Origin: Balneolaceae bacterium
GTDB taxonomy: Bacteria; Bacteroidota; Rhodothermia; Balneolales; Balneolaceae
Reading direction: 5' to 3'
NCBI GenBank assembly: GCA_034521495.1
Contig: JAXHMK010000009.1
Location: forward strand, 124,001-188,000
DNA: 64,000 nt
The notes beneath the pieces are model-generated. The model saw only the letters and a program-made list of their open reading frames with translations, had not been told where the DNA came from and ran no database searches. Below, piece after piece: positions 1 to 64,000 of this stretch. The position numbers and the translations under genes are program-made. Each line of letters begins with the position of its first letter. The stretch's first letter is position 1.

Positions 1-507
1 CAGCCAACCACCGCTGAACTCAGTTGTGGGACGTTTAAAGTCTTCTTCATGAAAGCCCAATCCTTTCAATACACGCTCAATATCAGCCCCGAGAGAGTAG
101 GCATCCCTGTTTTCAAGTTTATGCTGAACAGTTCCAAACTCTTCCAATGCCTGGGCATGTTCCTCAGAATCTGACGAATAGGAGTTCATCTTTTGCTGCA
201 GTTCGGTCTGGCGATCTTTTAATGCAAGGATCTCTTCAAAAACCCGTTCAACTTCTTTAAAAACTGTCAGATTCGGATCGGGTTCCACACCATCCTGTGG
301 TAAGTATCCCACTGTATCTGCATTTCCCATTTTTACATTGCCACTGTCGGGATTCAGTTCGCCTGCAATAATTTTCAGCAGTGTAGATTTACCCGCACCG
401 TTGGGACCAACCAGCCCGATTCGTTCTCCTTTATTAATTGTGACGGAAAGGTTTTCAAAAAGTGTATGTTCACCGAAGTGCAGCGATAATTTATCGAGTT
501 GTAACAT
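1..507 (-). CDS. ABC-F family ATP-binding protein (N-terminal part, runs off window)
   Basis: The first 169 codons, read leftward from the ATG at 507, are present; the rest lies beyond the window edge. The protein opens with MLQLDKLSLHFGEHTLFENL, then a Walker A box GPNGAGKST near residue 37, a Q-loop region (GYLPQDG), a long charged helical stretch and the start of an ABC signature (TEFSGGW) at the edge. There is no membrane segment. This is the usual start of ABC-F proteins (Uup/EttA/YdiF group), soluble ATPases with two ABC domains that act at the ribosome or in DNA repair. The subfamily cannot be decided from half of the first domain. Confidence 0.85.
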   Translation of the reverse strand, partial: MLQLDKLSLHFGEHTLFENLSVTINKGERIGLVGPNGAGKSTLLKIIAGELNPDSGNVKMGNADTVGYLPQDGVEPDPNLTVFKEVERVFEEILALKDRQTELQQKMNSYSSDSEEHAQALEEFGTVQHKLENRDAYSLGADIERVLKGLGFHEEDFKRPTTEFSGGWL

Positions 508-935
508 TCAGGTCTTGAAGGGTTCAAAAATACAGTGGACGTAAAAATAAGAATCAAATTGGAAGGGAAATAGATAAAATGAAATTAAAAATTCGGACGT
601 GATTCAGGGGACTCAACGGATGAGGGTTTTGAGGTAGACTTTAGATAACAGATGAGTACACTTATCCGATGAATGAGAGATATTTTCAATCGAATCGGCT
701 GCAGAGTCCATCTCGGTTCATTCGTGAGAGGGGGGTCGGCAGGTGATTAACCCAATCGCCGAGAGGTTATGGGATTGTAAAATTCGGCAGTTGAAAAAAG
801 CAATCAACAGCCGATAAGGTAGAAGTTTTTTTATGATCAAATGTCAATTAAGCCGAACAAAGTTAGCATATCCGGCGGGAGTGGAGTATTTTCAAACCTT
901 GATGAACTTTCTGATAAGTTAATGCAGATTTGTTG
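508..935. other. intergenic region without recognisable gene
   Basis: This is the divergent gap between the ABC-F gene (leftward) and the sialidase-like gene (rightward), so promoters for both should lie here. I see no convincing reading frame and no RNA gene. Around 740-765 there is a CGGCAGG...CAATCGCCGA inverted arrangement that resembles the CGGCAGGCG...CAATCGCCAGCCG arrangement near 21,260, suggesting a degraded interspersed repeat. Confidence 0.4.
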
Positions 936-2177
936 ATGTTTAAAAAAGCAGTTCTACTACTTTCCGTAATTCTTTTTGCCATCTCTTGCGAGGAACAACC
1001 TCTTCAGCGTCCGCTCATGGAATATGTGATGAGTAATCCCGCTCAGAGCGGATCAAGATATCCCCATTTCTATAAAGACAATTCCGGCCGCCTGTATATG
1101 AGCTGGATGACCATAATAGAAGAGGAAATTTTTGCCCTGCAATATTCTACCTATAAAAACGGGCGATGGACGGAACCACAAACGGTTCAAATAGATATGA
1201 ATTTTTTCGTGAACTGGGCTGATTTTCCATCGGTTGTTGGTTTGAATGGAACCGAACTTGCAGCGCATCGGCTCCGGAAAATACAGGGTGGACCTTACGC
1301 CTATAATGTTGAACTTTCATTTTATAATGAAGCCGACGGAGGCAGTTGGGGCGAAGGTATCACTCCTCACCAGGATGGAACAGCTACAGAACACGGTTTT
1401 GTTTCATTGGAACCGATAGATTCAGACAAGGTACTTGCTGTTTGGCTGGATGGCAGAGAAACAGAAGACCGCGCAGATGATGAATATGCTGATACCAGTA
1501 AATCGATGACGTTACGATCGGCCGAAGTATCGAGATCGGGCGAGATTATCAACAAACAGGTGATTGATCATACAGTTTGCGATTGCTGCCCGACAGATCT
1601 TGCCAAAACAGATGAGGGATACGTAACTGTCTACCGGGGGCGAAGTGCTGATGAAATTCGCGATATTAAAATTGCCCGGTATAACTCTGAAAGTGGTAAT
1701 TGGAGTGATCCGGTAACCGTTCATGATGACAACTGGAAGATAATGGCATGTCCTGTGAATGGACCCAGTGTGTCGTCTACTGGAAACAGTGTGGCTGTTG
1801 CCTGGTACACCGCAGAAAATGATAATCCGCGAATTCTGCTTGCGCGTTCAACAGACAGCGGGCGAACTTTCAGTGAACCAATTCAGGTCAACAATACAGA
1901 TTACAGGATTTTGGGCCGAACCGATCTTACAATGAGTGAAGACGGAACCATCTATGTAAGCTGGATGCAGGAGTTCGAAGGTTTAGGATACGTAATGATG
2001 CGGGAGATTCATCCTGATGAGACAATGTCGGCCCCTCAAACAGTGGGAATTACAGATTCATCTCGTGCAAGTGGTTTCCCTCAAATTTCTTTGATAGATA
2101 ATTCTCTTCTCTTAGCCTGGACGCAAACCAAGCCAATTCTCCGTATTCGCACAGCAAAAATTGATCTGAGTCAATAG
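936..2177 (+). CDS. BNR/sialidase-superfamily lipoprotein
   Basis: About 413 residues. I prefer the ATG at 936 over the in-frame TTG at 930 because it gives a compact signal peptide: FKKAVLLLSVILFAISC ends in a lipobox (AISC), so the mature protein is a lipoprotein starting EEQPLQRP. The body shows the repeating beta-strand pattern of a sialidase-type propeller, with a clear Asp-box (STDSGRTF) near residue 310 and a related repeat near the end. A CDCCP cluster sits in the middle. Such proteins are often annotated as exo-alpha-sialidase, but I cannot see the arginine triad, so catalytic activity is uncertain. It ends 38 bp before the M19 dipeptidase and is probably co-transcribed with it. Confidence 0.75.
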   Translation: MFKKAVLLLSVILFAISCEEQPLQRPLMEYVMSNPAQSGSRYPHFYKDNSGRLYMSWMTIIEEEIFALQYSTYKNGRWTEPQTVQIDMNFFVNWADFPSVVGLNGTELAAHRLRKIQGGPYAYNVELSFYNEADGGSWGEGITPHQDGTATEHGFVSLEPIDSDKVLAVWLDGRETEDRADDEYADTSKSMTLRSAEVSRSGEIINKQVIDHTVCDCCPTDLAKTDEGYVTVYRGRSADEIRDIKIARYNSESGNWSDPVTVHDDNWKIMACPVNGPSVSSTGNSVAVAWYTAENDNPRILLARSTDSGRTFSEPIQVNNTDYRILGRTDLTMSEDGTIYVSWMQEFEGLGYVMMREIHPDETMSAPQTVGITDSSRASGFPQISLIDNSLLLAWTQTKPILRIRTAKIDLSQ

Positions 2178-2215
2178 ATTGGCAACTCTTTTAAATATCA
2201 CATAAATAAAATGGT

Positions 2216-3487
2216 ATGTATTCATTTTTAAGAAAAATCAGTCTTAGTTTTTTCATTTTTACTTTTCTGTTAACCGGCGTACTCTACTCGCAAGACAGGG
2301 AAGATTACCGGGATGAAGCAATCGAGATTTTGGAAAGTGTTCCTCTATTTGATGGACATAACGATACACCCTGGCAGTACAGAAACCGGGCATCATACAA
2401 ATTTTCAGAGCTCGATTTTTATGATACAACACAGTTTGAAAATCCCATGCATACGGATATACCCCGTTTGCAAGAGGGGCGGGTTGGAGCGCAGTGGTGG
2501 TCGGTTTATGTAAATGCTCATATACCAGAAAATGAGGCGGTTGTTCGAACGATGGAACAGATCGATTTTGTGAAGAGGATGGCTCATACATATCCCGATC
2601 TGTTTGAGATGGCCTATACCGCTGATGATGTAGAACGGATTTTTGAGGATGGTAAAATCGCATCACTGATCGGGATGGAAGGCGGGCACTCCATTGCCAA
2701 TTCACTGGGAGTGTTGCGACAATTTTACGATCTGGGCGCACGGTATATGACGATTACCCACAGCCGAACGCTTGACTGGGCCGATGCTGCCAGTGACAAT
2801 CCAGAGCACGACGGACTGAGCGAATTTGGAGAAGAGGTAATTCGCGAAATGAACCGTCTTGGAATGCTGGTGGATCTCTCTCACGTAACACCCGCTACCA
2901 TGCGCGATGCGATAGAAATTTCCGAAGCCCCCGTAATGTTTTCTCACTCCTCTGCGCGAGCCGTTTCGGGACATGTACGAAATGTGCCCGATGAAATTCT
3001 TCCTCTTGTAAAAGAGAACAACGGCATTATAATGGTTACGTATGTGGGTTCGTTTGTATCCGAAGAACTGAGGCAATATTACGCCGATCGTGCTGCATAT
3101 CAGAGAAGAGTGGAGTATCTCCATCCCGGTGAAGTGGATGTGATTGCAGAAAAGATGGAAGCTTGGGATGATAAGCATGAAGCTCCAACCCCGACATTAA
3201 ATCAGCTTGCCGATCATATTGATCATATTCGTGATGAGATTGGAGTCAATCACATCGGCATTGGTGCAGATTACGACGGAACCTCTGGTTTACCCGAGGG
3301 GCTCGAAGACGTCTCAACCTATCCCGACCTGTTCGCCGAACTGCTAAAACGCGGATATTCTGAGGAAGACCTAAAAAAAATCGCCGGACTTAACATGCTT
3401 CGGGTAATGAGAGGTGCAGAAAAAACGGCGAAAAGATTACAAGAAGAGCAAGAGCCTTCCGAAGTGCTGATTTCAGATTTTGAATAA
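2216..3487 (+). CDS. membrane dipeptidase-type peptidase (M19 family), exported
   Basis: 423 residues with a signal peptide (hydrophobic core about residues 8-25, ending LLTGVLYSQ). M19 renal-dipeptidase zinc ligands are visible: DGHNDTPW near residue 46, the bridging Glu in GMEGGHSI near 155, His in VDLSHVTP near 222, and His in FSHSSARAVSGH near 243. The later motif GIGADYDG is also typical. The family hydrolyses dipeptides, including some with a D-residue, using two zinc ions. Export suggests action on peptides in the periplasm or outside the cell. The ATG at 2211 is out of frame and closes at once, which supports 2216. The C-terminus has an extra charged tail (EEQEPSE). Confidence 0.9.
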   Translation: MYSFLRKISLSFFIFTFLLTGVLYSQDREDYRDEAIEILESVPLFDGHNDTPWQYRNRASYKFSELDFYDTTQFENPMHTDIPRLQEGRVGAQWWSVYVNAHIPENEAVVRTMEQIDFVKRMAHTYPDLFEMAYTADDVERIFEDGKIASLIGMEGGHSIANSLGVLRQFYDLGARYMTITHSRTLDWADAASDNPEHDGLSEFGEEVIREMNRLGMLVDLSHVTPATMRDAIEISEAPVMFSHSSARAVSGHVRNVPDEILPLVKENNGIIMVTYVGSFVSEELRQYYADRAAYQRRVEYLHPGEVDVIAEKMEAWDDKHEAPTPTLNQLADHIDHIRDEIGVNHIGIGADYDGTSGLPEGLEDVSTYPDLFAELLKRGYSEEDLKKIAGLNMLRVMRGAEKTAKRLQEEQEPSEVLISDFE

Positions 3488-3488
3488 T

Positions 3489-3931
3489 GTACAACGGGCA
3501 GCTTGCCCGTTACTGACGTACGTAAACCGACTTCTGAATGCAGATTAGATTATCTGTTCACAGTCCTATCTTTTGAATTTGCATTCTCTTTAGGCATACA
3601 GATTATCGTACAAGTACAACGGGCTGCCAGCCCGTTACTGATCAACTCAATTCCATTGATATTCGTGGAATAGGATGCCTGAATTTTATTCAAAGACACG
3701 ACCACTTGCTTTGTATAGGAACTAAATATGTACGAGTGCGCGTCGTACAACGCGCTGCCGTTACTGATCAACTCATTCATGATACTCGATTCAGATTCTC
3801 ACATTCGTCTTTATAGCCAGTATTCGATGGACTGATCTCTGAATCGATCAGTTCAGGATCACGGTCAGAGTTTTGCAAAACCTTCTGTATAGGAACTAAA
3901 TATATCGTGCCGGACAGGCTGTCCGGCGTAC
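3489..3931. repeat. cluster of short palindromic repeats and a truncated MITE copy
   Basis: This gap has no gene but several related units. Copies of GTACAACGGGCAGCTTGCCC-type palindromes followed by GTTACTGA start at 3489, 3614 and 3744. The second is followed by a segment ending in GGAACTAAATATGTAC that recurs at 3892-3903. At 3783-3886 lies a degraded copy of the 131-bp element found at 6417 and 18428, keeping only the right terminal repeat (3870-3886). At 3908-3931 is a TGCCGGACAGGCTGTCCGGC palindrome, also present at 5291. An open frame on the minus strand here is an accident of the repeats. Confidence 0.75.
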
Positions 3932-3936
3932 TATTT

Positions 3937-5043
3937 TTAAACAGCCTTCTCCATCAACTCATCCGAGTAATACGCGTTCACTTTATCCCTGAGATTAAAC
4001 CCACTGCTCATGACTTCGCCATAAGCACCAGCGCTTCGGATGGCAATAAGATCTCCGCGCTGCACTTTGGGCAGTGAAATTCCTCTTCGGAATGTATCGG
4101 AAGATTCACAGATCGGGCCCACTACATCATAGGTAGCCGGTTCTTTGCTGCTTGTGAGAACCTCAATAGAATGTTTTGCCTGGTACAAGGCGGGCCGGAT
4201 CAGTTCGGTCATACCGGCATCGATCACCGCGAAATGAGTGGATACCCCTTCTTTGATGAAGAGCACTTTTGAGATCAAACTGCCACATTGACCGACAATG
4301 CTTCGGCCGAGTTCGAAGTGGACTTCCTGGTCATCCTTAACCTGAAGGTGCTCATCAAACAGTTCAAAAAACGATTTAAAATCGGGTATTGCCTCCTCTT
4401 CCGGATTTTCATAATTGATACCTAAACCACCACCCAAATTGATATGCTGGAGATTGTATCCCTTTTCTTCGAAGATTTTTTGAAAATCATTCACCCGTTC
4501 GCAGAGTTGGCGGTAAGATTCGAGATCTCTTACTTGTGAGCCAATGTGAAAATGAATGCCCGTCAGGTTAATTGCGTCCAGCGTAGGCAGCAGTTCAAAC
4601 AGTTCAGAAAACCGGTCCGGGTGGATGCCAAACTTGTTTTCATGAAGGCCGGTGGTAATATATTTGTGTGTTTTTGCGGATACATTTGGGTTGAGTCGAA
4701 GTGCAACTTTTGCCGTTTTCCCGGATTTTGAAGCCAATTCGTTCAAAATTTCCAACTCCTGGAGCGATTCGCAATTGAATGAAAAAATATCGTGATCCAA
4801 GCCAGTTTGAATTTCTTCATCGGTTTTACCAACACCGGCAAATGCAATCTGATCGGGGCTAAATCCGGCTTCAATGGTCCGTTCTATTTCCCGACCGCTC
4901 ACGCAGTCTATTCCAAAACCGGCCTTTAGCATCTTCTCCAATATCCTGAAGTTATAATTGGCCTTAATCGCAAAGTGAATATGATATCCTTTCGACTGTC
5001 CGTGTTCCTTTACCTGATCAATGGTTCGATCGAGCAGATCCAT
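3937..5043 (-). CDS. lysA: diaminopimelate decarboxylase-like protein (5' end irregular)
   Basis: PLP-dependent fold-III decarboxylase, 368 codons from the ATG at 5043; DAP decarboxylase makes lysine from meso-diaminopimelate in the cytosol. Visible are the PLP lysine in HFAIKANYN (K27), HIGSQ near 168, the phosphate-binding GGGLGI near 201, ELGRSIV, and the catalytic Cys/Glu pair in GPICESSDTF followed by GAYGEVMSSGFN. The usual first strand (KTPFYFYD) is encoded immediately upstream of this ATG, but that frame meets a stop at 5086-5088 with no start codon between. An ATG at 5108 would join it if one base were missing near 5070. So the annotated start is probably too short and a frameshift is likely. 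Confidence 0.85.
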   Translation of the reverse strand: MDLLDRTIDQVKEHGQSKGYHIHFAIKANYNFRILEKMLKAGFGIDCVSGREIERTIEAGFSPDQIAFAGVGKTDEEIQTGLDHDIFSFNCESLQELEILNELASKSGKTAKVALRLNPNVSAKTHKYITTGLHENKFGIHPDRFSELFELLPTLDAINLTGIHFHIGSQVRDLESYRQLCERVNDFQKIFEEKGYNLQHINLGGGLGINYENPEEEAIPDFKSFFELFDEHLQVKDDQEVHFELGRSIVGQCGSLISKVLFIKEGVSTHFAVIDAGMTELIRPALYQAKHSIEVLTSSKEPATYDVVGPICESSDTFRRGISLPKVQRGDLIAIRSAGAYGEVMSSGFNLRDKVNAYYSDELMEKAV

Positions 5044-5167
5044 ATCATAAAAGTAAAACGGCGTTTTTAGCGACTTGAAATGTTTCTATTTGGCTTTTGT
5101 GTAAACATCAGATTGATTTATTTAGCAGGATGCTAAGAATACAAATTTTAGAAATGAAATGTGATAT

Positions 5168-5314
5168 GTACAACGGGCAGCTTGTCCGTTACTGATTAAC
5201 TCAATTCCTATCGATGCTTGTGGAACAGGATGCCTGAATTTCGTTCAACAACACAACCTCCCGGACTTTGCCAAAACTAAAGTCTGCCAGTGCCGGACAA
5301 GCTGTCCGGCGTAC
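5168..5314. repeat. palindromic repeat overlapping the end of the M28 peptidase gene
   Basis: Begins with GTACAACGGGCAGCTTGTCC and continues with a segment alignable to 3614-3715 (shared ACTCAATTCC, GGATGCCTGAATT, ACACGACC/ACACAACC). It ends with the TGCCGGACAAGCTGTCCGGC palindrome at 5291-5310, which matches 3908-3927. It is a composite of the same units as the 3489-3931 cluster. The stop codon and last 35-40 codons of the M28 peptidase lie inside it. Confidence 0.7.
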
Positions 5315-6346
5315 AAGGAACCATTCAATCCCATAAAGCTGAACACCTTCATCTTCATACTCATCTCCTGAAACCCAGAAAGGTGCTTCGGCAGCATTTG
5401 CAATTTGTTGAGCCGAAAGAATATATGCTCTTGCATAGTTGGTTACATATTCAAAATTGATTGTACTTGATTCATCCGTTGGCTGATGGTAGTAATATCG
5501 AAGTTCCTCATTGAATGCAGTAAATCCAAGACTAAACGTCGGGGCAGGTATTCCCTGTCGTGCAAAATGCACATTGTCCGATCGGTTGAAAAGGCCCAAT
5601 TCCGGTACCGGGCTTGGAATGGCTTCAAGGCCAAATGCTTGTACCGAAGATTCAAAAATGGATTCCGCATCGGTTCGTTCCAGTCCCACCACGGTTACTT
5701 TTGTAGTGTCGTTATACCCGGCTCCGTCGATATTCAGATTGTAAACAATTTGATCCAGAGGTACAGCAGGATTTTCGGCAAAATAACTGCTCCCGATTAA
5801 GCCAATTTCCTCTGCGGTCCAGAGTGCAAAAATAACGGATCTCTTTGGGGGATGATCCGCAAAATATTTTCCGGCTGCCATCACCGTGGCAACACCCACG
5901 GCATTATCGCGTGCACCATTGTAGATGGAATCACCCTCGGCGGTTGCGGGTCCAACTCCAACATGATCGTAATGAGCGGCCAACAACACGTATTCATCAC
6001 GAAGATCGGGATCTGAACCCTCAACCACACCGATTACATTTTTACTTTTTACGACAGATGAGTCCCGCAGTGTAACATCGAATTCCTGGAAATAGGAATT
6101 GTATCCGGGAGCTGTTGAAACCTCATAAGTCCGGAACCAATCCGCGATAAATCTGGCTGATATATCAAGTTCGGGAGTTCCGGTAGCACGGCCTCTCAGT
6201 TCATCAGAAGAAAGAAAATGGATTTTCATTTCAAGATCGTCCTGTGAAACCGCAGTTTTAATTTGTTCGACGGAATCCTGGGCCTGGCTGCAGGAAACGG
6301 ACCAGATAGTTGCAAGAATAATTGATATGACTGTAAACTGTTTCAT
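5201..6346 (-). CDS. M28 family zinc peptidase, exported, with repeat-encoded C-terminus
   Basis: 381 residues. An N-terminal hydrophobic segment (about 3-17) ends at SVSCSQAQ, consistent with a signal peptide, possibly a lipoprotein with an imperfect lipobox. M28 zinc ligands can be read in order: LLAAHYDHVG (His, Asp), GARDNAVGV (Asp), WTAEEIGLIGS (Glu-Glu), NLNIDGAGY (Asp) and YYHQPTDES (His). The family contains aminopeptidases working in the periplasm or outside the cell. The last 35-40 residues (from about FLVRRTACPALAD on) come from an interspersed repeat and have no place in the family, so the native end was probably lost when the repeat arrived. Confidence 0.88.
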   Translation of the reverse strand: MKQFTVISIILATIWSVSCSQAQDSVEQIKTAVSQDDLEMKIHFLSSDELRGRATGTPELDISARFIADWFRTYEVSTAPGYNSYFQEFDVTLRDSSVVKSKNVIGVVEGSDPDLRDEYVLLAAHYDHVGVGPATAEGDSIYNGARDNAVGVATVMAAGKYFADHPPKRSVIFALWTAEEIGLIGSSYFAENPAVPLDQIVYNLNIDGAGYNDTTKVTVVGLERTDAESIFESSVQAFGLEAIPSPVPELGLFNRSDNVHFARQGIPAPTFSLGFTAFNEELRYYYHQPTDESSTINFEYVTNYARAYILSAQQIANAAEAPFWVSGDEYEDEGVQLYGIEWFLVRRTACPALADFSFGKVREVVLLNEIQASCSTSIDRN

Positions 6347-6416
6347 GAAGAAAATTTCAAGGAATAATCAAAACGCCTGTTACGGTTAAGATCAATAAGT
6401 GTTTATTTTCTATCGT

Positions 6417-6547
6417 AGAAGGCTTTGCAAAACCGTGGTTATCGGTCAATCTGAACTCGATTCAGATTCTCCATTCGTCTTTATACCCAGTATCTGGAGA
6501 TCCTGAATCGAGTTCAGGATGACGGTCAGAGTTTTGCAAAGCCTTCT
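6417..6547. repeat. MITE-like element, 131 bp, perfect 17-bp terminal inverted repeats
   Basis: Left end AGAAGGCTTTGCAAAAC (6417-6433) and right end GTTTTGCAAAGCCTTCT (6531-6547) are perfect inverted repeats. Inside are two further imperfect palindromes, CTGAACTCGATTCAG and CCTGAATCGAGTTCAGG. A near-identical copy lies at 18428-18556 and a truncated one at 3783-3886. There is no coding capacity, so a non-autonomous element moved by an enzyme encoded elsewhere is the likely explanation. Confidence 0.85.
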
Positions 6548-6915
6548 CGGAATTATTTGGTTGATAAATATAAGAAAAGAGAGTAGAAGAATTGCAGTGG
6601 GTCAGATTCAATTTTAGGTACCAACGATCAAGAAAATCTGATAGAACCGGATAACAGGATCAACTAAAAAGATATGCAGGAACTGATTTTTTATTCCAAC
6701 TGTAAAAACCTCAGTTTTACATTCTTGTGAATTTTAGTACAATAAGAGTAGTTATAATGATTAAATGCCAACATGAATAAAAGAGTATCAGGAAGGAGAT
6801 CGCCTTTTTTACTATGATTTGGCACGTATGGATCGGAGTATTTCTGTTTGGAGTTTTGATTATCACGAGGGTTGATTAGCATTTTTAGTTTAATTCACTC
6901 ATTAAATAGATTGCC
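6548..6915. other. intergenic region before the trypsin-like gene
   Basis: AT-rich, no convincing gene. A 63-codon minus-strand frame (6691-6882) lacks any recognisable feature and is judged non-coding. The promoter of the downstream lipoprotein gene should lie in its right half. Confidence 0.35.
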
Positions 6916-7965
6916 ATGGAAAAAATTGAGACGTTTTTTCTGCCAATAAAACCACATTGGAACTTCCTGTATATCGCTCTTTTTTTAATTGCAGTAAGTT
7001 GTACGGGAGCCCGTGAAGCGGGTGTGAGTGGAGGTGATAATGGCTACTACAAGAATCATCTGCAGTCGCAAGTGGTCAGGGATCAGATCAATGAAGGCTT
7101 CAGATCAGTTGTGCGAATTCAGAACAATGTGATCTACAGGACCTACCAGTTTTATGTGGATGACCTGCCTCTCAGATCAGAATTGGAAGGTGAAGAGTTT
7201 GAAGATGTAGCAGCCCAATCGTACCTGGACGATCAGTCGACCGCTGGAACAGCCATCGTTTTGAGTGAGTATCGAGGCAAATATGCTATGCTAACGGCAT
7301 CTCATACTGTTTTTTACCCGGATACAATTTGGCATTATCGCCCTGCACCAGCGAATGAAGGTGGACGATATGTGGAGGCTGTTTCTGTAAGAGAATCGGT
7401 GAATTATATTTTACTGAATGAGAGAGGAGTAATAAAATTGGAGCTCGTTGCGTATGATACCAGCCGTGACCTTGCTGTGATGACAAACTCCGAATCACGT
7501 GAAAACTTGATGACTTCCCTGTCGCTTCCTGTCGGCGAGTCTGATGAACTAAGCTGGGGAGATATCGTCTATGCGTTGGGTTATCCAAAAGGAGCGAAGA
7601 TGGTAACGATGGGTATCGCCAGCCGCAGTGACCATCCATCCCGAAGTATTCTAATTGATGCGTCGTTTAATCGCGGATTTAGCGGCGGAGCACTTTTTGC
7701 TGTTCGCAATGATGGATCGGGTCTGGAATTTATAGGCATCGTTACATCTGCATTGGGTCAAAGTGAAACCTACCTGGCCCCCGAAACTATCCAAAGAGAT
7801 GAGTATGATCCGGATGTTCCGTATACAGGTGAGGTTTTTGTGCGTACAGCACCACGAATTAATTATGGAATTACCAATGCCGTAGATACAGAAGTAATCA
7901 TGGAGTTTTTCAGAGAGAAAGAGGATCAATTAAACGATTTTGGGTTGATCGTTCCAAGGCAATAA
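6916..7965 (+). CDS. trypsin-like serine protease lipoprotein
   Basis: 349 residues. The N-terminus carries a charged lead, a hydrophobic stretch (about 17-27) and a lipobox (IAVSC), so the mature enzyme is a lipoprotein. A chymotrypsin-fold catalytic triad can be traced: His in LTASHTVFY near 131, Asp in YDTSRDLAVM near 186, and Ser in FNRGFSGGALF near 256, with the oxyanion glycine pattern GxSGG. There is no PDZ domain, which separates it from DegP/HtrA. The substrate is unknown. The gene ends three bases before the true end of the convergent oxoprolinase reading frame (7969). Confidence 0.82.
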   Translation: MEKIETFFLPIKPHWNFLYIALFLIAVSCTGAREAGVSGGDNGYYKNHLQSQVVRDQINEGFRSVVRIQNNVIYRTYQFYVDDLPLRSELEGEEFEDVAAQSYLDDQSTAGTAIVLSEYRGKYAMLTASHTVFYPDTIWHYRPAPANEGGRYVEAVSVRESVNYILLNERGVIKLELVAYDTSRDLAVMTNSESRENLMTSLSLPVGESDELSWGDIVYALGYPKGAKMVTMGIASRSDHPSRSILIDASFNRGFSGGALFAVRNDGSGLEFIGIVTSALGQSETYLAPETIQRDEYDPDVPYTGEVFVRTAPRINYGITNAVDTEVIMEFFREKEDQLNDFGLIVPRQ

Positions 7966-8122
7966 TTGCTAAAGTTTATTGGGTATTTTACCAAATCCGC
8001 CACCACCGGGAGTTTCTAAAACGAATATATCGCCGGAGTTTAGTTTAGCGCCGTCTCGCCAGGAGAGTTTTTGTTTTGTTCCATCTTTTCGAATCAGTTT
8101 TTGTTGCCCAGTTTTTCCATTT

Positions 8123-11100
8123 TTACCACCTTTCAAGGCCATAGGGAGGAACGGTTCTGTGTTGGGTTAACACCGAAAGAGTTACCGGTTCCGTAAATTT
8201 CATCTCTCGAATGATCCCGTTGCCGCCTTTCCATTTTCCGTTTCCACCTGATTTCTTTCGGATTTGATATCGGTTGAGGATCACCGGATAGCGATGTTCC
8301 AGAATTTCGGGATCGGTGGCACGGGTGTTTGTCATATGTTGGTGAACCGCATCCGCTCCGTGGAATCCATTCCCGGCACCTGTTCCGCCTGCAACCGTTT
8401 CATAGTATCCGAAGGAATCATTTCCAAATAGAACGTTATTCATTGTTCCGTAACTGCATGCAGCCATATTGAACGCTTTGAGAAGCGTATCTGTCAAGCG
8501 CTGGCTTGTTTCAATATTTCCGCCAACCACAGCCGGGCATTTTGTAGGATCTGAGGGAAACTCGGGATTCAGCATACCCCTTGGAATAGTGATCTCAACA
8601 GGTTCCAGTAAACCGTCATTCAACGGAAGAGGTTCGTCAATCAAAAGTCGAAGAACATAAATAATTACACTGTTTACAATAGATGGATTGGCATTCAGAT
8701 TACCAGGATGAACACCGGATGTGCCCTCAAAATCGATCGAAAGTGAACTGCCGGATACCATACATTTCACTGACAGTTCAGACTTGTCATCCAGCTGTTC
8801 AGTTGCCTGGTAAACTCCATCTTCTATATTTTTCAGGGTTGATTTCATCCGCTCTGAAGCATACGATTTCAGCTTGTCCATATATCGAAGAACTTCAATT
8901 TTCCCGTAATTTTTAACGAGCTTTTTTAGCTCCTCTGCTCCCCTGTAGTTTGCAGCAACCGCCGCGCGGATATCCGCCATATTTTCATCGAAAGAACGGG
9001 TTGGATATGGATTTTCTTTGAGCAGGTTTTCAAGTGTTGACCAATCATACTCTCCATCTTTTGCGATCTGTGTTGGCGGAATCACAACACCCTCTTCAGC
9101 CAGGTTATTCGCATCCGGGGGCATGGAACCGGGTTGTTTTCCGCCAATTTCAGCGTGATGAGCGCGGCTGGCCGTAAATCCTATTCTTTCTCCATCCACA
9201 AAAACGGGTGTTACAACGGTTACATCCGGCAGGTGAGAGCCGCCGAACCCGGGGTGATTTGTAACGATAACATCACCTTCTGCCAGACCTCCAAAGTTTT
9301 GGAAACTTTGGAGGTCTCGAATGAGCGTTCGTACGCAAGTTCCCATTGCTCCAAGATGAACCGGAATATGAGGTGCATTCACCACCAGATATCCGTTGGC
9401 ATCAAGGAGAGCGCAGGAAAAATCCAACCGTTCTTTTACGTTCACGGAGATGGCCGTTCGCCGAAGCATTTCTCCCATCTGGTCGGCAACGGACGTAAAC
9501 CGGTTCGTGTACAATTGCAGGTTGATGCTCTCGGATTTTTCATAATCACTTTTTATTCCACTTTGTGAAATCTGTTCAAACTGCCAGGTGCCGTCTGCTC
9601 TATAGATTCCTTTCCAACCCGGTTCAATGACCGTTGTGCTATGTGGGTCTAAAATCAGGGCCGGGCCTTTGAGATTCATTCCAGGTTTTAGGGATTCTTT
9701 TCGATACACGGAAGCAGTTTGAGCCTCCCCGTTATGGATAATTCCGGATTCTTTAAATGGTGAAATCGCAGCAGATTTTTCTTTCTCTGAAGAGAATGTG
9801 TTATCTACTTTTTGATCAGATTTTATTTCAGAAGCAATCACCCGAATCGCCTCCAATTCAATCTCCCGGTTTTCCACCCAGTGTCCATACTGCTGCTTGT
9901 ACTCTTCTTGGAAACGCCCCTCTAAATTTTCAAGATTTGCACCATCAATTTCCAGCGAGGTGTCCTGTCCTTTTAACCGCAGGAATAAGATTCTCCTGGA
10001 AATTTCGATCTGATCCTCAGAAAGTCCCTGCTCCTTTATTTTTTGGGTAGCTTCCTCGGTTAATTCATTAAGCCAATCATTGAGTGAACCGGACACTTGA
10101 GTGAGCGGTTTTAGAATTTGCCTGGATGTGATCTCTTCGATCCGGGCTTGCTGCAATCCATATGCGCTCAGCAAACCGGCATCTGAAGGCACCAGTACTT
10201 TTGTGATGTTCAATTTTGCTGCCACCGACAACGCATGCTGTGCTCCCGCTCCACCAAATGCAATCATTACATACTCGGACGGATCAAACCCTTTTTCGAT
10301 CGAAATTTTGTGAATTGCCTGGGCCATCCGTTCATTGGCAATATCAAGAAATCCCTCCAGAATTTTATTTCGGTTGATCTCTTGAGAACCATCCGCCTCT
10401 TTCATTTTATCAATCAATTTTTCGAATGCCTTTTTTGATGCATCCGGATCGATGGTAATATGAAAGTTGGATGGATCGAGCCGGCCGGTTAGCAAATTCA
10501 CGTCCGTAATAGTCAGCGGACCGCCCTGGCCATAGCATGCTGGACCGGGATCAGCCCCGGCGCTTTCAGGCCCAACGGTCAGGCTTTTTCCGTCAAAGTC
10601 GCAAATCGATCCACCACCGGCCGCAACCGTTTCAATCTCAATGGCGGGCGAGGAGAGTGTGGCATCTCCCACGGAGTGTTCAAAAATGTAATCCATCTGG
10701 CCCTCGTATCGCGAAACGTCGGTGCTGGTGCCGCCCATATCAAACGAAATGATTTTAGAGTATCCGTTTCGTTCGCCAATGGCAGCGGCACCAATCACCC
10801 CGCCGGCCGGACCGCTTAACAAGCCGTCTTTGGGTTTGTAATGATTGACGTCAATCAAACTACCGGCGCTGCCCATCACCCGTAATGTGGTGTTCTCGGC
10901 TACAGCAGAGATTTTGTCGAGGTATTTCTGCATCACCGGTGTGAGGTAACTGTTGATATCAGTGGTAACAGCCCTCGGTACAATTTTAATCGTTGCACTC
11001 AGATTGGATGAGCGGGAGATAAATTCAAAACCCATCTCCCGAAGCAGTTTCTCTACTTCTTTTTCGTGATGAGGATTCAGGTAGCTGTGCATCAGGCAGA

Positions 11101-11812
11101 TTCCTGCGGCTTCAATGTCGGATGGAATGGAATCCAGCCTCTTTTTTAATTTATCCAGATCCAGTTTTTTCAGAATATTTCCTTTTGAGTCGAGCCGCTC
11201 GGGCACCTCAATGATATGGGAAGCAAAGGGTTCGGGTTTATCTATGTTGAGAGAGAACAAGTTGGGCCGCTGCTGATTTTTAATACGAAGCAGATCTTGA
11301 AAACCCTCCGTAATCAAAAAAAGAGTTTTGGCACCTTGCCGCTCCAACAAGGCGTTTGTTCCTTTTGTGGTTGATAATCGTAATTGGAGCGGTGGGAGAG
11401 ATTCTTTTAAAGGAGTATTTGTGATCAATCGTGCAGCTAAAATCGGTGCTTCCTCAGGGCTTTGAATTTCAACCGGAAACGGTTTGTCAGAAGAAAGTTC
11501 ATCGGGCAACAGGGACTCAACAGAAAGCCGGTTCTTTTTTGAATGGGTAACATCAAACGTTTGATCTAAAATACCTGTGAGCCGAAGTTGATACCCCACA
11601 AAAAAATGGTCGGATGGATCGACATTTTCATGGAGTTTAATCTCAATAGTTGAACTGTCGATTCGTTTTCCCGAACCGCGCAGTGCACTGTTGCTCAATA
11701 CTTTAACGCGGTTTATGATATTTCCATCGGAATCTGCAGCAATAGTATCCGTAAATGTTCCTCCTGTATCGGTATACAGATGGATGCCCGAATTTCTGGC
11801 TGAGATGCTCAT
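8123..11812 (-). CDS. fused 5-oxoprolinase / hydantoinase A-B protein, frameshifted near its end
   Basis: 1229 codons from the ATG at 11812. The first half is a hydantoinase A/oxoprolinase domain (TDTGGTFTDTI near 15, SFDMGGTSTDVSRYEG near 365, GPACYGQGG). The second half is the hydantoinase B domain (NHPGFGGSHLPDVTV, GGNIETSQR, GGGTGAGNGFHG). This full fusion is the arrangement of ATP-dependent 5-oxoprolinase, which opens 5-oxoproline to glutamate in the cytosol; a hydantoinase role is the alternative. The frame ends at PPYGLERW, but a one-base shift at the AAA of 8131-8133 continues as GGKNGKTGQQ...LETPGGGGFG to a stop at 7969-7971. That is the normal end of the family, so about 54 residues are cut off by an indel. 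Confidence 0.9.
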   Translation of the reverse strand: MSISARNSGIHLYTDTGGTFTDTIAADSDGNIINRVKVLSNSALRGSGKRIDSSTIEIKLHENVDPSDHFFVGYQLRLTGILDQTFDVTHSKKNRLSVESLLPDELSSDKPFPVEIQSPEEAPILAARLITNTPLKESLPPLQLRLSTTKGTNALLERQGAKTLFLITEGFQDLLRIKNQQRPNLFSLNIDKPEPFASHIIEVPERLDSKGNILKKLDLDKLKKRLDSIPSDIEAAGICLMHSYLNPHHEKEVEKLLREMGFEFISRSSNLSATIKIVPRAVTTDINSYLTPVMQKYLDKISAVAENTTLRVMGSAGSLIDVNHYKPKDGLLSGPAGGVIGAAAIGERNGYSKIISFDMGGTSTDVSRYEGQMDYIFEHSVGDATLSSPAIEIETVAAGGGSICDFDGKSLTVGPESAGADPGPACYGQGGPLTITDVNLLTGRLDPSNFHITIDPDASKKAFEKLIDKMKEADGSQEINRNKILEGFLDIANERMAQAIHKISIEKGFDPSEYVMIAFGGAGAQHALSVAAKLNITKVLVPSDAGLLSAYGLQQARIEEITSRQILKPLTQVSGSLNDWLNELTEEATQKIKEQGLSEDQIEISRRILFLRLKGQDTSLEIDGANLENLEGRFQEEYKQQYGHWVENREIELEAIRVIASEIKSDQKVDNTFSSEKEKSAAISPFKESGIIHNGEAQTASVYRKESLKPGMNLKGPALILDPHSTTVIEPGWKGIYRADGTWQFEQISQSGIKSDYEKSESINLQLYTNRFTSVADQMGEMLRRTAISVNVKERLDFSCALLDANGYLVVNAPHIPVHLGAMGTCVRTLIRDLQSFQNFGGLAEGDVIVTNHPGFGGSHLPDVTVVTPVFVDGERIGFTASRAHHAEIGGKQPGSMPPDANNLAEEGVVIPPTQIAKDGEYDWSTLENLLKENPYPTRSFDENMADIRAAVAANYRGAEELKKLVKNYGKIEVLRYMDKLKSYASERMKSTLKNIEDGVYQATEQLDDKSELSVKCMVSGSSLSIDFEGTSGVHPGNLNANPSIVNSVIIYVLRLLIDEPLPLNDGLLEPVEITIPRGMLNPEFPSDPTKCPAVVGGNIETSQRLTDTLLKAFNMAACSYGTMNNVLFGNDSFGYYETVAGGTGAGNGFHGADAVHQHMTNTRATDPEILEHRYPVILNRYQIRKKSGGNGKWKGGNGIIREMKFTEPVTLSVLTQHRTVPPYGLERW

Positions 11813-11864
11813 TGTAAAAGCGGGTTAAAAAAGATTAAGATGTTTGGCTATTGGACCTGTTTCT

Positions 11865-13661
11865 TTACTCCAATCGAATATAAATTATCTTATCATCTTT
11901 TGTGGGGATATTCGGGTAGTCAATTGTAACCGGATGCAATTCATTATTTGAGGTAATATGAAAGAGCGGGATTTTTTGCCCCTTTTTTTCATCTCCACTT
12001 TTGAAATCTGAAAATGTATAATCGCCGGTTAGTTTTGTTATCTGCAGATCATCTTCAGACCGGATCCGATTTGCTAAGTATGTGTAATTGAAATCTCTAT
12101 CGAAAAGAATACGACCGCTGAGATGATCGGATACTTCATCATTCTCTTCGTTTCTTTTATTGTTTGCCGGTAATTGAAAAACGTTGGAACGCCCCAGTAT
12201 ATCACTAAACCGAAGTGTGGCCAGCGAGTTGACCTCATCGTTTGGAGTGAACGCCACCATTTTGCCAATTCCGTCCAGATTTATATCATCGAGAGCAAAT
12301 TCAGACAAGACATTACCATGGAATGTATCAACATCTTCAGAACGTGCCTGGGTCGCATTGCTCAGGTTGGCGTCTGCCATCAACACTTTTACCCCTTCCT
12401 CTTTCAGTTTTTTGGCGACCAAAATAGACCAATCTTTTGCACCAAGAATAAGAACTCCTTTGGGAACAGGTTTAGCAACTCCCAGTTTTCGTGCCACCCA
12501 CGCGGCCGGTAAGCCATAAATAGCAACAGTAAAAATAATGACGATGAACACAATGGGCACTAATTGATTGGCCTGCTCAAAGCCGTTTTGTGCCAGGCTG
12601 ATTGCAAAAATGGAGGAGATAGACGCAGCAACAACTCCGCGCGGCGCCATCCAGGAAAGAAACAGTTTCTCTTTCCAGTTTATGTTTGAAAACATGGTTG
12701 ATACATAGACGGAGAGCGGGCGGGCTATCAAAATAATGATGCCGAGAAAAGCCAATACATTCCAGTTGAGATGCGCTAACAACTCCGACAACTCAACCCG
12801 CGCAGCCAAAAGGATAAACAGAGCTGAGAGCAGCAGAACCCTGAGGTTTTCTTTGAATTCAATAATGTGATGGATGTAAGCGGCCTTCTGATTAGCGAGA
12901 ACAATGCCCATAAGGGTGGTGGCCCATAATCCTGATTCATGTTGAAACTCATTTGAAACGGTAAACACTAACACTACAATCATCAGGCTGACCGGGTTTT
13001 GCAGAAAATCGGGCAGCATGTGTTTTTTTAGTATAAAGTAGATGATTCCCGCGCCCGCTAATCCACAGAGTGTACCCAGGAAAATGGTTTTAACAATACT
13101 CATCAGAATGGCACTGGTGGCAGAACTTACACCAGTTGTTAAAATCACTTCAAAAACCAGAACAGCGAGCATAGCACCAATAGGATCAATCACAATCCCT
13201 TCCCATTTCAATATCGACCCAACCTGGCCTGATGGGCGAACTTGTCTCAACAATGGAATGATGACTGTGGGGCCTGTAACAACCAGGATGGCGCCCAGGA
13301 GTATTGAGAGTTCCAGCCCGAAATCTAAAATCAGGTAAGATGACAGTGAAATCACAACCCAAGTAATCAAAACGCCAATACTAACCAGGTTTCCGATCAC
13401 ACCACCTGAATCTTTCAGCTCGGAGAAACGAAGACTCAGCCCGCCTTCAAAAAGAATAATGGCAACAGAAATCGATATAAAGGGTGTGAAGAGGTCGCCC
13501 ATAAGGGCATCCGGGTCAAGCAGGCCAAATACCGGTCCGGCCAAGATACCTGAAATAAGCAGCAAAAGTATAGCCGGCAGATGAAACCGCCAGGCGATCC
13601 ACTGCGCACCAATTCCAAAAACAAAAATACTTGTTATGGAAATAAGAAAATGTTCAGCCAT
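11865..13661 (-). CDS. cation:proton antiporter (CPA family) with C-terminal TrkA-N-like domain
   Basis: 598 residues. About the first 390 form 11-13 membrane segments of the Na+(K+)/H+ exchanger domain, including the family pattern LLLISGILAGP near the start and a conserved acidic region (WEGIVIDPIGAM near 155). From about residue 400 a Rossmann-type domain follows (GVLILGAKDWSILVAKKL), resembling TrkA-N/RCK nucleotide-binding domains that gate transport. A short tail rich in charged residues ends the protein. It probably exports Na+ or K+ in exchange for protons across the inner membrane, useful in saline habitats. The next gene upstream is divergent and there is no sign of damage. Confidence 0.87.
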   Translation of the reverse strand: MAEHFLISITSIFVFGIGAQWIAWRFHLPAILLLLISGILAGPVFGLLDPDALMGDLFTPFISISVAIILFEGGLSLRFSELKDSGGVIGNLVSIGVLITWVVISLSSYLILDFGLELSILLGAILVVTGPTVIIPLLRQVRPSGQVGSILKWEGIVIDPIGAMLAVLVFEVILTTGVSSATSAILMSIVKTIFLGTLCGLAGAGIIYFILKKHMLPDFLQNPVSLMIVVLVFTVSNEFQHESGLWATTLMGIVLANQKAAYIHHIIEFKENLRVLLLSALFILLAARVELSELLAHLNWNVLAFLGIIILIARPLSVYVSTMFSNINWKEKLFLSWMAPRGVVAASISSIFAISLAQNGFEQANQLVPIVFIVIIFTVAIYGLPAAWVARKLGVAKPVPKGVLILGAKDWSILVAKKLKEEGVKVLMADANLSNATQARSEDVDTFHGNVLSEFALDDINLDGIGKMVAFTPNDEVNSLATLRFSDILGRSNVFQLPANNKRNEENDEVSDHLSGRILFDRDFNYTYLANRIRSEDDLQITKLTGDYTFSDFKSGDEKKGQKIPLFHITSNNELHPVTIDYPNIPTKDDKIIYIRLE

Positions 13662-13851
13662 AGATGTTTTAAAAAACCTCTTTTATGGAGGGTTCAATAC
13701 AGTCGATAAAAATAAGAATGATAAGATGGGTAACCTACTACTAATTCCCAAAGCTATAATTTTCATCAGGCAGGTAGGAAAGGAACTCCTTAGAATTGAG
13801 AAATAATTAGTATTATAAAAAGAGCTGAAGTTGACTCAAACCAAAGGTGCT

Positions 13852-14082
13852 ATGAAAAAAAAGCTTCGAAATACTGTAATAACTGAGACATTGTGGCTGC
13901 TTGGACTTTTACTGGTAGCCGCAGTTGTTGAGTACAGTATTATTGAACTATTTGATCTTCATCCTGTGTTAAATGTAAAAATTCAGGGATTTATCGGGCT
14001 TCTGTTGATTGGGTATTCCATTCGAATGGGCGCCAGGCTTTGGAAATCATTTAAAGCGCAGGAACTGGATAAAACCGATTAA
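13852..14082 (+). CDS. small two-helix membrane protein, hypothetical
   Basis: 76 residues from the ATG at 13852; an in-frame TTG at 13831 would add seven residues, but the ATG followed by KKKLRN makes a better membrane-protein start. Two hydrophobic segments are visible (about 13-30 and 44-60), with a positively charged N-terminus and a charged tail (KAQELDKTD). I do not recognise a family. It is divergent from the antiporter gene and stands just ahead of the decayed transporter genes. Confidence 0.5.
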   Translation: MKKKLRNTVITETLWLLGLLLVAAVVEYSIIELFDLHPVLNVKIQGFIGLLLIGYSIRMGARLWKSFKAQELDKTD

Positions 14083-14194
14083 ATAAACATGATGAGATGT
14101 AGGGTATAAATTTAAACCAATCTAAGAGGCCGTCATTTTCACGTCTTGTTACAGCGCAACAAGACACCAATCTCTATCTGATAAGCTAAACTTT

Positions 14195-14427
14195 ACCTGT
14201 GCCGGAAGAATCAAAAAAATTAAATAAACAGCTTGGGAGAAACGGGGCCTTCGGTTTTTCTCGTCTACCTGGTTTCGGGGTTTTTAGTGATTCCTACTAT
14301 GCTAAGTAAAGCCGAATTGGCCACTGCTTTGCCGCGATCCGGCGGTACATATTATATCATCGATCGGGCATTTTATCTTGTCCAGGGATTCTCACACCTT
14401 GATTCCGCATCAGCCATTTTTTTCTGA
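14195..14427 (+). pseudogene. remnant of an APC-family amino-acid permease
   Basis: The stretch encodes KLNKQLG and then, out of frame and with about 25 residues missing, ETGPSVFLVYLVSGFLVIPT, an APC permease segment. It continues SKAELATALPRSGGTYYIID, which aligns with the intact permease that begins at 15339 (QTGPSVILAYFVAG, AELSTAMPRAGGAYYFID). The similarity stops near 14380 and no later part of a permease follows. It is a truncated paralogue of the downstream gene with an internal deletion. Confidence 0.7.
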
Positions 14428-14616
14428 TAACAAAAAGGAACTGTTTCACACATAAAATAATTATAAATCATTCATCAGATAATTTAATACAAAAGATTTA
14501 AACTTTGTTCATCGCCATGTTAATTTTTGGGGGTTCGGATAATAAACTATCGAAAAATTGCCTCCTCTCCGTTATTCGATGGTAATATCATTAAGAGATT
14601 TGAACACTTTTGAAAT

Positions 14617-15233
14617 ATGAATGAAGCATTAAATTTTACCCTGCCTTTTTCAAACCCGGTAATGATCTTTGCCCTGGTGATGCTGATCATTTTGCTGGCG
14701 CCTATTCTTTTCTTCAACCAAACAGCGGTGAACGCCGTGGTGATTTTGATTCTCATTACCTGTCTGGTCGGTCCGTGGCTGGTGGAAAAATATGGCCAGG
14801 ATGTTGCCGTCCAGGAGGAAAGCAAGCCCTATGAACCTTCGGAAGCACCCCAGCGAATTTTGGTCCCGCTGGCCAATCCCGAAACGTCAGATACCTTGAT
14901 GGATATCGCCTGTATGATCCGGAAAAAAAATCTGATCAACCTGTTTTTCCGCTTACTGTAGCGAGAGATGGAAAAGATGTGGATGCACACACCTCATTGG
15001 TGGATCGTCAAATGCTGTTTGTTGGTCTTGTTAAAGAAGGGTTGCAAATTCCTAAAGCATCAACTCGTGCTCAGGTGGTATTAATGCTTCTAAGCCCGAA
15101 AGAGATGACTGTAAATGAGCACCTGAAAGGAGTGAATGCAGCAGCGCGATTAATACGTCCGGGAAAAAAAGTTGAAAAGTTAAAAGAGGTAACAAGCCCG
15201 GATGAAGTTTATAAAGTGATTATTAATCAGTGA
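14617..15233 (+). pseudogene. remnant of a cation/H+ antiporter with deleted membrane core
   Basis: The start, MNEALNFTLPFSNPVMIF, followed by a hydrophobic helix, is the usual N-terminus of Bacteroidota-type CPA2 antiporters. After PILFF it jumps to NQTAVNAVVILILITCLVG and VEKYG, a sequence typical of the last membrane helix, so about 300 or more residues of the core are missing. A cytoplasmic part follows (RILVPLANPETSDTLMDIA), interrupted by a frameshift in the run of eight A at 14923-14930. The final part (14979-15233: LVDRQMLFVGLVKEG, AQVVLMLLSPKE) looks like a PTS EIIA-type or similar regulatory domain and may come from either of the two decayed transporters. Confidence 0.65.
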
Positions 15234-15338
15234 AATTCTTAGCATTGGTTATCTATTGTTGAAGTTGAGTTGTAAGTAATATGATTTATCAGGTTCTTTA
15301 CATTTCAGATTTTAAATCCCAATCAACAAGAAAATTAA

Positions 15339-17474
15339 GTGGCAAAAATAAATAAGAATAAAAGGCTTAAAAAACAGCTAAAACTCTTTGATGTGTATGC
15401 CATCAGTACCGGTGCTATGTTTAGTTCCGGTTTCTTCCTGTTGCCGGGGCTGGCGGCAGCTCAAACAGGTCCGTCGGTTATTTTGGCTTACTTTGTTGCC
15501 GGTATATTAATTTTACCGGCCATGTTTAGTGTTGCCGAGCTGTCTACAGCTATGCCGCGGGCAGGGGGTGCCTATTATTTCATTGACAGAAGTCTCGGTC
15601 CGCTGTTTGGAACGGTTGGAGGTATTGGCTCCTGGCTTGCGCTTATCTTTAAAAGTGCATTTGCTTTGATTGGAATGGGGGCATACATCGCTATTTTTAT
15701 CGATTTGCCAATCGTACCGGTCGCACTGACTCTTACGATCGTTTTTGGAATAACAAATATTGTAGGTGCTAAAGAGAGCAGCTGGCTGCAGAATGTTCTT
15801 GTAGCAACACTCGTAAGTATCCTGTTTTTCTATGTATTCCAGGGAATGTTTGCAGTTGTAAACGTGGATTTTTTTGATGTTTTACGTAGTGAGTTCAGTC
15901 CTTTTTTCCAGTTTGGTGCCCAGGGATTTTTTGCAACTATCGGCTTTGTGTTTGTATCGTATGCCGGTTTAACAAAAGTGGCCAGTGTATCAGAAGAGGT
16001 GCAAGACCCCGATCGGAATATTCCGATGGGTATGATGCTCTCGCTGGCAACAGCGACGTTTATCTACGTGGTTGGAGTATTTATCATGGTTATGTTGCTT
16101 GATCCGGAAGCTCTTCATTCAGACTTAACACCCGTAGCAACAGCCGGCGAAGTATTTATGAACTGGCTGCCCGGTGAGGTTGGATTGATACTGGTTGTTG
16201 TGGCGGCCATTGCAGCGTTTGCTTCCACAGCCAATGCGGGGATTATGTCGGCCGCCCGATATCCTTTGGCGATGGGCCGCGACCAGCTGATTCCAAAAGT
16301 ATTTTCGGAGCTGGGGCGTTTTGGAACACCAACCGTCGCAACGCTGTCTACCGTTGGGGCGATGCTTCTTTTGATTCTTCTTTTTAATGTAGAATCGGTA
16401 GCAAAACTCGCAAGTGCATTTCAGCTGATGTTATTTGGGATTTTGAATGTTTGCGTAATCGTTATGAGAGAGAGCGAAATTGAGGGATACGATCCCGGGT
16501 TTAAATCTCCCTGGTATCCATATATGCAAATTGCCGGCCTGTTTATTTCAGGTTTTCTGATTGCGGAGATGGGATTTCTGTCGATCGCATTTACTCTTGT
16601 GATCGCAACGGTTAGTGTTATTTGGTACTTCAGTTATGCACAAGACAAAGTGGTTAGAGAGGGTGCGATCTATCACGTTCATGCACGACTGGGCAAATAT
16701 CAATATGAAGGACTCGAAAGAGAGATGCGTGGCATCATGCGGGAAAAAGGCCTTCGAAAAGAAGATCCGTATGAGAAGGCTATCGGGCATTCTCTTGTAT
16801 TCGATTTAGTAGATCCGATTAGCGTTTCCTCTGTCACAGATATGGTTTGTTCGATGATGGCGGAACGGGCCGATATCTCAAAAAAATCACTGGTGGATAT
16901 GTTTTCACAGAATACTGATGACAACATTATTTCTGTTGGCAACTCAACTGCACTGAAACATGTTCGCATTGATAGTGATATTGATACAGAAGTTGCTCTG
17001 ATTCGTCTTCAAAATGGTTTAGATACCGAAAATGATGCGAAGGAAAACAATAAAATTCATTGCCTGATCTACCTCGTCAGTTCAACCGAAAAGTCAGGTC
17101 AGCATCTGCGAATTCTGGCGCATCTTGCTGAAATGATTGACAATCCCGATTTCAAAAAACGATGGCTTAAAGCCAAAGATGAAGTAGAACTGCGCGAAAT
17201 TCTTTTACGGGATGAACGGTTTATTAACATCACAGTGAAGAAGAATTCCAAGACGGAAACAATAATCGGTAAACAGGTGAAAGAGTTAGACGTTCTGCTG
17301 CCCGGTGAAAGCCTGATAACGATGATAAAGCGGAAAGGTGAACTAATTTTTCCCCATGGAAATACTGTGTTTCAAGAAAATGACGAGCTTTCCATTATTG
17401 GTGAGAAAGAAGATATAGAAGAGATTAAAAGACATACTGAATTAGGGCAGGATAACCGCAGAAGCATGGAATAG
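15339..17474 (+). CDS. APC-superfamily amino-acid permease with EIIA-like and RCK_C-like domains
   Basis: 711 residues from a GTG at 15339. Residues 15-430 form about 12 membrane helices of an amino acid/polyamine/organocation permease (STGAMFSSGFFLLPGLAA, then AELSTAMPRAGGAYYFID, then SYAGLTKVASVSEEVQDP). The cytoplasmic tail holds a PTS EIIA type-2-like region (about 470-620) that keeps a candidate phospho-histidine (ALKHVR, H541). A TrkA-C/RCK_C-like region follows (about 625-700, IIGKQVKELDVLLPGESLI), a domain type that binds small ligands. Uptake of an amino acid or related cation, gated by the tail, is the likely role; the substrate is unknown. Two decayed transporter pieces lie directly upstream. 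Confidence 0.85.
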   Translation: MAKINKNKRLKKQLKLFDVYAISTGAMFSSGFFLLPGLAAAQTGPSVILAYFVAGILILPAMFSVAELSTAMPRAGGAYYFIDRSLGPLFGTVGGIGSWLALIFKSAFALIGMGAYIAIFIDLPIVPVALTLTIVFGITNIVGAKESSWLQNVLVATLVSILFFYVFQGMFAVVNVDFFDVLRSEFSPFFQFGAQGFFATIGFVFVSYAGLTKVASVSEEVQDPDRNIPMGMMLSLATATFIYVVGVFIMVMLLDPEALHSDLTPVATAGEVFMNWLPGEVGLILVVVAAIAAFASTANAGIMSAARYPLAMGRDQLIPKVFSELGRFGTPTVATLSTVGAMLLLILLFNVESVAKLASAFQLMLFGILNVCVIVMRESEIEGYDPGFKSPWYPYMQIAGLFISGFLIAEMGFLSIAFTLVIATVSVIWYFSYAQDKVVREGAIYHVHARLGKYQYEGLEREMRGIMREKGLRKEDPYEKAIGHSLVFDLVDPISVSSVTDMVCSMMAERADISKKSLVDMFSQNTDDNIISVGNSTALKHVRIDSDIDTEVALIRLQNGLDTENDAKENNKIHCLIYLVSSTEKSGQHLRILAHLAEMIDNPDFKKRWLKAKDEVELREILLRDERFINITVKKNSKTETIIGKQVKELDVLLPGESLITMIKRKGELIFPHGNTVFQENDELSIIGEKEDIEEIKRHTELGQDNRRSME

Positions 17475-17587
17475 TTTTCTTAAGATGAGAAGTTACCCCA
17501 ATATTTTCAAACTATAATATTTAAGATCCATATAAACAGTATTTTATAATATCCTTTAAGTGGAAATAATGATTTTGGAAGAATAGT

Positions 17588-17742
17588 TGGCCTTGAATCG
17601 TTGGCGGAAAAAAGGACACCGATTGAACCGTGAGAAGAATCCTTTCGTACCGGCGAGAAACGGAATTAAAGGGCTATAAGCGATATGGACCATTGGAAGG
17701 ATTCCACGGTGAACTCGTGTCCGCCGCCAAGGATTCACAGCC
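17588..17742. repeat. imperfect long inverted repeat, about 155 bp
   Basis: The left arm (CCTTGAATCGTTGGCGG...GGACAC from 17591) pairs imperfectly with the right arm (GTGTCCGCCGCCAAGGATTC to about 17740). Inner arms GAACCGTGAGAAGAATCC and GGATTCCACGGTGAAC also pair, so most of the element can fold into one hairpin centred near 17,665. It is followed at 17752-17780 by a second hairpin (GGTTCCTTTTGG/CCAAAAGAAC). It is non-coding and MITE- or REP-like. The rest of the gap 17475-17835 shows nothing else. Confidence 0.6.
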
Positions 17743-17835
17743 TTGACCTTTTGGTTCCTTTTGGGTCAAGCCAAAAGAACATAGAACTTGTAATACTTTT
17801 GCATCAAAAAAATGGGTAAGTCCTCTTCTTAAGAT

Positions 17836-18123
17836 TCATTGATTCTGCTTGTGATTGAGAATCGTATGTACTCTGATGATTTCCTGATCCAGTTCGTAGA
17901 TTACAGATTGATGCTTTGTAATGACGGCTCTTCTGAGACACGGAAATTTCTTAGATGCTGGATAAATTTTGGGATAGTGAGTCACTAATTTTTCAAAATG
18001 TTGGAGTCTCTTGATGAAATATTTTACCTCGTTTTCGCTCCACTCTTCATAAAGATACTTTTTAATAGAGGTAATTTTTGTTGAAGATTCTAAAGACCAT
18101 ATAATTTTTTTGATTTTAGGCAT
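17836..18123 (-). CDS. RelE/ParE-superfamily toxin (type II toxin-antitoxin)
   Basis: 95 residues from the ATG at 18123. A small basic protein with an N-terminal KIIWS strand, a helical middle (VKYFIKRLQHFEKLVTHYP) and C-terminal strands (RRAVITKHQSVIYEL, IIRVHTILN), the layout of RelE/ParE toxins; the subfamily (mRNA cleavage or gyrase poisoning) cannot be told. Its start overlaps the end of the upstream gene by 8 bp, the coupling typical of antitoxin-first modules. An in-frame earlier start at 18144 would lie further inside the antitoxin gene and is less likely. Confidence 0.72.
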   Translation of the reverse strand: MPKIKKIIWSLESSTKITSIKKYLYEEWSENEVKYFIKRLQHFEKLVTHYPKIYPASKKFPCLRRAVITKHQSVIYELDQEIIRVHTILNHKQNQ

Positions 18124-18334
18124 GTTTAGCCCAAAACTCCTCACTCGAAAGAGTGTTACCTTGAATGTGATCTTTACGTCCTTTTTCTATGGATTCTTTC
18201 TCTGAATCCGTCAGATCATTCATCCAATCTCTTGTAGACGATTTTTCCTTCATAAGTCTGAGAGTTTCTAAGAGATCTTCATTCTCAGGCTTTGAAATCC
18301 ATTCCACAATATCTTGTTTTATTCTGTTTTCCAT
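18116..18334 (-). CDS. antitoxin partner of the RelE/ParE-type toxin
   Basis: 72 residues from the ATG at 18334 (MENRIKQDIVEWISKPENED). Acidic and helical with a C-terminal EEFWAKHA, like short antitoxins paired with RelE/ParE toxins. Such proteins bind and neutralise the toxin and often repress their own operon. I prefer this start over a longer frame reaching 18439, because that extension would run into the MITE-like element beginning at 18428 and adds residues of poor quality. It precedes and overlaps the toxin gene. Confidence 0.65.
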   Translation of the reverse strand: MENRIKQDIVEWISKPENEDLLETLRLMKEKSSTRDWMNDLTDSEKESIEKGRKDHIQGNTLSSEEFWAKHA

Positions 18335-18427
18335 ATAAGCGTATTTTGTTCTGCTACAAATATGATAAAAACCGCAATATTTTAAAACTATAACGGCAAA
18401 AAGAACACAACGTTTTATCAGTTGTGG

Positions 18428-18556
18428 AGGGCTTTGCAAAACCGTGGTTATTGGTCAATCTGAACTCGATTCAGATTCTCCATTCGTCTTTATAGCCAGT
18501 ATCTGGAGATCCTGAATCAAGTTCAGGATGACGGGCAGAGTTTTGCAAAGCCTTCT
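18428..18556. repeat. second copy of the 131-bp MITE-like element
   Basis: Matches 6417-6547 at almost every position, from GGCTTTGCAAAACCGTGG at the left to GTTTTGCAAAGCCTTCT (18540-18556) at the right. The left terminal repeat is slightly altered (AGGGCTTTG). It lies between the antitoxin start and the end of hisS, so it may carry signals for either gene. Confidence 0.85.
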
Positions 18557-18590
18557 TGTGAATTCACTGTACTCTCTGTGGTTTTCTCCT

Positions 18591-19853
18591 TTACCTCGTG
18601 AGTAACTGTTTAAAAATCTCATCCATAGAAAGGGCTTCTTCCTCGCTCTCTTTCATATCACGGAAAGTGAATTTCTCACTCTCCAGTTCGTGATCTCCCA
18701 CGATAATCGCATACCGGGCATTTTCACGATCCGCGTCTTTCATCTGGGCTTTCATCGAACGGCCTTTGTAATCCATGGTTGCGGATAGACCCTGAGCACG
18801 AAGTTTTGGCAGGTGACTCAATCCCCACTTTCTTGCGGCATCACCCAGCGTAACGATATAAACATCTACCGACTTCTCGGTACCAAGTTCAATTCCCAAC
18901 TCTTCGCACGCAATAAACAAGCGTTCCATTCCCGCTGCAAAACCGACGGCCGCAGTTTTCGGTCCGCCGATCTCTTCAACCAGCAGATCGTACCGACCGC
19001 CGCCGGCCAAAGCATCCTGCGCACCCAAATCAGGGCTGATCAGTTCAAATGCCGTTTTCGTGTAATAATCCATCCCGCGAACCAGGTGCGGATCTTCCTC
19101 AAACGGAATCTCCAGATCATTCAAATACTCTTTTACCTTTTCATAGTGGTTCAAAGATTCTTCATTCAAATATTCTGTAATCAGAGGAGCCGATTCAATA
19201 AACGGCTGATCTTCCTCCTCTTTTGAATCAAGAATGCGAAGCGGATTTTTCTCAAACCGTTTTTTGGAGACGTCACTCAGTTTCTCATAATTCGGTTTGA
19301 GGTGATCTTTCAATGCTTGTTTATAAGCCTCACGACTTTCAGGATCGCCGATGGAATTCAGTTTCAGCGAGGTATTTGTGATTCCCACTTTCTTGTAGAT
19401 GTGAACCATAAAGGCGATGATCTCAACATCCGCAATCGGGTCGTCGCTTCCCAGCACTTCAGCGCCGAACTGGTGGAACTGACGCTGCCGGCCTTTTTGG
19501 GGACGCTCGGCACGAAACATCGGTCCAATGTAATACAGTTTCTGCGATCCACCGCGCTGTTCCAAGTGATGTTCCACAAACGAGCGAACAACCGGCGCGG
19601 TCAACTCGGGCCGCAACACGTAATTGTCATCCCCACGGCTAAATGCAAAAATCTCTTTTGATACGATGTCTGTCAGCTGACCCACGCCGCGGACAATCAG
19701 TTCGGTCTGCTCCATGATGGGCGTTCGAATCTCTTCGAAGTTGAATTTTTCCGCCTCCTCATGAATCAGGTTTTCAAGATATTGCCATTTGCGAACGTCA
19801 TCGGGCAGAATATCCACCATACCGAGGTGGGTTGTATATTTTGGCTGAGCCAT
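18591..19853 (-). CDS. hisS: histidyl-tRNA synthetase
   Basis: 420 residues, the normal size for bacterial HisRS, the class II enzyme that charges tRNA-His in the cytosol. Seen are the N-terminal GMVDILPDDVRKW, the motif 2 region MFRAERPQKGRQRQFHQFG near 110-130, the histidine-specific GMDYYTKTAFEL near 264 and ALAGGGRYDLLVEEIGGP near 285. Motif 3 follows (GFAAGMERL near 305), then the C-terminal anticodon-binding domain with the usual alpha/beta pattern (DVYIVTLGDAA, AIIVGDHELE). No irregularities. It is transcribed leftward toward the toxin-antitoxin pair, from which the MITE separates it. Confidence 0.96.
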   Translation of the reverse strand: MAQPKYTTHLGMVDILPDDVRKWQYLENLIHEEAEKFNFEEIRTPIMEQTELIVRGVGQLTDIVSKEIFAFSRGDDNYVLRPELTAPVVRSFVEHHLEQRGGSQKLYYIGPMFRAERPQKGRQRQFHQFGAEVLGSDDPIADVEIIAFMVHIYKKVGITNTSLKLNSIGDPESREAYKQALKDHLKPNYEKLSDVSKKRFEKNPLRILDSKEEEDQPFIESAPLITEYLNEESLNHYEKVKEYLNDLEIPFEEDPHLVRGMDYYTKTAFELISPDLGAQDALAGGGRYDLLVEEIGGPKTAAVGFAAGMERLFIACEELGIELGTEKSVDVYIVTLGDAARKWGLSHLPKLRAQGLSATMDYKGRSMKAQMKDADRENARYAIIVGDHELESEKFTFRDMKESEEEALSMDEIFKQLLTR

Positions 19854-20085
19854 AAATCAGTGAACAGTTATCAGAATTTCAGTTAACAGTTAAGTGGCAC
19901 AAGATAAGGGGGATTGTGGAAAGAATCTGCTTTTAGTCCTGAGTCTTGAGTCCGGAGATCTCGACTGCCGAATTCGTCGGCTGTCGAGTTAATACTGTGC
20001 AACTATTGAATTGGAATAGAAAAAATGATAATCTGTAATAAGTAAAGTCATTCATTTGGGAGTTTCTACTTTATCAACGTCAATA

Positions 20086-20595
20086 ATGAAAAAGATCATT
20101 TTTCCTTTTCTCTTGTTTCTCGTGTTTTATTCAGGCTGTTCTGAAAACCCATCTGAGTCAGATCCGGAGCCTGTGGATGAAATTTCAGGAGTTTATTTCG
20201 TTCACGGAGAACAGGTTAATCTTACGTACGATTTTCCTTGGCCTTCATGGGGAGGCGATATAGTGATTTTGTCTCGTGATACTATTGAGACCTCCTTTAC
20301 ATTAGAAATCAAGCTTGTTGAAAATCGACCAGATACAATTAGGTTTTTTGGTTTACATGGTGCAAATGATGGCAAAAAGGGAGCTCTTCCATGGACTTGT
20401 GATGAGTTTACTCCTTTTGATTGTGCATTTGCAAATCTAACAGGTAGTGAATTTGTCGTAGATATATCAAGTCCTCTTGGGACCTATGATGCTATGGGAA
20501 AATTAGAAAACGGGGAGATTACATTAGATGCACACTTTGAGTACAGAGGCATCGGTATCGACTATTCACTAAAAGGTGTAAAGGTGCAACCATGA
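20086..20595 (+). CDS. hypothetical lipoprotein, first of a tandem pair
   Basis: 169 residues from the ATG at 20086 (MKKIIFPFLLFLVFYSGC), giving a textbook signal with lipobox YSGC; a TTG at 20056 is in frame but adds a non-signal lead. The mature protein has the core pattern SGVYFVHGEQV ... IRFFGLHGAND ... CDEFTPFDCAFA ... SPLGTYDAMGKLENG. The next gene's product repeats this order of motifs, so the two are paralogues. All-beta content and a pair of cysteines suggest a small envelope domain. I recognise no family. The two genes overlap by four bases (ATGA) and must be one operon. Confidence 0.65.
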   Translation: MKKIIFPFLLFLVFYSGCSENPSESDPEPVDEISGVYFVHGEQVNLTYDFPWPSWGGDIVILSRDTIETSFTLEIKLVENRPDTIRFFGLHGANDGKKGALPWTCDEFTPFDCAFANLTGSEFVVDISSPLGTYDAMGKLENGEITLDAHFEYRGIGIDYSLKGVKVQP

Positions 20596-21134
20596 TTAAA
20601 ATCCGAAAATCAAAAAACGATTGTACAGTTCCTTTTATAAATGTTGCAACATTATGTGTAGCTATACTCATGTTGATGGGTTGTTCAGGCAGTTCTACAG
20701 CACCTGGTAATGAATCGCCAATACCGGGAGTTTATTATCTGAGGGGTGAAAAAATAGTGTCAACGGTTTCTGCTGGGAATACCGGGGAAATTGAACAGGA
20801 TACCACTTTTGTACTTCTAATTGTAAAAATCCAAAAGGTAGAGAATGAGCGAAACAGATTTCGATTTTACGGTTTGGATGGAGCTGATGTCAGTGAAGAA
20901 GGAAATCATCGCGTTTTCCCAGAGTGCAATGATCCGGAACAGTGCGAAATTTATGGAAGCATCGCCGGAGAAGATCTGCTGATAGACGTTTCAAATGGTG
21001 AGCGTTCTTATCATGCCTCCGGGAACGTGTATCAAACGTATGATCCTTACATTGATATCGAGGCGGAATACGAATACCAGGATGTCACCATTCACTATAC
21101 ATTAGAGGGCGATCAGAAAGTCGATACTCTTTAA
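20592..21134 (+). CDS. hypothetical lipoprotein, second of a tandem pair
   Basis: 180 residues; the ATG at 20592 overlaps the previous stop (ATGA). A longer charged lead precedes the hydrophobic core, and the lipobox reads LMGC (residues about 28-31). The mature part repeats the pattern of its neighbour: PGVYYLRGEKIV ... FRFYGLDGADV ... CNDPEQCEIYGSIAG ... DVSNGERSYHASGN, ending in an alternating tyrosine-rich strand. A recent-looking duplication with substantial divergence is the simplest explanation. Function unknown. Confidence 0.65.
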   Translation: MIKIRKSKNDCTVPFINVATLCVAILMLMGCSGSSTAPGNESPIPGVYYLRGEKIVSTVSAGNTGEIEQDTTFVLLIVKIQKVENERNRFRFYGLDGADVSEEGNHRVFPECNDPEQCEIYGSIAGEDLLIDVSNGERSYHASGNVYQTYDPYIDIEAEYEYQDVTIHYTLEGDQKVDTL

Positions 21135-21384
21135 AAGGAGGGGCTCCAGACTGCTGAATTTATCGGCTGTCGAGTTTTTCGTTGCAAGCAGTCATCCGAT
21201 GAGTATTATTGGCTTAGAACAAGGATCAGGCTATCCTACTGATCATATAGTTGTTGATTCGGCAGGCGAAAAAGACAATCGCCAGCCGAACTTTTTACTT
21301 TTGCGTTTTGCCTTTTCACTCCTTCAACAATCCACCATAATTTTTTCTATTTTTGATCCGGTCTGATTCATCTAAATTCACATT

Positions 21385-23097
21385 ATGCTTTCAAGAATTA
21401 CACTCTTTTTTTGTCTGATACTTTTGTCAATCCAACCGGCTCACTCGCAAGAAGTAATGTATGATTCAGGCGGGGATTTAACCCCGGAACTTGCTGCTTA
21501 CAACGTGAATTTTTATGATCTGAATCTGAAAATCAATCCTGCAGACAGCACCGTTTCCGGATTTGTGGATATCCATTTTGATGTGGTTCAGCCTACCAAT
21601 GAAATCGCAGTTGCTCTTGATCCTCGTTTAGAGATTTCATGCCGTTGAGCGGATCCAATCAGATACGATGCAAGATCAATCCTGAATATTTCCAGGAGTG
21701 ATACCACTCAGAACTTTTTTGTGAATTATCCGGCCACCCTTCAACCGGGAGAATCTGAGCAACTTCGAATTTCTTATAGCGGAAAACCGCGTGTAGCGCC
21801 AAATCCACCCTGGGATGGAGGTATGGTTTGGGATACAACCTCAACCGGTGAGCCTTGGGTGGCCGTGACGGTTCAGTCCGACGGCGCCTGGATCTGGTGG
21901 CCGAATAAAGATCATCCGTCAGACAAAGCGGATTCGGTTGCGATTAATCTTACCATGCCGGTGGATTTGGTGGTAGCATCGAACGGACGTTTGCGAGGTG
22001 AAACGAATCGTGAAGATGGTTGGAAAACATGGAACTGGTTCGTCTCAACGCCCATTAACAACTACAATGTTACGGTGAATGCGGCACCTTATGAGGTCAT
22101 CGAAGAAATGTACACAAGCACGAGCGGGGATGAGTTCCCGGTAAAATTCTGGGTGTTGCCGGAAAATCTTGAGGAAGGAAAAGAGCTCTTTCCACAGTTT
22201 ATTGATCAGCTTCGATTTCTTGAGGAGATATTGGGACCGTATCCGTTTCGGGCGGATAAATACGGAGTGGCTCACAGTCCGCATTTGGGTATGGAACATC
22301 AGACCTTGATTGCATATGGAGCTGGGTTTGAGAATGGAGCTTTATCAAATGGACAAGCACAGTTTGATGACTTGCATCAGCATGAACTGGCGCATGAGTG
22401 GTGGGGGAATCTTGTGAGTGCTTATAATTGGCGTGATTTTTGGCTTCACGAGGGAATCGGAACGTACATGCAGCCGCTCTATTCAGAGCATTTGGGTGGA
22501 AAAGAAGCATACAAGCGATCGATGGAATTTCTGCGGTTTCGGATGGCGGATGATCCGCAAATGGCCGTAGCCCCGCGCGAGTCGATGAGTACATATGAAA
22601 TTACGCAGGGAACCCGCGGGGGAGATGTCTATTTTAAGGGCGCCTGGTTTTTACACACCCTCCGATATGTTGTTGGAGATGATGCATTCTTTACAATTCT
22701 GAGACGATTTGCCTATCCAACAGAAGAGATGGAATCGGTCACCGACGGAAGCCAGGTTCGATTTGCCACAACAGATGATCTGCTTTATTTGTCTGAAGAT
22801 ATTTCCAGACAGGAGTTGGATTGGTTGTTTGAGGTGTATCTTCGTCAGCCAAAACTGCCGGTTCTAAACGCCAGCCGAAATGGGAATTTAGTCACTCTCC
22901 GTTGGGAAGTCCCCGAAGGATTAGACTTTCCGATGCCGATTGAAGTAAAAATTGATGGTGAAATCGTTACCCTGAGTCCCGAAAACAAACGAATCTCTTT
23001 TGAAGTGGGTGCCAATGTTGAAGTGGAGGCTGATCCCGAGAACAAGATTTTGAAAGAGTTTCATTTGGTTGGGGCTGGATCGGATTCTGAGCAGTAA
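21385..23097 (+). pseudogene. M1 family metallo-aminopeptidase, interrupted
   Basis: Signal peptide at the start (SRITLFFCLILLSIQPAHS), then the N-terminal beta domain of M1 peptidases, then the zinc site HELAHEWWGN with the downstream Glu in FWLHEGIGTYM and the substrate-side LGMEHQTL. The gene is cut by TGA at 21646-21648. The likely cause is a pair of compensating indels: between about 21637 and 21682 the sensible reading (HAVERIQSDTMQDQS) lies one frame over, after which LNISRSDTTQNFFVNYP resumes in the original frame. An intact protein would have about 570 residues and remove N-terminal amino acids outside the cytoplasm. Sequence error and real decay cannot be separated here. Confidence 0.8.
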
Positions 23098-23101
23098 ATA
23101 A

Positions 23102-23285
23102 GATAGCGCGAGCGTCTCGCTCGTGCTTGTCCATGTGAGGCATCCCGATGCTTCGGGACGCCATCTCAAATTGAACAACCTGGCAGAGTCCGAAACGAAG
23201 TGGAGGTCCTGCCAGAGTTGTGGTACTTCACTTAAAAATCGCAACTCTGCCAGGAATCTGAAAAGCACAGATGCTCTGGCAGGTT
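23102..23285. repeat. two adjoining palindromic repeats
   Basis: 23102-23167 (GATAGCGCGAGCGTCTCGCTC...CCATCTC) recurs at 24810-24873. The adjoining 23173-23285 (GAACAACCTGGCAGAGTCCG...CTCTGGCAGGTTG) has a relative at 23975-24068. Both contain nested inverted repeats such as CTGGCAG/CTGCCAG. Non-coding; the 3' end of the following minus-strand gene begins right after it. Confidence 0.65.
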
Positions 23286-23373
23286 GCTTAGAACGGAATC
23301 GAAACCACCAGTTGGGTTCCGGTAAATTGAACGTTACTCACAAAGTCCATCAACTGGCTACTCTCAGATCGGT

Positions 23374-23898
23374 TCAAAAAATAGAGAATCGTATCAAATG
23401 CGAAGAGGAAAGCCACCCTGTAAAATGAGGGATTGCCCGTAGCCGGTCAGGCGATTGCTCTCTTTTCTCAACCCGCGCTCCCACAAGAAAAGCGCCGAGT
23501 GCCATGTATCCCACATCAAGTCCGGCATTGAATAGCAGAATTTTTTCAAAACTGTGGAATTCAGAAATAGTTTCGGAGAGTGACATGCCTACATCCTGAT
23601 TCCTTAACCCGTAGTAACCAAATCCTGCGATCGTAAGATTTACGGTATTCCACACGGCATTCATCTGGTGGAAATATTTAGTCGTACCATTTGTCTTTGC
23701 CATTCCAATTCCGCCGACAATCATATTGCTGACCGCCCATCCGCCCAACATCAGCATTCCTTTGCTGTTCAACCCAATCCGGTTTTGGTTGATGGTTTCA
23801 AGATCAGGCTCTGTTGACTGAGCGAAAAGGAGTCCGCTAAACAGAAGTTGAAGGATCAGAAAAATGAAGATTTTTCGTCGTGCAGAAATCATAATCAT
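23374..23898 (-). CDS. small membrane protein (DUF6992-like), frameshifted C-terminus
   Basis: Signal peptide from the ATG at 23898 (MIMISARRKIFIFLILQLLF, cleavage after LLFA), followed by INQNRIGLNSKGMLMLGGWA and several hydrophobic helices. The pattern resembles the DUF6992 family of Bacteroidota membrane proteins, from memory only. The frame ends in an implausible tail after QSPDRL. In other frames the sequence continues as TGYGQSLILQGGF and then LFAFDTILYFLNRSE ... VSIPF with a stop at 23288-23290. This implies two indels, one near 23440-23465 and one near 23405-23412. The intact gene would run 23288-23898. Confidence 0.55.
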   Translation of the reverse strand: MIMISARRKIFIFLILQLLFSGLLFAQSTEPDLETINQNRIGLNSKGMLMLGGWAVSNMIVGGIGMAKTNGTTKYFHQMNAVWNTVNLTIAGFGYYGLRNQDVGMSLSETISEFHSFEKILLFNAGLDVGYMALGAFLVGARVEKREQSPDRLRAIPHFTGWLSSSHLIRFSIF

Positions 23899-23974
23899 TA
23901 GATTGAGTTCATCCCTATCAAGAGAATAAATGTTCAAATCGTTTGCAAGATCAATCTATTTTTCATGATATTGA

Positions 23975-24068
23975 TGAACAACCTGACAGCGTCCGAAGGT
24001 CCTGTCAGCGTTGTGGTTCACGTAAAATACGTGACGCTGTCAGGAGTTACCACACGCTGACAGGTCAC
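23975..24068. repeat. palindromic repeat related to 23173-23285
   Basis: GAACAACCTGACAGCGTCCG, then GGTCCTGTCAGCGTTGTGG, then GACGCTGTCAGGAGTT and GCTGACAGGTCAC. The layout matches 23173-23285 with GGCAG replaced by GACAG throughout, so the arms have changed together and kept pairing. It lies just upstream of the SGNH hydrolase gene. Confidence 0.65.
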
Positions 24069-24090
24069 TACATACTCAAGACTTAAAAAA

Positions 24091-24792
24091 ATGAGCCGAT
24101 CATTTTCGCTATTGAAACAGCTATCATTATTATTTTTCATCGTTTTCTTTCTAAGTAAACCCGTTTTCACGCAAACCGTAGAAGATCCCGATCCGCTTCG
24201 ATTTGAGGAGGAGATCAACCGGTTTGAAGAGTGGGACAGCAAAAACAGCTTTCCCGAAGATGCGATCCTTTTTGTGGGAAGTTCCAGCATTCGGCTCTGG
24301 AAAACAGCTGATGCCTTTCCAAATATGCCGGTGATCAACCGCGGATTTGGAGGTTCTCATTTTTCGGATCTGCTGTATTATTACGATGAGCTGGTTCTTC
24401 CTTACAATCCATCCGTGGTAGTTTTGTATGAGGGAGATAACGATGTGGCTTCCGGCAAATCAAATGACCAGGTTTTTGAGGACTATATTGAATTTACAGA
24501 CCGATTAACCAGTGATTTTCCGGATGCAAGACTTGTATTCGTCCCCATCAAACCAAGCAGCAGCCGATGGGACAAATGGCCCCAGATGAAAGAGGCGAAT
24601 CAGCGGATCAAGCAGCACATGAGTGAGAATGAGCAGTTTTATTACGTAGACCTGGCTACGCCAATTTTAGGAGCAGACGGTACGCCGGACGACTCCCTGT
24701 TTCTTGATGATCTTCTGCACCTGAATGAAGATGGCTATGCGAAATGGAATGCGGCAATTCGGCCAACTCTTGAAAGATTGATGAACGAGTAA
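24091..24792 (+). CDS. SGNH/GDSL-type hydrolase, exported
   Basis: 233 residues with a signal peptide (hydrophobic about 9-24, ending KPVFTQ). The family blocks are clear: block I LFVGSSSIRLW near 55 with the nucleophilic Ser, block II Gly in NRGFGGS near 78, block III in EGDNDVASG near 108, and block V DDLLHLNEDGY near 210 with the catalytic Asp and His. Such enzymes cut ester bonds of sugars, lipids or acetylated polysaccharides. The close GSSSIRxW variant is common in Bacteroidota envelope esterases. The substrate is unknown. It stands alone between repeat elements. Confidence 0.85.
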   Translation: MSRSFSLLKQLSLLFFIVFFLSKPVFTQTVEDPDPLRFEEEINRFEEWDSKNSFPEDAILFVGSSSIRLWKTADAFPNMPVINRGFGGSHFSDLLYYYDELVLPYNPSVVVLYEGDNDVASGKSNDQVFEDYIEFTDRLTSDFPDARLVFVPIKPSSSRWDKWPQMKEANQRIKQHMSENEQFYYVDLATPILGADGTPDDSLFLDDLLHLNEDGYAKWNAAIRPTLERLMNE

Positions 24793-24809
24793 AAGTAGTC
24801 TGTCATTTT

Positions 24810-24873
24810 GATAGCGCGAGCTTCTCACTCGTGCTTGTCCTTTATGGCACAAGCGAGACGCTTGCGCCATCTC
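24810..24873. repeat. second copy of the GATAGCGCGAG palindromic repeat
   Basis: Shares GATAGCGCGAGC, CTCGTGCTTGTCC and the closing GCCATCTC with 23102-23167. Internal arms GGCACAAGCGAGACGC and its near complement allow a hairpin. It lies between the convergent ends of the SGNH hydrolase and pdeM genes and may act as a terminator for both. Confidence 0.6.
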
Positions 24874-25530
24874 TTAATATAACTCAACAATACTTTCCTC
24901 CACCACAGCATAAATCTGCTCACCCTCATTAGGTTTGATATTGTAAAGTCCCGTAAACTCTCCAAATGCAGGCAGCAAAATCCTCTCATCCGAAAAAAGG
25001 AAACAGGGAAATCGTAACGCCTGACGTCCCTTTCCTTTGATGGATATTCCGGGATGAATATGTCCGGCAACAACTGTAGTGTTTGAGTCAGATTTCAGTG
25101 AATCCTCCGGATCATGAACAAATAGAAAATCGCCGATCTCAAGCGTCTTATGAACAGAGATATTGGCAGACTCGTAAAAAGATTGATGAAGCAGATCGTG
25201 ATTTCCGATCACTAATTGAATATCCAAATCCTCAAAATTTTCCAGCCATTCTTCAAACTCCAGCCATTCCCGATTGGCCCGGCTGTGAAAGAGATCCCCC
25301 AAAATTAACAGGGTTGAAGACTGATGTTTTCGAATCAATTTCTCAAGTCGTTCAAGGTTTTTTGTGTTGATCGTTGATGGCGCGGCAATCCCCGCTTTTC
25401 GAAAATGACCGGATTTTCCAATGTGCAGATCTGTTATGATTAGAGTTTCTTTCTCTTTCCAATAGATCGCTTTTTCCGGGAGTAATTTCCAAGTTTGGTT
25501 TTGTATGGTTTTAGTGAATGAAGATGACAT
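24874..25530 (-). CDS. pdeM: ligase-associated DNA damage response endonuclease PdeM
   Basis: 218 residues, a calcineurin-like metallophosphoesterase. Metal-binding motifs in order: TDLHIGKSGHFRKAG near 33, LGDLFHSRAN near 77, VIGNHDLL near 105 and VAGHIHPGIS near 150. The DLHIGK...FR start is specific to the PdeM family, whose genes usually accompany a DNA ligase, an exonuclease and a Lhr-type helicase. Here only the helicase is adjacent, 135 bp upstream on the same strand. A role in cytosolic DNA repair is inferred from that conserved partnership. Confidence 0.88.
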   Translation of the reverse strand: MSSSFTKTIQNQTWKLLPEKAIYWKEKETLIITDLHIGKSGHFRKAGIAAPSTINTKNLERLEKLIRKHQSSTLLILGDLFHSRANREWLEFEEWLENFEDLDIQLVIGNHDLLHQSFYESANISVHKTLEIGDFLFVHDPEDSLKSDSNTTVVAGHIHPGISIKGKGRQALRFPCFLFSDERILLPAFGEFTGLYNIKPNEGEQIYAVVEESIVELY

Positions 25531-25558
25531 TAATTTATAAACGGTAATTTGAAAAAAT

Positions 25559-25663
25559 CCCCCTTCGAAGGGGGAATGTGAATCCGATCCGATTTATCGG
25601 AATCGGAAGAACTCGGGGGATGTACACCCCTCCCGACTAAAGTCGGACTCCCCTCAAGGGGAG
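25559..25663. repeat. cluster of small palindromes
   Basis: Four inverted repeats stand in a row: CCCCCTTCGAAGGGGG, CCGATCCGATTTATCGGAATCGG, CCGACTAAAGTCGG and CCCCTCAAGGGG. They fill the gap between the helicase and pdeM on the minus strand. A CCCCCTTCGAAGGGG unit also occurs at 37429-37444. The hairpins could attenuate or end transcription from the helicase into pdeM. Confidence 0.6.
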
Positions 25664-25665
25664 AA

Positions 25666-28119
25666 TTACTCTACCTCCAAGTGCTTCTGCATTTTTTTTA
25701 CTCGATCAATCAGTTTTTCAGAAGATAACTTTTCCCGCAGGCGATCTACAAATATGGGGAATGCGAAAGGTGAAAATCGGTCTACATGTTTCAATACGAT
25801 TTCCTGTTTTGCGATTCGCTGTAGTGCCTGACGAAGCCGGGCTTCATCCAACTGGTATTGGAGGACTTCATCGTGGGCTTGCTGAAGTAGTAAATTGTCT
25901 GGCTCGTGTTCGGAAAATACATCAAAAAAGAGTCCGGATGACATCTGCAGATGACGGCTCTTCTTTTGATTCCCCGGATATCCCGGAAAGACCAATCCTG
26001 CAATCTGACTGATTCCCCGAAATCTTCGCTTTGCAAGTTCCGTACTGTTGAGGCTTCCGCGAATATCTCGCACCAAATCCTTCTCAGAAAACAGATCATG
26101 TTTCAATGCTTCTTCGATTGGAATATCCTGATCAGAAAGTAACTCAAACCCATAATCATTCATCGCAATGGAGAATGTGATCGGCATTAACTTGGAGATG
26201 CGATGTGCAACTAAGGCCGACATTCCCTCATGAACATATCGTCCCTCAAATGGAAAAAAGAAACAATGGCAGCCTTCTTTGGAGTACGATTTTTCAATTA
26301 AAAACTGCTCATTTCCCGGAAGAATGGATCGTTTTTTCTGAATATCGAAAATAGGCTGAATCGTTTTTAAATCGATACTGTCATGATTCTTATTCACTGC
26401 ATCTTGTAATTTCTTACGAAGCAGCTCTGACATATTTGACGAAAGTGACATTCGTCCCCCAAGCCACGCTGGGACTTTGCTGCTGGTTCCTTTTGTTTTT
26501 CGAACGTAAGCGGTAAGATCTTTCACCCGAACTAACTCCAGGTTCCGCCCTGCAAACCAGAATGCATCTCCAACATTTAATTGTGAAATGAACCACTCTT
26601 CAATTCGTCCCAGGGTTGAGCCTTTCATATATTTTACGCGCATCATCGAGGCACTTTCAATGGTACCAATGCTCATTCGGTGCCGCCGTGCAATTCGTCG
26701 ATCAAAGACTTTCATCAACCCATTTTCATCAGGTTCCACTTTCGAGAATTCATCATACCGGGACAGAGATTTACCGCCAAATTGTATGAAGTTCAGAATC
26801 CAATCCCATTCATTTTCCCGCAATGTTTGAAAGGCGAAGGTTTGTTTGACCTCCCTGTAAATTTGCTCGGGATCGAATCCATCAGATACAGCAAGCGTGA
26901 CGAGATATTGAATTAATACATCAAACGGTTTTAAAACCGGAATTCTGGATTCTACTTTTTCATCCTGAACGGCTTCTTTCAATGCAGCTGCTTCAATCAA
27001 TTCAAGTGCATGTGTGGGTACAAACCAAATTGTACTCACAGAATTCGGCTGATGGCCACTCCGCCCGGCGCGTTGAATAAATCGTGCCACACCTTTCGGG
27101 CTTCCAACTTGAACGACCGTATCCACAGGTGTGAAATCAACGCCGAGATCAAGGCTGGAGGTGCAGACCACAGTTTTCAGATCTCCTGAATGAAGTGCTC
27201 CTTCAACAAAATCTCGAACATCACGACTAAGAGATCCATGATGAATTCCAATCTCGCCGGCCAAATTTGGATTCGCCTCTAACAATTTCTGAAACCAGAT
27301 TTCGCACTGCGAGCGGACGTTGGTGAAGATCAACGTAGAGCCACTTTTGTCCAGAATGGGTAAAACTTTGTGAAGTAGATTTGTACCCAGATGCCCTGAC
27401 CATGGAAACTTCTCGACATCATCCGGCAGAACGGTTTTTACGTCAATCTTTTTTCGAATATTCGCTTTGATGATCACTGCATCATCAGGAGATGGAACAC
27501 CAAGAAGTACATCAAAAGCCTCATCAAAATTTCCAATCGTTGCCGAAATTCCCCATGTTTGCAGATCCTTATTCATTCCCCGAAGTCGTGATAAACCAAG
27601 TTCCGTTTGAGTTCCTCTTTTTGAGCCGAGGAGTTCATGCCATTCATCAACTACAACAGATTTCAGAGATTTGAATCGTTTTGGATATCCTTTCTGAGCC
27701 AGTAAAACATGCAGACTTTCCGGGGTAATGATGAGCACTTCCGGCATCTGTTTTTTCTGCTTCTGTTTGACGGAAGAGGAAACATCACCCGTTCGCCGCT
27801 GAATACTCCACGGAATTCCGAGATCATCCACAACCTCCTGCATAATCTCTTCCAGGTTTCGGGCCAGTGCGCGGAGGGGAGTCATCCACAAAAGTTGAAG
27901 TCCGTTCTTTTCTTTGGTTTGATAATCGTCAGGATGAGCTTCAATCCATCGCATAAGCGTTGGCATGAAAAGAGCGAATGTTTTACCACTGCCGGTTGGG
28001 GCATTTAGCAGGCCGGATTTTCCAGCCAGAAACGCTTTCCAGACCTCCCGCTGCCAGTCAAACGGAGACCACTCCTTTGACTCAAACCAGTTTTCAACGA
28101 TGGATTGTGCTTGCTGCAT
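25666..28119 (-). CDS. ligase-associated DNA damage response DEXH-box helicase (Lhr family)
   Basis: 817 residues. Superfamily 2 helicase motifs: Walker A NAPTGSGKTFALF near 38-50, motif Ib TPLRALARNLEE, DEXH box VVVDEWHELLG near 150, motif III SATIGN near 195, motif IV LIFTNVRSQ near 262, and motif VI QRAGRSGHQPN near 350. The C-terminal half (winged helix and Lhr-type domain, EEWFISQLNVGDAFWFAGR) matches the Lhr core. The length of about 820 and the neighbouring pdeM identify the ligase-associated type, a putative 3'-5' DNA helicase in repair. The partner ligase and exonuclease genes are not in this window. Confidence 0.92.
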   Translation of the reverse strand: MQQAQSIVENWFESKEWSPFDWQREVWKAFLAGKSGLLNAPTGSGKTFALFMPTLMRWIEAHPDDYQTKEKNGLQLLWMTPLRALARNLEEIMQEVVDDLGIPWSIQRRTGDVSSSVKQKQKKQMPEVLIITPESLHVLLAQKGYPKRFKSLKSVVVDEWHELLGSKRGTQTELGLSRLRGMNKDLQTWGISATIGNFDEAFDVLLGVPSPDDAVIIKANIRKKIDVKTVLPDDVEKFPWSGHLGTNLLHKVLPILDKSGSTLIFTNVRSQCEIWFQKLLEANPNLAGEIGIHHGSLSRDVRDFVEGALHSGDLKTVVCTSSLDLGVDFTPVDTVVQVGSPKGVARFIQRAGRSGHQPNSVSTIWFVPTHALELIEAAALKEAVQDEKVESRIPVLKPFDVLIQYLVTLAVSDGFDPEQIYREVKQTFAFQTLRENEWDWILNFIQFGGKSLSRYDEFSKVEPDENGLMKVFDRRIARRHRMSIGTIESASMMRVKYMKGSTLGRIEEWFISQLNVGDAFWFAGRNLELVRVKDLTAYVRKTKGTSSKVPAWLGGRMSLSSNMSELLRKKLQDAVNKNHDSIDLKTIQPIFDIQKKRSILPGNEQFLIEKSYSKEGCHCFFFPFEGRYVHEGMSALVAHRISKLMPITFSIAMNDYGFELLSDQDIPIEEALKHDLFSEKDLVRDIRGSLNSTELAKRRFRGISQIAGLVFPGYPGNQKKSRHLQMSSGLFFDVFSEHEPDNLLLQQAHDEVLQYQLDEARLRQALQRIAKQEIVLKHVDRFSPFAFPIFVDRLREKLSSEKLIDRVKKMQKHLEVE

Positions 28120-28153
28120 ACGTTGTTTTTGTAGCCACTAAATCACGAAAGAA

Positions 28154-28184
28154 GCCGTCAGATCGCTCAAAGCGGTCAGACGGC
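28154..28184. repeat. CGTCAGA-CGCT palindrome, copy 1
   Basis: GCCGTCAGATCGCTCAAAGC followed by GGTCAGACGGC can form a hairpin. The same unit appears at 31159-31189. The remainder of the gap 28120-28441 shows no supported gene; a 77-codon plus-strand frame that overlaps the acs start is judged non-coding. Confidence 0.6.
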
Positions 28185-28441
28185 TAAACTAAATCTCAAA
28201 AAAAATTCTTGTTTTTGTGTTTTCGTGGCAGAAATTAAAATGGACTTATTAGGAAACCCAAGAGAAAGTAACGATGAATCACACCTGAATCGTTTTCTTG
28301 AAAAACAGTCTTTTTTATATGGTCTTGAAAAAAAGAGAAATAGATTCATTTTTTTCTTGAAAATGGGTGTAAAAAACGTCAACATAGAAGCGCTTACGAA
28401 CTTTAAAAACCATAACATAGAAATAAATAGATTTACTGAAT

Positions 28442-30341
28442 ATGTGGCTCAATATTAAATCATATGAAGAGTACAAAGAGGTTTACCAGGAAAGTGAAGA
28501 TGACCGGAAAAAATTCTGGGAGCATGAAGCCGGTACGTTTTATTGGAGAAAAAGCTGGGATAAGGTTAACTCCGGTAGTTTCGAGAAAGGAGATATTAAG
28601 TGGTTTGAAGGTGGAAAACTAAATATCACCGAGAATGCACTCGACCGCCACCTGAATACAATTGGCCACAAAACGGCATTTATTTTTGAACCAAATCACC
28701 CCGACAGCTTCCGCCGGACAATTACTTATCGACAGTTGTATGAGGATGTCTGTAGGTTTGCAAATGTACTGGAAAGTAAAGGAATTGAAAAAGGCGATCG
28801 CGTCTGTATCTATATGGCGATGACGCCGGAGCTGATTATCTCAGCATTGGCATGTGCGCGAATTGGTGCGGTTCATTCCATCGTGTTTGCCGGATTTTCT
28901 GCGCAATCGCTGTCTGAGCGAATCAACGATTGCGATGCCAAAATGCTGATTACAAATGATGGGCTTCGTCGCGGAGACAAGCATGTTCCCCTGAAAGATA
29001 TCTCTGATGAAGCGCTTGAAGACTGCCCGACGGTTAAGAACGTAATCGTATGTCAGCGTACGAACCGGGAGATCGGCTGGGTTGAGGGCCGCGATGAATG
29101 GTGGCATATGCTGATTCGAAATGCATCCAAAGAGCATAAAGCTGTTGAGATGGATGCCGAAGATCCGCTCTTTATTCTGTATACGTCCGGTTCAACCGGT
29201 AAGCCAAAGGGTGTTCTTCATACCTGCGGCGGATATATGGTTTATACAAGTTACACGTTCCGGAATGTATTCCAGGTATCAGAGGAGGATATTTATTGGT
29301 GTACGGCAGATGCGGGATGGATTACGGGACACTCTTACATTATTTATGGTCCGCTATTTCAACGGAGCCACGGGAATTATTTTCGAGGGTGTACCGACTT
29401 ATCCCGATGCAGGACGATTCTGGGAAGTGGTTGAGAAGTATAAAGTCACTCATTTCTACACCGCGCCTACAGCCATTCGGGCCCTGATGAGTTATGATTT
29501 AGACTTTGTGAAGAAATATGATTTGAGTTCTCTGAAAGTGCTTGGAAGTGTAGGTGAACCGATTAATGAAGAAGCCTGGCACTGGTATCACGATCATGTG
29601 GGCGGCGGAAAATGTCCCATTGTGGATACATGGTGGCAGACGGAAACTGGCGGCATCATGATTTCACCACTTGCGGGAATTACGCCAACAAAACCCGGTT
29701 TTGCAACCTTGCCGCTTCCCGGAATTAAACCGGTCTTAATGGATGAAAACGGCAAGGAGATTGAAGGAAATGGTGTAAGTGGAAATCTCTGTATCAAACA
29801 TCCATGGCCCGGGATTGCACGAACCGTTTGGGGAGATCACGAGCGATACCTTCAAACCTATATGAGCAGTTATAAAGGATACTATTTTACAGGTGATGGC
29901 TGCCGCCGTGATGAGGAAGGATATTACAGAATTACCGGCCGTGTGGATGATGTTCTGAATGTTTCGGGTCACAGGCTTGGAACGGCTGAGATCGAGAACG
30001 CGATTGATGAACATCCGAATGTGGTGGAGACAGCGATTGTTGGTTATCCGCATGATATTAAAGGACAGGGTATTTTTGCCTTTATGATTTGTGAGGACGA
30101 ACCGAAGAATAAAGAAGATTTCAAAAAAGAGATTCATAAACTCGTAACAAAGATTATCAGCCCGATTGCCAAACCGGACAAAGTTCAGATTGTAGCCGGT
30201 CTGCCGAAGACACGTTCCGGAAAAATTATGCGGCGAGTGTTGAGGAAGATTGCAGCTAACGATCTCGAAAACCTCGGCGATACATCTACGCTTCTGGATC
30301 CATCTGTGGTTGATGAGATTAAGGAAGGCGAGGGCTTTTAG
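28442..30341 (+). pseudogene. acs: acetyl-CoA synthetase, single frameshift
   Basis: ADP/AMP-forming-type acyl-CoA synthetase fold; acetate + ATP + CoA give acetyl-CoA + AMP + PPi in the cytosol. The N-terminus (SYEEYKEVYQESEDDRKKFW) and AMP-binding motif [16 protein letters not shown] near 247 lie in the first frame. [35 protein letters not shown] and the acetylatable lysine motif [11 protein letters not shown] lie in the second. The frames join at [20 protein letters not shown] if one T of the TTT at 29357-29359 is removed. About 632 residues would result, the normal family length. Every motif is intact apart from this one base, so a sequencing indel is quite possible. Confidence 0.88.
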
Positions 30342-30345
30342 AGAT

Positions 30346-30691
30346 AAACCCACCCTCCGGCTCCCTCCCTATGGCGAAAGACACGCCACAAGGAGGGAGT
30401 GAATTTTTTGTATTTTTTTAAACATTCATTTCATTTGGCAAAGTCCCTCCTTGTTTCGCTTCTTTTGGCGAAATAGGGAGGGATTTAGGGTGGGTTTTAA
30501 AAGTTGCATCCGCATCTTTTCCCAAGCTGGCGCAAGTGTTAAATCCGGTATTTAAAACATACATTGGAATAAGGTAGAAGTTTATCTTGATGGAAGAATT
30601 ATTCTACTATCCGTACGTCAAGGATGTCACTTGTGCCTTTTTCGCAAAGGGAAAGGAGCACAAGTGACGCTTCGCTTAACACTTGCGCCAG
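30346..30691. repeat. two adjoining long inverted-repeat elements
   Basis: The first element, 30346-30497, has outer arms AAACCCACCCT/AGGGTGGGTTT and inner arms built on CTCCCTCCCTAT and ATAGGGAGGGA. The second, 30527-30691, has perfect 16-bp ends CTGGCGCAAGTGTTAA/TTAACACTTGCGCCAG and an internal hairpin with stem GTCACTTGTGC/GCACAAGTGAC (30627-30668). No coding potential. Together they fill most of the gap after acs (30342-30717) and end with another GGATTTAGGGTGGG unit. Confidence 0.7.
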
Positions 30692-30717
30692 TCGGGGATT
30701 TAGGGTGGGTCCAAAAA

Positions 30718-31086
30718 TTATCTAATGATGAACCCAATCAAAAGCAGAACCATACTCACGGTGAAAAGAAATAGACGAAACCGGGTGCTGATGATAATCG
30801 AATGAAAAAGTAATCCGTAGGTGAGGGGAAACTCTTTTAGCCAGGAATAATAGTGATGACGATGTGCGGCACCAAGTGCCATTGTTACATGACCATGCAG
30901 GATAGTAAGCATAAATGGCAATCCAAAAATTATTGAGCCCGGAAAAGAGATTATTTTATGGATGTAAAAAATTTCACACAGAAAATAGAATGGCCATGAA
31001 AAAATCAACAATAATGGAACCGATAACACCCAATTGATATAAGCAATGCGCCGATAATTACTTTCACTTAATTCGGATGAAGGCAT
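30718..31086 (-). CDS. small four-helix membrane protein, hypothetical
   Basis: 122 residues. Four hydrophobic segments are visible (about 15-33, 43-62, 88-98 and 103-121), separated by short loops; a histidine-rich stretch (HGHVTMALGAAHRHHYY) lies between the second and third. The C-terminus ends within the last helix. I do not recognise the family. The histidines might bind metal or be structural. It lies alone between repeats, upstream of ald on the same strand order. Confidence 0.5.
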   Translation of the reverse strand: MPSSELSESNYRRIAYINWVLSVPLLLIFSWPFYFLCEIFYIHKIISFPGSIIFGLPFMLTILHGHVTMALGAAHRHHYYSWLKEFPLTYGLLFHSIIISTRFRLFLFTVSMVLLLIGFIIR

Positions 31087-31158
31087 TGGACAGATTAGTG
31101 TTTAAAGTTAAAAAGCTTCAGTTCAACAGATTAACGAGTAGTTTTAACGAATTATTTA

Positions 31159-31189
31159 CCCGTCAGACCGCTCCAAGCGGTCAGACGGG
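31159..31189. repeat. CGTCAGA-CGCT palindrome, copy 2
   Basis: CCCGTCAGACCGCTCCAAGC followed by GGTCAGACGGG, matching 28154-28184 with compensating changes at the outer base pairs (GCC...GGC against CCC...GGG). It lies just downstream of the ald stop and may serve as its terminator. Confidence 0.6.
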
Positions 31190-31220
31190 TATACTTTTGC
31201 CTTTTCACGGTTTACTCCTT

Positions 31221-32435
31221 TCAAATCTGACTTGCAATTAATGCTTCAATATCGCGGAAGGGCATATCAAACTGTTTAGAGAGGGCTTTTTTGGTGAGAT
31301 AATTTTTATATGTGTAAACACCATTTCTCAGAGCCGTATTTCTCCAGAGGCAATCATGAACATCGCCGGCATCACCCAGTTCAATCAGGTAGGGAACGAT
31401 AACATTGTTAAGTGCATAGGTTGCCGTTCGGGCTACATTTGATGGTATATTTGGTACGCAGTAATGAATAACATCATATTTTGTAAAAACGGGATTTGAA
31501 TGAGTGGTAGGTTCGCTGCTTGAAATACATCCTCCCTGGTCAATCACAGTGTCTACAATTACGCTTCCCGGTTTCATGGATTGAACCATTGGGTCAGTAA
31601 CCCAGCAGGGAGCACGCTCACCTTCGGTCATTGCGGCACCAATTACAACATCTGCGAAGCCAAGTGCCGTAGAAAGATATCGGTGATTTGCAGTAGCTGT
31701 GACGATTCGGCGATCGAGAGCATTTTCCAGGTGCCGAAGCATGGCTAAATCATTATCCATCACAAATACCTGTGCTCCATAGCCCAGGGCCGTGCGGGCT
31801 GCATACTCTCCTGTAATTCCGGCTCCTAAAATAGCAACTGTTGCCGGTGGAATGCCTGATATACCACCGAGCATTATTCCCTGCCCGTCACTACTGTTTT
31901 CAAGATAGTGAGCTGCGATTTGAACAGACATCGAACCGGTGATTTCATGCATCATCCGAACAATTGGAAACTCTCCGTCTTCCGCTTTTAAAAATTCATA
32001 TCCAATGGCACAGACTCCTTTTTCAATTAGACTTTGCATGAACTCCTGGTTCATATGGCCAAGATGCAGAGCCGATAATAAAATCTGATTAGGTTGCATC
32101 CAGCTGAGTTCAGTTTTGGTAGGAGGAGCCACTTTTACAATCATCTCTGAATTGCTGAACAACTCTTCTGCACTGTATGAAATTTCTGCACCGGCTTCCT
32201 GGTATTCATGATCTGAAAAATGAGCATCAATTCCGGCATTTTTTTCAACAAAAACCTCGTGGCCATTTGCTGTAAGAATGGATACGCCTCCGGGGGTGAG
32301 GGATAATCTCCGTTCATCGTTGGAGGTCTCTTTCGGTAGTCCGATCTTTAAAGAATTTTTTGATTCCGATTTCATCAAACTCTTTTCCAGAGTTTTAATA
32401 CCGAGTTGTTCTGAATCGAAAGGGCTTAGCTCCAT
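31221..32435 (-). CDS. ald: alanine dehydrogenase / NAD(P) transhydrogenase-like
   Basis: 404 residues. The N-terminal domain shows GLPKETSNDERRLSLTPGGV and the substrate region VKVAPPTKTEL; the Rossmann part shows VAILGAGITGEYAARTALGYGAQVFVMDND near 205-235. Alanine dehydrogenase interconverts L-alanine and pyruvate + NH4+ with NAD in the cytosol. The family also includes the transhydrogenase alpha subunit, but the absence of membrane helices and of a beta-subunit gene favours Ald. The N-terminus has an extra 25 residues or so before the usual IGLPKE start; the ATG near residue 21 is an alternative start. Confidence 0.82.
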   Translation of the reverse strand: MELSPFDSEQLGIKTLEKSLMKSESKNSLKIGLPKETSNDERRLSLTPGGVSILTANGHEVFVEKNAGIDAHFSDHEYQEAGAEISYSAEELFSNSEMIVKVAPPTKTELSWMQPNQILLSALHLGHMNQEFMQSLIEKGVCAIGYEFLKAEDGEFPIVRMMHEITGSMSVQIAAHYLENSSDGQGIMLGGISGIPPATVAILGAGITGEYAARTALGYGAQVFVMDNDLAMLRHLENALDRRIVTATANHRYLSTALGFADVVIGAAMTEGERAPCWVTDPMVQSMKPGSVIVDTVIDQGGCISSSEPTTHSNPVFTKYDVIHYCVPNIPSNVARTATYALNNVIVPYLIELGDAGDVHDCLWRNTALRNGVYTYKNYLTKKALSKQFDMPFRDIEALIASQI

Positions 32436-32690
32436 AATAAAAAGTCAAATTACCAATTTGTATAGCGTAAAAAATCAATCACTTATAAAGTGATAAAATT
32501 CAGGTATATTGCAAATGAAAATTAAAGTATAATAATGTGATTTAACAGAATTTGGAAACGATAAGAATAGATATTTTTATTGAGTATTCAGCTGTCAGTT
32601 ACCTCCAATTATAATAGTCCAACAATTTACAGCTCCTCTAAAATAGTGTCTCTAAGAGTTTTCTTACCAATACTAAAGTAGCAAACTTTC

Positions 32691-33470
32691 ATGTCAAAAT
32701 ATCCAAGAACAAAGAAGAGTCTCGGCCAACATTTTTTAACAGATGGAAATATCATCCGAAAAATTGCAGATGCCATTCCGGCAAAAACAGACGACCTGAT
32801 TGTAGAAATAGGTCCCGGTTCGGGAGCGGTGACAAAAGTACTACTTGAAAAATTCAATCATGTGAAAGCAATTGAGCTTGATCAACGGATGGTTGAGTAT
32901 TTGTCTGAAGAGTATCCGGAACTGGAGGTTATTCACAAAGATGTCCTGGAGTACGATTGGAGTGTGCATGAAGATGAGGATCGAGACATTCATGTGATAG
33001 GTAATCTGCCTTATTATATAACCAGCCAAATTATGTTTGGACTGTTTGAACATCGGTCGGTTCTTTCAAGTGCTACATTAATGATGCAGAAAGAAGTTGC
33101 TGAACGAATTGTTGCCGAGCCGAGGTCTAAACAGTATGGAATACTTAGCGTGCAGTCTCAATTGATGAGTTCTCCGGAGATTTTGTTTGATGTATCACCG
33201 CATGTTTTTTCACCTCCGCCAAATGTTCACAGTTCGGTTATTCAGTTTATGTTTGATAAAGCTGAGTTGGCCTGCACCGATGCTCATCTGAAGGAAGTGG
33301 TACGGATGGCATTTAACCAACGAAGAAAAAAACTGAGTAACGCATTAAAAAGACTCGATGCAGAATTGCCAGCCGATGAGTTCAATTTCAACCTGCGGGC
33401 TGAGGCATTAAAACCATCTATGTATGAAAAGTTGACAGCACGGCTGGAACAACTTGGCACCTTTCAGTAA
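32691..33470 (+). CDS. rsmA: 16S rRNA (adenine-N6,N6) dimethyltransferase
   Basis: 259 residues, standard size. The N-terminal KKSLGQHFLTDGNIIRKI, SAM-binding motif VEIGPGSGAVTKVL near 38, the acidic motif II IELDQRM, and the catalytic NLPYYITSQI near 103 are all in place, followed by FSPPPNVHSSVI and a helical C-terminal domain. RsmA/KsgA dimethylates two adjacent adenines in helix 45 of 16S rRNA late in small-subunit assembly. It is upstream of groES on the same strand, separated by 181 bp with its own likely promoter region. Confidence 0.95.
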   Translation: MSKYPRTKKSLGQHFLTDGNIIRKIADAIPAKTDDLIVEIGPGSGAVTKVLLEKFNHVKAIELDQRMVEYLSEEYPELEVIHKDVLEYDWSVHEDEDRDIHVIGNLPYYITSQIMFGLFEHRSVLSSATLMMQKEVAERIVAEPRSKQYGILSVQSQLMSSPEILFDVSPHVFSPPPNVHSSVIQFMFDKAELACTDAHLKEVVRMAFNQRRKKLSNALKRLDAELPADEFNFNLRAEALKPSMYEKLTARLEQLGTFQ

Positions 33471-33587
33471 AAATCCGACAGAAAGTTTAGTACTTCGGAT
33501 TCATTCAGAAGATAAAAAGCAATTTAAGGGATTCTTTTGTCATTGATATTACTTTGGTACGGAAGTTGCTACACTACAACACAGAAC

Positions 33588-33604
33588 GCACTATTGTTCA
33601 GTGC
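33588..33604. promoter_or_regulatory. short inverted repeat upstream of groES
   Basis: GCACT-7 bases-AGTGC lies 48 bp before groES. It shares the GCACT/AGTGC core of the HrcA operator CIRCE, but the arms are shorter and the spacing is wrong for CIRCE, so it is only a weak candidate control site. A clear purine-rich ribosome site (AAGGAG, 33639-33644) precedes the groES ATG, unusual in a window where such sites are mostly absent. Confidence 0.25.
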
Positions 33605-33651
33605 ATAAAAATTTTAACAACTAACAAATAACAAAAACAAGGAGTCATCAT

Positions 33652-33939
33652 ATGGCCACCATAAAACCTTTAAGCGATCGTGTCTTGGTTCGTCCGGTCG
33701 AAGCTGAAGAGAAAACAAGTTCAGGAATTATCATTCCGGATACCGCAAAAGAAAAACCACAAAAGGGAACCGTTGTATCAGCAGGTCCCGGCAAAGTGGA
33801 AAATGGAACCAAGATAGACATGTCCGTTTCTGAAGGAGATGAAATCCTTTATGGTAAGTATTCAGGTACTGAAGTATCTCTTGACGGAGTAGATTACCTG
33901 ATTATGAGAGAATCCGATATTCTCGGAATTGTATCATAA
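33652..33939 (+). CDS. groES: co-chaperonin GroES
   Basis: 95 residues. [19 protein letters not shown] at the start, the mobile loop [17 protein letters not shown] near 22-38, and [14 protein letters not shown] further on are all classic. GroES caps the GroEL cavity as a heptamer during protein folding. It is followed 50 bp later by groEL, forming the usual groESL operon. The strong AAGGAG site agrees with high expression. Confidence 0.97.
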
Positions 33940-33983
33940 AAAACATTTAACCAAACATTTTAAATACTAACTAAATCAAATAA

Positions 33984-35669
<1,686 letters not shown>

Positions 35670-35707
35670 AATCATCCGTCAACTCCATATACGCTTAACG
35701 CGTTTAC

Positions 35708-35742
35708 AAGCCTCGTTCCTTTGTTGGAGCGAGGCTTTTTTT
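35708..35742 (+). terminator. rho-independent terminator of groESL
   Basis: Stem AAGCCTCG (35708-35715) pairs with CGAGGCTT (35730-35737) around a 14-base loop, followed directly by a run of T. It lies just after groEL and is the clearest terminator in the left half of the window. Confidence 0.9.
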
Positions 35743-35777
35743 ATGCAATTCCTTATTTTTGGTGATTTTTTTTACTC

Positions 35778-35916
35778 GTTCAGAAGGTCCTCCTTCGGAA
35801 CGCCAAACCGAAGCTCTGCTTCCATTTTCATCTCATCCAAAGTAGAATTAAACTCTGCAGATGATTTACTTGAAGAAGAGCTTCTATGCGTATGTTCCGA
35901 AGGAGACCTTCGGAAC
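35778..35916. repeat. MITE-like element with GTTCCGAAGG ends
   Basis: The left end GTTCAGAAGGTCCTCCTTCG (from 35778) and right end GTTCCGAAGGAGACCTTCGG (from 35894) are near-perfect inverted repeats, and each is itself nearly palindromic. The 90-bp interior has no gene. With the terminator, it accounts for most of the gap 35670-36090. Confidence 0.65.
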
Positions 35917-36090
35917 AAGTAAAAGAAGACAGGCTTTTAGGCAAAATAAAGTGGTTCTGATTGATTCGATCTTTTAAGAAACCCATTGTAAATACGGCTC
36001 CTCAAAAACAATCAATTGCTGTTCTGTTCACTTTGTATATTTTAGGGAAGGCAGATAAAAAAAGTTAACCATAACAAAACAGATTCAGAC

Positions 36091-37422
36091 ATGTCGAAAA
36101 AGATGGATCGTGGAGATTTTATAAAGATAACCGGAGCGGCAGGATTGGGATTATACACCCTTGGTGCCCCGGCGATACTGAAAGGTCAGTCGCAAAACAG
36201 TAAAGTGACGGTAGCCGTAATAGGCACAAATAATCGGGGCAATGCTCACGCAAGCGGGTTTGCCCGGCATCCAAATGCCGAGGTCACTTATATTTGTGAT
36301 GTGGATGAAAATGCCATCAAGAAAGGATTGGATTCGGTTAAAGAAGGCGGACAAGAAAATGAACCGGAAGGACTTACTGACTTTCGAAACGCACTGGAAG
36401 ATCCGGATCTGGATGCGGTTGCTCTCGCCATGCCGATCCATTGGCACGCACCGGCGGCTATTCTCGCTTTAAAAGCGGGTAAGCATGTCTATATCGAAAA
36501 ACCGTGCAGTCATACTCCGGAGGAGGGAAAGCTTTTGGTGGAGGCCGCCGAGAAATACAATCGCATTGTTCAGATGGGAAACCAGCGTCGTTCATGGCCG
36601 AATGTGATGGAGGCGATGTCGTTACTTGAGGATGATATTATCGGGCGTCCTTACTTTGCGAGATGCTGGTATGCCAATAGTCGACAATCCATCGGATTCG
36701 GCAAACCGGCGCCCGTTCCCTCAAATCTCGATTATGAGCTTTGGCAGGGGCCATCAACTCGAAAAGCCTATAAAGACAACCTGATTCACTACAACTGGTG
36801 GTGGCACTGGCACTGGGGTGCCGGTGAGATTCTGAATAACGGTGTGCATTATCTGGATATGGCCCGATGGGGATTGGGTGTTGATTATCCTACGAAAGTG
36901 ACAGCCACCGGCGGACGATATCATTGGAAGGATGACCAGGAAACACCGGATACATTGGTTGCCACTTACGAATTTCCGGATGATAAAACGGTAGCCTGGG
37001 AGGGCCGAAGTTGCAATCCCCGCGGAATTGAGGGCTCTTCAACAGGTATCTCTTTCCATGGTGAAATGGGAAGTCTTGTGATCGGCAGCGGAAATGAATA
37101 CGTGGTTTATGATAATGATAACAACGTGATAAAACGTGCAGAAAGCGGCAGTGTTGATGCCACGGATACATCCGGTCTCGGGTTTGACCTGGATAAGGAT
37201 CATCACGATCACTTCATAAAATGCATTCAGAACAGTCAGCGGTCCCGAACTCATATCGCCGATGCCAATATCAGCGTTCATAATTGCCATTTGGGGAATA
37301 TCGCGTACCGAACGGGCCGGACAATCTACTGTGATCCACATGATGGAAAGATTATCGGGGATAAGGAAGCGATGAATTATTGGACCAAAGAGTACGAACC
37401 CGGCTGGAAGCCAACGGTTTAG
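36091..37422 (+). CDS. Gfo/Idh/MocA family oxidoreductase, probably exported
   Basis: 443 residues. The N-terminus (MDRGDFIKITGAAGLGLYTL) resembles a Tat leader, but the twin arginine is R-G, so export is probable rather than certain. The NAD-binding region follows (VAVIGTNNRGNAHASG near 42), then the family lysine motif YIEKPCSHTPEEG near 137. A histidine-rich substrate region (HYNWWWHWHWGAGEILNNG near 235) and the conserved GVHYLDMARW complete the fold. Oxidoreductases of this type act on sugars or inositols with tightly or loosely bound NAD(P). The substrate is unknown. It is followed by a second, smaller family member and a symporter. Confidence 0.85.
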   Translation: MSKKMDRGDFIKITGAAGLGLYTLGAPAILKGQSQNSKVTVAVIGTNNRGNAHASGFARHPNAEVTYICDVDENAIKKGLDSVKEGGQENEPEGLTDFRNALEDPDLDAVALAMPIHWHAPAAILALKAGKHVYIEKPCSHTPEEGKLLVEAAEKYNRIVQMGNQRRSWPNVMEAMSLLEDDIIGRPYFARCWYANSRQSIGFGKPAPVPSNLDYELWQGPSTRKAYKDNLIHYNWWWHWHWGAGEILNNGVHYLDMARWGLGVDYPTKVTATGGRYHWKDDQETPDTLVATYEFPDDKTVAWEGRSCNPRGIEGSSTGISFHGEMGSLVIGSGNEYVVYDNDNNVIKRAESGSVDATDTSGLGFDLDKDHHDHFIKCIQNSQRSRTHIADANISVHNCHLGNIAYRTGRTIYCDPHDGKIIGDKEAMNYWTKEYEPGWKPTV

Positions 37423-37637
37423 AAGTATTCCCCCTTCGAAGGGGAACTTGAGTTTATTACCAAGTGAATAGGAATCAAAGAATTCCCTCCTCCAAGGATG
37501 AAGCAGAGGTGGTTGAACAGACATGCCTTCGCGGATCTTGAATTCGGGCTACCTTCCCCAGACTCCCTCCTTACAGCAGGAAGGAGCGCGATGAATGCAA
37601 CAAAGATTATAGTCAACTAAATTCGAAAACAGAGAAA

Positions 37638-38648
37638 ATGTCAGAATACAACAGAAGATCATTTTTAAAATCAGTAGCTGCCGCCGGAGTGGGACTTGCA
37701 ACCGCGGGAAGTCCCTTTCTATCAAAAGCGAAAACCACGCAATCGCCAACTCCGATAGGAATCATCGGGCTGGACACATCTCACAGCCCGGCCTTTACGG
37801 ATATCATCAACAACTCACCGGATATTACCGATTTCAGGGTAGTGGCGGCTTATCCGCACGGAAGCCGAACGATTGAATCGAGCTACAGCCGGATACCTGA
37901 GTACACCGAACAGGTGAAGGAGATGGGCGTAGAGATCGTCGATTCGATTGATGAATTGTTAGACAGGGTAGAAGTCGTGTTACTGGAAACGAACGACGGA
38001 CACCCTCATCTCGAACAAGCACTCCCTGTTTTAGAGGCGGGAAAACGGCTGTTTATTGACAAACCGATTGCCGGAAGCCTGGAAGATACCATTGCAATCA
38101 TGGAAGCATCAAAAGAATACAATACACCGATTTTCTCATCTTCCTCTTTACGATATATTGAAAAAGCACAGGCCGTCCGCCACGAGAATTTGATAGGTGA
38201 TGTGTTAGGTGCCGATACATATAGCCCAGCAGTTCTCGAAAAATCTCATCCGGATTTCTTTTGGTATGGTATTCACGGTGTTGAAATTCTTTACACGGTG
38301 ATGGGCACCGGCTGTGAATCCGTCAAACGTGTGAGTACAGAGGATACGGATATCGTAACCGGAAAATGGAAAGATGATCGGCTCGGCACCTTCCGCGGTA
38401 CTCGATCGGGTCCGCACAGTTACGGCGGAAGAGCCTTCGGTTCAGAAGAGATTCTTGATCTTGGAACTTACGAAGGATATGAGCCCTTACTTTTAAAAGT
38501 GCTGGACTTCTTTCGAACAGGACAGTCTCCGGTCAGTATGGAAGAAACATTGGAGATCTACGCATTCATGGAAGCCGCCGATGAAAGTAAACGCCGGGAT
38601 GGCGAGGCCGTCACTATCGAAGAAGTTCTCACAAAAGCCCGCGGTTGA
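37638..38648 (+). CDS. Gfo/Idh/MocA family oxidoreductase with Tat signal
   Basis: 336 residues. A true twin-arginine leader (YNRRSFLKSVAAAGVG) opens the protein. The Rossmann motif is short and altered (IGIIGLDTSHSPAF), and the catalytic region reads LFIDKPIAGSLEDT, so the usual EKP lysine motif is DKP. It lacks about 100 residues compared with the upstream paralogue. It overlaps the symporter start by four bases (ATGA), so the two are translationally coupled and probably handle the same sugar. The altered nucleotide site makes a non-redox role possible. Confidence 0.82.
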   Translation: MSEYNRRSFLKSVAAAGVGLATAGSPFLSKAKTTQSPTPIGIIGLDTSHSPAFTDIINNSPDITDFRVVAAYPHGSRTIESSYSRIPEYTEQVKEMGVEIVDSIDELLDRVEVVLLETNDGHPHLEQALPVLEAGKRLFIDKPIAGSLEDTIAIMEASKEYNTPIFSSSSLRYIEKAQAVRHENLIGDVLGADTYSPAVLEKSHPDFFWYGIHGVEILYTVMGTGCESVKRVSTEDTDIVTGKWKDDRLGTFRGTRSGPHSYGGRAFGSEEILDLGTYEGYEPLLLKVLDFFRTGQSPVSMEETLEIYAFMEAADESKRRDGEAVTIEEVLTKARG

Positions 38649-40114
38649 TGCAGCAACTGGATTGGATTGTATTGGCGCTGTTTTTCCTGGTGATGGTTGT
38701 GATCGGGTTTTGGTCGTTCAATAAGGTTGGCGACTCCGGTGACTTTTTCGTTGCCGGAGGGGAACTGCCGTGGTGGCTGTCTGGGATTTCACATCACATT
38801 TCCGGGTATAGCGGGGCCGTCTTTGTTGCCTACGCAGGATTGGCCTACACGCATGGATTTGCAATTTACGTCTGGTGGGCATTTACCATTTCTGTGACCA
38901 CCATTTTTGGCGCTTTTTTCATTGCTCCGCGATGGTCGAGACTTCGGAATAAACTGAATATTGAATCTCCAACGGAGTACCTGAAAACCCGGTACAATCT
39001 GCCCACCCAACAGTTGATGGCATGGAGCGGTGCCTTGCTCAAACTCTTTGATGTTGGTGCCAAATGGGCTGCCATTGCCGTTCTGTTGAATGTGTTTACC
39101 GGAACATCGCTGCTCTTCGGTATTTTGCTGGCGGGAGGTATTTCGTTGATCTATATCACCGTTGGCGGGTTATGGGCTGATGTCTGGACCGATTTTGCAC
39201 AATTCATCGTCCAGATTGTTGCGGGATTTGTCATGTTTTTCGTCACCTTAAACATTCTGGGAGGGTTTGATTCTATCTTTACCATGTGGGATCAGCTACC
39301 ATCGGATCACGGGAACCTCTTCAATGATCCCTATACTCCGGGCTTCGCTTTGGCTTTCCTGTTCATTAATTTCATGAGTTACAACGGCGGGACCTGGAAC
39401 CTGGCTACCCGGTATATTTCTTCGCCGATGGGTTCGGATGCCCGGAAAGCTGCTATTTTTTCAGGACTCCTGTATCTGATTTGGCCGTTGATCCTGTTTT
39501 TCCCGATGTGGGCTGCGCCGATACTTTTGCCAGGGCTGGAAGATCCTACCGAATCCTACGCTTTGTTGACTCAAGAACTTTTGCCACCGGGCTTGGTGGG
39601 ATTGGTGTTGGCCTCCATGTTTGCCAATACGATGTCCATGACCTCATCCGATGCCAATACCATTTCAGCGGTTATTACACGGGATATCTTGCCGAATCTC
39701 TCTGTGAAATTTCAGGATATGAAGCGGGACCAATCCCTGTTATTGGCACGAATTTCCACGTTTGTCTTTACGGCATTAACACTTGTCATTGCCATCAATG
39801 CAGAATCGTTTGGTGGAGTTTTAGGGTTGCTTATTTCCTGGTTTGCTGCCATAGTCGGCCCCATTTCCATCCCCATGATTTTAGGACTTGTTGCCACAAT
39901 TTCGTCACTGCGATTCCAAAGCAGCAATTATTTCAATCACGGGTGGTTTGATGAGTTTTATCGTTGTGAAGTATTTGATCGTATCGATCCAGGTTGTGCA
40001 AATTGCCACCCCGTTTTTTGTATCCTTTATTCTGTTTTTACTGATGGGCTGGCTGAACAGAAACAAAGACGTTTCAGAAGAAGTGGATACACTGTTGGAT
40101 CATTTAGAAGTTGA
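38645..40114 (+). CDS. sodium/solute symporter (SSS family), frameshifted near the end
   Basis: SSS-type transporter with about 13 membrane helices: WIVLALFFLVMVVIGFWS at the start, the family stretch FFVAGGELPWWLSGISHHIS, and the sodium-site region NTMSMTSSDANTISAVITRD near 325. After PMILGL near 415 the frame goes wrong. Shifting by one base at 39888-39893 gives LPQFRHCDSKAAIISITGGL, then another two helices, with a stop at 40125-40127. The proper gene therefore runs 38645-40127 (about 494 residues). The ATGA overlap with the oxidoreductase links uptake of the substrate to that enzyme. Confidence 0.85.
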   Translation: MMQQLDWIVLALFFLVMVVIGFWSFNKVGDSGDFFVAGGELPWWLSGISHHISGYSGAVFVAYAGLAYTHGFAIYVWWAFTISVTTIFGAFFIAPRWSRLRNKLNIESPTEYLKTRYNLPTQQLMAWSGALLKLFDVGAKWAAIAVLLNVFTGTSLLFGILLAGGISLIYITVGGLWADVWTDFAQFIVQIVAGFVMFFVTLNILGGFDSIFTMWDQLPSDHGNLFNDPYTPGFALAFLFINFMSYNGGTWNLATRYISSPMGSDARKAAIFSGLLYLIWPLILFFPMWAAPILLPGLEDPTESYALLTQELLPPGLVGLVLASMFANTMSMTSSDANTISAVITRDILPNLSVKFQDMKRDQSLLLARISTFVFTALTLVIAINAESFGGVLGLLISWFAAIVGPISIPMILGLVATISSLRFQSSNYFNHGWFDEFYRCEVFDRIDPGCANCHPVFCILYSVFTDGLAEQKQRRFRRSGYTVGSFRS

Positions 40115-40188
40115 TTTTATCGATTAATTGAATAATGTGAGTATTTTGGGGTTGAAAAGTAATTTGAAAGAATTCGATTTGAGATAAC

Positions 40189-41454
40189 ATGTTAATGAAA
40201 GAGGACTTACTAAAATTCTATAAAGATCATTTGGTTGATGAGTTCATTCCGTTTTGGTCCAATTCTTTAGATCAGAAGCATGGAGGTGTGTTCACCTGTT
40301 ACGACAATCTTGGGAAAAATCTTGTAAGCACGGATAAGTACACGTGGTCGCAGGGAAGGTTTCTATGGCTTTGGTCAAGAATTGCGAGAATGATTTTAGA
40401 AAATAAGTTACCCGGAATGGTCGAAGAATATCAGTTTCATCTTGAAAAAACAGTTTCTTTCATAGAGAAAAATGTTTTCCTGGAAAATGGTAATTGTGCT
40501 TTTTTACTAACAGCAGATGGTAGAAAAAAAGAAAGTATTCCTGGGAAAGGCTATGATACTAGTATATATGCAGATTGTTTTATTGTGTTAGGCCTGTCTG
40601 AGTATGCAGCGTTAAAATGTGACAAACAGTTGTTTGAGAAAGCATTAACGTTGTATAAAAGTATCCGAAATAGAGTAGAAATTGGTAGCATCCGTAGTGA
40701 ACCTTATGAAATACCTGAAGGTTTCAAAGCGCATTCCATCCCAATGATTTTACTAAACGTAACGCAATGTCTATTTAACACTTCTCAAATAATCAATCAT
40801 TCAAAACAAGATTTAATAAGGGAGTATAAAATTGGGTATATGCAGCAAATTATGAACGTTTTTTATCAGGATGACCATAAAATAGCTGAATTCATACAAA
40901 TGAACCCCTCAACGAGTTCTAATAGCCTGTTAGAACGCCATATAAATCCAGGGCATGCAATAGAATCTATGGGTTTTGTATTACAATCAGCTCAAGAGGA
41001 AAAGCATTCAAACTATATTTTAAAAGCTGTTAGTGCTATAGAAAAAGCTGTCAATGTAGGTTGGGATTCAAGGTATGGAGGAATCCTTAGGTTTACAGAT
41101 GATAGTGGAACAGAACCTACTTGTGAAAAACCTGATTTTTCTTACGAAAAACTGATATTAGAAAGCTGGGATCTGAAATTATGGTGGCCGCATTCAGAAG
41201 CACTTTATGCCACTTATTTCGCTTATCATTTAACGGGGAGCGAAAAGATGCACAAGTTATTCAAGAAGATACACGACTATACGTTCAAAACATTTCCAAA
41301 TCCTGATAAAAAAATAGGTGAGTGGATCCAGATTCGTGACAGAAAAGGTAAACCGAAAGAAACAATAGCTGCCCTTCCTGTTAAAGATCCATTTCATATA
41401 ATGAGAAATTTATTACAAATGATAGAGCTTCTCACTTCAAATCAAAATAAGTAA
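40189..41454 (+). CDS. AGE family epimerase/isomerase (N-acylglucosamine 2-epimerase-like)
   Basis: 421 residues forming an (alpha/alpha)6 barrel, as in renin-binding protein/GlcNAc 2-epimerase and cellobiose epimerases. Characteristic pieces are QKHGGVFTCYDNLGK near 29, KYTWSQGRFLWLWSR near 50, INPGHAIESMGFVLQ near 253 with the catalytic-region His, and LKLWWPHSEALYATYFA near 327. Next to nagB and nagA, interconversion of GlcNAc and ManNAc or a related acyl sugar is the best guess. Its DNA is visibly more AT-rich than the genes to its left, like the agaS-kinase block, which suggests separate origin. Confidence 0.82.
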   Translation: MLMKEDLLKFYKDHLVDEFIPFWSNSLDQKHGGVFTCYDNLGKNLVSTDKYTWSQGRFLWLWSRIARMILENKLPGMVEEYQFHLEKTVSFIEKNVFLENGNCAFLLTADGRKKESIPGKGYDTSIYADCFIVLGLSEYAALKCDKQLFEKALTLYKSIRNRVEIGSIRSEPYEIPEGFKAHSIPMILLNVTQCLFNTSQIINHSKQDLIREYKIGYMQQIMNVFYQDDHKIAEFIQMNPSTSSNSLLERHINPGHAIESMGFVLQSAQEEKHSNYILKAVSAIEKAVNVGWDSRYGGILRFTDDSGTEPTCEKPDFSYEKLILESWDLKLWWPHSEALYATYFAYHLTGSEKMHKLFKKIHDYTFKTFPNPDKKIGEWIQIRDRKGKPKETIAALPVKDPFHIMRNLLQMIELLTSNQNK

Positions 41455-41481
41455 CGCTTATAAGAGTAGAATTATAATTAT

Positions 41482-42231
41482 ATGAACATTCAAATTTTCG
41501 ACACTAAAAAAGAGTTAGGTAAACAATCAGCGGCAGATGCGGCTGAAAAGATACGATCTGCCATTCAGAAAAAAGGAGAAGCCAATATTATTCTGGCCAC
41601 CGGGGCCAGTCAGTTTGAAACATTAGGCCATCTTGTTAAGGAGTCTGATATCGATTGGTCAAAAGTTACCATGTTTCATCTGGATGAATATGTGGGTCTG
41701 CCTGAAACCCATCCTGCAAGTTTCAGGAAATACCTGAGAGAACGGTTCGAACAAAAAGTACCGCCATTGAAAGATGCACACTATATTAGTGGAGACAGTG
41801 GTAATCCGAAGCAGGAGTGCCGGCGATTGAATGAAATTATATCAAAAATAGATATCGATGTAGCGCTTGTAGGGATTGGCGAAAACGGACACTTAGCATT
41901 CAATGATCCGCCAGCGGATTTTGAAACTGAAAAACCGTATATCGTTGTGGAACTGGATAAAGCTTGCCGGCAACAACAGATGGGAGAAGGATGGTTTGAT
42001 TCGATTGAAGATGTTCCCAAAAAGGCGATCAGTATGTCGATCAAACAGATCATGAAATCAAATCATATTGTCTGCTCTGTGCCCGATCAAAGAAAAGCGG
42101 AGGCTGTAAAAAATTGTTTTGAGAGTGAGGTTACAAATATACACCCGGCATCTGTCCTGCAAGTTCATCCAAATTGTACGGTCTATTTAGACCAGGAATC
42201 GGCTTCGATGCTGACGCTGGATTACAACTAA
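41482..42231 (+). CDS. nagB: glucosamine-6-phosphate deaminase
   Basis: 249 residues, the usual size. Phosphate-loop start [13 protein letters not shown] near 36, then [13 protein letters not shown] near 66 with the catalytic Asp, and [17 protein letters not shown] near 131 with the ring-opening His. NagB converts GlcN-6-P to Fru-6-P + NH4+ in the cytosol. The gene ends three bases before nagA, so they form an operon. No lesions seen. The nearby agaS product may carry out the equivalent step for galactosamine-6-P. Confidence 0.93.
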
Positions 42232-42234
42232 TTT

Positions 42235-43236
42235 ATGCAAAAAATGAACATTCCCGGATTTGTTGATCTCCAGGTAAACGGATACAAAGGCGTTGATTTT
42301 TCAAGTTCTGATCTGACCGTAGAACGATTCCAGTTTGCTTGTTGGGAACTCATCAAACAGGGCACGATTTTGTTTCTCCCTACCATTATCAGTAGCTCAG
42401 AAGAGATCTATCAACAGAATCTCAAATTGATATCGGAAGTCATTGAGGAAACAGATCTCAAAAATTACATTCCCGGTATTCACCTCGAAGGCCCTTTTAT
42501 TTCTGATGTGGACGGGGCCCGGGGAGCACACAATCCAAAATGGATCAAAAAACCGGACTCTTATTTCTTAGATCAGTTGGTGGAATGGTCTGGCGGGAAG
42601 ATAAAACTGTTAACCATTGCCGCGGAGCTGGATGGTGCCGATGAATTATGCAGACATGCCACCGATTTGGGAATTAAAGTTTCATTGGGGCATCAAATGG
42701 CGAGCCAAGCTGATCTTCAAAGACTTTCCGATTCTGGCGCAAGCTTGCTGACGCATCTGGGAAATGGAATCCCTCAAATAATTGATCGCCACGATAATCC
42801 AATTTGGGCTGGGTTAGCAAATGATGATCTCACAGCGATGATCATAACCGATGGACATCATTTACCGCCTTCATTGATTAAGACAATCCTGAAGGTTAAA
42901 GGAGCTTCAAACACAATTATCGTCAGTGATGCTTCCCCCATAGCAGGTCTCTCTCCCGGGAACTATTCAACACTTGGAAATAAGGTGATCCTGAAGGAAT
43001 CAGGCCGTTTGTATAATCCTGAAACCGGATATCTGGTGGGTTCTTCATCTACGATGATCGATTGCATGAACTATCTGCATTCATTACAACTCTTGAATAA
43101 AAAAGAGTTGCTTGATGTTGGATTTTTTAATCCTTTGAGATTCCTAAAGATGGATCCAGATGAGATTGCAGACCGATTTAACTCGCGGATAGAACTCGAC
43201 GAATATTTTATTTTTTTTGATGACTCAATTTTTTAG
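42235..43236 (+). CDS. nagA: N-acetylglucosamine-6-phosphate deacetylase
   Basis: 333 residues, shorter than the usual 380 because the N-terminal small beta domain is reduced (it starts nearly at PGFVDLQVNGYKGVDFS). Metal and catalytic motifs: GIHLEGPFI with Glu near 83, VSLGHQMAS with His near 150, THLGNGIPQI with His near 177 and VSDASPIAGL with Asp near 226. The enzyme removes acetate from GlcNAc-6-P, and some family members also act on GalNAc-6-P. Given agaS nearby, both substrates may be used. Confidence 0.9.
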   Translation: MQKMNIPGFVDLQVNGYKGVDFSSSDLTVERFQFACWELIKQGTILFLPTIISSSEEIYQQNLKLISEVIEETDLKNYIPGIHLEGPFISDVDGARGAHNPKWIKKPDSYFLDQLVEWSGGKIKLLTIAAELDGADELCRHATDLGIKVSLGHQMASQADLQRLSDSGASLLTHLGNGIPQIIDRHDNPIWAGLANDDLTAMIITDGHHLPPSLIKTILKVKGASNTIIVSDASPIAGLSPGNYSTLGNKVILKESGRLYNPETGYLVGSSSTMIDCMNYLHSLQLLNKKELLDVGFFNPLRFLKMDPDEIADRFNSRIELDEYFIFFDDSIF

Positions 43237-43325
43237 ATTCTCCCAAAGAAAAGAATTCGAAACTAATCTGAGATATATCTGTTTTCTATTTTTATGCTTT
43301 ATCTGCTAACTAAAAACACCAGTTT

Positions 43326-44093
43326 ATGAGATCAACCGTTGAACGACGAGATAGTATTATTCAAATTATTCAAAAAAATGGCAAAGTTCGGGTCGATACA
43401 TTAAGTGATAAATTCGATGTTTCAAGTGTTACTATTCGTAATGATTTAGATTTTTTGGAAAAAAAAGGAATCGTCCATCGGACACATGGGGGAGCTCTTC
43501 TGCGAAAAAGTGTTTATGAAGATCCCAGTCTTGAAGAGAAACAACAACTTTATCGAAAGGAGAAACAGAGAATTGGTGAGAAAGCCGTAGAGCTTATAAA
43601 AGACGGGGATTCGATTCTACTCGATTCAGGAACAACCGCTATGGAAGTTGCCCAGTGTTGAAATGGTAAAAAAAATCTCACTGTCATGACGAATGCGATC
43701 AATCTGGCATTAAAACTCGGAAATCTTGAGAGTGATATTAATGTAATGCTGACAGGTGGAACAATCCGTAAGGAGTCGTATTCGCTGGTAGGTCCTGATG
43801 CCGAAAAAATGATCAGTAACTACTTTTTTGATAAACTTTTTTTAGGGGTAGACGGGCTTGATATAGAGCATGGATTAACTACCCCTAACCCTATGGAAGC
43901 ACAGTTAAATAGAATAATGGTTCAACGTGCTCAAAAAGTTATTGCTGTAACCGATTCAAGCAAGTTTGGCCGGCACAGCTTTTCATATATTTGTGATTTA
44001 GATGTAATAAGCAGTCTTATAACCGATAAAAATATTACTGAAGAGTTTGAAAGGCAGTTGTTTAAACGAAATATTGAGGTTATAAAAGTATAG
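43326..44093 (+). pseudogene. DeoR/GlpR-family transcriptional regulator with internal stop
   Basis: The N-terminal winged helix-turn-helix is intact (VRVDTLSDKFDVSSVTIRND, then KKGIVHRTHGGALL), followed by the sugar-phosphate-sensing domain (DSGTTAMEVAQC and, after the break, NLTVMTNAINLALKLG, LMLTGG-type strand, FLGVDGLDIEHGLTTPN). A single in-frame TGA at 43659-43661 falls where the family has a leucine, so a one-base change from TTA is the simplest cause. The two parts are otherwise in frame. DeoR regulators of amino-sugar operons (such as AgaR) repress until a phosphorylated sugar is bound. It follows nagBA directly. Confidence 0.82.
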
Positions 44094-44501
44094 GTATAAT
44101 ATCGGACAGTTCTTGAGGATAGGACTCTTGTGGCTTTGTTTCTCTTTTATCTGTTTTCATTTCTAAAAGGCAAAACTCATAAGCGGCCAAATGTTCTTTT
44201 TGTAATCAGATAAGACCAATATAAGGTATTTGATTTGAGGATATGCGGCACCCGATTATATAGCAGTGTTTATAAAGCGGTTTTTCGGGATTTTAAAAAT
44301 TCAGAGATAATATTTCAGAACATTATCTCAAAAATTTTAAAAATATTTTTGAAAGTTCGGATCCATTAAGAAATTGAATTCTGTTACAGGCTGATTTCAC
44401 ACCCTTTGATGCTTTGAGATTTAATTTCTGTCGCTATCTGAAGTGGAAGTTAGTAGTTTTTAGAATCTCATTGTAAAAATCTTAAATAGTGATGTCATAT
44501 T
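44094..44501. other. convergent intergenic region with hairpin at 44304-44329
   Basis: The gap lies between the convergent DeoR and DMT transporter genes. GAGATAAT (44304-44311) pairs with ATTATCTC (44322-44329), flanked by AAATTC and T-/A-rich runs on both sides, so it may work as a terminator in both directions. No gene was found in the rest. Confidence 0.4.
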
Positions 44502-45428
44502 TCATTCTGCTAAAACTTCGTCAACTTTTTCGTCAATCTCTTCTACTTGCTCTGTGCTCTCTTCAACAATAGCCAGAAGGAAAGTGGCTATGATGGCAAC
44601 AATCATTCCAATCAGTGTTACCGTATGTGGAAAAACGGAGTAGAGCACAAGAGATATTACAATTGTAATAACTGGCGCAATGGCATTTGTAAGCGGTGAT
44701 ACTACAATGGCTTTACCGTATCGGTACGCAAAAACAAGACACAAGGCACCAATTGAATTCAATATTTGAATTAAAAAGGCGAGGTAAGGACCTTTGAAAC
44801 CCCAGTTAATTTCTTGTGAAAAGTCTGTCATCATAATGGCGATAGGGGAGAGCAGAACTCCTGTCAGGGCCATGTAGAAAAAGATACTTTCGGCGCTCAT
44901 GGTTTCGTTGGCAAATTTCATAAAGAATCCCTGAATTCCCCAAGCAAAAAATACGCCCAGAGCTAACACCAACCACCAGTATCCTTCTACAGTAGTATTA
45001 TCCGGTGGTTGATAGGAGAGAAGTGGAATGGCAATCAATGCCAGTATAATTCCAATCCATCCTTTGGTATTGGTTTTTTCTTTCAGGATAAGAATGGAAA
45101 GAAGAACTGTGATAACGGGAGAGAGGGCTATAATCGGAAAAATAATATATGCCGGCCCGATACTAACTCCATGAAACAGGATTAGCTGACCACCGGCACC
45201 TAAAAATCCGATGGCTGTCCCAAGTAGAATAGAACGTTTGTCGTATTCAATTTCCCAATCTACAAGTTTAAGAGCTATTAGAGCAGGCGGGATCATGGTT
45301 AGAGACCAAACTACGTAGCCAAGTGTGGCCGGGAAACCGGCTTGTTCTGTGATTTCAATAAACGCTCCCCAAACACCCCAGAATATTGTGGTAACAAGGG
45401 CAAATATCAGCCAGACTTTAGATTTCAT
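44502..45428 (-). CDS. EamA/DMT-superfamily transporter
   Basis: 308 residues with ten predicted membrane helices in two repeated EamA halves (about 5-140 and 150-290). Glycine-rich helix ends such as GTAIGFLGAGGQLILFHGV and SPVITVLLSILILKEKT are typical of drug/metabolite transporters. The C-terminus is a soluble, strongly acidic tail (EESTEQVEEIDEKVDEVLAE). It heads nothing but closes the leftward agaS operon, so it may carry the sugar of that pathway across the inner membrane; this is an inference from position. It lies 46 bp after the aldolase gene. Confidence 0.85.
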   Translation of the reverse strand: MKSKVWLIFALVTTIFWGVWGAFIEITEQAGFPATLGYVVWSLTMIPPALIALKLVDWEIEYDKRSILLGTAIGFLGAGGQLILFHGVSIGPAYIIFPIIALSPVITVLLSILILKEKTNTKGWIGIILALIAIPLLSYQPPDNTTVEGYWWLVLALGVFFAWGIQGFFMKFANETMSAESIFFYMALTGVLLSPIAIMMTDFSQEINWGFKGPYLAFLIQILNSIGALCLVFAYRYGKAIVVSPLTNAIAPVITIVISLVLYSVFPHTVTLIGMIVAIIATFLLAIVEESTEQVEEIDEKVDEVLAE

Positions 45429-45474
45429 AGCATCGGTTTATTTTAGTTATTAATGAATTCCTGCAAAGATTCTT

Positions 45475-46305
45475 TCAGGCCTGCGGTTGATTGATCATGT
45501 TCAATTTAGCCTGAACCAGGTGGTTCACTTGCTCAATGGCAGAAGGAAACACCTTTCTCAAATCGATCTCGTCATTGTCTTTTAGATCCTTTTGCAAGGT
45601 ATTCATAAACATATCTTTGATTTCTGTGGCAAGGTTAATTTTTCGAATACCAAGCGGAATGCTTTTTTTAATTTGAATATCGGGAATGCCGGAGCCGCCA
45701 TGAAGTACGAGCGCAGCAGGTGTGGCTTTATTAATTTTGGACAATCGATCCAGGTCGAGATTGGGTTCCGCTTTGTAAAAACCATGTGCCGATCCGATGG
45801 CCACAGCCAACGCATCGACACCGGTTAGGTCAACAAATTTCTTTGCTTCATCCGGATCTGTGAAGCCTGATTCTTTCTCCTGGGCCTGTCCTAATTTTGC
45901 CACATAACCAAGCTCAGCCTCAACATTGGCGTTATACTTTTTTGCCAGATCAGTGACACGAGAGGTAATCTCTACATTATCAGAAAACGACTTTTCACTT
46001 GCGTCAATCATTACTGAGTCATAACCGGCCTCCAGACATTGTTGAATTAGTTCGTAAGAGTGAGCGTGATCGAGGTGAAGCCATCCCTCCACATTGTGTT
46101 TTTTAAGGGCAGATCTTGCAAGAGCAACGGCAACATCTAATCCAAGATAATCAAGAGTGCTGGGGCTGGTCTGTAAAATGATGGGAAAACCGGTGGCTTC
46201 AGCTGCTTTAAGTACACCGGTAAGTGTTTCGTAGTTATAGAAATTTGTGGCAAGTAAAGCCTTTCCTTCATTTTCAAGCTCTTTAAATTTTTCCTGTAAA
46301 GTCAT
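45475..46305 (-). CDS. class II ketose-bisphosphate aldolase, tagatose-bisphosphate type
   Basis: 276 residues. Zinc ligands and active-site motifs: GWLHLDHAHSYELIQ near 75-88, EAELGYVAKLG near 133, AIGSAHGFYKAEP near 173 and LVLHGGSGIP near 203, then INLATEIKDMF. It resembles GatY/KbaY, which splits tagatose-1,6-bisphosphate into DHAP and glyceraldehyde-3-P; a fructose-bisphosphate preference cannot be excluded by sequence. The neighbours (two PfkB kinases and agaS, all leftward, closely packed) support the tagatose assignment. Confidence 0.85.
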   Translation of the reverse strand: MTLQEKFKELENEGKALLATNFYNYETLTGVLKAAEATGFPIILQTSPSTLDYLGLDVAVALARSALKKHNVEGWLHLDHAHSYELIQQCLEAGYDSVMIDASEKSFSDNVEITSRVTDLAKKYNANVEAELGYVAKLGQAQEKESGFTDPDEAKKFVDLTGVDALAVAIGSAHGFYKAEPNLDLDRLSKINKATPAALVLHGGSGIPDIQIKKSIPLGIRKINLATEIKDMFMNTLQKDLKDNDEIDLRKVFPSAIEQVNHLVQAKLNMINQPQA

Positions 46306-46317
46306 ATGATTTTGATC

Positions 46318-47259
46318 TTATTGTTTAAATTCTTTTGCTGTTTCTAATACTTGATTATAGCTTTTTATGGCACTAATACCACCGGGCGCTGTCGTTGATA
46401 CAGCCGCTGTTTTATTTCCGAATTCTAAACACTTGCCTAATTCTAATCCCTTTAAATGGGCTTGAATAAATCCGGCATTAAAACTATCGCCCGCTCCTAT
46501 CGTGTCAACTATATTAGGAACTGGTAGTGATTTTAGTTCAGTTCTATTCCCATTGTTAAACATTAAAACTCCCTTTTCTCCTCGTTTAATTACAAAACAA
46601 GTATCGTGATGAGCCACCGAGTTTAATGCACTCTCAAGATCAGCTTGGTTGGTGAGCTGAATAAATTCTTCTTCATTAGGTAAGAAGAAATCTAAATTTG
46701 GCAGGATGTTTTCGAGATCTACATCCCATAGCTCGTTGGGATCCCATTGGGTATCCATAGAGGTTGAAACTCCCAAATTTTTTGCCCTTTCAAATAGTTG
46801 ACTTAACTCTTTCTTCAATAATGGTTGAAAAAAAATGGCAGATGTATGGATATGTTTTGAGGATCGAAGTATATCATTTGAAATTTCATCCACAGACAAA
46901 TGCTCCATAGAACCTGGGTAGGTTACCATCATTCGATCATCATCAATAAAAAGAATAATGGTTGCACCGGTTCGAAGAGAATTATCTACAATAATTGAGT
47001 CGATACCCACATGGTTTAACCTCAATTTATTTAAGAGAAATTTTCCGAAAGAATCATCTCCCAATTTTGAAATAAACTCTACTTTTGAACCAAGTTTTGC
47101 AATATTACAAGCAAAAATTGCCGTTGAGCCACCCATCGTTAAGTCCATCTCTCTGGCCATTTGCTCTTCCCCTATTTGCGGTGGTTTGTTGATTTTATTC
47201 AAAATCAGATCAACATTTAAATCGCCAACAACCAGAACATCAATTTTTCTTTTTTCCAT
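46318..47259 (-). CDS. PfkB-family carbohydrate kinase (ribokinase-like)
   Basis: 313 residues from the ATG at 47259, one base after the upstream stop; a start at 47271 (MYVN added) would overlap that gene by 11 bp. Visible are VLVVGDLNVDLIL at the start, GGSTAIFACNIAKLG near 45, and the anion-hole motif DTIGAGDSFNAGFI near 255 with the catalytic Asp. It is more like ribokinase/fructokinase than 1-phosphofructokinase. In a locus lacking PTS genes, a kinase for free GalNAc or another hexosamine is needed, and this is the best candidate. The product would enter the NagA/AgaS steps. Confidence 0.82.
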   Translation of the reverse strand: MEKRKIDVLVVGDLNVDLILNKINKPPQIGEEQMAREMDLTMGGSTAIFACNIAKLGSKVEFISKLGDDSFGKFLLNKLRLNHVGIDSIIVDNSLRTGATIILFIDDDRMMVTYPGSMEHLSVDEISNDILRSSKHIHTSAIFFQPLLKKELSQLFERAKNLGVSTSMDTQWDPNELWDVDLENILPNLDFFLPNEEEFIQLTNQADLESALNSVAHHDTCFVIKRGEKGVLMFNNGNRTELKSLPVPNIVDTIGAGDSFNAGFIQAHLKGLELGKCLEFGNKTAAVSTTAPGGISAIKSYNQVLETAKEFKQ

Positions 47260-47260
47260 G

Positions 47261-48247
47261 TTAACGTACACTTTCTACAGTTGTCTTTTTTTCAAACTCT
47301 ATTACGTCAGAGAGTTGCAGCATTCCTAAATCAGGGTTAATGCAATTTGCGGCTCCACAGGCGGTTGCTGTTTTTGCAATGGTAGAAAGTTCTTTCTCTT
47401 TATACCAGGCATGAAGCAGGCCAGCGGTTAAACAGTCACCGCTTCCAACTGTGCTTACTATATCCTGCACCTTGCAAACTGCATGTAATATTGAATCTTG
47501 ATATCCCAAAAAAAGACCATTGGCTCCATCCGTCAGAGCAACAACATTGCAGTAGGTTAATAGTTTTTCGGTGTATTCAACGGGATTGGTATCTGTCCCC
47601 AATAAATCTTTAGCTTCTTTTTTATTAATGTGAATTCCGAAGGGTTTTACGTCAAGAGCTTGTTGTAATCTTTTGCCACTTGCATCAATCCAAAGGTCCG
47701 TGTTATTCCGTTCACAAATTGAAGAAAGTCTTTGATATACATCTTTCGGGCAATTTTTGGGCCAGGATCCACTGACACACATTGCTTTTACTTCAACTGT
47801 CTCTTTCTCAATGACCTTGAAAAAATCATTAAGAGATTGATTTGAAATTCTGGGACCAATTTCGAGGATTTCGGTATTGTCCGTTTTATTATTTTCTGAA
47901 GTTAGAATTGTTAAACAAGTTCTGTTCCAACCTTCAACATGAACTCCAACGCTGGGGACATTATATGAGCTGCATTTAGTCTGAATCCAATCTCCTGTAG
48001 GCCCACTCCAGAAACCAGCTATTTTTGTATCTGTTTGTAATTCTTTTAAAGCAAGTCCCACATGCACACCTTTTCCACCGGGATAGAATTTTTCATCTAT
48101 GCATCGGTTTACTTTTCCTGTTTGAAGTCGCTTAAGATGAAGAACCTTATCAACTGACGGATTTGGACAAATAGCCAGAAGTGATTTATTAACATTTTCT
48201 TTTGTAATAAGTTTAGATATAATATTTCTTAAAGCTGGAATTGCCAT
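47261..48247 (-). CDS. PfkB-family hexose-phosphate kinase (tagatose-6-P / 1-phosphofructokinase type)
   Basis: 328 residues. LLAICPNPSVDKVLHLKRL near 25-40 and FYPGGKGVHVGLAL near 58 match the FruK/LacC/AgaZ-associated group, and the catalytic motif is STVGSGDCLTAGLLHAW near 270 with Asp. The family phosphorylates fructose-1-P or tagatose-6-P at the free hydroxyl to give a bisphosphate. Between agaS and a tagatose-type aldolase, tagatose-6-P kinase is the likely activity. An extra 20 residues precede the usual start, so translation may begin further in. It is packed directly against the second kinase gene. Confidence 0.84.
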   Translation of the reverse strand: MAIPALRNIISKLITKENVNKSLLAICPNPSVDKVLHLKRLQTGKVNRCIDEKFYPGGKGVHVGLALKELQTDTKIAGFWSGPTGDWIQTKCSSYNVPSVGVHVEGWNRTCLTILTSENNKTDNTEILEIGPRISNQSLNDFFKVIEKETVEVKAMCVSGSWPKNCPKDVYQRLSSICERNNTDLWIDASGKRLQQALDVKPFGIHINKKEAKDLLGTDTNPVEYTEKLLTYCNVVALTDGANGLFLGYQDSILHAVCKVQDIVSTVGSGDCLTAGLLHAWYKEKELSTIAKTATACGAANCINPDLGMLQLSDVIEFEKKTTVESVR

Positions 48248-48282
48248 GTTTTATAATTTAAATTTATAATTTTTAATGAAAA

Positions 48283-49446
48283 TCAGTTGTAAATAGTTAC
48301 TCCCTTCACGACCCGGGATATTACATTGTTTTGTGAAGGTGCGTCGGGATCTAAGCCCAGATCAAGTGATTTGTAATATCCAAGTATTTGAGCCGGGAGA
48401 ACATATAAAACAGAAATGAAGGGCGACACTTTTGCTGAATTGTTGAGGTTAAAAATAATTTTTTGATCCAGTTCAACTTCTTTTGCCTGATTTTTATCAC
48501 AAAAAACACCCATACAGTGCATTGCTATCCCGTCTTGTTGTATTTCATTAACAAGATCTTTCTCATACCTAAAAACTTTTTCGTCTGGCGAAAATAGAAA
48601 TACAATAACGGTTTTATTATTTACAACCGCTTTTGGACCATGCCTGAATCCAAGAAAAGAATCGTGCTTGCCAACAACCTTACCGTCCGTTAGTTCCTGG
48701 ACTTTGAGATGCGATTCTTTTGCAATTCCCTCCAGAGGCCCCGATCCCAGGAATACAATTCTGTCAAATGACTTGAATGAAAGATTTTTTAATCCTGTGG
48801 AACAGCTCTTAATAACCTTTTTAGCACTATCGGAAATATTTTCAATAATTTGAGCATGACCATCTGATTTCTGTGAAGTGGCAATGTATAATGCTGTTAG
48901 AATCATTGATGTAAAGCTGCCGGTCATAGCCAATCCTTTATCTTCAGATTGCGGCGGCAAAATAATAGTCAGTCCATTTTCTAATTTGCTTACCGTTTGA
49001 GCAAGTTTACCATGTGCATTACAGGTAATAGCAATATGATGTACTTCTTTGTTAAATCGTTCTGCTATATCAACAATTGCATTGCTTTCGGGGCTGTTTC
49101 CAGATCGTGCAAAAGAGATTAAGAGTAGTGGAATATCAAAATCAACAAGACTTTTAAAATGGGTTACCAGTGAGGTAGTAGATATCGCCCTTGCATTCAC
49201 TCCGGGCATGAATTTAAAATAAGTTTCAACAGTTTCCCCAATAAAAGATGAACTTCCAGCACCCGTTAGAATTACATTTAATTTTTCTTTTTTATATAGA
49301 GGGTTTAAAAAACCTTGAATTCTTTTGTCGTTATTTGTTTGCTCAATAGTCTCTACCCATAGAGCTGGTTGTCCTTCGATTTCTTTCCTTGTATGAATGG
49401 TATTTGTTTTTTCAATATCCATAATAAAATTTGAATTGGTAGACAA
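48283..49446 (-). CDS. agaS: AgaS-type SIS-domain sugar isomerase/deaminase
   Basis: 387 residues, the same length as E. coli AgaS. Closely matching stretches are VILTGAGSSSFIGETVE near 60, LLLISFARSGNSPESNAI near 105, GLAMTGSFTSMILTALY near 165, DRIVFLGSGPLEGIAKES near 220 and GFRHGPKAVV near 252, ending in NVISRVVKGVTIYN. AgaS converts galactosamine-6-P to tagatose-6-P with release of ammonia. It is the first gene of the leftward operon agaS-kinase-kinase-aldolase-transporter and faces the GH109-like gene across an AT-rich control region. Confidence 0.9.
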   Translation of the reverse strand: MSTNSNFIMDIEKTNTIHTRKEIEGQPALWVETIEQTNNDKRIQGFLNPLYKKEKLNVILTGAGSSSFIGETVETYFKFMPGVNARAISTTSLVTHFKSLVDFDIPLLLISFARSGNSPESNAIVDIAERFNKEVHHIAITCNAHGKLAQTVSKLENGLTIILPPQSEDKGLAMTGSFTSMILTALYIATSQKSDGHAQIIENISDSAKKVIKSCSTGLKNLSFKSFDRIVFLGSGPLEGIAKESHLKVQELTDGKVVGKHDSFLGFRHGPKAVVNNKTVIVFLFSPDEKVFRYEKDLVNEIQQDGIAMHCMGVFCDKNQAKEVELDQKIIFNLNNSAKVSPFISVLYVLPAQILGYYKSLDLGLDPDAPSQNNVISRVVKGVTIYN

Positions 49447-49834
49447 AAAATGTAAAAAAACTCAAATTGAATTTTATATGTAGTTATTATCTTTTACGAA
49501 AATTTATTTTCGTATTTCTAAGCGAAAATAAAGAATATTTTTTAAATAAAAATAAAAAATAATAAACTATAAATATTGTTTATTATTTCTTTTTAGTTTA
49601 TTTAATTAACTTCTGTAGTAGAAATAGCTTTCTCATTGTTTAAAAAATAACTGATATGGTTTCTAATAAATTACTTTTAAAAGTTTTGTAGTATGTTCAA
49701 AAAATACAAAATAATTAATAAAGAAAATGTTCTTGTATATACTTTAGTTTCAATTATTTTTCTATTTCTTGTTTAATTGTATTTAATATAATGTGATTCT
49801 TTAAAAGAAACCTTAACTAAAATTCTGATAAATT
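49447..49834. other. AT-rich divergent control region
   Basis: This 388-bp gap between agaS (leftward) and the first GH109-like gene (rightward) is extremely AT-rich and contains no gene. Besides the palindrome at 49495-49514 it holds a TATACTTTAGTT stretch near 49740, resembling TTTACTTTAGTT near 52540, which may be a promoter element. Both flanking operons should be controlled from here. Confidence 0.5.
49495..49514. promoter_or_regulatory. perfect palindrome, candidate DeoR-type operator
   Basis: TACGAAAATTTATTTTCGTA: two 8-bp arms with a 4-bp centre, 49 bp upstream of the agaS start. A third CGAAAAT half-site follows at about 49523. Repeats of TTTCG/CGAAA are what AgaR-like DeoR regulators bind in other bacteria, and a DeoR-type gene lies 5 kb away in the same island. 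Function inferred only. Confidence 0.5.
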
Positions 49835-51229
49835 ATGAACTTCAATCGCAGAGATTTTCTTAAAAAAAGCGGACTTGCAACACTCGGACTAACTGGGCTT
49901 GGAACGTTTGGAAAAAGGGAAAAAAATGGACCTTATCAATTTAGAAAAGAGCATGAGCAGACCTTTAATATGCATAACTATGCTGCACCGGCTATTGATT
50001 TGGTCCGGATTGGTTTTATAGGAGTTGGAAGCAGGGGAAGTGGTCATGTAAGAAGGCTCAGACAGATTGAAGGAACTGAAATCAGGGCTCTTTGTGATAT
50101 AGATGAATCAGCACTGAATGAGGTACTTGAAGATTTTGATCAGCCCGTAGATACTTACACAGGCAGTGAAGATGCGTGGAAAGAGTTGTGTGAAAGAGAT
50201 GATCTTGACCTGATAATCAATGCTGCTCCGTGGCATTTGCACACCCCGATCTGTCTCTATGCAATGGAAAATGGTAAGCACACAGCCACTGAAATACCGG
50301 CTGCACAAAGTTTGGAAGAGTGCTGGGCGCTCGTAGAAGCATCAGAGCGGACCAAGAAACACTGCTATATCATGGAAAATGCTTGCTATGGCGAGTTCGA
50401 AATGGTGACTCTGAATATGGCCAGGGAAGGATACTTTGGAGAACTGATTCATGCTGAGGGCGCTTATATACACCAACTTATGCGTCATAATTTTACGAGA
50501 GGCAACTATCATAATATGTGGCGCTTCCGTGAAAATGCTACTCGGAATGGTAATCTTTATCCCATGCATGGATTAGGCAGTATAGCACAGAGCATGGAAA
50601 TTAACTATGGAGATCAGATGAAATATATGGTCTCCGTTTCAAGTGCCGACTTTATGATGCAAAAAAGAACCCGGGAGCTGGCTGAAAGCGATCCATTCTT
50701 TGAAGATTTTGTTGATAATGAGTTCCGGGGAAATATGAATACCAGCATTATCAAAACCTTTAAAGGGCGAACCATTATGCTTCAGCATGATGTGACTTCA
50801 CCCCGGCCGTACTCTCGAATTCATTTGTTAAGTGGAACAGAAGGGATTGCCCGCGAATATCCCGAACCGCGAATTGCAAACAGTCATGATGGATGGCTTG
50901 AGCAGGAAGAGTTTGATGCAGTTATCGAAAAGTATAAACCTGAGATTATTAAACGAGTTGGCGAAATGGCCCGGCAAATGGGAGGCCATGGAGGAATGGA
51001 TACACTCATGACCTGGCGATTGATTGACTGTCTCAGAAATGGAATTCCATTGGATATGGATGTGTACGATGCTGCTTCCTGGAGTTCGGTGATTCCGTTA
51101 AGCGAATGGTCAGTGGCAAATGAGGCCACTCCGATCCATTTTCCTGATTTTACGTCAGGTGCATGGCGAACAAATAAACCCAATATGGATATTGAGCTGG
51201 AAAGAGGTGGGACCACACAATTTGCATAG
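49835..51229 (+). CDS. GH109-like alpha-N-acetylgalactosaminidase (Tat-exported, NAD-dependent)
   Basis: 464 residues with a Tat leader (NFNRRDFLKKSGLATLGLTG). It has a Gfo/Idh/MocA fold but carries the residue pattern of GH109: NAD loop GVGSRG (63-68), WHLH (133-136), EI (153-154), ENACY with N182, YIH (Y211, H213) and YPMH (242-245), then GHGGMD and DVYDAASWSSVIPLSEWS. GH109 enzymes use a bound NAD+ to cleave alpha-GalNAc by transient oxidation at C3. This is the most canonical of the three copies here. It lies opposite agaS, whose pathway consumes GalNAc, and a terminator follows the gene. Substrate specificity is inferred. Confidence 0.82.
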   Translation: MNFNRRDFLKKSGLATLGLTGLGTFGKREKNGPYQFRKEHEQTFNMHNYAAPAIDLVRIGFIGVGSRGSGHVRRLRQIEGTEIRALCDIDESALNEVLEDFDQPVDTYTGSEDAWKELCERDDLDLIINAAPWHLHTPICLYAMENGKHTATEIPAAQSLEECWALVEASERTKKHCYIMENACYGEFEMVTLNMAREGYFGELIHAEGAYIHQLMRHNFTRGNYHNMWRFRENATRNGNLYPMHGLGSIAQSMEINYGDQMKYMVSVSSADFMMQKRTRELAESDPFFEDFVDNEFRGNMNTSIIKTFKGRTIMLQHDVTSPRPYSRIHLLSGTEGIAREYPEPRIANSHDGWLEQEEFDAVIEKYKPEIIKRVGEMARQMGGHGGMDTLMTWRLIDCLRNGIPLDMDVYDAASWSSVIPLSEWSVANEATPIHFPDFTSGAWRTNKPNMDIELERGGTTQFA

Positions 51230-51265
51230 GGTAAATCTATATGTACGGACAACATATATAAATCC

Positions 51266-51307
51266 CAAAAGTGAGGCTGTGTGTAAAAATGCAGCCTCAC
51301 TTTTTTA
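51266..51307 (+). terminator. rho-independent terminator after the first GH109-like gene
   Basis: AAAAGTGAGGCTG pairs with CAGCCTCACTTTT around a loop of about 15 bases and runs into T6. It separates the GH109-like gene from the epimerase-like pseudogene downstream. Confidence 0.85.
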
Positions 51308-51343
51308 TTTCTCTTCTTTATAATCAGTAACGAATGCACACCA

Positions 51344-52217
51344 ATGATGAAAGAGACGTTTGAGAACGAATCTTGGTTTGTGGAGTTTGAACCGGATGAC
51401 GGTGCCAGAATAAGCAGGTTGTGTTACCATGGGTTTGATCTTCTCACGACGGGCCCAGATCATTTTAAACCGCCTTCCAAAGATTTTGGTGAATACGAAA
51501 CTCGTCCTGTTTTTGGCTATGATGATTGTTTTCCCTCGGTTGAAGCTTGCAGATATCCGGGGCTGGAATGGGTCGTACCCGATCATGGCGAGTTATGTTG
51601 GCTGGAGTGGAATGCTGAGGTTCAATCAGACAAAATAGTTTTTTCGGTCGAAAGCGAAGTCCTGCCAATTATTTTCAAGCGAACTCTGCATTTTAAGAAC
51701 TCACCAGCTATACTGGGGTTTTGAAGTGCAAAACAGGGGAGATAAAAATTTACCATTTCAGCATGTAATGCATCCGCTCATTAAACTGACAGAGATCAAG
51801 GATTCTGAAACTTCCCGATTTTACATCTAATTAATAATGAAGGCCGGTGAACTGTTTGGATCTAAAATCCCCGAAAGCTTTGAGAGATTTTCTTGCTTTC
51901 ACGAGGTTGTAGGCGAAACACACATGCTTTATCTGCAAAATCCGAAAGCAAATTTTGTGCAGTGGACTTATCAAAAATGACTTGAAGGTTCACGGATGGT
52001 TTATCCTGCAGATATGTTTTCTTCGATCGGTATTTGGTGGAATTATCTTGGTTATCCAGATGAAGATGGATGCAGAAGAGATGAATGTGCATTTGAGCCA
52101 ATTTCAGGAACTGAAAGCAATTTGAACGAAGCAAATGGTGAGGGTCGTTCACAATTGGTCGAACCAGGTAAAAAGAAATCTTGGAATATCGTTTGGAATC
52201 TGGATTATGACTATTAG
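51344..52217 (+). pseudogene. aldose 1-epimerase-like gene, multiply disrupted
   Basis: The start (WFVEFEPDDGARISRLCYHG, FDLLTTGP) and the middle (VFGYDDCFPSVEACRYPG, PDHGELCWLEW) match galactose-mutarotase-fold proteins. The frame is lost near 51710 and resumes one frame over as GFEVQNRGDKNLPFQHVMHP to a stop near 51830. Another segment (KAGELFGSKIPESFERFSCF, NPKANFVQWTYQK) follows in a third arrangement, with a further TGA near 51978 before the end (MVYPADMFSSIGIWWNYLGY ... DYDY). Three or more lesions point to a real pseudogene. The family interconverts sugar anomers, fitting the island. Confidence 0.75.
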
Positions 52218-52818
52218 TCCACCTTACAAAAAAGTAAAATATTGCTTAAGAACATTGTCAGTTTACCTAATAAACTCACAACCCTACGAAAATTAGCTAA
52301 ATCAATTGATGATTATATCATTTCTTACATAATAATCTATTTTCAAGTCTTTTATTTCAAAAAGATTATATAAGATTTAGACAGTGATTTGCCTGATTGA
52401 ATTGAGGATAAATCTTATCAGTTGAATTTTATTACTCTGTATTTCTACCAACGAAAGAATATGTTTATTTCGAATAATTGAGTTTATAAATAATAAATAA
52501 TTGAAATATATATATCTTTTTTTTATTTATAAATTTACTTTAGTTAAAATAATAATACCTAATAATAAGGTCTAATATAAGGAAAAATAACTAAATGATG
52601 GGATTTTGCAGGAAGAGAGGTGATAATGATTGCATCATAATGATGATTAGTTGTGCCCAAAGCCATCCGGGTTTTGTGATATGGTAGAATCCGGATGGCT
52701 AATTTTTCCAAAAGCTTTATAAACCCTTTAGCGGAATTGAAAAAAAGAATACTTGAAGATTTTCCGGCAGTTCAAAGATTAATCAAAACAATACAAACCA
52801 AATAAAAAGGCAATCGGC
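52218..52818. other. AT-rich intergenic region with orphan terminator
   Basis: 601 bp without a supported gene. The left two-thirds are very AT-rich (TTTATTTATAAATTTACTTT and similar near 52520), like the gap before the first GH109-like gene. It ends with a terminator hairpin at 52661-52708 that has no gene within 400 bp upstream. A short untranslated transcript from about 52550 to 52708 would explain this. The promoter of the next GH109-like operon would lie to the right of it or read through. Confidence 0.45.
52661..52708 (+). terminator. terminator hairpin without upstream gene
   Basis: AGCCATCCGG (52661-52670) pairs perfectly with CCGGATGGCT (52691-52700), followed by AATTTTT. The nearest rightward gene upstream is the epimerase-like pseudogene ending at 52217. 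Confidence 0.75.
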
Positions 52819-54168
52819 ATGAGCAATCAATACGACAGAAAGGATTTTCTGAAAATTTCATCGACAGCAATGGGTGGCGCAATGCTAACCTCAATGGGTT
52901 TGTCAAAAATCTCTTTCGCAAGGAAAAAGAATGTTTTGGATCAGGACAGCCCCGTTCGTCTTGGGTTTGTTGGAATCGGTGGCCGTGGTCAGTGGCACTT
53001 AAGTTCAGCTCTTGGAATTCCGGGCGTTCAGGTTCCGGCAATATGTGAAATCAAACCGGAGCGGTTGTACACAGCCAAACGATGGGTAGAAGAATCAGGT
53101 CAGCCAACTCCAACCTTGTATGGAGCTGATGAAGACGAAACTGCTTTCAAGAGAATGTGCGAGGAGGAAGAACTCGATGCTATCATCTGCTCTACATCAT
53201 GGAAATGGCACGCCCCGGTTGTTCTTGCGGCCATGAATAACGATAAACATGCCGCCTGCGAAGTGCCGCTAATGCTAACTCTCGATGAGGCTTGGGAAAT
53301 AGTAGAAACGCACGAAAGTACAGGTAAATGGGCAAGCACCGTATTAGGTGGCTTTCCGGATGTGACCCTTTTAAATATGATTCGCCAAGGATTGCTGGGT
53401 GATATGATTCACGCTGAAGGAGGGTATATCCACGATCTTAGATTTGTGAAGCACGCCCCGGATGAAGAACCCTGGAGATTATGGCATTCTATCTACAGAA
53501 ACGGGAACCTCTATCCTGATCATCCCATGAGAACGATCATGCCGGCCCTGGATATTAATCACGGTGATCGCATTGACTACCTGATTTCCATGAGTTCCAA
53601 AGCTGTAATGTTGAACGATTATGCTGCCGATCAATATGGCAAAGAACACCCATACGCCACAAAAGAGATGAAACAGGGAGATTACAACGCCTCACTGATT
53701 CGAACGGTTGACGGCAAGATGATAACTCTGAATTTCGATACGAATACTCCACACCCGAGAGGAAATTATCGTTTTCAGGGCACCAAAGGTGTTTACCTGA
53801 GAGATCGTGGTACCAATCGTATTTATGTTGAAGGCCAAAGTCCGGAATCGCATGAATGGGAACCAGCTGAAAAATACAGGGATGAGTATGAATCACCAAT
53901 CCTGAAAAATTATGATCCACCGGAACGAGTTGTTGAGATTCGCGGCCATGGAGGCTCAAACAGACAGACATCTATCAACTGGACGAACCTGGTTGAAGCC
54001 ATTCGAAATGACACATCACCATACATTGATACCTATGATTCCGTAACCAGCAGTGCTGTATCTGCGATTACTGAAAAATCGATAGCTGAGGGCTGCAGGC
54101 CAGTTGATTTTCCTGACTTTACAAGAGGAAAATGGCAAAACAGAGCACCGATTTTAGAGCAAGCATAA
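52819..54168 (+). CDS. GH109-like exported oxidoreductase-fold protein, divergent subgroup (copy 1)
   Basis: 449 residues. The Tat-like leader has an R-K pair (YDRKDFLKISSTAMGG). GH109 features are GIGGRG (52-57), WKWH (128-131), EV (148-149), YIH (Y203, H205) and YPDH (232-235), with a tail DTYDSVTSSAVSAITEKS. The asparagine of the ENxCY motif is absent: the region reads TVLGGFPDV. So the substrate pocket or NAD contact differs from the canonical copy at 49835. Closely similar to the 55382 gene. It precedes an exported amidohydrolase by 30 bp, and the pair is duplicated downstream. Either a GH109 with altered specificity or a sugar oxidoreductase. Confidence 0.8.
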   Translation: MSNQYDRKDFLKISSTAMGGAMLTSMGLSKISFARKKNVLDQDSPVRLGFVGIGGRGQWHLSSALGIPGVQVPAICEIKPERLYTAKRWVEESGQPTPTLYGADEDETAFKRMCEEEELDAIICSTSWKWHAPVVLAAMNNDKHAACEVPLMLTLDEAWEIVETHESTGKWASTVLGGFPDVTLLNMIRQGLLGDMIHAEGGYIHDLRFVKHAPDEEPWRLWHSIYRNGNLYPDHPMRTIMPALDINHGDRIDYLISMSSKAVMLNDYAADQYGKEHPYATKEMKQGDYNASLIRTVDGKMITLNFDTNTPHPRGNYRFQGTKGVYLRDRGTNRIYVEGQSPESHEWEPAEKYRDEYESPILKNYDPPERVVEIRGHGGSNRQTSINWTNLVEAIRNDTSPYIDTYDSVTSSAVSAITEKSIAEGCRPVDFPDFTRGKWQNRAPILEQA

Positions 54169-54198
54169 TACTATCAATGGCTTAGGAGGAACATTAAA

Positions 54199-55206
54199 AT
54201 GAATAACAGAAGAAATTTTCTCAAAAAAACAGGATTGGCTGGGTTGGGACTAACCGGTTTGGGGTTTCTTGGGTCAAATTCAACCCAGGCAAAATCAACG
54301 AAACCTACCGAAGAACAGGTAACGGGTGATCTGAGGTTGCTGGATTGGGAACCTATACCACAACTTGTTGTGGAAGAGACGATCATTACAAAACCAAAAT
54401 TCCCGGTTATTGATATCCACAATCATTTGAGGGACCTGGATAGAACGGAGGAGTATCTCAAAGCAATGGATGAGGCAGGCGTTTGGAAAGTTGTGAGTTT
54501 GGATGGAAGATCTGAAGACGGCTTTTACAAAGAGCATCTGGAAGTCTCAAACAGTGTTGCCGAGGAAAGGTTTATCGTATTTTATCGAATTGATTACAGC
54601 AGGATTGATGAACCGAATTATGGTGAAGATGAAGCGGACAGGCTTGAGCAAGCAGTTGAAGCGGGACTTCGGGGAATTAAGGTGTCTAAATCACTTGGAT
54701 TACGCTATAGAGATGCGAGCGGAGAATTGATTCGCGTGGATGATCAGCGCCTTGATCCTGTTTGGGCAAGGGCCGGTGAATTAGGTATTCCTGTGTTGAT
54801 GCACATCTCAGATCCAAAAGCATTTTTCACCCCGATTGACAGGTACAATGAGCGCTACGATGAACTGGGTGCACATCCAGACTGGGGATTTTCCGGCCCT
54901 GAATTTCTTGAAAAAGAGGAGCTTTTGCGGCAACGAAACCGTGTATTTGAACGTCATCCGGATACAACATTCATAGCCACTCATATGGCAAACTTGCCGG
55001 AAGAGTTGGGCAGAGTATCGATGTGGTTAGAGAAATATCCAAACATCTATGTGGATATTGATGCCCGAATTAGTGAGTTGGGACGCCAGCCATACACCGC
55101 CCGGAAGTTTATGATAAAACATCAGGACAGGGTGCTTTTTGGTACCGATACAGCCCCGAATGTGGAATCATACAGGGTGTACTATCGGTTCTTGGAGACC
55201 GGATGA
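54199..55206 (+). CDS. Tat-exported amidohydrolase-2 family protein, frameshifted near the end
   Basis: A Tat leader (NNRRNFLKKTGLAGLGLTG) closely similar to that of the 49835 gene precedes a TIM-barrel metal-dependent hydrolase: VIDIHNHLRD near 73, LMHISDPKA near 200, FIATHMANLP near 258 and LFGTDTAPN near 312. The frame ends at YRFLETG. Removing one G at 55201-55202 continues TDDEYINADPSHHRQGRWRI, YGLYLPDDVLEKIYNKNALK and a stop at 55340-55342, which matches the ends of the other two amidohydrolases here. The family includes lactonases and decarboxylases; the substrate is unknown. It forms a module with the preceding GH109-like gene. Confidence 0.8.
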   Translation: MNNRRNFLKKTGLAGLGLTGLGFLGSNSTQAKSTKPTEEQVTGDLRLLDWEPIPQLVVEETIITKPKFPVIDIHNHLRDLDRTEEYLKAMDEAGVWKVVSLDGRSEDGFYKEHLEVSNSVAEERFIVFYRIDYSRIDEPNYGEDEADRLEQAVEAGLRGIKVSKSLGLRYRDASGELIRVDDQRLDPVWARAGELGIPVLMHISDPKAFFTPIDRYNERYDELGAHPDWGFSGPEFLEKEELLRQRNRVFERHPDTTFIATHMANLPEELGRVSMWLEKYPNIYVDIDARISELGRQPYTARKFMIKHQDRVLFGTDTAPNVESYRVYYRFLETG

Positions 55207-55381
55207 TGAATACATCAATGCTGATCCAAGCCACCACAGGCAAGGACGCTGGCGAATTTACGGGTTATATCTGCCGGATGATGTATTGGAAAAAATCTAC
55301 AACAAAAATGCTCTCAAAATTTTCGAGCAGTTCAATGGATAAGTCGATTCAAACAGTTTAAATAATAAATGGGATTTTACT

Positions 55382-56731
55382 ATGAGTAATAAATTTGACA
55401 GAAAAGATTTCTTAAAGATGTCCACTGCCGGTTTAAGCACATCCGTTCTTGCCGGAATGAGTTTATCAAAACCGGTAGTTGCCAAAAAGAGAACAACGCA
55501 ACAGCAGCCGATTCGTCTTGGGTTTGTGGGAATTGGCGGTCGGGGAACCTGGCATTTAAGTGCTGCTCTTGGTATTGAAGGGGTTAAAGTGCCTGCAATT
55601 AGTGAAATTCGGGCAGACCGGCTCGAAAATGCAAAAAACATGATTGAAGCGTCCGGGAGGCCGTCTCCTACATTATACGGGCAAGGTCCCAATGGCGAAA
55701 CCGATTTTGTAAAAATGTCTGAAGAGGAAGATCTGGATGCCATCATTTGTGCCACTTCCTGGAAATGGCATGCTCCCATTTGCCTGGCAGCAATGAACAA
55801 CGATAAGCATGTAGCCTGTGAAGTTCCATTGGTGCTTACCCTCGATGAAGCATGGAAAATTGTAGAAACTTATGAGAAGACAGGAAAATGGGCGAGTACT
55901 GTTTTGGGCGGTTTTCCAGATGTTACTCTATTGAATATGATTCGAAAAGGTCTGTTTGGGGAAGTTCTGCATATTGAGGACGGATATGTTCATGACCTTA
56001 GATTTGTGAAAAATAACGTAGAGCGTGAACCGTGGAGACTCCAACATTCCATTGACCGGAATGGAAATCTCTACCCCGATCATCCTATGAGAACTATTAT
56101 GCCGGCGATGGATATTAACCACGGCGATCGAATCGATTTTTTGGTTTCTATGAGCTCAAAAGCTGTTATGCTGAACCGGTATGCTGCAGAACAGTTTGGT
56201 CCCGATCATCCCGATGCTACCCGCGATATGAATCAGGGTGATTATAACGCTTCCCTGATTCGAACGGTAAACGGTAAAATGATTACGCTCAATTTCGACA
56301 CTAATACACCTCACCCCAGGGAGAGCTTTCGCCTCCAGGGATCGAAAGGTGTGTATGAAGATGGTGCCGATCTGGAAACCATCTATCTTGAGGGACCAAG
56401 TCCGGAATCTCATGAGTGGGAATCAGCCGAGCCGTACCTTGAAGAGTACGAACATCCCATGTTGAAGAATTATAACCCACCACCACGTATTGGTGGTGCT
56501 ATTGAGGGACATGGCCGACGCATGGACCAGACACCTATTAATTGGCATAACCTGATTACGGCGATTAATGAAGGAATCCAGCCTTACATCGATACCTATG
56601 ACTCTGTCACAAGTAGCGCTGTTTCTGCTGTTACTGAGGCTTCCGTTGCAAATAACGGACGCCCGGTTGATTTTCCAGATTTTACAAAAGGAAAATGGAA
56701 AGAAAGGACTCCGATTTTTATGGATGCCTGA
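55382..56731 (+). CDS. GH109-like exported oxidoreductase-fold protein, divergent subgroup (copy 2)
   Basis: 449 residues, same length as and strongly similar to the 52819 product throughout (FDRKDFLKMST leader, GFVGIGGRGTWHLSAALGIE, SWKWHAPICLAAMNNDKH). GH109 marks: WKWH (127-130), YVH (Y202, H204), YPDH (231-234); again no ENxCY asparagine (TVLGGFPDV). It differs from copy 1 mainly in surface loops (an extra GPNGET insertion near 103 and EDGADLE near 320). It is the first gene of a second GH109-like/amidohydrolase module, followed by a lipoprotein amidohydrolase 117 bp on. Confidence 0.8.
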   Translation: MSNKFDRKDFLKMSTAGLSTSVLAGMSLSKPVVAKKRTTQQQPIRLGFVGIGGRGTWHLSAALGIEGVKVPAISEIRADRLENAKNMIEASGRPSPTLYGQGPNGETDFVKMSEEEDLDAIICATSWKWHAPICLAAMNNDKHVACEVPLVLTLDEAWKIVETYEKTGKWASTVLGGFPDVTLLNMIRKGLFGEVLHIEDGYVHDLRFVKNNVEREPWRLQHSIDRNGNLYPDHPMRTIMPAMDINHGDRIDFLVSMSSKAVMLNRYAAEQFGPDHPDATRDMNQGDYNASLIRTVNGKMITLNFDTNTPHPRESFRLQGSKGVYEDGADLETIYLEGPSPESHEWESAEPYLEEYEHPMLKNYNPPPRIGGAIEGHGRRMDQTPINWHNLITAINEGIQPYIDTYDSVTSSAVSAVTEASVANNGRPVDFPDFTKGKWKERTPIFMDA

Positions 56732-56772
56732 TTAGCGTATCAACCAAAGAAGACTAAAAATTGACGTGTTCA

Positions 56773-56814
56773 AGGCATCCATATTTTTTTTGAATTAAGA
56801 AAATGTGGATGCCT
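56773..56814. terminator. hairpin between copy-2 GH109-like gene and amidohydrolase
   Basis: AGGCATCCA (56773-56781) pairs with TGGATGCCT (56806-56814), and T8 lies inside the loop instead of after the stem, so termination would be weak. It may attenuate transcription within the operon. Confidence 0.4.
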
Positions 56815-56848
56815 AAATAATTTAAACATAGAATTAATACGGAGTACA

Positions 56849-58015
56849 ATGATGAGCTATTCAAGACAAAATGTAATTGTAACGATACTATTACTAAGTA
56901 TCGCAGGATTGTTTATACACAGTTGCACCCAGCAAGAGGGTCAGGATCAGTATAATACTCAGACTAACGAGGGTGGGCTTTTGGATACTCTTCTGTTGAA
57001 AGACTGGATGCCCGAATCAGTTTATAATGTACAAAAAACAAATATCACGAAAGCAAAATATCCGGTCATAGATTTGCATGCTCATGCGTATGCAAAAACA
57101 GAGGAAGAAGTGGCAGAACGTGTTGCAATTATGAATGAAGTTGGAATTGAACGATCTGTTGTTTTAACCGGTGCAACAGGTGAGAGGTTTGATGAACTTC
57201 ATACACTCTATTCACAATACCCTGATCGCTTTGATCTTTATGTGGGGCTTGATTACACCGGATACGAAGAGGAAGGTTGGGCTCAGACAGTTGTTGATGA
57301 ACTCCGGCGTGTTGCTGAAATGGGAGCTGTTGGAATTGGTGAAATTCATGATAAAGGCCCTGGTTTAGCTCCAGGAATGCATCCGGATGATCCACGAATG
57401 GATCCAATTTTTGAGGTTGCCGCCGAGTTAGATTTCATAGTAAATCTACATGTTGCTGAACCCATCTGGATGTATGAACCGATGGATTCCACAAACGACG
57501 GTTTGACTCGTGCGTATACCTGGCGAGTTCAAAATCAGGATCAAATTGTTGGCCATGACGGGATGATTGAAATCTTAGACAACACGTTAGAGCGACACCC
57601 CAATACGACATTTGTAGCAGCTCACTTGGCGAATACCAGCAATGATTTTTCTCTCTTAGCAGATCTGTTTGATAAACATGAAAACTTGTATGGAGATATG
57701 TCAGCCCGTTTTGGAGAATTTTCTACCATTCCCAGGGCAACGGCTGCATTTTTTGAAGAATACCAGGATAGAATTGTCTATGGAACCGATTATGGTTTCG
57801 AGACTTTTCCGGATGATCCATCTAAACCGTACGGAAATAACACCACCACCGAAGAGATGTTTAAAATGACATTTCGGGTTCTCCAAACCGCCGATGAGCA
57901 TTTCTACATCACGGATCTTGTGGGATATAAATGGCCGATGTATGGGTTGGATTTAAGCGATGAAGTACTACGAAAAATCTATCGTGAAAATGCTCTGCAA
58001 ATAATGGGTGAATAG
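56849..58015 (+). CDS. amidohydrolase-2 family lipoprotein
   Basis: 388 residues. Signal peptide with lipobox IHSC near residue 26, so it is anchored in the envelope. Metal-hydrolase motifs: VIDLHAHAYAK near 75, GIGEIHDKGPG near 168, VNLHVAEPIWM near 198, FVAAHLANTS near 255 and VYGTDYGFETF near 310. The C-terminal MYGLDLSDEVLRKIYRENAL resembles the other two family members here. Position after a GH109-like gene repeats the 52819-54199 module. The reaction may be opening of a lactone or another cyclic product of the upstream enzyme, but that is inference. Confidence 0.8.
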   Translation: MMSYSRQNVIVTILLLSIAGLFIHSCTQQEGQDQYNTQTNEGGLLDTLLLKDWMPESVYNVQKTNITKAKYPVIDLHAHAYAKTEEEVAERVAIMNEVGIERSVVLTGATGERFDELHTLYSQYPDRFDLYVGLDYTGYEEEGWAQTVVDELRRVAEMGAVGIGEIHDKGPGLAPGMHPDDPRMDPIFEVAAELDFIVNLHVAEPIWMYEPMDSTNDGLTRAYTWRVQNQDQIVGHDGMIEILDNTLERHPNTTFVAAHLANTSNDFSLLADLFDKHENLYGDMSARFGEFSTIPRATAAFFEEYQDRIVYGTDYGFETFPDDPSKPYGNNTTTEEMFKMTFRVLQTADEHFYITDLVGYKWPMYGLDLSDEVLRKIYRENALQIMGE

Positions 58016-58178
58016 ATAGTTAACGGATTAAATATGTAAGGGGTGTTTTAATTGATAAAATTTATATGAAAAATGCAGAAAAGTGGTTTCCCGGCATTTT
58101 TTGATATACTTTTATAGCCGAATACTAGTTTAATGATTACCCTACAAAGTGAACAAGAAGTAAAAGTTACTGCTCTTA

Positions 58179-59894
58179 ATGGAATATATTGGTAAGTCTC
58201 AGGATGAACGAACATTTGATGCAATTGTAATTGGTTCCGGAATGAGTGGCGGTTACGCCGCCAAGGAGCTTTGTGATAACGGAGTGAAAACTCTCGTACT
58301 TGAACGAGGTCGCCCGGTGAAGCATGGGGATTATCCCACCGCAATGAAAGATCCCTGGGAGATTGATAATGCGGGAAGGTTGCCACAAGAGATGCTCGAA
58401 AAGAACCCGATTATTGCCAAGTGCTATGCTTTCGATAAAACAACCGAGCACTTTTTCGTGAAGGATGAGGAGCAACCGTACATCCAGGAAAAACCATTCG
58501 ACTGGATTCGCAGTTATCAGGAAGGCGGTAAATCTCTGGTGTGGGCGCGAGGCTGCCAGCGGTGGAGCAAGTACGATTTTGAAGCACCCGGGCGAGACGG
58601 CTACGGTATCGAATGGCCGATTACATATGATGATTTAGCTCCATGGTATTCTAAGGTTGAAAAGTTTGCCGGATGGAGTGGAAATAAAGATGGCCTTGAA
58701 CATTTTCCCGATGGAGAATTTTTGCCACCCTTTGAATTCAATTGTGTGGAGGAGCATATGAAAGAGAAGATCGAATCTTCATTTAAGGATCGATACTTTA
58801 TCCAGGGCCGATGTGCGCATCTCACACAAGTACAAGACATTCACCGGCAACAAGGCCGCGGACAGTGCATGGCAAGAAATCTGTGTCAGCGTGGATGTCC
58901 ATATGGAGCATATTTTAGTTCTAATTCCACAACGCTCCCCTGGGCGATGAAGACAGGAAATCTGACGATTCGTACGCATTCGGTAGTCCACTCCATTATT
59001 TATGATAAGGACAAAAAGAAAGCTGTTGGAGTAAGAGTTGTTGATGCGAATACAAAAGAGATGTCGGAATATTATGCGCGGATCATTTTTGTGAATGCGG
59101 CATGTCTCAACTCCAATATGATTTTGCTGAACAGCAAGTCTGAGCGATTTCCAAATGGGCTTGGTAATGACAGTGGTGTTTTAGGCCATTATATAGGCTT
59201 CCACAATTACCGTGGCAGAATGAGTGGAACCATCGACGGCTTTGATGACAAATACTATTTCGGAAGAAGGCCAACCGGTCCGCTGATTCCACCGTTCAGA
59301 AATGTTTTTGAACAAGAAAGTGATGCAGATTTCCAGGGTCGATATCACATCTCCATCGGTGCAAGCCGTTCAGGGTGGACGCGTGGTATGAGATCAGATA
59401 AAATTGGTACCGATCTTAAACAAGAACTCCAGGAACCCGGAGGATGGAGAGTCGGCGGACGTATGTCCGGTGAAGTAATTCCACGGTATGAAAACCACAT
59501 TCGTCTCAGCGAAACGGAGACAGATGAATGGGGTTTCCCACAGCTTGTCTTCTCTATTGATTATGGAGAAAATGATGTGAAAATGATGGAAGATTACCTT
59601 GAAAAAGGATTGGAAATCATGGAAGCTGTTGGTGTAAAAAACATTCAAACGTCAGACAACAATCAAAATCCCGGATTAGATATTCACGAGATGGGCGGAG
59701 TTCGAATGGGCAAAGATCCCGAGACATCCATCCTGAATAAATGGAACCAGGTTCACTCCTGTGAAAATGTGTTTGTAACAGACGGGGCTTGTATGACTAC
59801 GACATCAACCCAAAATCCTTCACTTACATTTATGGCAATCACGGCACGAGCAGCAAATTATGCGGTTGAAGAGATGAACAGAGGGAATTTGTAA
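58179..59894 (+). CDS. GMC-family FAD-dependent oxidoreductase
   Basis: 571 residues without a signal peptide. FAD-binding start AIVIGSGMSGGYAAKELCD near 12 and RGRPVKHGDYP near 44; the SYQEGGKSLVWARGCQRWSK region near 110; a cysteine-rich piece CMARNLCQRGCPYGAYFSSN near 228; and the C-terminal GGVRMGKDPETS and DGACMTTTSTQNPSLTFMA with the active-site His/Asn region. This Bacteroidota type of GMC enzyme usually pairs with a small gluconate 2-dehydrogenase subunit 3 protein carrying the Tat signal. No such gene is next to it. It probably oxidises a sugar or sugar acid. Confidence 0.87.
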   Translation: MEYIGKSQDERTFDAIVIGSGMSGGYAAKELCDNGVKTLVLERGRPVKHGDYPTAMKDPWEIDNAGRLPQEMLEKNPIIAKCYAFDKTTEHFFVKDEEQPYIQEKPFDWIRSYQEGGKSLVWARGCQRWSKYDFEAPGRDGYGIEWPITYDDLAPWYSKVEKFAGWSGNKDGLEHFPDGEFLPPFEFNCVEEHMKEKIESSFKDRYFIQGRCAHLTQVQDIHRQQGRGQCMARNLCQRGCPYGAYFSSNSTTLPWAMKTGNLTIRTHSVVHSIIYDKDKKKAVGVRVVDANTKEMSEYYARIIFVNAACLNSNMILLNSKSERFPNGLGNDSGVLGHYIGFHNYRGRMSGTIDGFDDKYYFGRRPTGPLIPPFRNVFEQESDADFQGRYHISIGASRSGWTRGMRSDKIGTDLKQELQEPGGWRVGGRMSGEVIPRYENHIRLSETETDEWGFPQLVFSIDYGENDVKMMEDYLEKGLEIMEAVGVKNIQTSDNNQNPGLDIHEMGGVRMGKDPETSILNKWNQVHSCENVFVTDGACMTTTSTQNPSLTFMAITARAANYAVEEMNRGNL

Positions 59895-59978
59895 AGTTGG
59901 TTGGAGTTAAACTGCGACAGCATACCTTGTAGAACTTTCGTGAAGATCAGATGATTACGTATTAGTGATTCTGCAATT

Positions 59979-61106
59979 TTATATAGTAATAAAGATCTTT
60001 CGCTTATAGAGGAAGTAGGTGATATACCACATCAACCCAAGAACAACAGTGGCTGTGATTAGATCAATCCACGCTTCGGGCATTGAAACGATTCCTAAAG
60101 TATCTGCTGTGAATATATCAATGAAATCGTATAGCCAGTCGACTGCACCAAATTCACTGAAAAGGTAGATGAAAAGCGGGTTCATTCCAACAATCGCAAA
60201 AAATCGACCGGTACTGATATATTTCTTTTTCACGTCGAAAAAATAGAACGATCCGGCCAATGCCAAGAGACACCATCCACCGCTGACAATGGTAAATGAA
60301 GATGTGGAAATTCGCTTGATGATCGGAGTGATGAATGGATCCATCAAATATCCAAGAATGGCTAAACCCACGCCATAAATTAGAAGCTTTTTCAGTTTAT
60401 CTGAAACTTCAAATTTATTGCTGATTAAAAGCTGACCGGCAATCACTCCCCAGATTGTATGAGCTGCTGTGGGAAGTGCGTTGATAGCAACCCAATGTCC
60501 TCCACTAAGTTGTCCCATCAGAACAAGATCCATCCAGGCACCGAAGTTTTTGTCGGGCGTGAATGGTTGGGTGAATCCCTCAACCCAGAAAAGTCTGTAA
60601 AGAAGTTCGGTTAGCAATAATAGTCCAATGGAGAAGCTGATTTGGAATTTCCAGCTTTTTCTCATGATCAAAAATGCTACTAAATAGGTAAAAGAGAGCT
60701 GGGCCAGAACATTCCATAATTCAAAAACTATTTCTCCGGAATATGCACATTGAATCATGATGCCAAGCAAGAGCAGTATAAATGATCGGTAAAGCGCATG
60801 TTTGAATGTTTTATTCCATGAATCACCACGCGCCCATCGTTTGCCAAAGGAGATCGGCATAGCAACACCCACTATAAACATGAAGAAGGGTTGGACGAGG
60901 TCCCAAAATCGTAATCCATTCCATGGATGGTGGCGAAACTGCTCGCCGATGGAACTCATAATGCTGCCTTCAAAATAGGGAGCATTAATGGCATACCAGA
61001 GTGCTGCGCCTTCAGCAATCAACAGAAACATAGTCAACCCTCTGTAAAAATCGAGAGATAACAGGCGGCCGTAATCGTCAAGTAGAGGGTTGTCGATTTT
61101 AGCCAT
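59979..61106 (-). CDS. HGSNAT-like membrane acyltransferase (DUF5009 type)
   Basis: 375 residues with ten or more membrane helices. The start RLLSLDFYRGLTMFLLIAEG carries the SLDxxRG pattern of the heparan-alpha-glucosaminide N-acetyltransferase/YeiB/DUF1624 group, with further conserved histidine and tryptophan positions (FRHHPWNGLRFWDLVQPFFM near 58-77). Human HGSNAT acetylates glucosamine using acetyl-CoA across a membrane. Within an amino-sugar locus, acetylation of an exported sugar before uptake would fit. It reads against the GMC gene and in the same direction as the third amidohydrolase. Confidence 0.75.
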   Translation of the reverse strand: MAKIDNPLLDDYGRLLSLDFYRGLTMFLLIAEGAALWYAINAPYFEGSIMSSIGEQFRHHPWNGLRFWDLVQPFFMFIVGVAMPISFGKRWARGDSWNKTFKHALYRSFILLLLGIMIQCAYSGEIVFELWNVLAQLSFTYLVAFLIMRKSWKFQISFSIGLLLLTELLYRLFWVEGFTQPFTPDKNFGAWMDLVLMGQLSGGHWVAINALPTAAHTIWGVIAGQLLISNKFEVSDKLKKLLIYGVGLAILGYLMDPFITPIIKRISTSSFTIVSGGWCLLALAGSFYFFDVKKKYISTGRFFAIVGMNPLFIYLFSEFGAVDWLYDFIDIFTADTLGIVSMPEAWIDLITATVVLGLMWYITYFLYKRKIFITI

Positions 61107-61152
61107 TTCGTTTCTGTTTCAGAGGATGTTTTATTTCATGTAAATCTGGGAA

Positions 61153-62313
61153 TCAGAGCCCGAGATTTGGAATCCAGTTTCTCGCATTTTCACGATATAA
61201 TTTGTCAATAACTTCTTTCGGTAGCTTTAGCCCCTGGAAACTTCCTTCAACCTGCCAAACTTCGAGTGTGTTATCCGTCACAAAAAATTCCCAGTCACTT
61301 CTCCAGGTATCAGCCGCGAGTTGTCGAACTTCTTCAGGATCAGAAGAGTCATAGAGTTGCAAGTCCGTTGAATACAGTAGACGATCTTGATATTCGATAA
61401 AGAACTCCCGCAGAGCTTCGCGATCTTTCTGGGCTAAATACTGCAGGTGTGGAATTCTGTGAGCCATTCCCAAAATCATATTTGGATATTTATCCAGGTG
61501 TTCGCTCATCATTTCAATACTCCACTCCATACTTCCGAGGTGAGCTCCGAAAAAAGTCAGGTTCGGATTTTTATCAAGCATGGCATCGCGGGAAGCAATA
61601 ATCTCTTCGTAAGAGGGATACTCCGGGTGTTGATACATATGATACTGTGGATTGTTTTCGAAATAGTCGCGGTCGTTAGCAACTGTCATCTCATCAAGCG
61701 GTAACCAGCAGTTTTTAGGCTCTCCGATATGACCAAAAAGAGGAATGTTCTCATCGGAGAGATATTGAAAAATCGGGTCGAACTGCGGATCGTCGATCAT
61801 TACGAAATTCCCGTTTTCATCTCTCAATTCCATCCCTATATTTTTCCAAACTTTTACGCCGATGGCTCCATTTTCAAAGGACTGTTCTAAATAATCTAAT
61901 GTGTTTTGTTGCCAGGTTTCGGAGTCGTTAAATCCTTCCAAAGAAAAAGCAGATGTGTAGGCAAGCCGGTCTGCGCGATCTTCCCGTAATTCAAGAGCTA
62001 TACGTTGTTGTTCGGCAACTGGCTGCATTCCTCCGCTTGCCACATTCAAAGTGATCATCTTTACATTATCTTCAATGCCCTGTTCAATAACCACTGGGTT
62101 TACAGCATTAAGATGGACGTGGGAATCAATTTTTTCAACGGATGTGAAATCTTCAGCACTATAATAATTATCAATCTGATCAGTTTCACTTTGCTCACTT
62201 TGGCAAGCGGAAAAAAATAATATTGTGATGAAAATCGGCAGAGAGTAGCAAATACGTGATAGGCTTATTGGAATTTTTGTGGTTTGGGGAATATCAAGTA
62301 AAATTTTATTCAT
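61153..62313 (-). CDS. amidohydrolase-2 family lipoprotein, third copy
   Basis: 386 residues. A long N-terminal lead precedes the hydrophobic stretch ending in a lipobox (FSAC near residue 37). Motifs: KIDSHVHLNAV near 64, GVKVWKNIGME near 153 (candidate carbamylated lysine), LFGHIGEPKNCW near 193, FFGAHLGSMEW near 253 and LLYSTDLQL near 313. The end (LKLPKEVIDKLYRENARNWI) matches the copies at 54199 and 56849. It is the most divergent of the three and lies in the minus-strand cluster with the HGSNAT-like and CBM9-like genes. Confidence 0.8.
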   Translation of the reverse strand: MNKILLDIPQTTKIPISLSRICYSLPIFITILFFSACQSEQSETDQIDNYYSAEDFTSVEKIDSHVHLNAVNPVVIEQGIEDNVKMITLNVASGGMQPVAEQQRIALELREDRADRLAYTSAFSLEGFNDSETWQQNTLDYLEQSFENGAIGVKVWKNIGMELRDENGNFVMIDDPQFDPIFQYLSDENIPLFGHIGEPKNCWLPLDEMTVANDRDYFENNPQYHMYQHPEYPSYEEIIASRDAMLDKNPNLTFFGAHLGSMEWSIEMMSEHLDKYPNMILGMAHRIPHLQYLAQKDREALREFFIEYQDRLLYSTDLQLYDSSDPEEVRQLAADTWRSDWEFFVTDNTLEVWQVEGSFQGLKLPKEVIDKLYRENARNWIPNLGL

Positions 62314-62374
62314 TGATCAATGGTTGAGTTAATATTTACATAACTTCAAAAATCGGAAGTTTTTAAAAAGAGTA

Positions 62375-63169
62375 CTATTCGAACATGAATGTTCCATAAT
62401 TGTATATATCATGGAAGTTTGTAGTTACAGGTTGCCACGTCCAACTGGTAGAATTGTAATCATAATCTACACGATACATGTTAACCCGCCAGATTGTTCC
62501 GGATTTCGGAATTCTGTTTTTCAATGGGATAAGTAATTCAAAAGGGATAAAAAATTCTGCTCTCCACTCATCAATTTGCTCACCGCTCGCAAGTTTCCCG
62601 CCAGTGGCAGATGTTTTGTGAATTGCTTTTCTGGTGTCACCACCACTATAGGTGTATTCAAATGGTATCCAGTGAGATTGCCCAGCGTTAGTTTTGGATA
62701 CAAGAATGGGCAATTCATAGTTTAAAGGTGATAATTCATACTCAAAGTACACTTCTTCACTCTCATTTGGCCAAAGAAAAACTTCCACAACATCTTCTCT
62801 CCATATCTCCTCAAAATGAGAGGTAATTGATGCAGAAATCAGGTCATCATCACATCGAAATAGAAAGTAAATTCCAGTGTCTGAATAAAGAACCTTAACG
62901 AATGTTTTCCTTTTGCTGTCATTCTCGTGGTTTGTCCGCTGTGTTAGTTCAATCCAATTCGTTTTGGACCAGTTTTGGGATGATCCATCTCCAGTTACTG
63001 AAAAGTCATCAGTCTTCTGAACCTGTAGGGTAGAAAGTGCCTGTCCAACCAAGGTAGAGGTATTGAATACTGCTAAAAAAATTAAAAAAGAAATAATCAG
63101 CATTTTGTATAAAGATGAACTCTTTGACTTTATAGCCGAAGTTTTTAGGGAGGTATTTTTAAATACCAT
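62375..63169 (-). CDS. CBM9-like carbohydrate-binding protein, exported
   Basis: 264 residues; if translation begins at the Met near residue 23, the signal is LIISFLIFLAVFNTSTLVGQ. The remainder is one beta-sandwich of the CBM9 family: SVTGDGSSQNWSKTNWIEL, IYFLFRCDDDLISAS, REDVVEVFLWPNES, YFEYELSPLNYELP, WRAEFFIPFELLIPL and WRVNMYRVDYD. Such proteins bind sugar chain ends and often belong to polysaccharide-handling clusters. It is the first gene of the three-gene minus-strand group ending at 59979. Confidence 0.78.
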   Translation of the reverse strand: MVFKNTSLKTSAIKSKSSSLYKMLIISFLIFLAVFNTSTLVGQALSTLQVQKTDDFSVTGDGSSQNWSKTNWIELTQRTNHENDSKRKTFVKVLYSDTGIYFLFRCDDDLISASITSHFEEIWREDVVEVFLWPNESEEVYFEYELSPLNYELPILVSKTNAGQSHWIPFEYTYSGGDTRKAIHKTSATGGKLASGEQIDEWRAEFFIPFELLIPLKNRIPKSGTIWRVNMYRVDYDYNSTSWTWQPVTTNFHDIYNYGTFMFE

Positions 63170-63595
63170 AATCTATTGGTCAATGAAGTTCAACAAGAAT
63201 GATATTGAATGTACTTAAATACATAGTTAAAATAAATAATAAAAAATCACAATCTTAGAATAAAAGAATAAATAAAAATATTTAAATTACTTTCTTTTAT
63301 TATTTGTATAAAAATTTTCGATTACTTATTTTATTCAGCCTATTAGCTTTGTTCACTAAAGATCGATATTTCAAGTATGTTTTATATACTTGTTGAGACG
63401 ATCATTCATACCATCTAACCCCAGTTACGTAGCTGTAATTGGGGTTTTTATTTGCCTGATTAAAAAGGGAAGTATGCATTAACAAAGGTCACAACTTCTA
63501 AGGCGTTTAAAGCAAAAGGGAGGCAAGGTTTAAACGTTTTTATTGCTTCAAACAAACTACTTAGAATACCAGATTTAGATATTACTTATTGAAAT
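63170..63595. other. AT-rich intergenic region with orphan terminator
   Basis: 426 bp without a gene. The left part is strongly AT-rich (TTATTATTTGTATAAAAATT), like the gaps at 49447 and 52218. It holds the promoter of the minus-strand CBM9-like operon. A rightward terminator at 63417-63450 follows although no rightward gene precedes it. Another candidate untranslated transcript therefore lies at about 63300-63450. Confidence 0.45.
63417..63450 (+). terminator. terminator hairpin without upstream gene
   Basis: AACCCCAGTTAC pairs with GTAATTGGGGTT (one bulge), followed by TTT. On the opposite strand no T-run follows, so it acts rightward. The only adjacent upstream gene points the other way. 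Confidence 0.7.
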
Positions 63596-64000
63596 TTACT
63601 GAGTATCGAGCATTGGGAAGAGTGTTCTGATTTCATCCTCAGTGGGTTGATGCCCATATTCTGCAATTTCAAATGCCTCAATCTTGCTAAATGAAAGCTT
63701 GTTGATCATCTCTTCATTACCGTACCATTTTCTCAATGAATTCATAAACTCAGAGGGTATTTTATTGTCTCCTCCCAACCAATCAGTTAGCCATTTAGCA
63801 AGCCATATTTTTTTGTCATCAGCCTCATCAGGGACATTTTCTAATAATCCTTGAGTCCATGGCAGCCACTCGTAAAATTGAGATTTGTGAGCATCCATCG
63901 CATCAATCTTTTTAGAGAAAGTCTTGGTAACGTTGATTGTGATATCAGGATTAAATGGATTTGGTTTTTGAAAAGGATCTTGCATGTAGAGAAAAACTGG
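63596..64000 (-). CDS. PIG-L family deacetylase (C-terminal part, runs off window)
   Basis: About 134 codons to the window edge with no start: the edge reads PVFLYMQDPFQKPNPFNPD and the apparent Met at 63985 is internal. The sequence matches the C-terminal region of LmbE/PIG-L deacetylases of Bacteroidota: KKIDAMDAHKSQFYEWLPWT, LRKWYGNEE and KIEAFEIAEYGHQPTEDEIR. The family removes acetyl groups from GlcNAc-containing molecules using zinc; the catalytic HxDD and HxxH motifs lie in the missing part. The substrate is unknown but an acetylated amino sugar fits the surroundings. Confidence 0.75.
   Translation of the reverse strand, partial: PVFLYMQDPFQKPNPFNPDITINVTKTFSKKIDAMDAHKSQFYEWLPWTQGLLENVPDEADDKKIWLAKWLTDWLGGDNKIPSEFMNSLRKWYGNEEMINKLSFSKIEAFEIAEYGHQPTEDEIRTLFPMLDTQ

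Follow-up and report, generated by a model that had tools for sequence, protein, structure and literature searches.

Divergent GH109 proteins interleaved with PF04909 amidohydrolases in a Balneolaceae genome: a proposed route for galactosamine removal

The window analysed here is a 64,000-nucleotide stretch of a Balneolaceae bacterium related to Rhodohalobacter (contig JAXHMK010000009.1, positions 124,001 to 188,000). A first-pass annotation had described four open reading frames, starting at 52819, 54199, 55382 and 56849, and all four are real and on the plus strand. They lie among the following features.

42235..43236, plus strand: NagA-like deacetylase (TIGR00221, 188 bits, below its cut-off of 225.65)
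45475..46305, minus strand: GatY-type class II aldolase (TIGR00167, 230 bits, above its cut-off of 215.6; below the cut-offs of the tagatose- and fructose-specific models)
46318..47271, minus strand: PfkB/ribokinase-type sugar kinase by look, candidate GalN or GalNAc kinase
47261..48247, minus strand: 1-PFK/LacC-type kinase, candidate tagatose-6-phosphate kinase (TIGR03168, 212 bits, below its cut-off of 216.4)
48283..49446, minus strand: AgaS-like sugar isomerase, candidate galactosamine-6-phosphate deaminase/isomerase (TIGR02815, 345 bits, cut-off of 529 not reached)
49835..51229, plus strand: GH109 protein with canonical motifs ENACYG, YPMH and GGHGG (Pfam, motifs)
52819..54168, plus strand: G1, divergent GH109-class protein with YPDHPM and RGHGG, 449 aa (Pfam, motifs, orthologues)
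54199..55342, plus strand: A1, exported (Tat-like) PF04909 amidohydrolase, frame-broken (Pfam, metal-site motifs)
55382..56731, plus strand: G2, paralogue of G1 with GHGR in place of GHGG, 449 aa (Pfam, motifs, AF2 model)
56849..58015, plus strand: A2, exported (lipoprotein-like) PF04909 amidohydrolase, 388 aa (Pfam, motifs, AF2 model)
58179..59894, plus strand: GMC oxidoreductase (Pfam; also the end of the array in genomes G108, G171 and G203)
59979..61106, minus strand: DUF5009 membrane protein (Pfam, 27.3 bits, cut-off 25)
61153..62313, minus strand: A3, third PF04909 amidohydrolase, lipoprotein-like by eye (Pfam, motifs, tree)

G1 and G2 match the Pfam families Glyco_hydro_109_C and GFO_IDH_MocA, scoring 163.3 and 168.9 bits, respectively, against PF21252 (cut-off 27), and orthologues of G1 are 96% (L117) and 87% (L071) alike. 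Motif comparison bears out the earlier statement that both proteins keep WKWH, YxH and YPDH. The reported loss of the ENxCY asparagine, which probably binds NAD, also stands, the canonical copy at 49835-51229 having ENACY, but it is wider than described and takes in the whole E-N-x-x-Y motif. The PRPY tyrosine is gone as well; this position, Tyr339 of AmGH109A and a reported GalNAc contact, is occupied by Arg in both proteins. The catalytic Tyr (YxH), the YPxH His and the GGHGG-loop His, whose roles are given in PMC10755693, are all present in G1 and G2, with the loop reading RGHGG in G1 and EGHGR in G2. The GalNAc-binding residues named from simulation in PMC13335675 are Y226, E240, R244, Y256, Y339 and H404, a list without the EN pair, whose Asn the first-pass annotation implied to be the N-amide contact. 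The AF2 model of G2 (pLDDT 85.2) has EmGH109 (2ixa) and AmGH109A (6t2b) as its best Foldseek matches. G1 and G2 resemble these enzymes in fold and in their equivalents of Y226, R244, Y256, H259 and H404, but differ in lacking ENxxY, in the Arg at Y339 and in an Asp preceding the YPxH histidine.

The amidohydrolases match Pfam Amidohydro_2 (PF04909) at 84.2 bits for the open part of A1 and 86.1 bits for A2 (cut-off 26.4), and both contain the HxH...H...H...D metal site, retained in full in A2 (HxH, Glu165, His201, His259, Asp314). At E ≤ 0.001, no NCBIfam family, the NagA model TIGR00221 included, matched A1 (open part), A2 or A3. In line with the first-pass annotation, the export routes appear by eye to differ, with a Tat-like start in A1 (NRRNFLKK) and an ...IHSC resembling a lipobox in A2. 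The open frame of A1 covers 54199-55206 (335 aa) and breaks after about 55200; sister proteins align to 54199-55200 in frame 1 and then to 55202-55339 in frame 2. All three sister genomes compared (3/3) have an unbroken copy; the interruption here may be a true break or a sequencing error. Sequence searches of solved structures at E ≤ 1e-5, 1e-3 and 0.01 returned none for A1 (as its sister copy), A2 or an A2-like profile. The AF2 model of A2 (pLDDT 89.5) has the PF04909 fold, and its structural neighbours, among the matches listed, are decarboxylases, LigJ/LigY, lactonases and phosphotriesterase-like proteins, with many near-equal matches and no single function emerging; it aligns with lactonases no better than with decarboxylases and hydratases. 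ACMSD, gamma-resorcylate decarboxylase, LigJ, LigY and 2-pyrone-4,6-dicarboxylate hydrolase, which act on aromatic or ring-cleavage acids, share this fold and the HxH/H/H/D-type metal site, but identity to known PF04909 enzymes is 11-23% in the alignments listed.

The four genes had been described as a duplicated two-gene module. The GH109 half is duplicated (G1 and G2 are 69% identical), but A1 and A2 share just 30% identity and belong to separate clades, each with 100/100 support, which rules out a duplicated two-gene unit. By sequence comparison, the arrangement is a GH109 duplication interleaved with two unlike amidohydrolases. The unit also exceeds four genes: in the window A2 is followed by the GMC oxidoreductase, and the arrays of sister genomes are longer and stand behind a SusD-type gene (Pfam) and a SusC-like gene (named by look). 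The array is present in the window, G108 and G203, with a variant carrying other GH109s in G171.

A neighbourhood search proposed in the first-pass annotation finds the pairing of GH109 with an amidohydrolase in other genomes, so it is not a chance feature of this one; that annotation knew of no described pathway joining the two families, and we found none in the open-access literature. Among 299 genomes drawn from the family of G395 (the Maribacter family), five contain a G1/G2-class GH109 (E ≤ 1e-130), at least two of them (G395, G440) already known from A2-like loci, and all five copies, including one in G615 that contains a stop, adjoin an A1-, A2- or A3-type gene. Within 5 kb of the best 80 A2-like loci, the commonest neighbour families are GH36-like (16/80) and GH109 (14/80), leaving 66 without GH109, some of which sit on short contigs; DUF5009 is near eight. 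In Fisher tests that ignore relatedness, GH109 accounts for 18 of 353 ORFs within 3 kb of A2-like genes versus 3 of 359 beyond 5 kb (p 5.6e-4), and GH36-like proteins for 16 versus 4 (p 0.005); the same comparison gives no significant closeness for AgaS, PfkB or GatY. Unpaired A2-like genes occur in Planctomycetota and Acidobacteriota.

A general pairing of the amidohydrolase family with GH109 is not what we observe. Among relatives of the "one per genome" type, about 43% alike to A1, GH109 is present in 0 of 17 stretches (L119-L135, where L128 and L129 have no amidohydrolase among the listed ORFs and ORF picking is unsure in G+C-rich stretches). Since A1 is about 43-45% alike to this group, which has no GH109 nearby, and only 30% to A2, the amidohydrolases do not form a single clade devoted to GalNAc. 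L128 contains a GMC-like ORF (29%).

Counting a GH109 as paired when it lies within 300 bp of an amidohydrolase on the same strand, a limit of our own choice, 16 of 19 paired proteins have another residue at the PRPY tyrosine, versus 5 of 28 others (p 7.9e-6, Fisher test ignoring relatedness). The equivalents of Y226, R244, Y256 and H259 are invariant in all 47 GH109s compared (E240 left out), and that of H404 is retained in 16 of the 19. Three paired proteins keep ENxxY (L143, L144, L200), three keep the PRPY tyrosine (L075, L143, L200), and one paired subclass is missing the GGHGG His. These alignments support the view that divergent GH109s changed around the sugar site in step with amidohydrolase pairing.

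AgaS was found in 8 of 178 genomes; all eight matches fall under the family's curated cut-off, so the name is given by homology. Five of the eight are without NagA/AgaA at E ≤ 1e-15 (completeness being known for only some), and seven contain PF04909 relatives. An A3-type amidohydrolase with no visible signal peptide lies in or beside the operon at 6 of 7 AgaS loci fetched; the A3 of the window groups in a clade that also contains this cytosolic type. In G790 and G814, where the order is AgaS-TagK-PfkB-GatY-A3, it is the sole extra gene, and it stands where one would look for the deacetylase of such an AgaS-like operon. In three sister loci, a 405-aa gene takes the place of TagK. NagA and the amidohydrolase do not cleanly replace each other, because NagA-positive AgaS genomes also carry PF04909 relatives. 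The idea that A1 or A2 is the missing deacetylase of its own genome is weakened by the NagA-like gene in the window. AgaA and NagA, which deacetylate GalNAc-6-P or GlcNAc-6-P, are likewise of the amidohydrolase superfamily, but the PF04909 matches of A1, A2 and A3 are not accompanied by a match to any NagA model, and A1 and A2 look exported.

Flavonifractor plautii has a GalNAc deacetylase, FpGalNAcDeAc, and a GH36 alpha-galactosaminidase, FpGalNase. L170, the sole GH36-like protein tested, matches only FpGalNase chains at E ≤ 1e-60 (9awt, 9ayu and 8x1b; E 1.6e-81 to 9awt); 8x1b is filed as an alpha-galactosidase, with a sequence nearly the same as the FpGalNase chains. Of the key residues given in PMC11762096, like residues align at K461, C513 and D532 and not at Y464, and the nucleophile D463 is placed by eye in a K-x-D across an insertion. 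Of 7 places with a GH36-like gene, 3 also have an amidohydrolase relative within 1.5 kb. The F. plautii pair would share with our array the logic of deacetylating and then cutting alpha-GalN, and FpGalNase-like proteins, judged from the one representative compared, neighbour A2-like genes more often than any other family does, in related loci rather than in the array of the window. It differs in that the deacetylase proposed here is an amidohydrolase-superfamily TIM barrel and the glycosidase a GH109 variant.

Our preferred reading, with a probability of roughly 0.4, is that the array encodes enzymes that take terminal galactosamine off a glycan in two steps outside the cytoplasm. A metal-dependent PF04909 amidohydrolase would strip the N-acetyl group from non-reducing alpha-GalNAc, or another GalNAc form, and G1 or G2, in which the GalNAc-contacting Tyr and ENxxY are replaced and the residues for oxidation and elimination are kept, would cut alpha-GalN by an NAD+-dependent oxidise-eliminate-hydrate-reduce cycle. 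Freed GalN would enter the cell and pass through the PfkB-type kinase, AgaS, tagatose-6-P kinase and GatY, and A1 and A2 may each serve separate linkages or neighbours. The direct basis is gene order, conservation, association, residue pattern and predicted fold; from it we infer both reactions, their substrate and a cytosolic deacetylation of GalNAc or GalNAc-6-P by the A3 type. The pairing, the enrichment of GH109 and GH36-like genes near A2-like ones, the AgaS operons, the Tyr pattern and the A2 metal site point this way. Against it stand the structural neighbours of A2, the sequence searches of solved structures that gave no relative, the 66 loci without GH109, the AgaS, PfkB and GatY counts near A2-like genes, the AgaS matches below cut-off, the NagA-positive AgaS genomes with PF04909 relatives, the NagA-like gene of the window, the closeness of A1 to the "one per genome" group, the paired GH109s that keep ENxxY or Tyr, the 3/7 count for GH36-like genes, the GMC oxidoreductase, for which it does not account, and genome G710, which holds AgaS and a GH36-like gene without NagA or amidohydrolase, the pattern of a plain GalN user. 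More doubtful is the full combination in which PF04909 includes a new GalNAc N-deacetylase class, the GH109 subclass is an NAD-dependent alpha-galactosaminidase, and the cytosolic sister clade does the work of AgaA in NagA-less Bacteroidota AgaS operons. We know of no earlier NAD-dependent alpha-galactosaminidase and of no PF04909 sugar deacetylase.

The main rival to deacetylation, which we consider unlikely, is a 3-keto-sugar role: the GMC oxidoreductase (or elsewhere a flavin oxidase with cytochrome c), the GH109-like protein or both would make a 3-keto-glycoside or 3-keto-glycal, which the PF04909 barrel would eliminate, hydrate or resolve. In the window, G108, G171 and G203 the last gene of the array is GMC, two of these loci have a 3keto-disac_hyd or AP_endonuc_2 protein, the hydratase LigJ is among the structural neighbours of A2, and PMC10628242 offers a precedent in Mn-dependent TIM-barrel eliminases acting on other 3-keto-glycosides. 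The paired subclass may not complete the GH109 cycle because its GGHGG His is lost, but G1 and G2 retain the three catalytic residues described in PMC10755693. Moreover, no GMC gene shows in the G-class loci of Flavobacteriaceae type that were read (five: L145-L148 and L200), a 3-keto-sugar role would not predict the link with AgaS, GatY and homologues of FpGalNase, and the cytosolic A3 type in G790 and G814 is hard to fit.

Little probability is likewise given to a substrate that already carries free GalN, such as a natural galactosamine polymer, on which GH36-like and divergent GH109 proteins would be galactosaminidases and the amidohydrolase would attack another group of the same glycan, for instance an N-acyl or ester. 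Genome G710, the DUF5009 genes near A2-like loci and the interpretation of agaS without agaA as GalN use, in PMC5583593, favour it; it leaves the same-family amidohydrolase of the AgaS operon unexplained. Ordinary accretion, in which large sugar loci frequently bring GH109 and amidohydrolase genes together with no joint pathway, is improbable: it accommodates the 66 loci without GH109 and the 25 matches to G2 (itself included, E ≤ 0.001) in the genome of the window, but not the near-versus-far enrichment, the 5/5 pairing or the correlated residue changes. Very improbable is the lactone suggested in the first-pass annotation, made by the first enzyme and opened by the amidohydrolase as a lactonase, to which nothing specific points: A2 aligns with 2-pyrone-4,6-dicarboxylate hydrolase and PTE-like lactonases and an oxidoreductase adjoins the array, but the residues with which GH109 oxidises C3 and eliminates are retained in G1 and G2, the substrate of AgaS-GatY is an amino sugar phosphate rather than an aldonate, and FpGalNase homologues have no place.

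De-N-acetylation fits better than a lactone because related genes lie near genes of GalN/GalNAc catabolism and homologues of galactosaminidase. Such enzyme pairs are of practical interest for stripping terminal GalNAc from glycans, the current use of the F. plautii pair. If true, the two-step removal of galactosamine would assign a role to many PF04909 amidohydrolases that now have none (in one scan, 404 stretches encode an A2 relative), supply the deacetylase that some AgaS operons of Bacteroidota are missing and widen GH109 to a new substrate.

We read the array of GH109-class and amidohydrolase genes in the window, with a probability of roughly 0.4, as a two-step system in which a PF04909 amidohydrolase would N-deacetylate the sugar and a GH109-class protein would then cleave the resulting galactosamine (GalN). 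The array consists of two divergent GH109-class proteins (G1 and G2) and two PF04909 amidohydrolases (A1 and A2); a third PF04909 amidohydrolase of the window is referred to as A3. The window occupies G000:C9:124001-188000 of a 4.57 Mb genome in 22 contigs, with the following genes:

52819-58015, + strand: G1-A1-G2-A2 (open reading frames and Pfam matches)
from 58179, + strand: GMC oxidoreductase, after A2
upstream of the array, opposite strand: AgaS-like, LacC/1-PFK-type kinase, PfkB-like kinase, GatY and permease-like genes
upstream side, + strand: NagB-like gene and NagA-like gene

G1 and G2 share 69% identity, and A1 and A2 30%. The predicted structure of G2 (26 sequences, pLDDT 85.2) matches the GH109 structures 2ixa (E 3.3e-41, TM 0.80) and 6t2b. 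That of A2 (59 sequences, pLDDT 89.5) matches amidohydrolase barrels, both of PF04909 type and of other kinds, with no clear functional neighbor. The metal-site residue on the fourth strand is Glu in A2 and Lys in A1 and A3.

Related arrays are found in sister genomes. The order is SusC-like, SusD, G1, A1, G2, A2, one more amidohydrolase and GMC in G108; SusC-like, SusD-like, G1, A1, G2, GH109, A2, GH109, amidohydrolase and GMC in the same-genus G203, whose G1, A1 (main part) and G2 are 96%, 95% and 92% identical to those of the window; and GH109, A1, GH109 and GMC in G171. A second locus of the window genome holds a broken A2-like gene and another GH109, 311 bp apart. A1 at >70% identity occurs in 4 of 395 genomes of the phylum, all from the window's genus, and seven other listed members of that genus gave no A1 match at E<=1e-45. 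In the family of Maribacter orientalis (G395), taken as Flavobacteriaceae, 5 of 299 genomes carry a G1/G2-class GH109 (E<=1e-130), in 5/5 cases beside an A1-, A2- or A3-type gene, a draw that is partly non-independent because G395 is the genome of locus L200 and G440 shares the coordinates of L146. One stretch of M. orientalis combines homologues of G2 (67%) and A1 (69%) with AgaS-like, PfkB-like, GatY and GH36-like genes.

A1 (54199-55342) is interrupted by a frame shift near 55200, and its copies are whole in all three sisters. Past the break, the window retains 93-96% identity with two sisters and 76% with the third; the break is therefore recent, or a sequencing error. Elsewhere in the window, sister proteins match a transporter near 39885 in two frames; the epimerase-like gene at 51344-52218 is only partly matched, its open first part coding for 126 aa where a sister has 287 aa.

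The residue comparison covers the GH109 proteins of the loci read, 47 different sequences with one gene entered twice (as L072 and L264); "paired" denotes a same-strand amidohydrolase within 300 bp. The ENxxY Glu is gone in 16/19 paired vs 7/28 other sequences (p 7.5e-5) and the Tyr equivalent to Y339 of AmGH109A in 16/19 vs 5/28 (p 7.9e-6), the rows being related, which makes these p values a guide only. Both residues are gone in 15/19 vs 5/28, and widening the limit for two genes (304 and 311 bp) puts the Tyr loss at 18/21 vs 3/26. On the GH109 tree, grouped rows alone place the paired losses in three changes; counting by eye gives four, one in the G class, one in a second class, which has lost the GGHGG His as well, and one in each of two isolated genes. 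The Y339 site is occupied by Arg, and the position just ahead of the YPxH His by Asp, in G1, G2 and the related proteins of the Maribacter family; our guess is that this Asp of YPDH could face a free amine. In the second subclass, whose genes adjoin amidohydrolase genes or lie close to them, YxH and YPxH are kept and neither ENxxY nor the GGHGG His remains; judged from these residues, its hydrolytic cycle may be left incomplete.

Members of the second GH109 subclass
L074:10959-12392
L118:11016-12449
L075:4600-6048
L075:17555-18979
L117:13283-14734
L144:6923-8353

A single genome scan with an A2-like alignment and two peptide patterns yielded 404 relatives. The commonest families within 5 kb of the best 80 of these 404 were GH36-like (16 loci), GH109 (14), sulfatases (one cluster, 10) and DUF5009 (8); additional amidohydrolases came next with 7 loci, as did each of three clusters of secretion-type or unknown kind. 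These counts may be low because some contigs are short. Among the same best 80, near ORFs (<=3 kb, 353) exceeded far ORFs (>5 kb, 359) for GH109 (18 vs 3), GH36-like (16 vs 4), sulfatase (10 vs 0) and DUF5009 (8 vs 1), with no significant difference for AgaS (5 vs 1), PfkB (5 vs 2) and GatY (4 vs 2). The GH36-like representative, L170, matches FpGalNase, the GH36 alpha-galactosaminidase of Flavonifractor plautii, far above any other solved protein. Taken as the starting point, the GH36-like gene occurs at seven places in 6 of 345 genomes, with an amidohydrolase within 1.5 kb at three and GatY-PfkB near one further place.

Other genes recur in these surroundings. A flavin amine oxidoreductase, which might oxidize an amino sugar, lies near GH36-like and A2-like genes (L072:5624-7831, L136, L145, L217) and adjoins a cytochrome-c-like gene in 3/4 of these loci. 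Exported-looking LmbE/PIG-L deacetylase-like proteins, judged from sequence starts, occur near A2-like genes (L143:274-1185, L204:1392-2288, L211) and are another possible deacetylase candidate. Proteins with no Pfam match recur in related loci (L071:4941-7055, 704 aa; L072:4044-5558, 504 aa). At L132 and L135, "one per genome" relatives of A1 adjoin genes whose sequence starts resemble molybdenum-cofactor or molybdenum-hydroxylase genes.

The AgaS family (E<=1e-50) was found in 8 of 178 genomes, none reaching the curated cut-off, and at least four of the eight had already been met (G395; G804, G851 and G864 resemble G108, G158 and G171). NagA/AgaA, the deacetylases of GlcNAc-6-P or GalNAc-6-P, were not found at E<=1e-15 in five of these eight, and PF04909 relatives (E<=1e-25) are present in seven. 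NagA is also missing in 4/9 genomes of a biased sample, picked for carrying the amidohydrolase. Seven AgaS loci were examined, from six of the eight genomes (two under another handle) and G203; an A3-type amidohydrolase with no visible signal peptide lies in or beside the operon at six of them, five of the seven having been picked for a known nearby amidohydrolase, and the exception is G710.

A3-type PF04909 amidohydrolases in or beside AgaS operons
L264:8766-9788
L265:11556-12551
L266:3593-4618
L267:8792-9820
L268:7885-8901
L270:8328-9356

Three lines of evidence favor deacetylation followed by GalN cleavage: the pairing of GH109 with amidohydrolases, the homologues of FpGalNase and the operons with AgaS. 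Against this reading stand the placement of A1, A2 and A3 in different clades, the GMC oxidoreductase, which it leaves unexplained, and G710; we also know of no PF04909 sugar deacetylase, which counts against it. The strongest rival, a 3-keto-sugar role, appears unlikely. Ranking below it, and likewise improbable, is a substrate that already carries free GalN, with the amidohydrolase acting elsewhere on the glycan; three points add to its weight and take from that of deacetylation, namely that the 5/5 draw is partly non-independent, the AgaS matches fall under the cut-off and the GH36 nucleophile can be aligned only by eye. For deacetylation, the operon argument is one of gene context only: in G790 and G814 the operon reads AgaS-TagK-PfkB-GatY-A3, and with no other acetyl-removing candidate among the ORFs listed there, A3 is the sole one. 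The A3 type, with no visible signal peptide, is a candidate replacement for AgaA.
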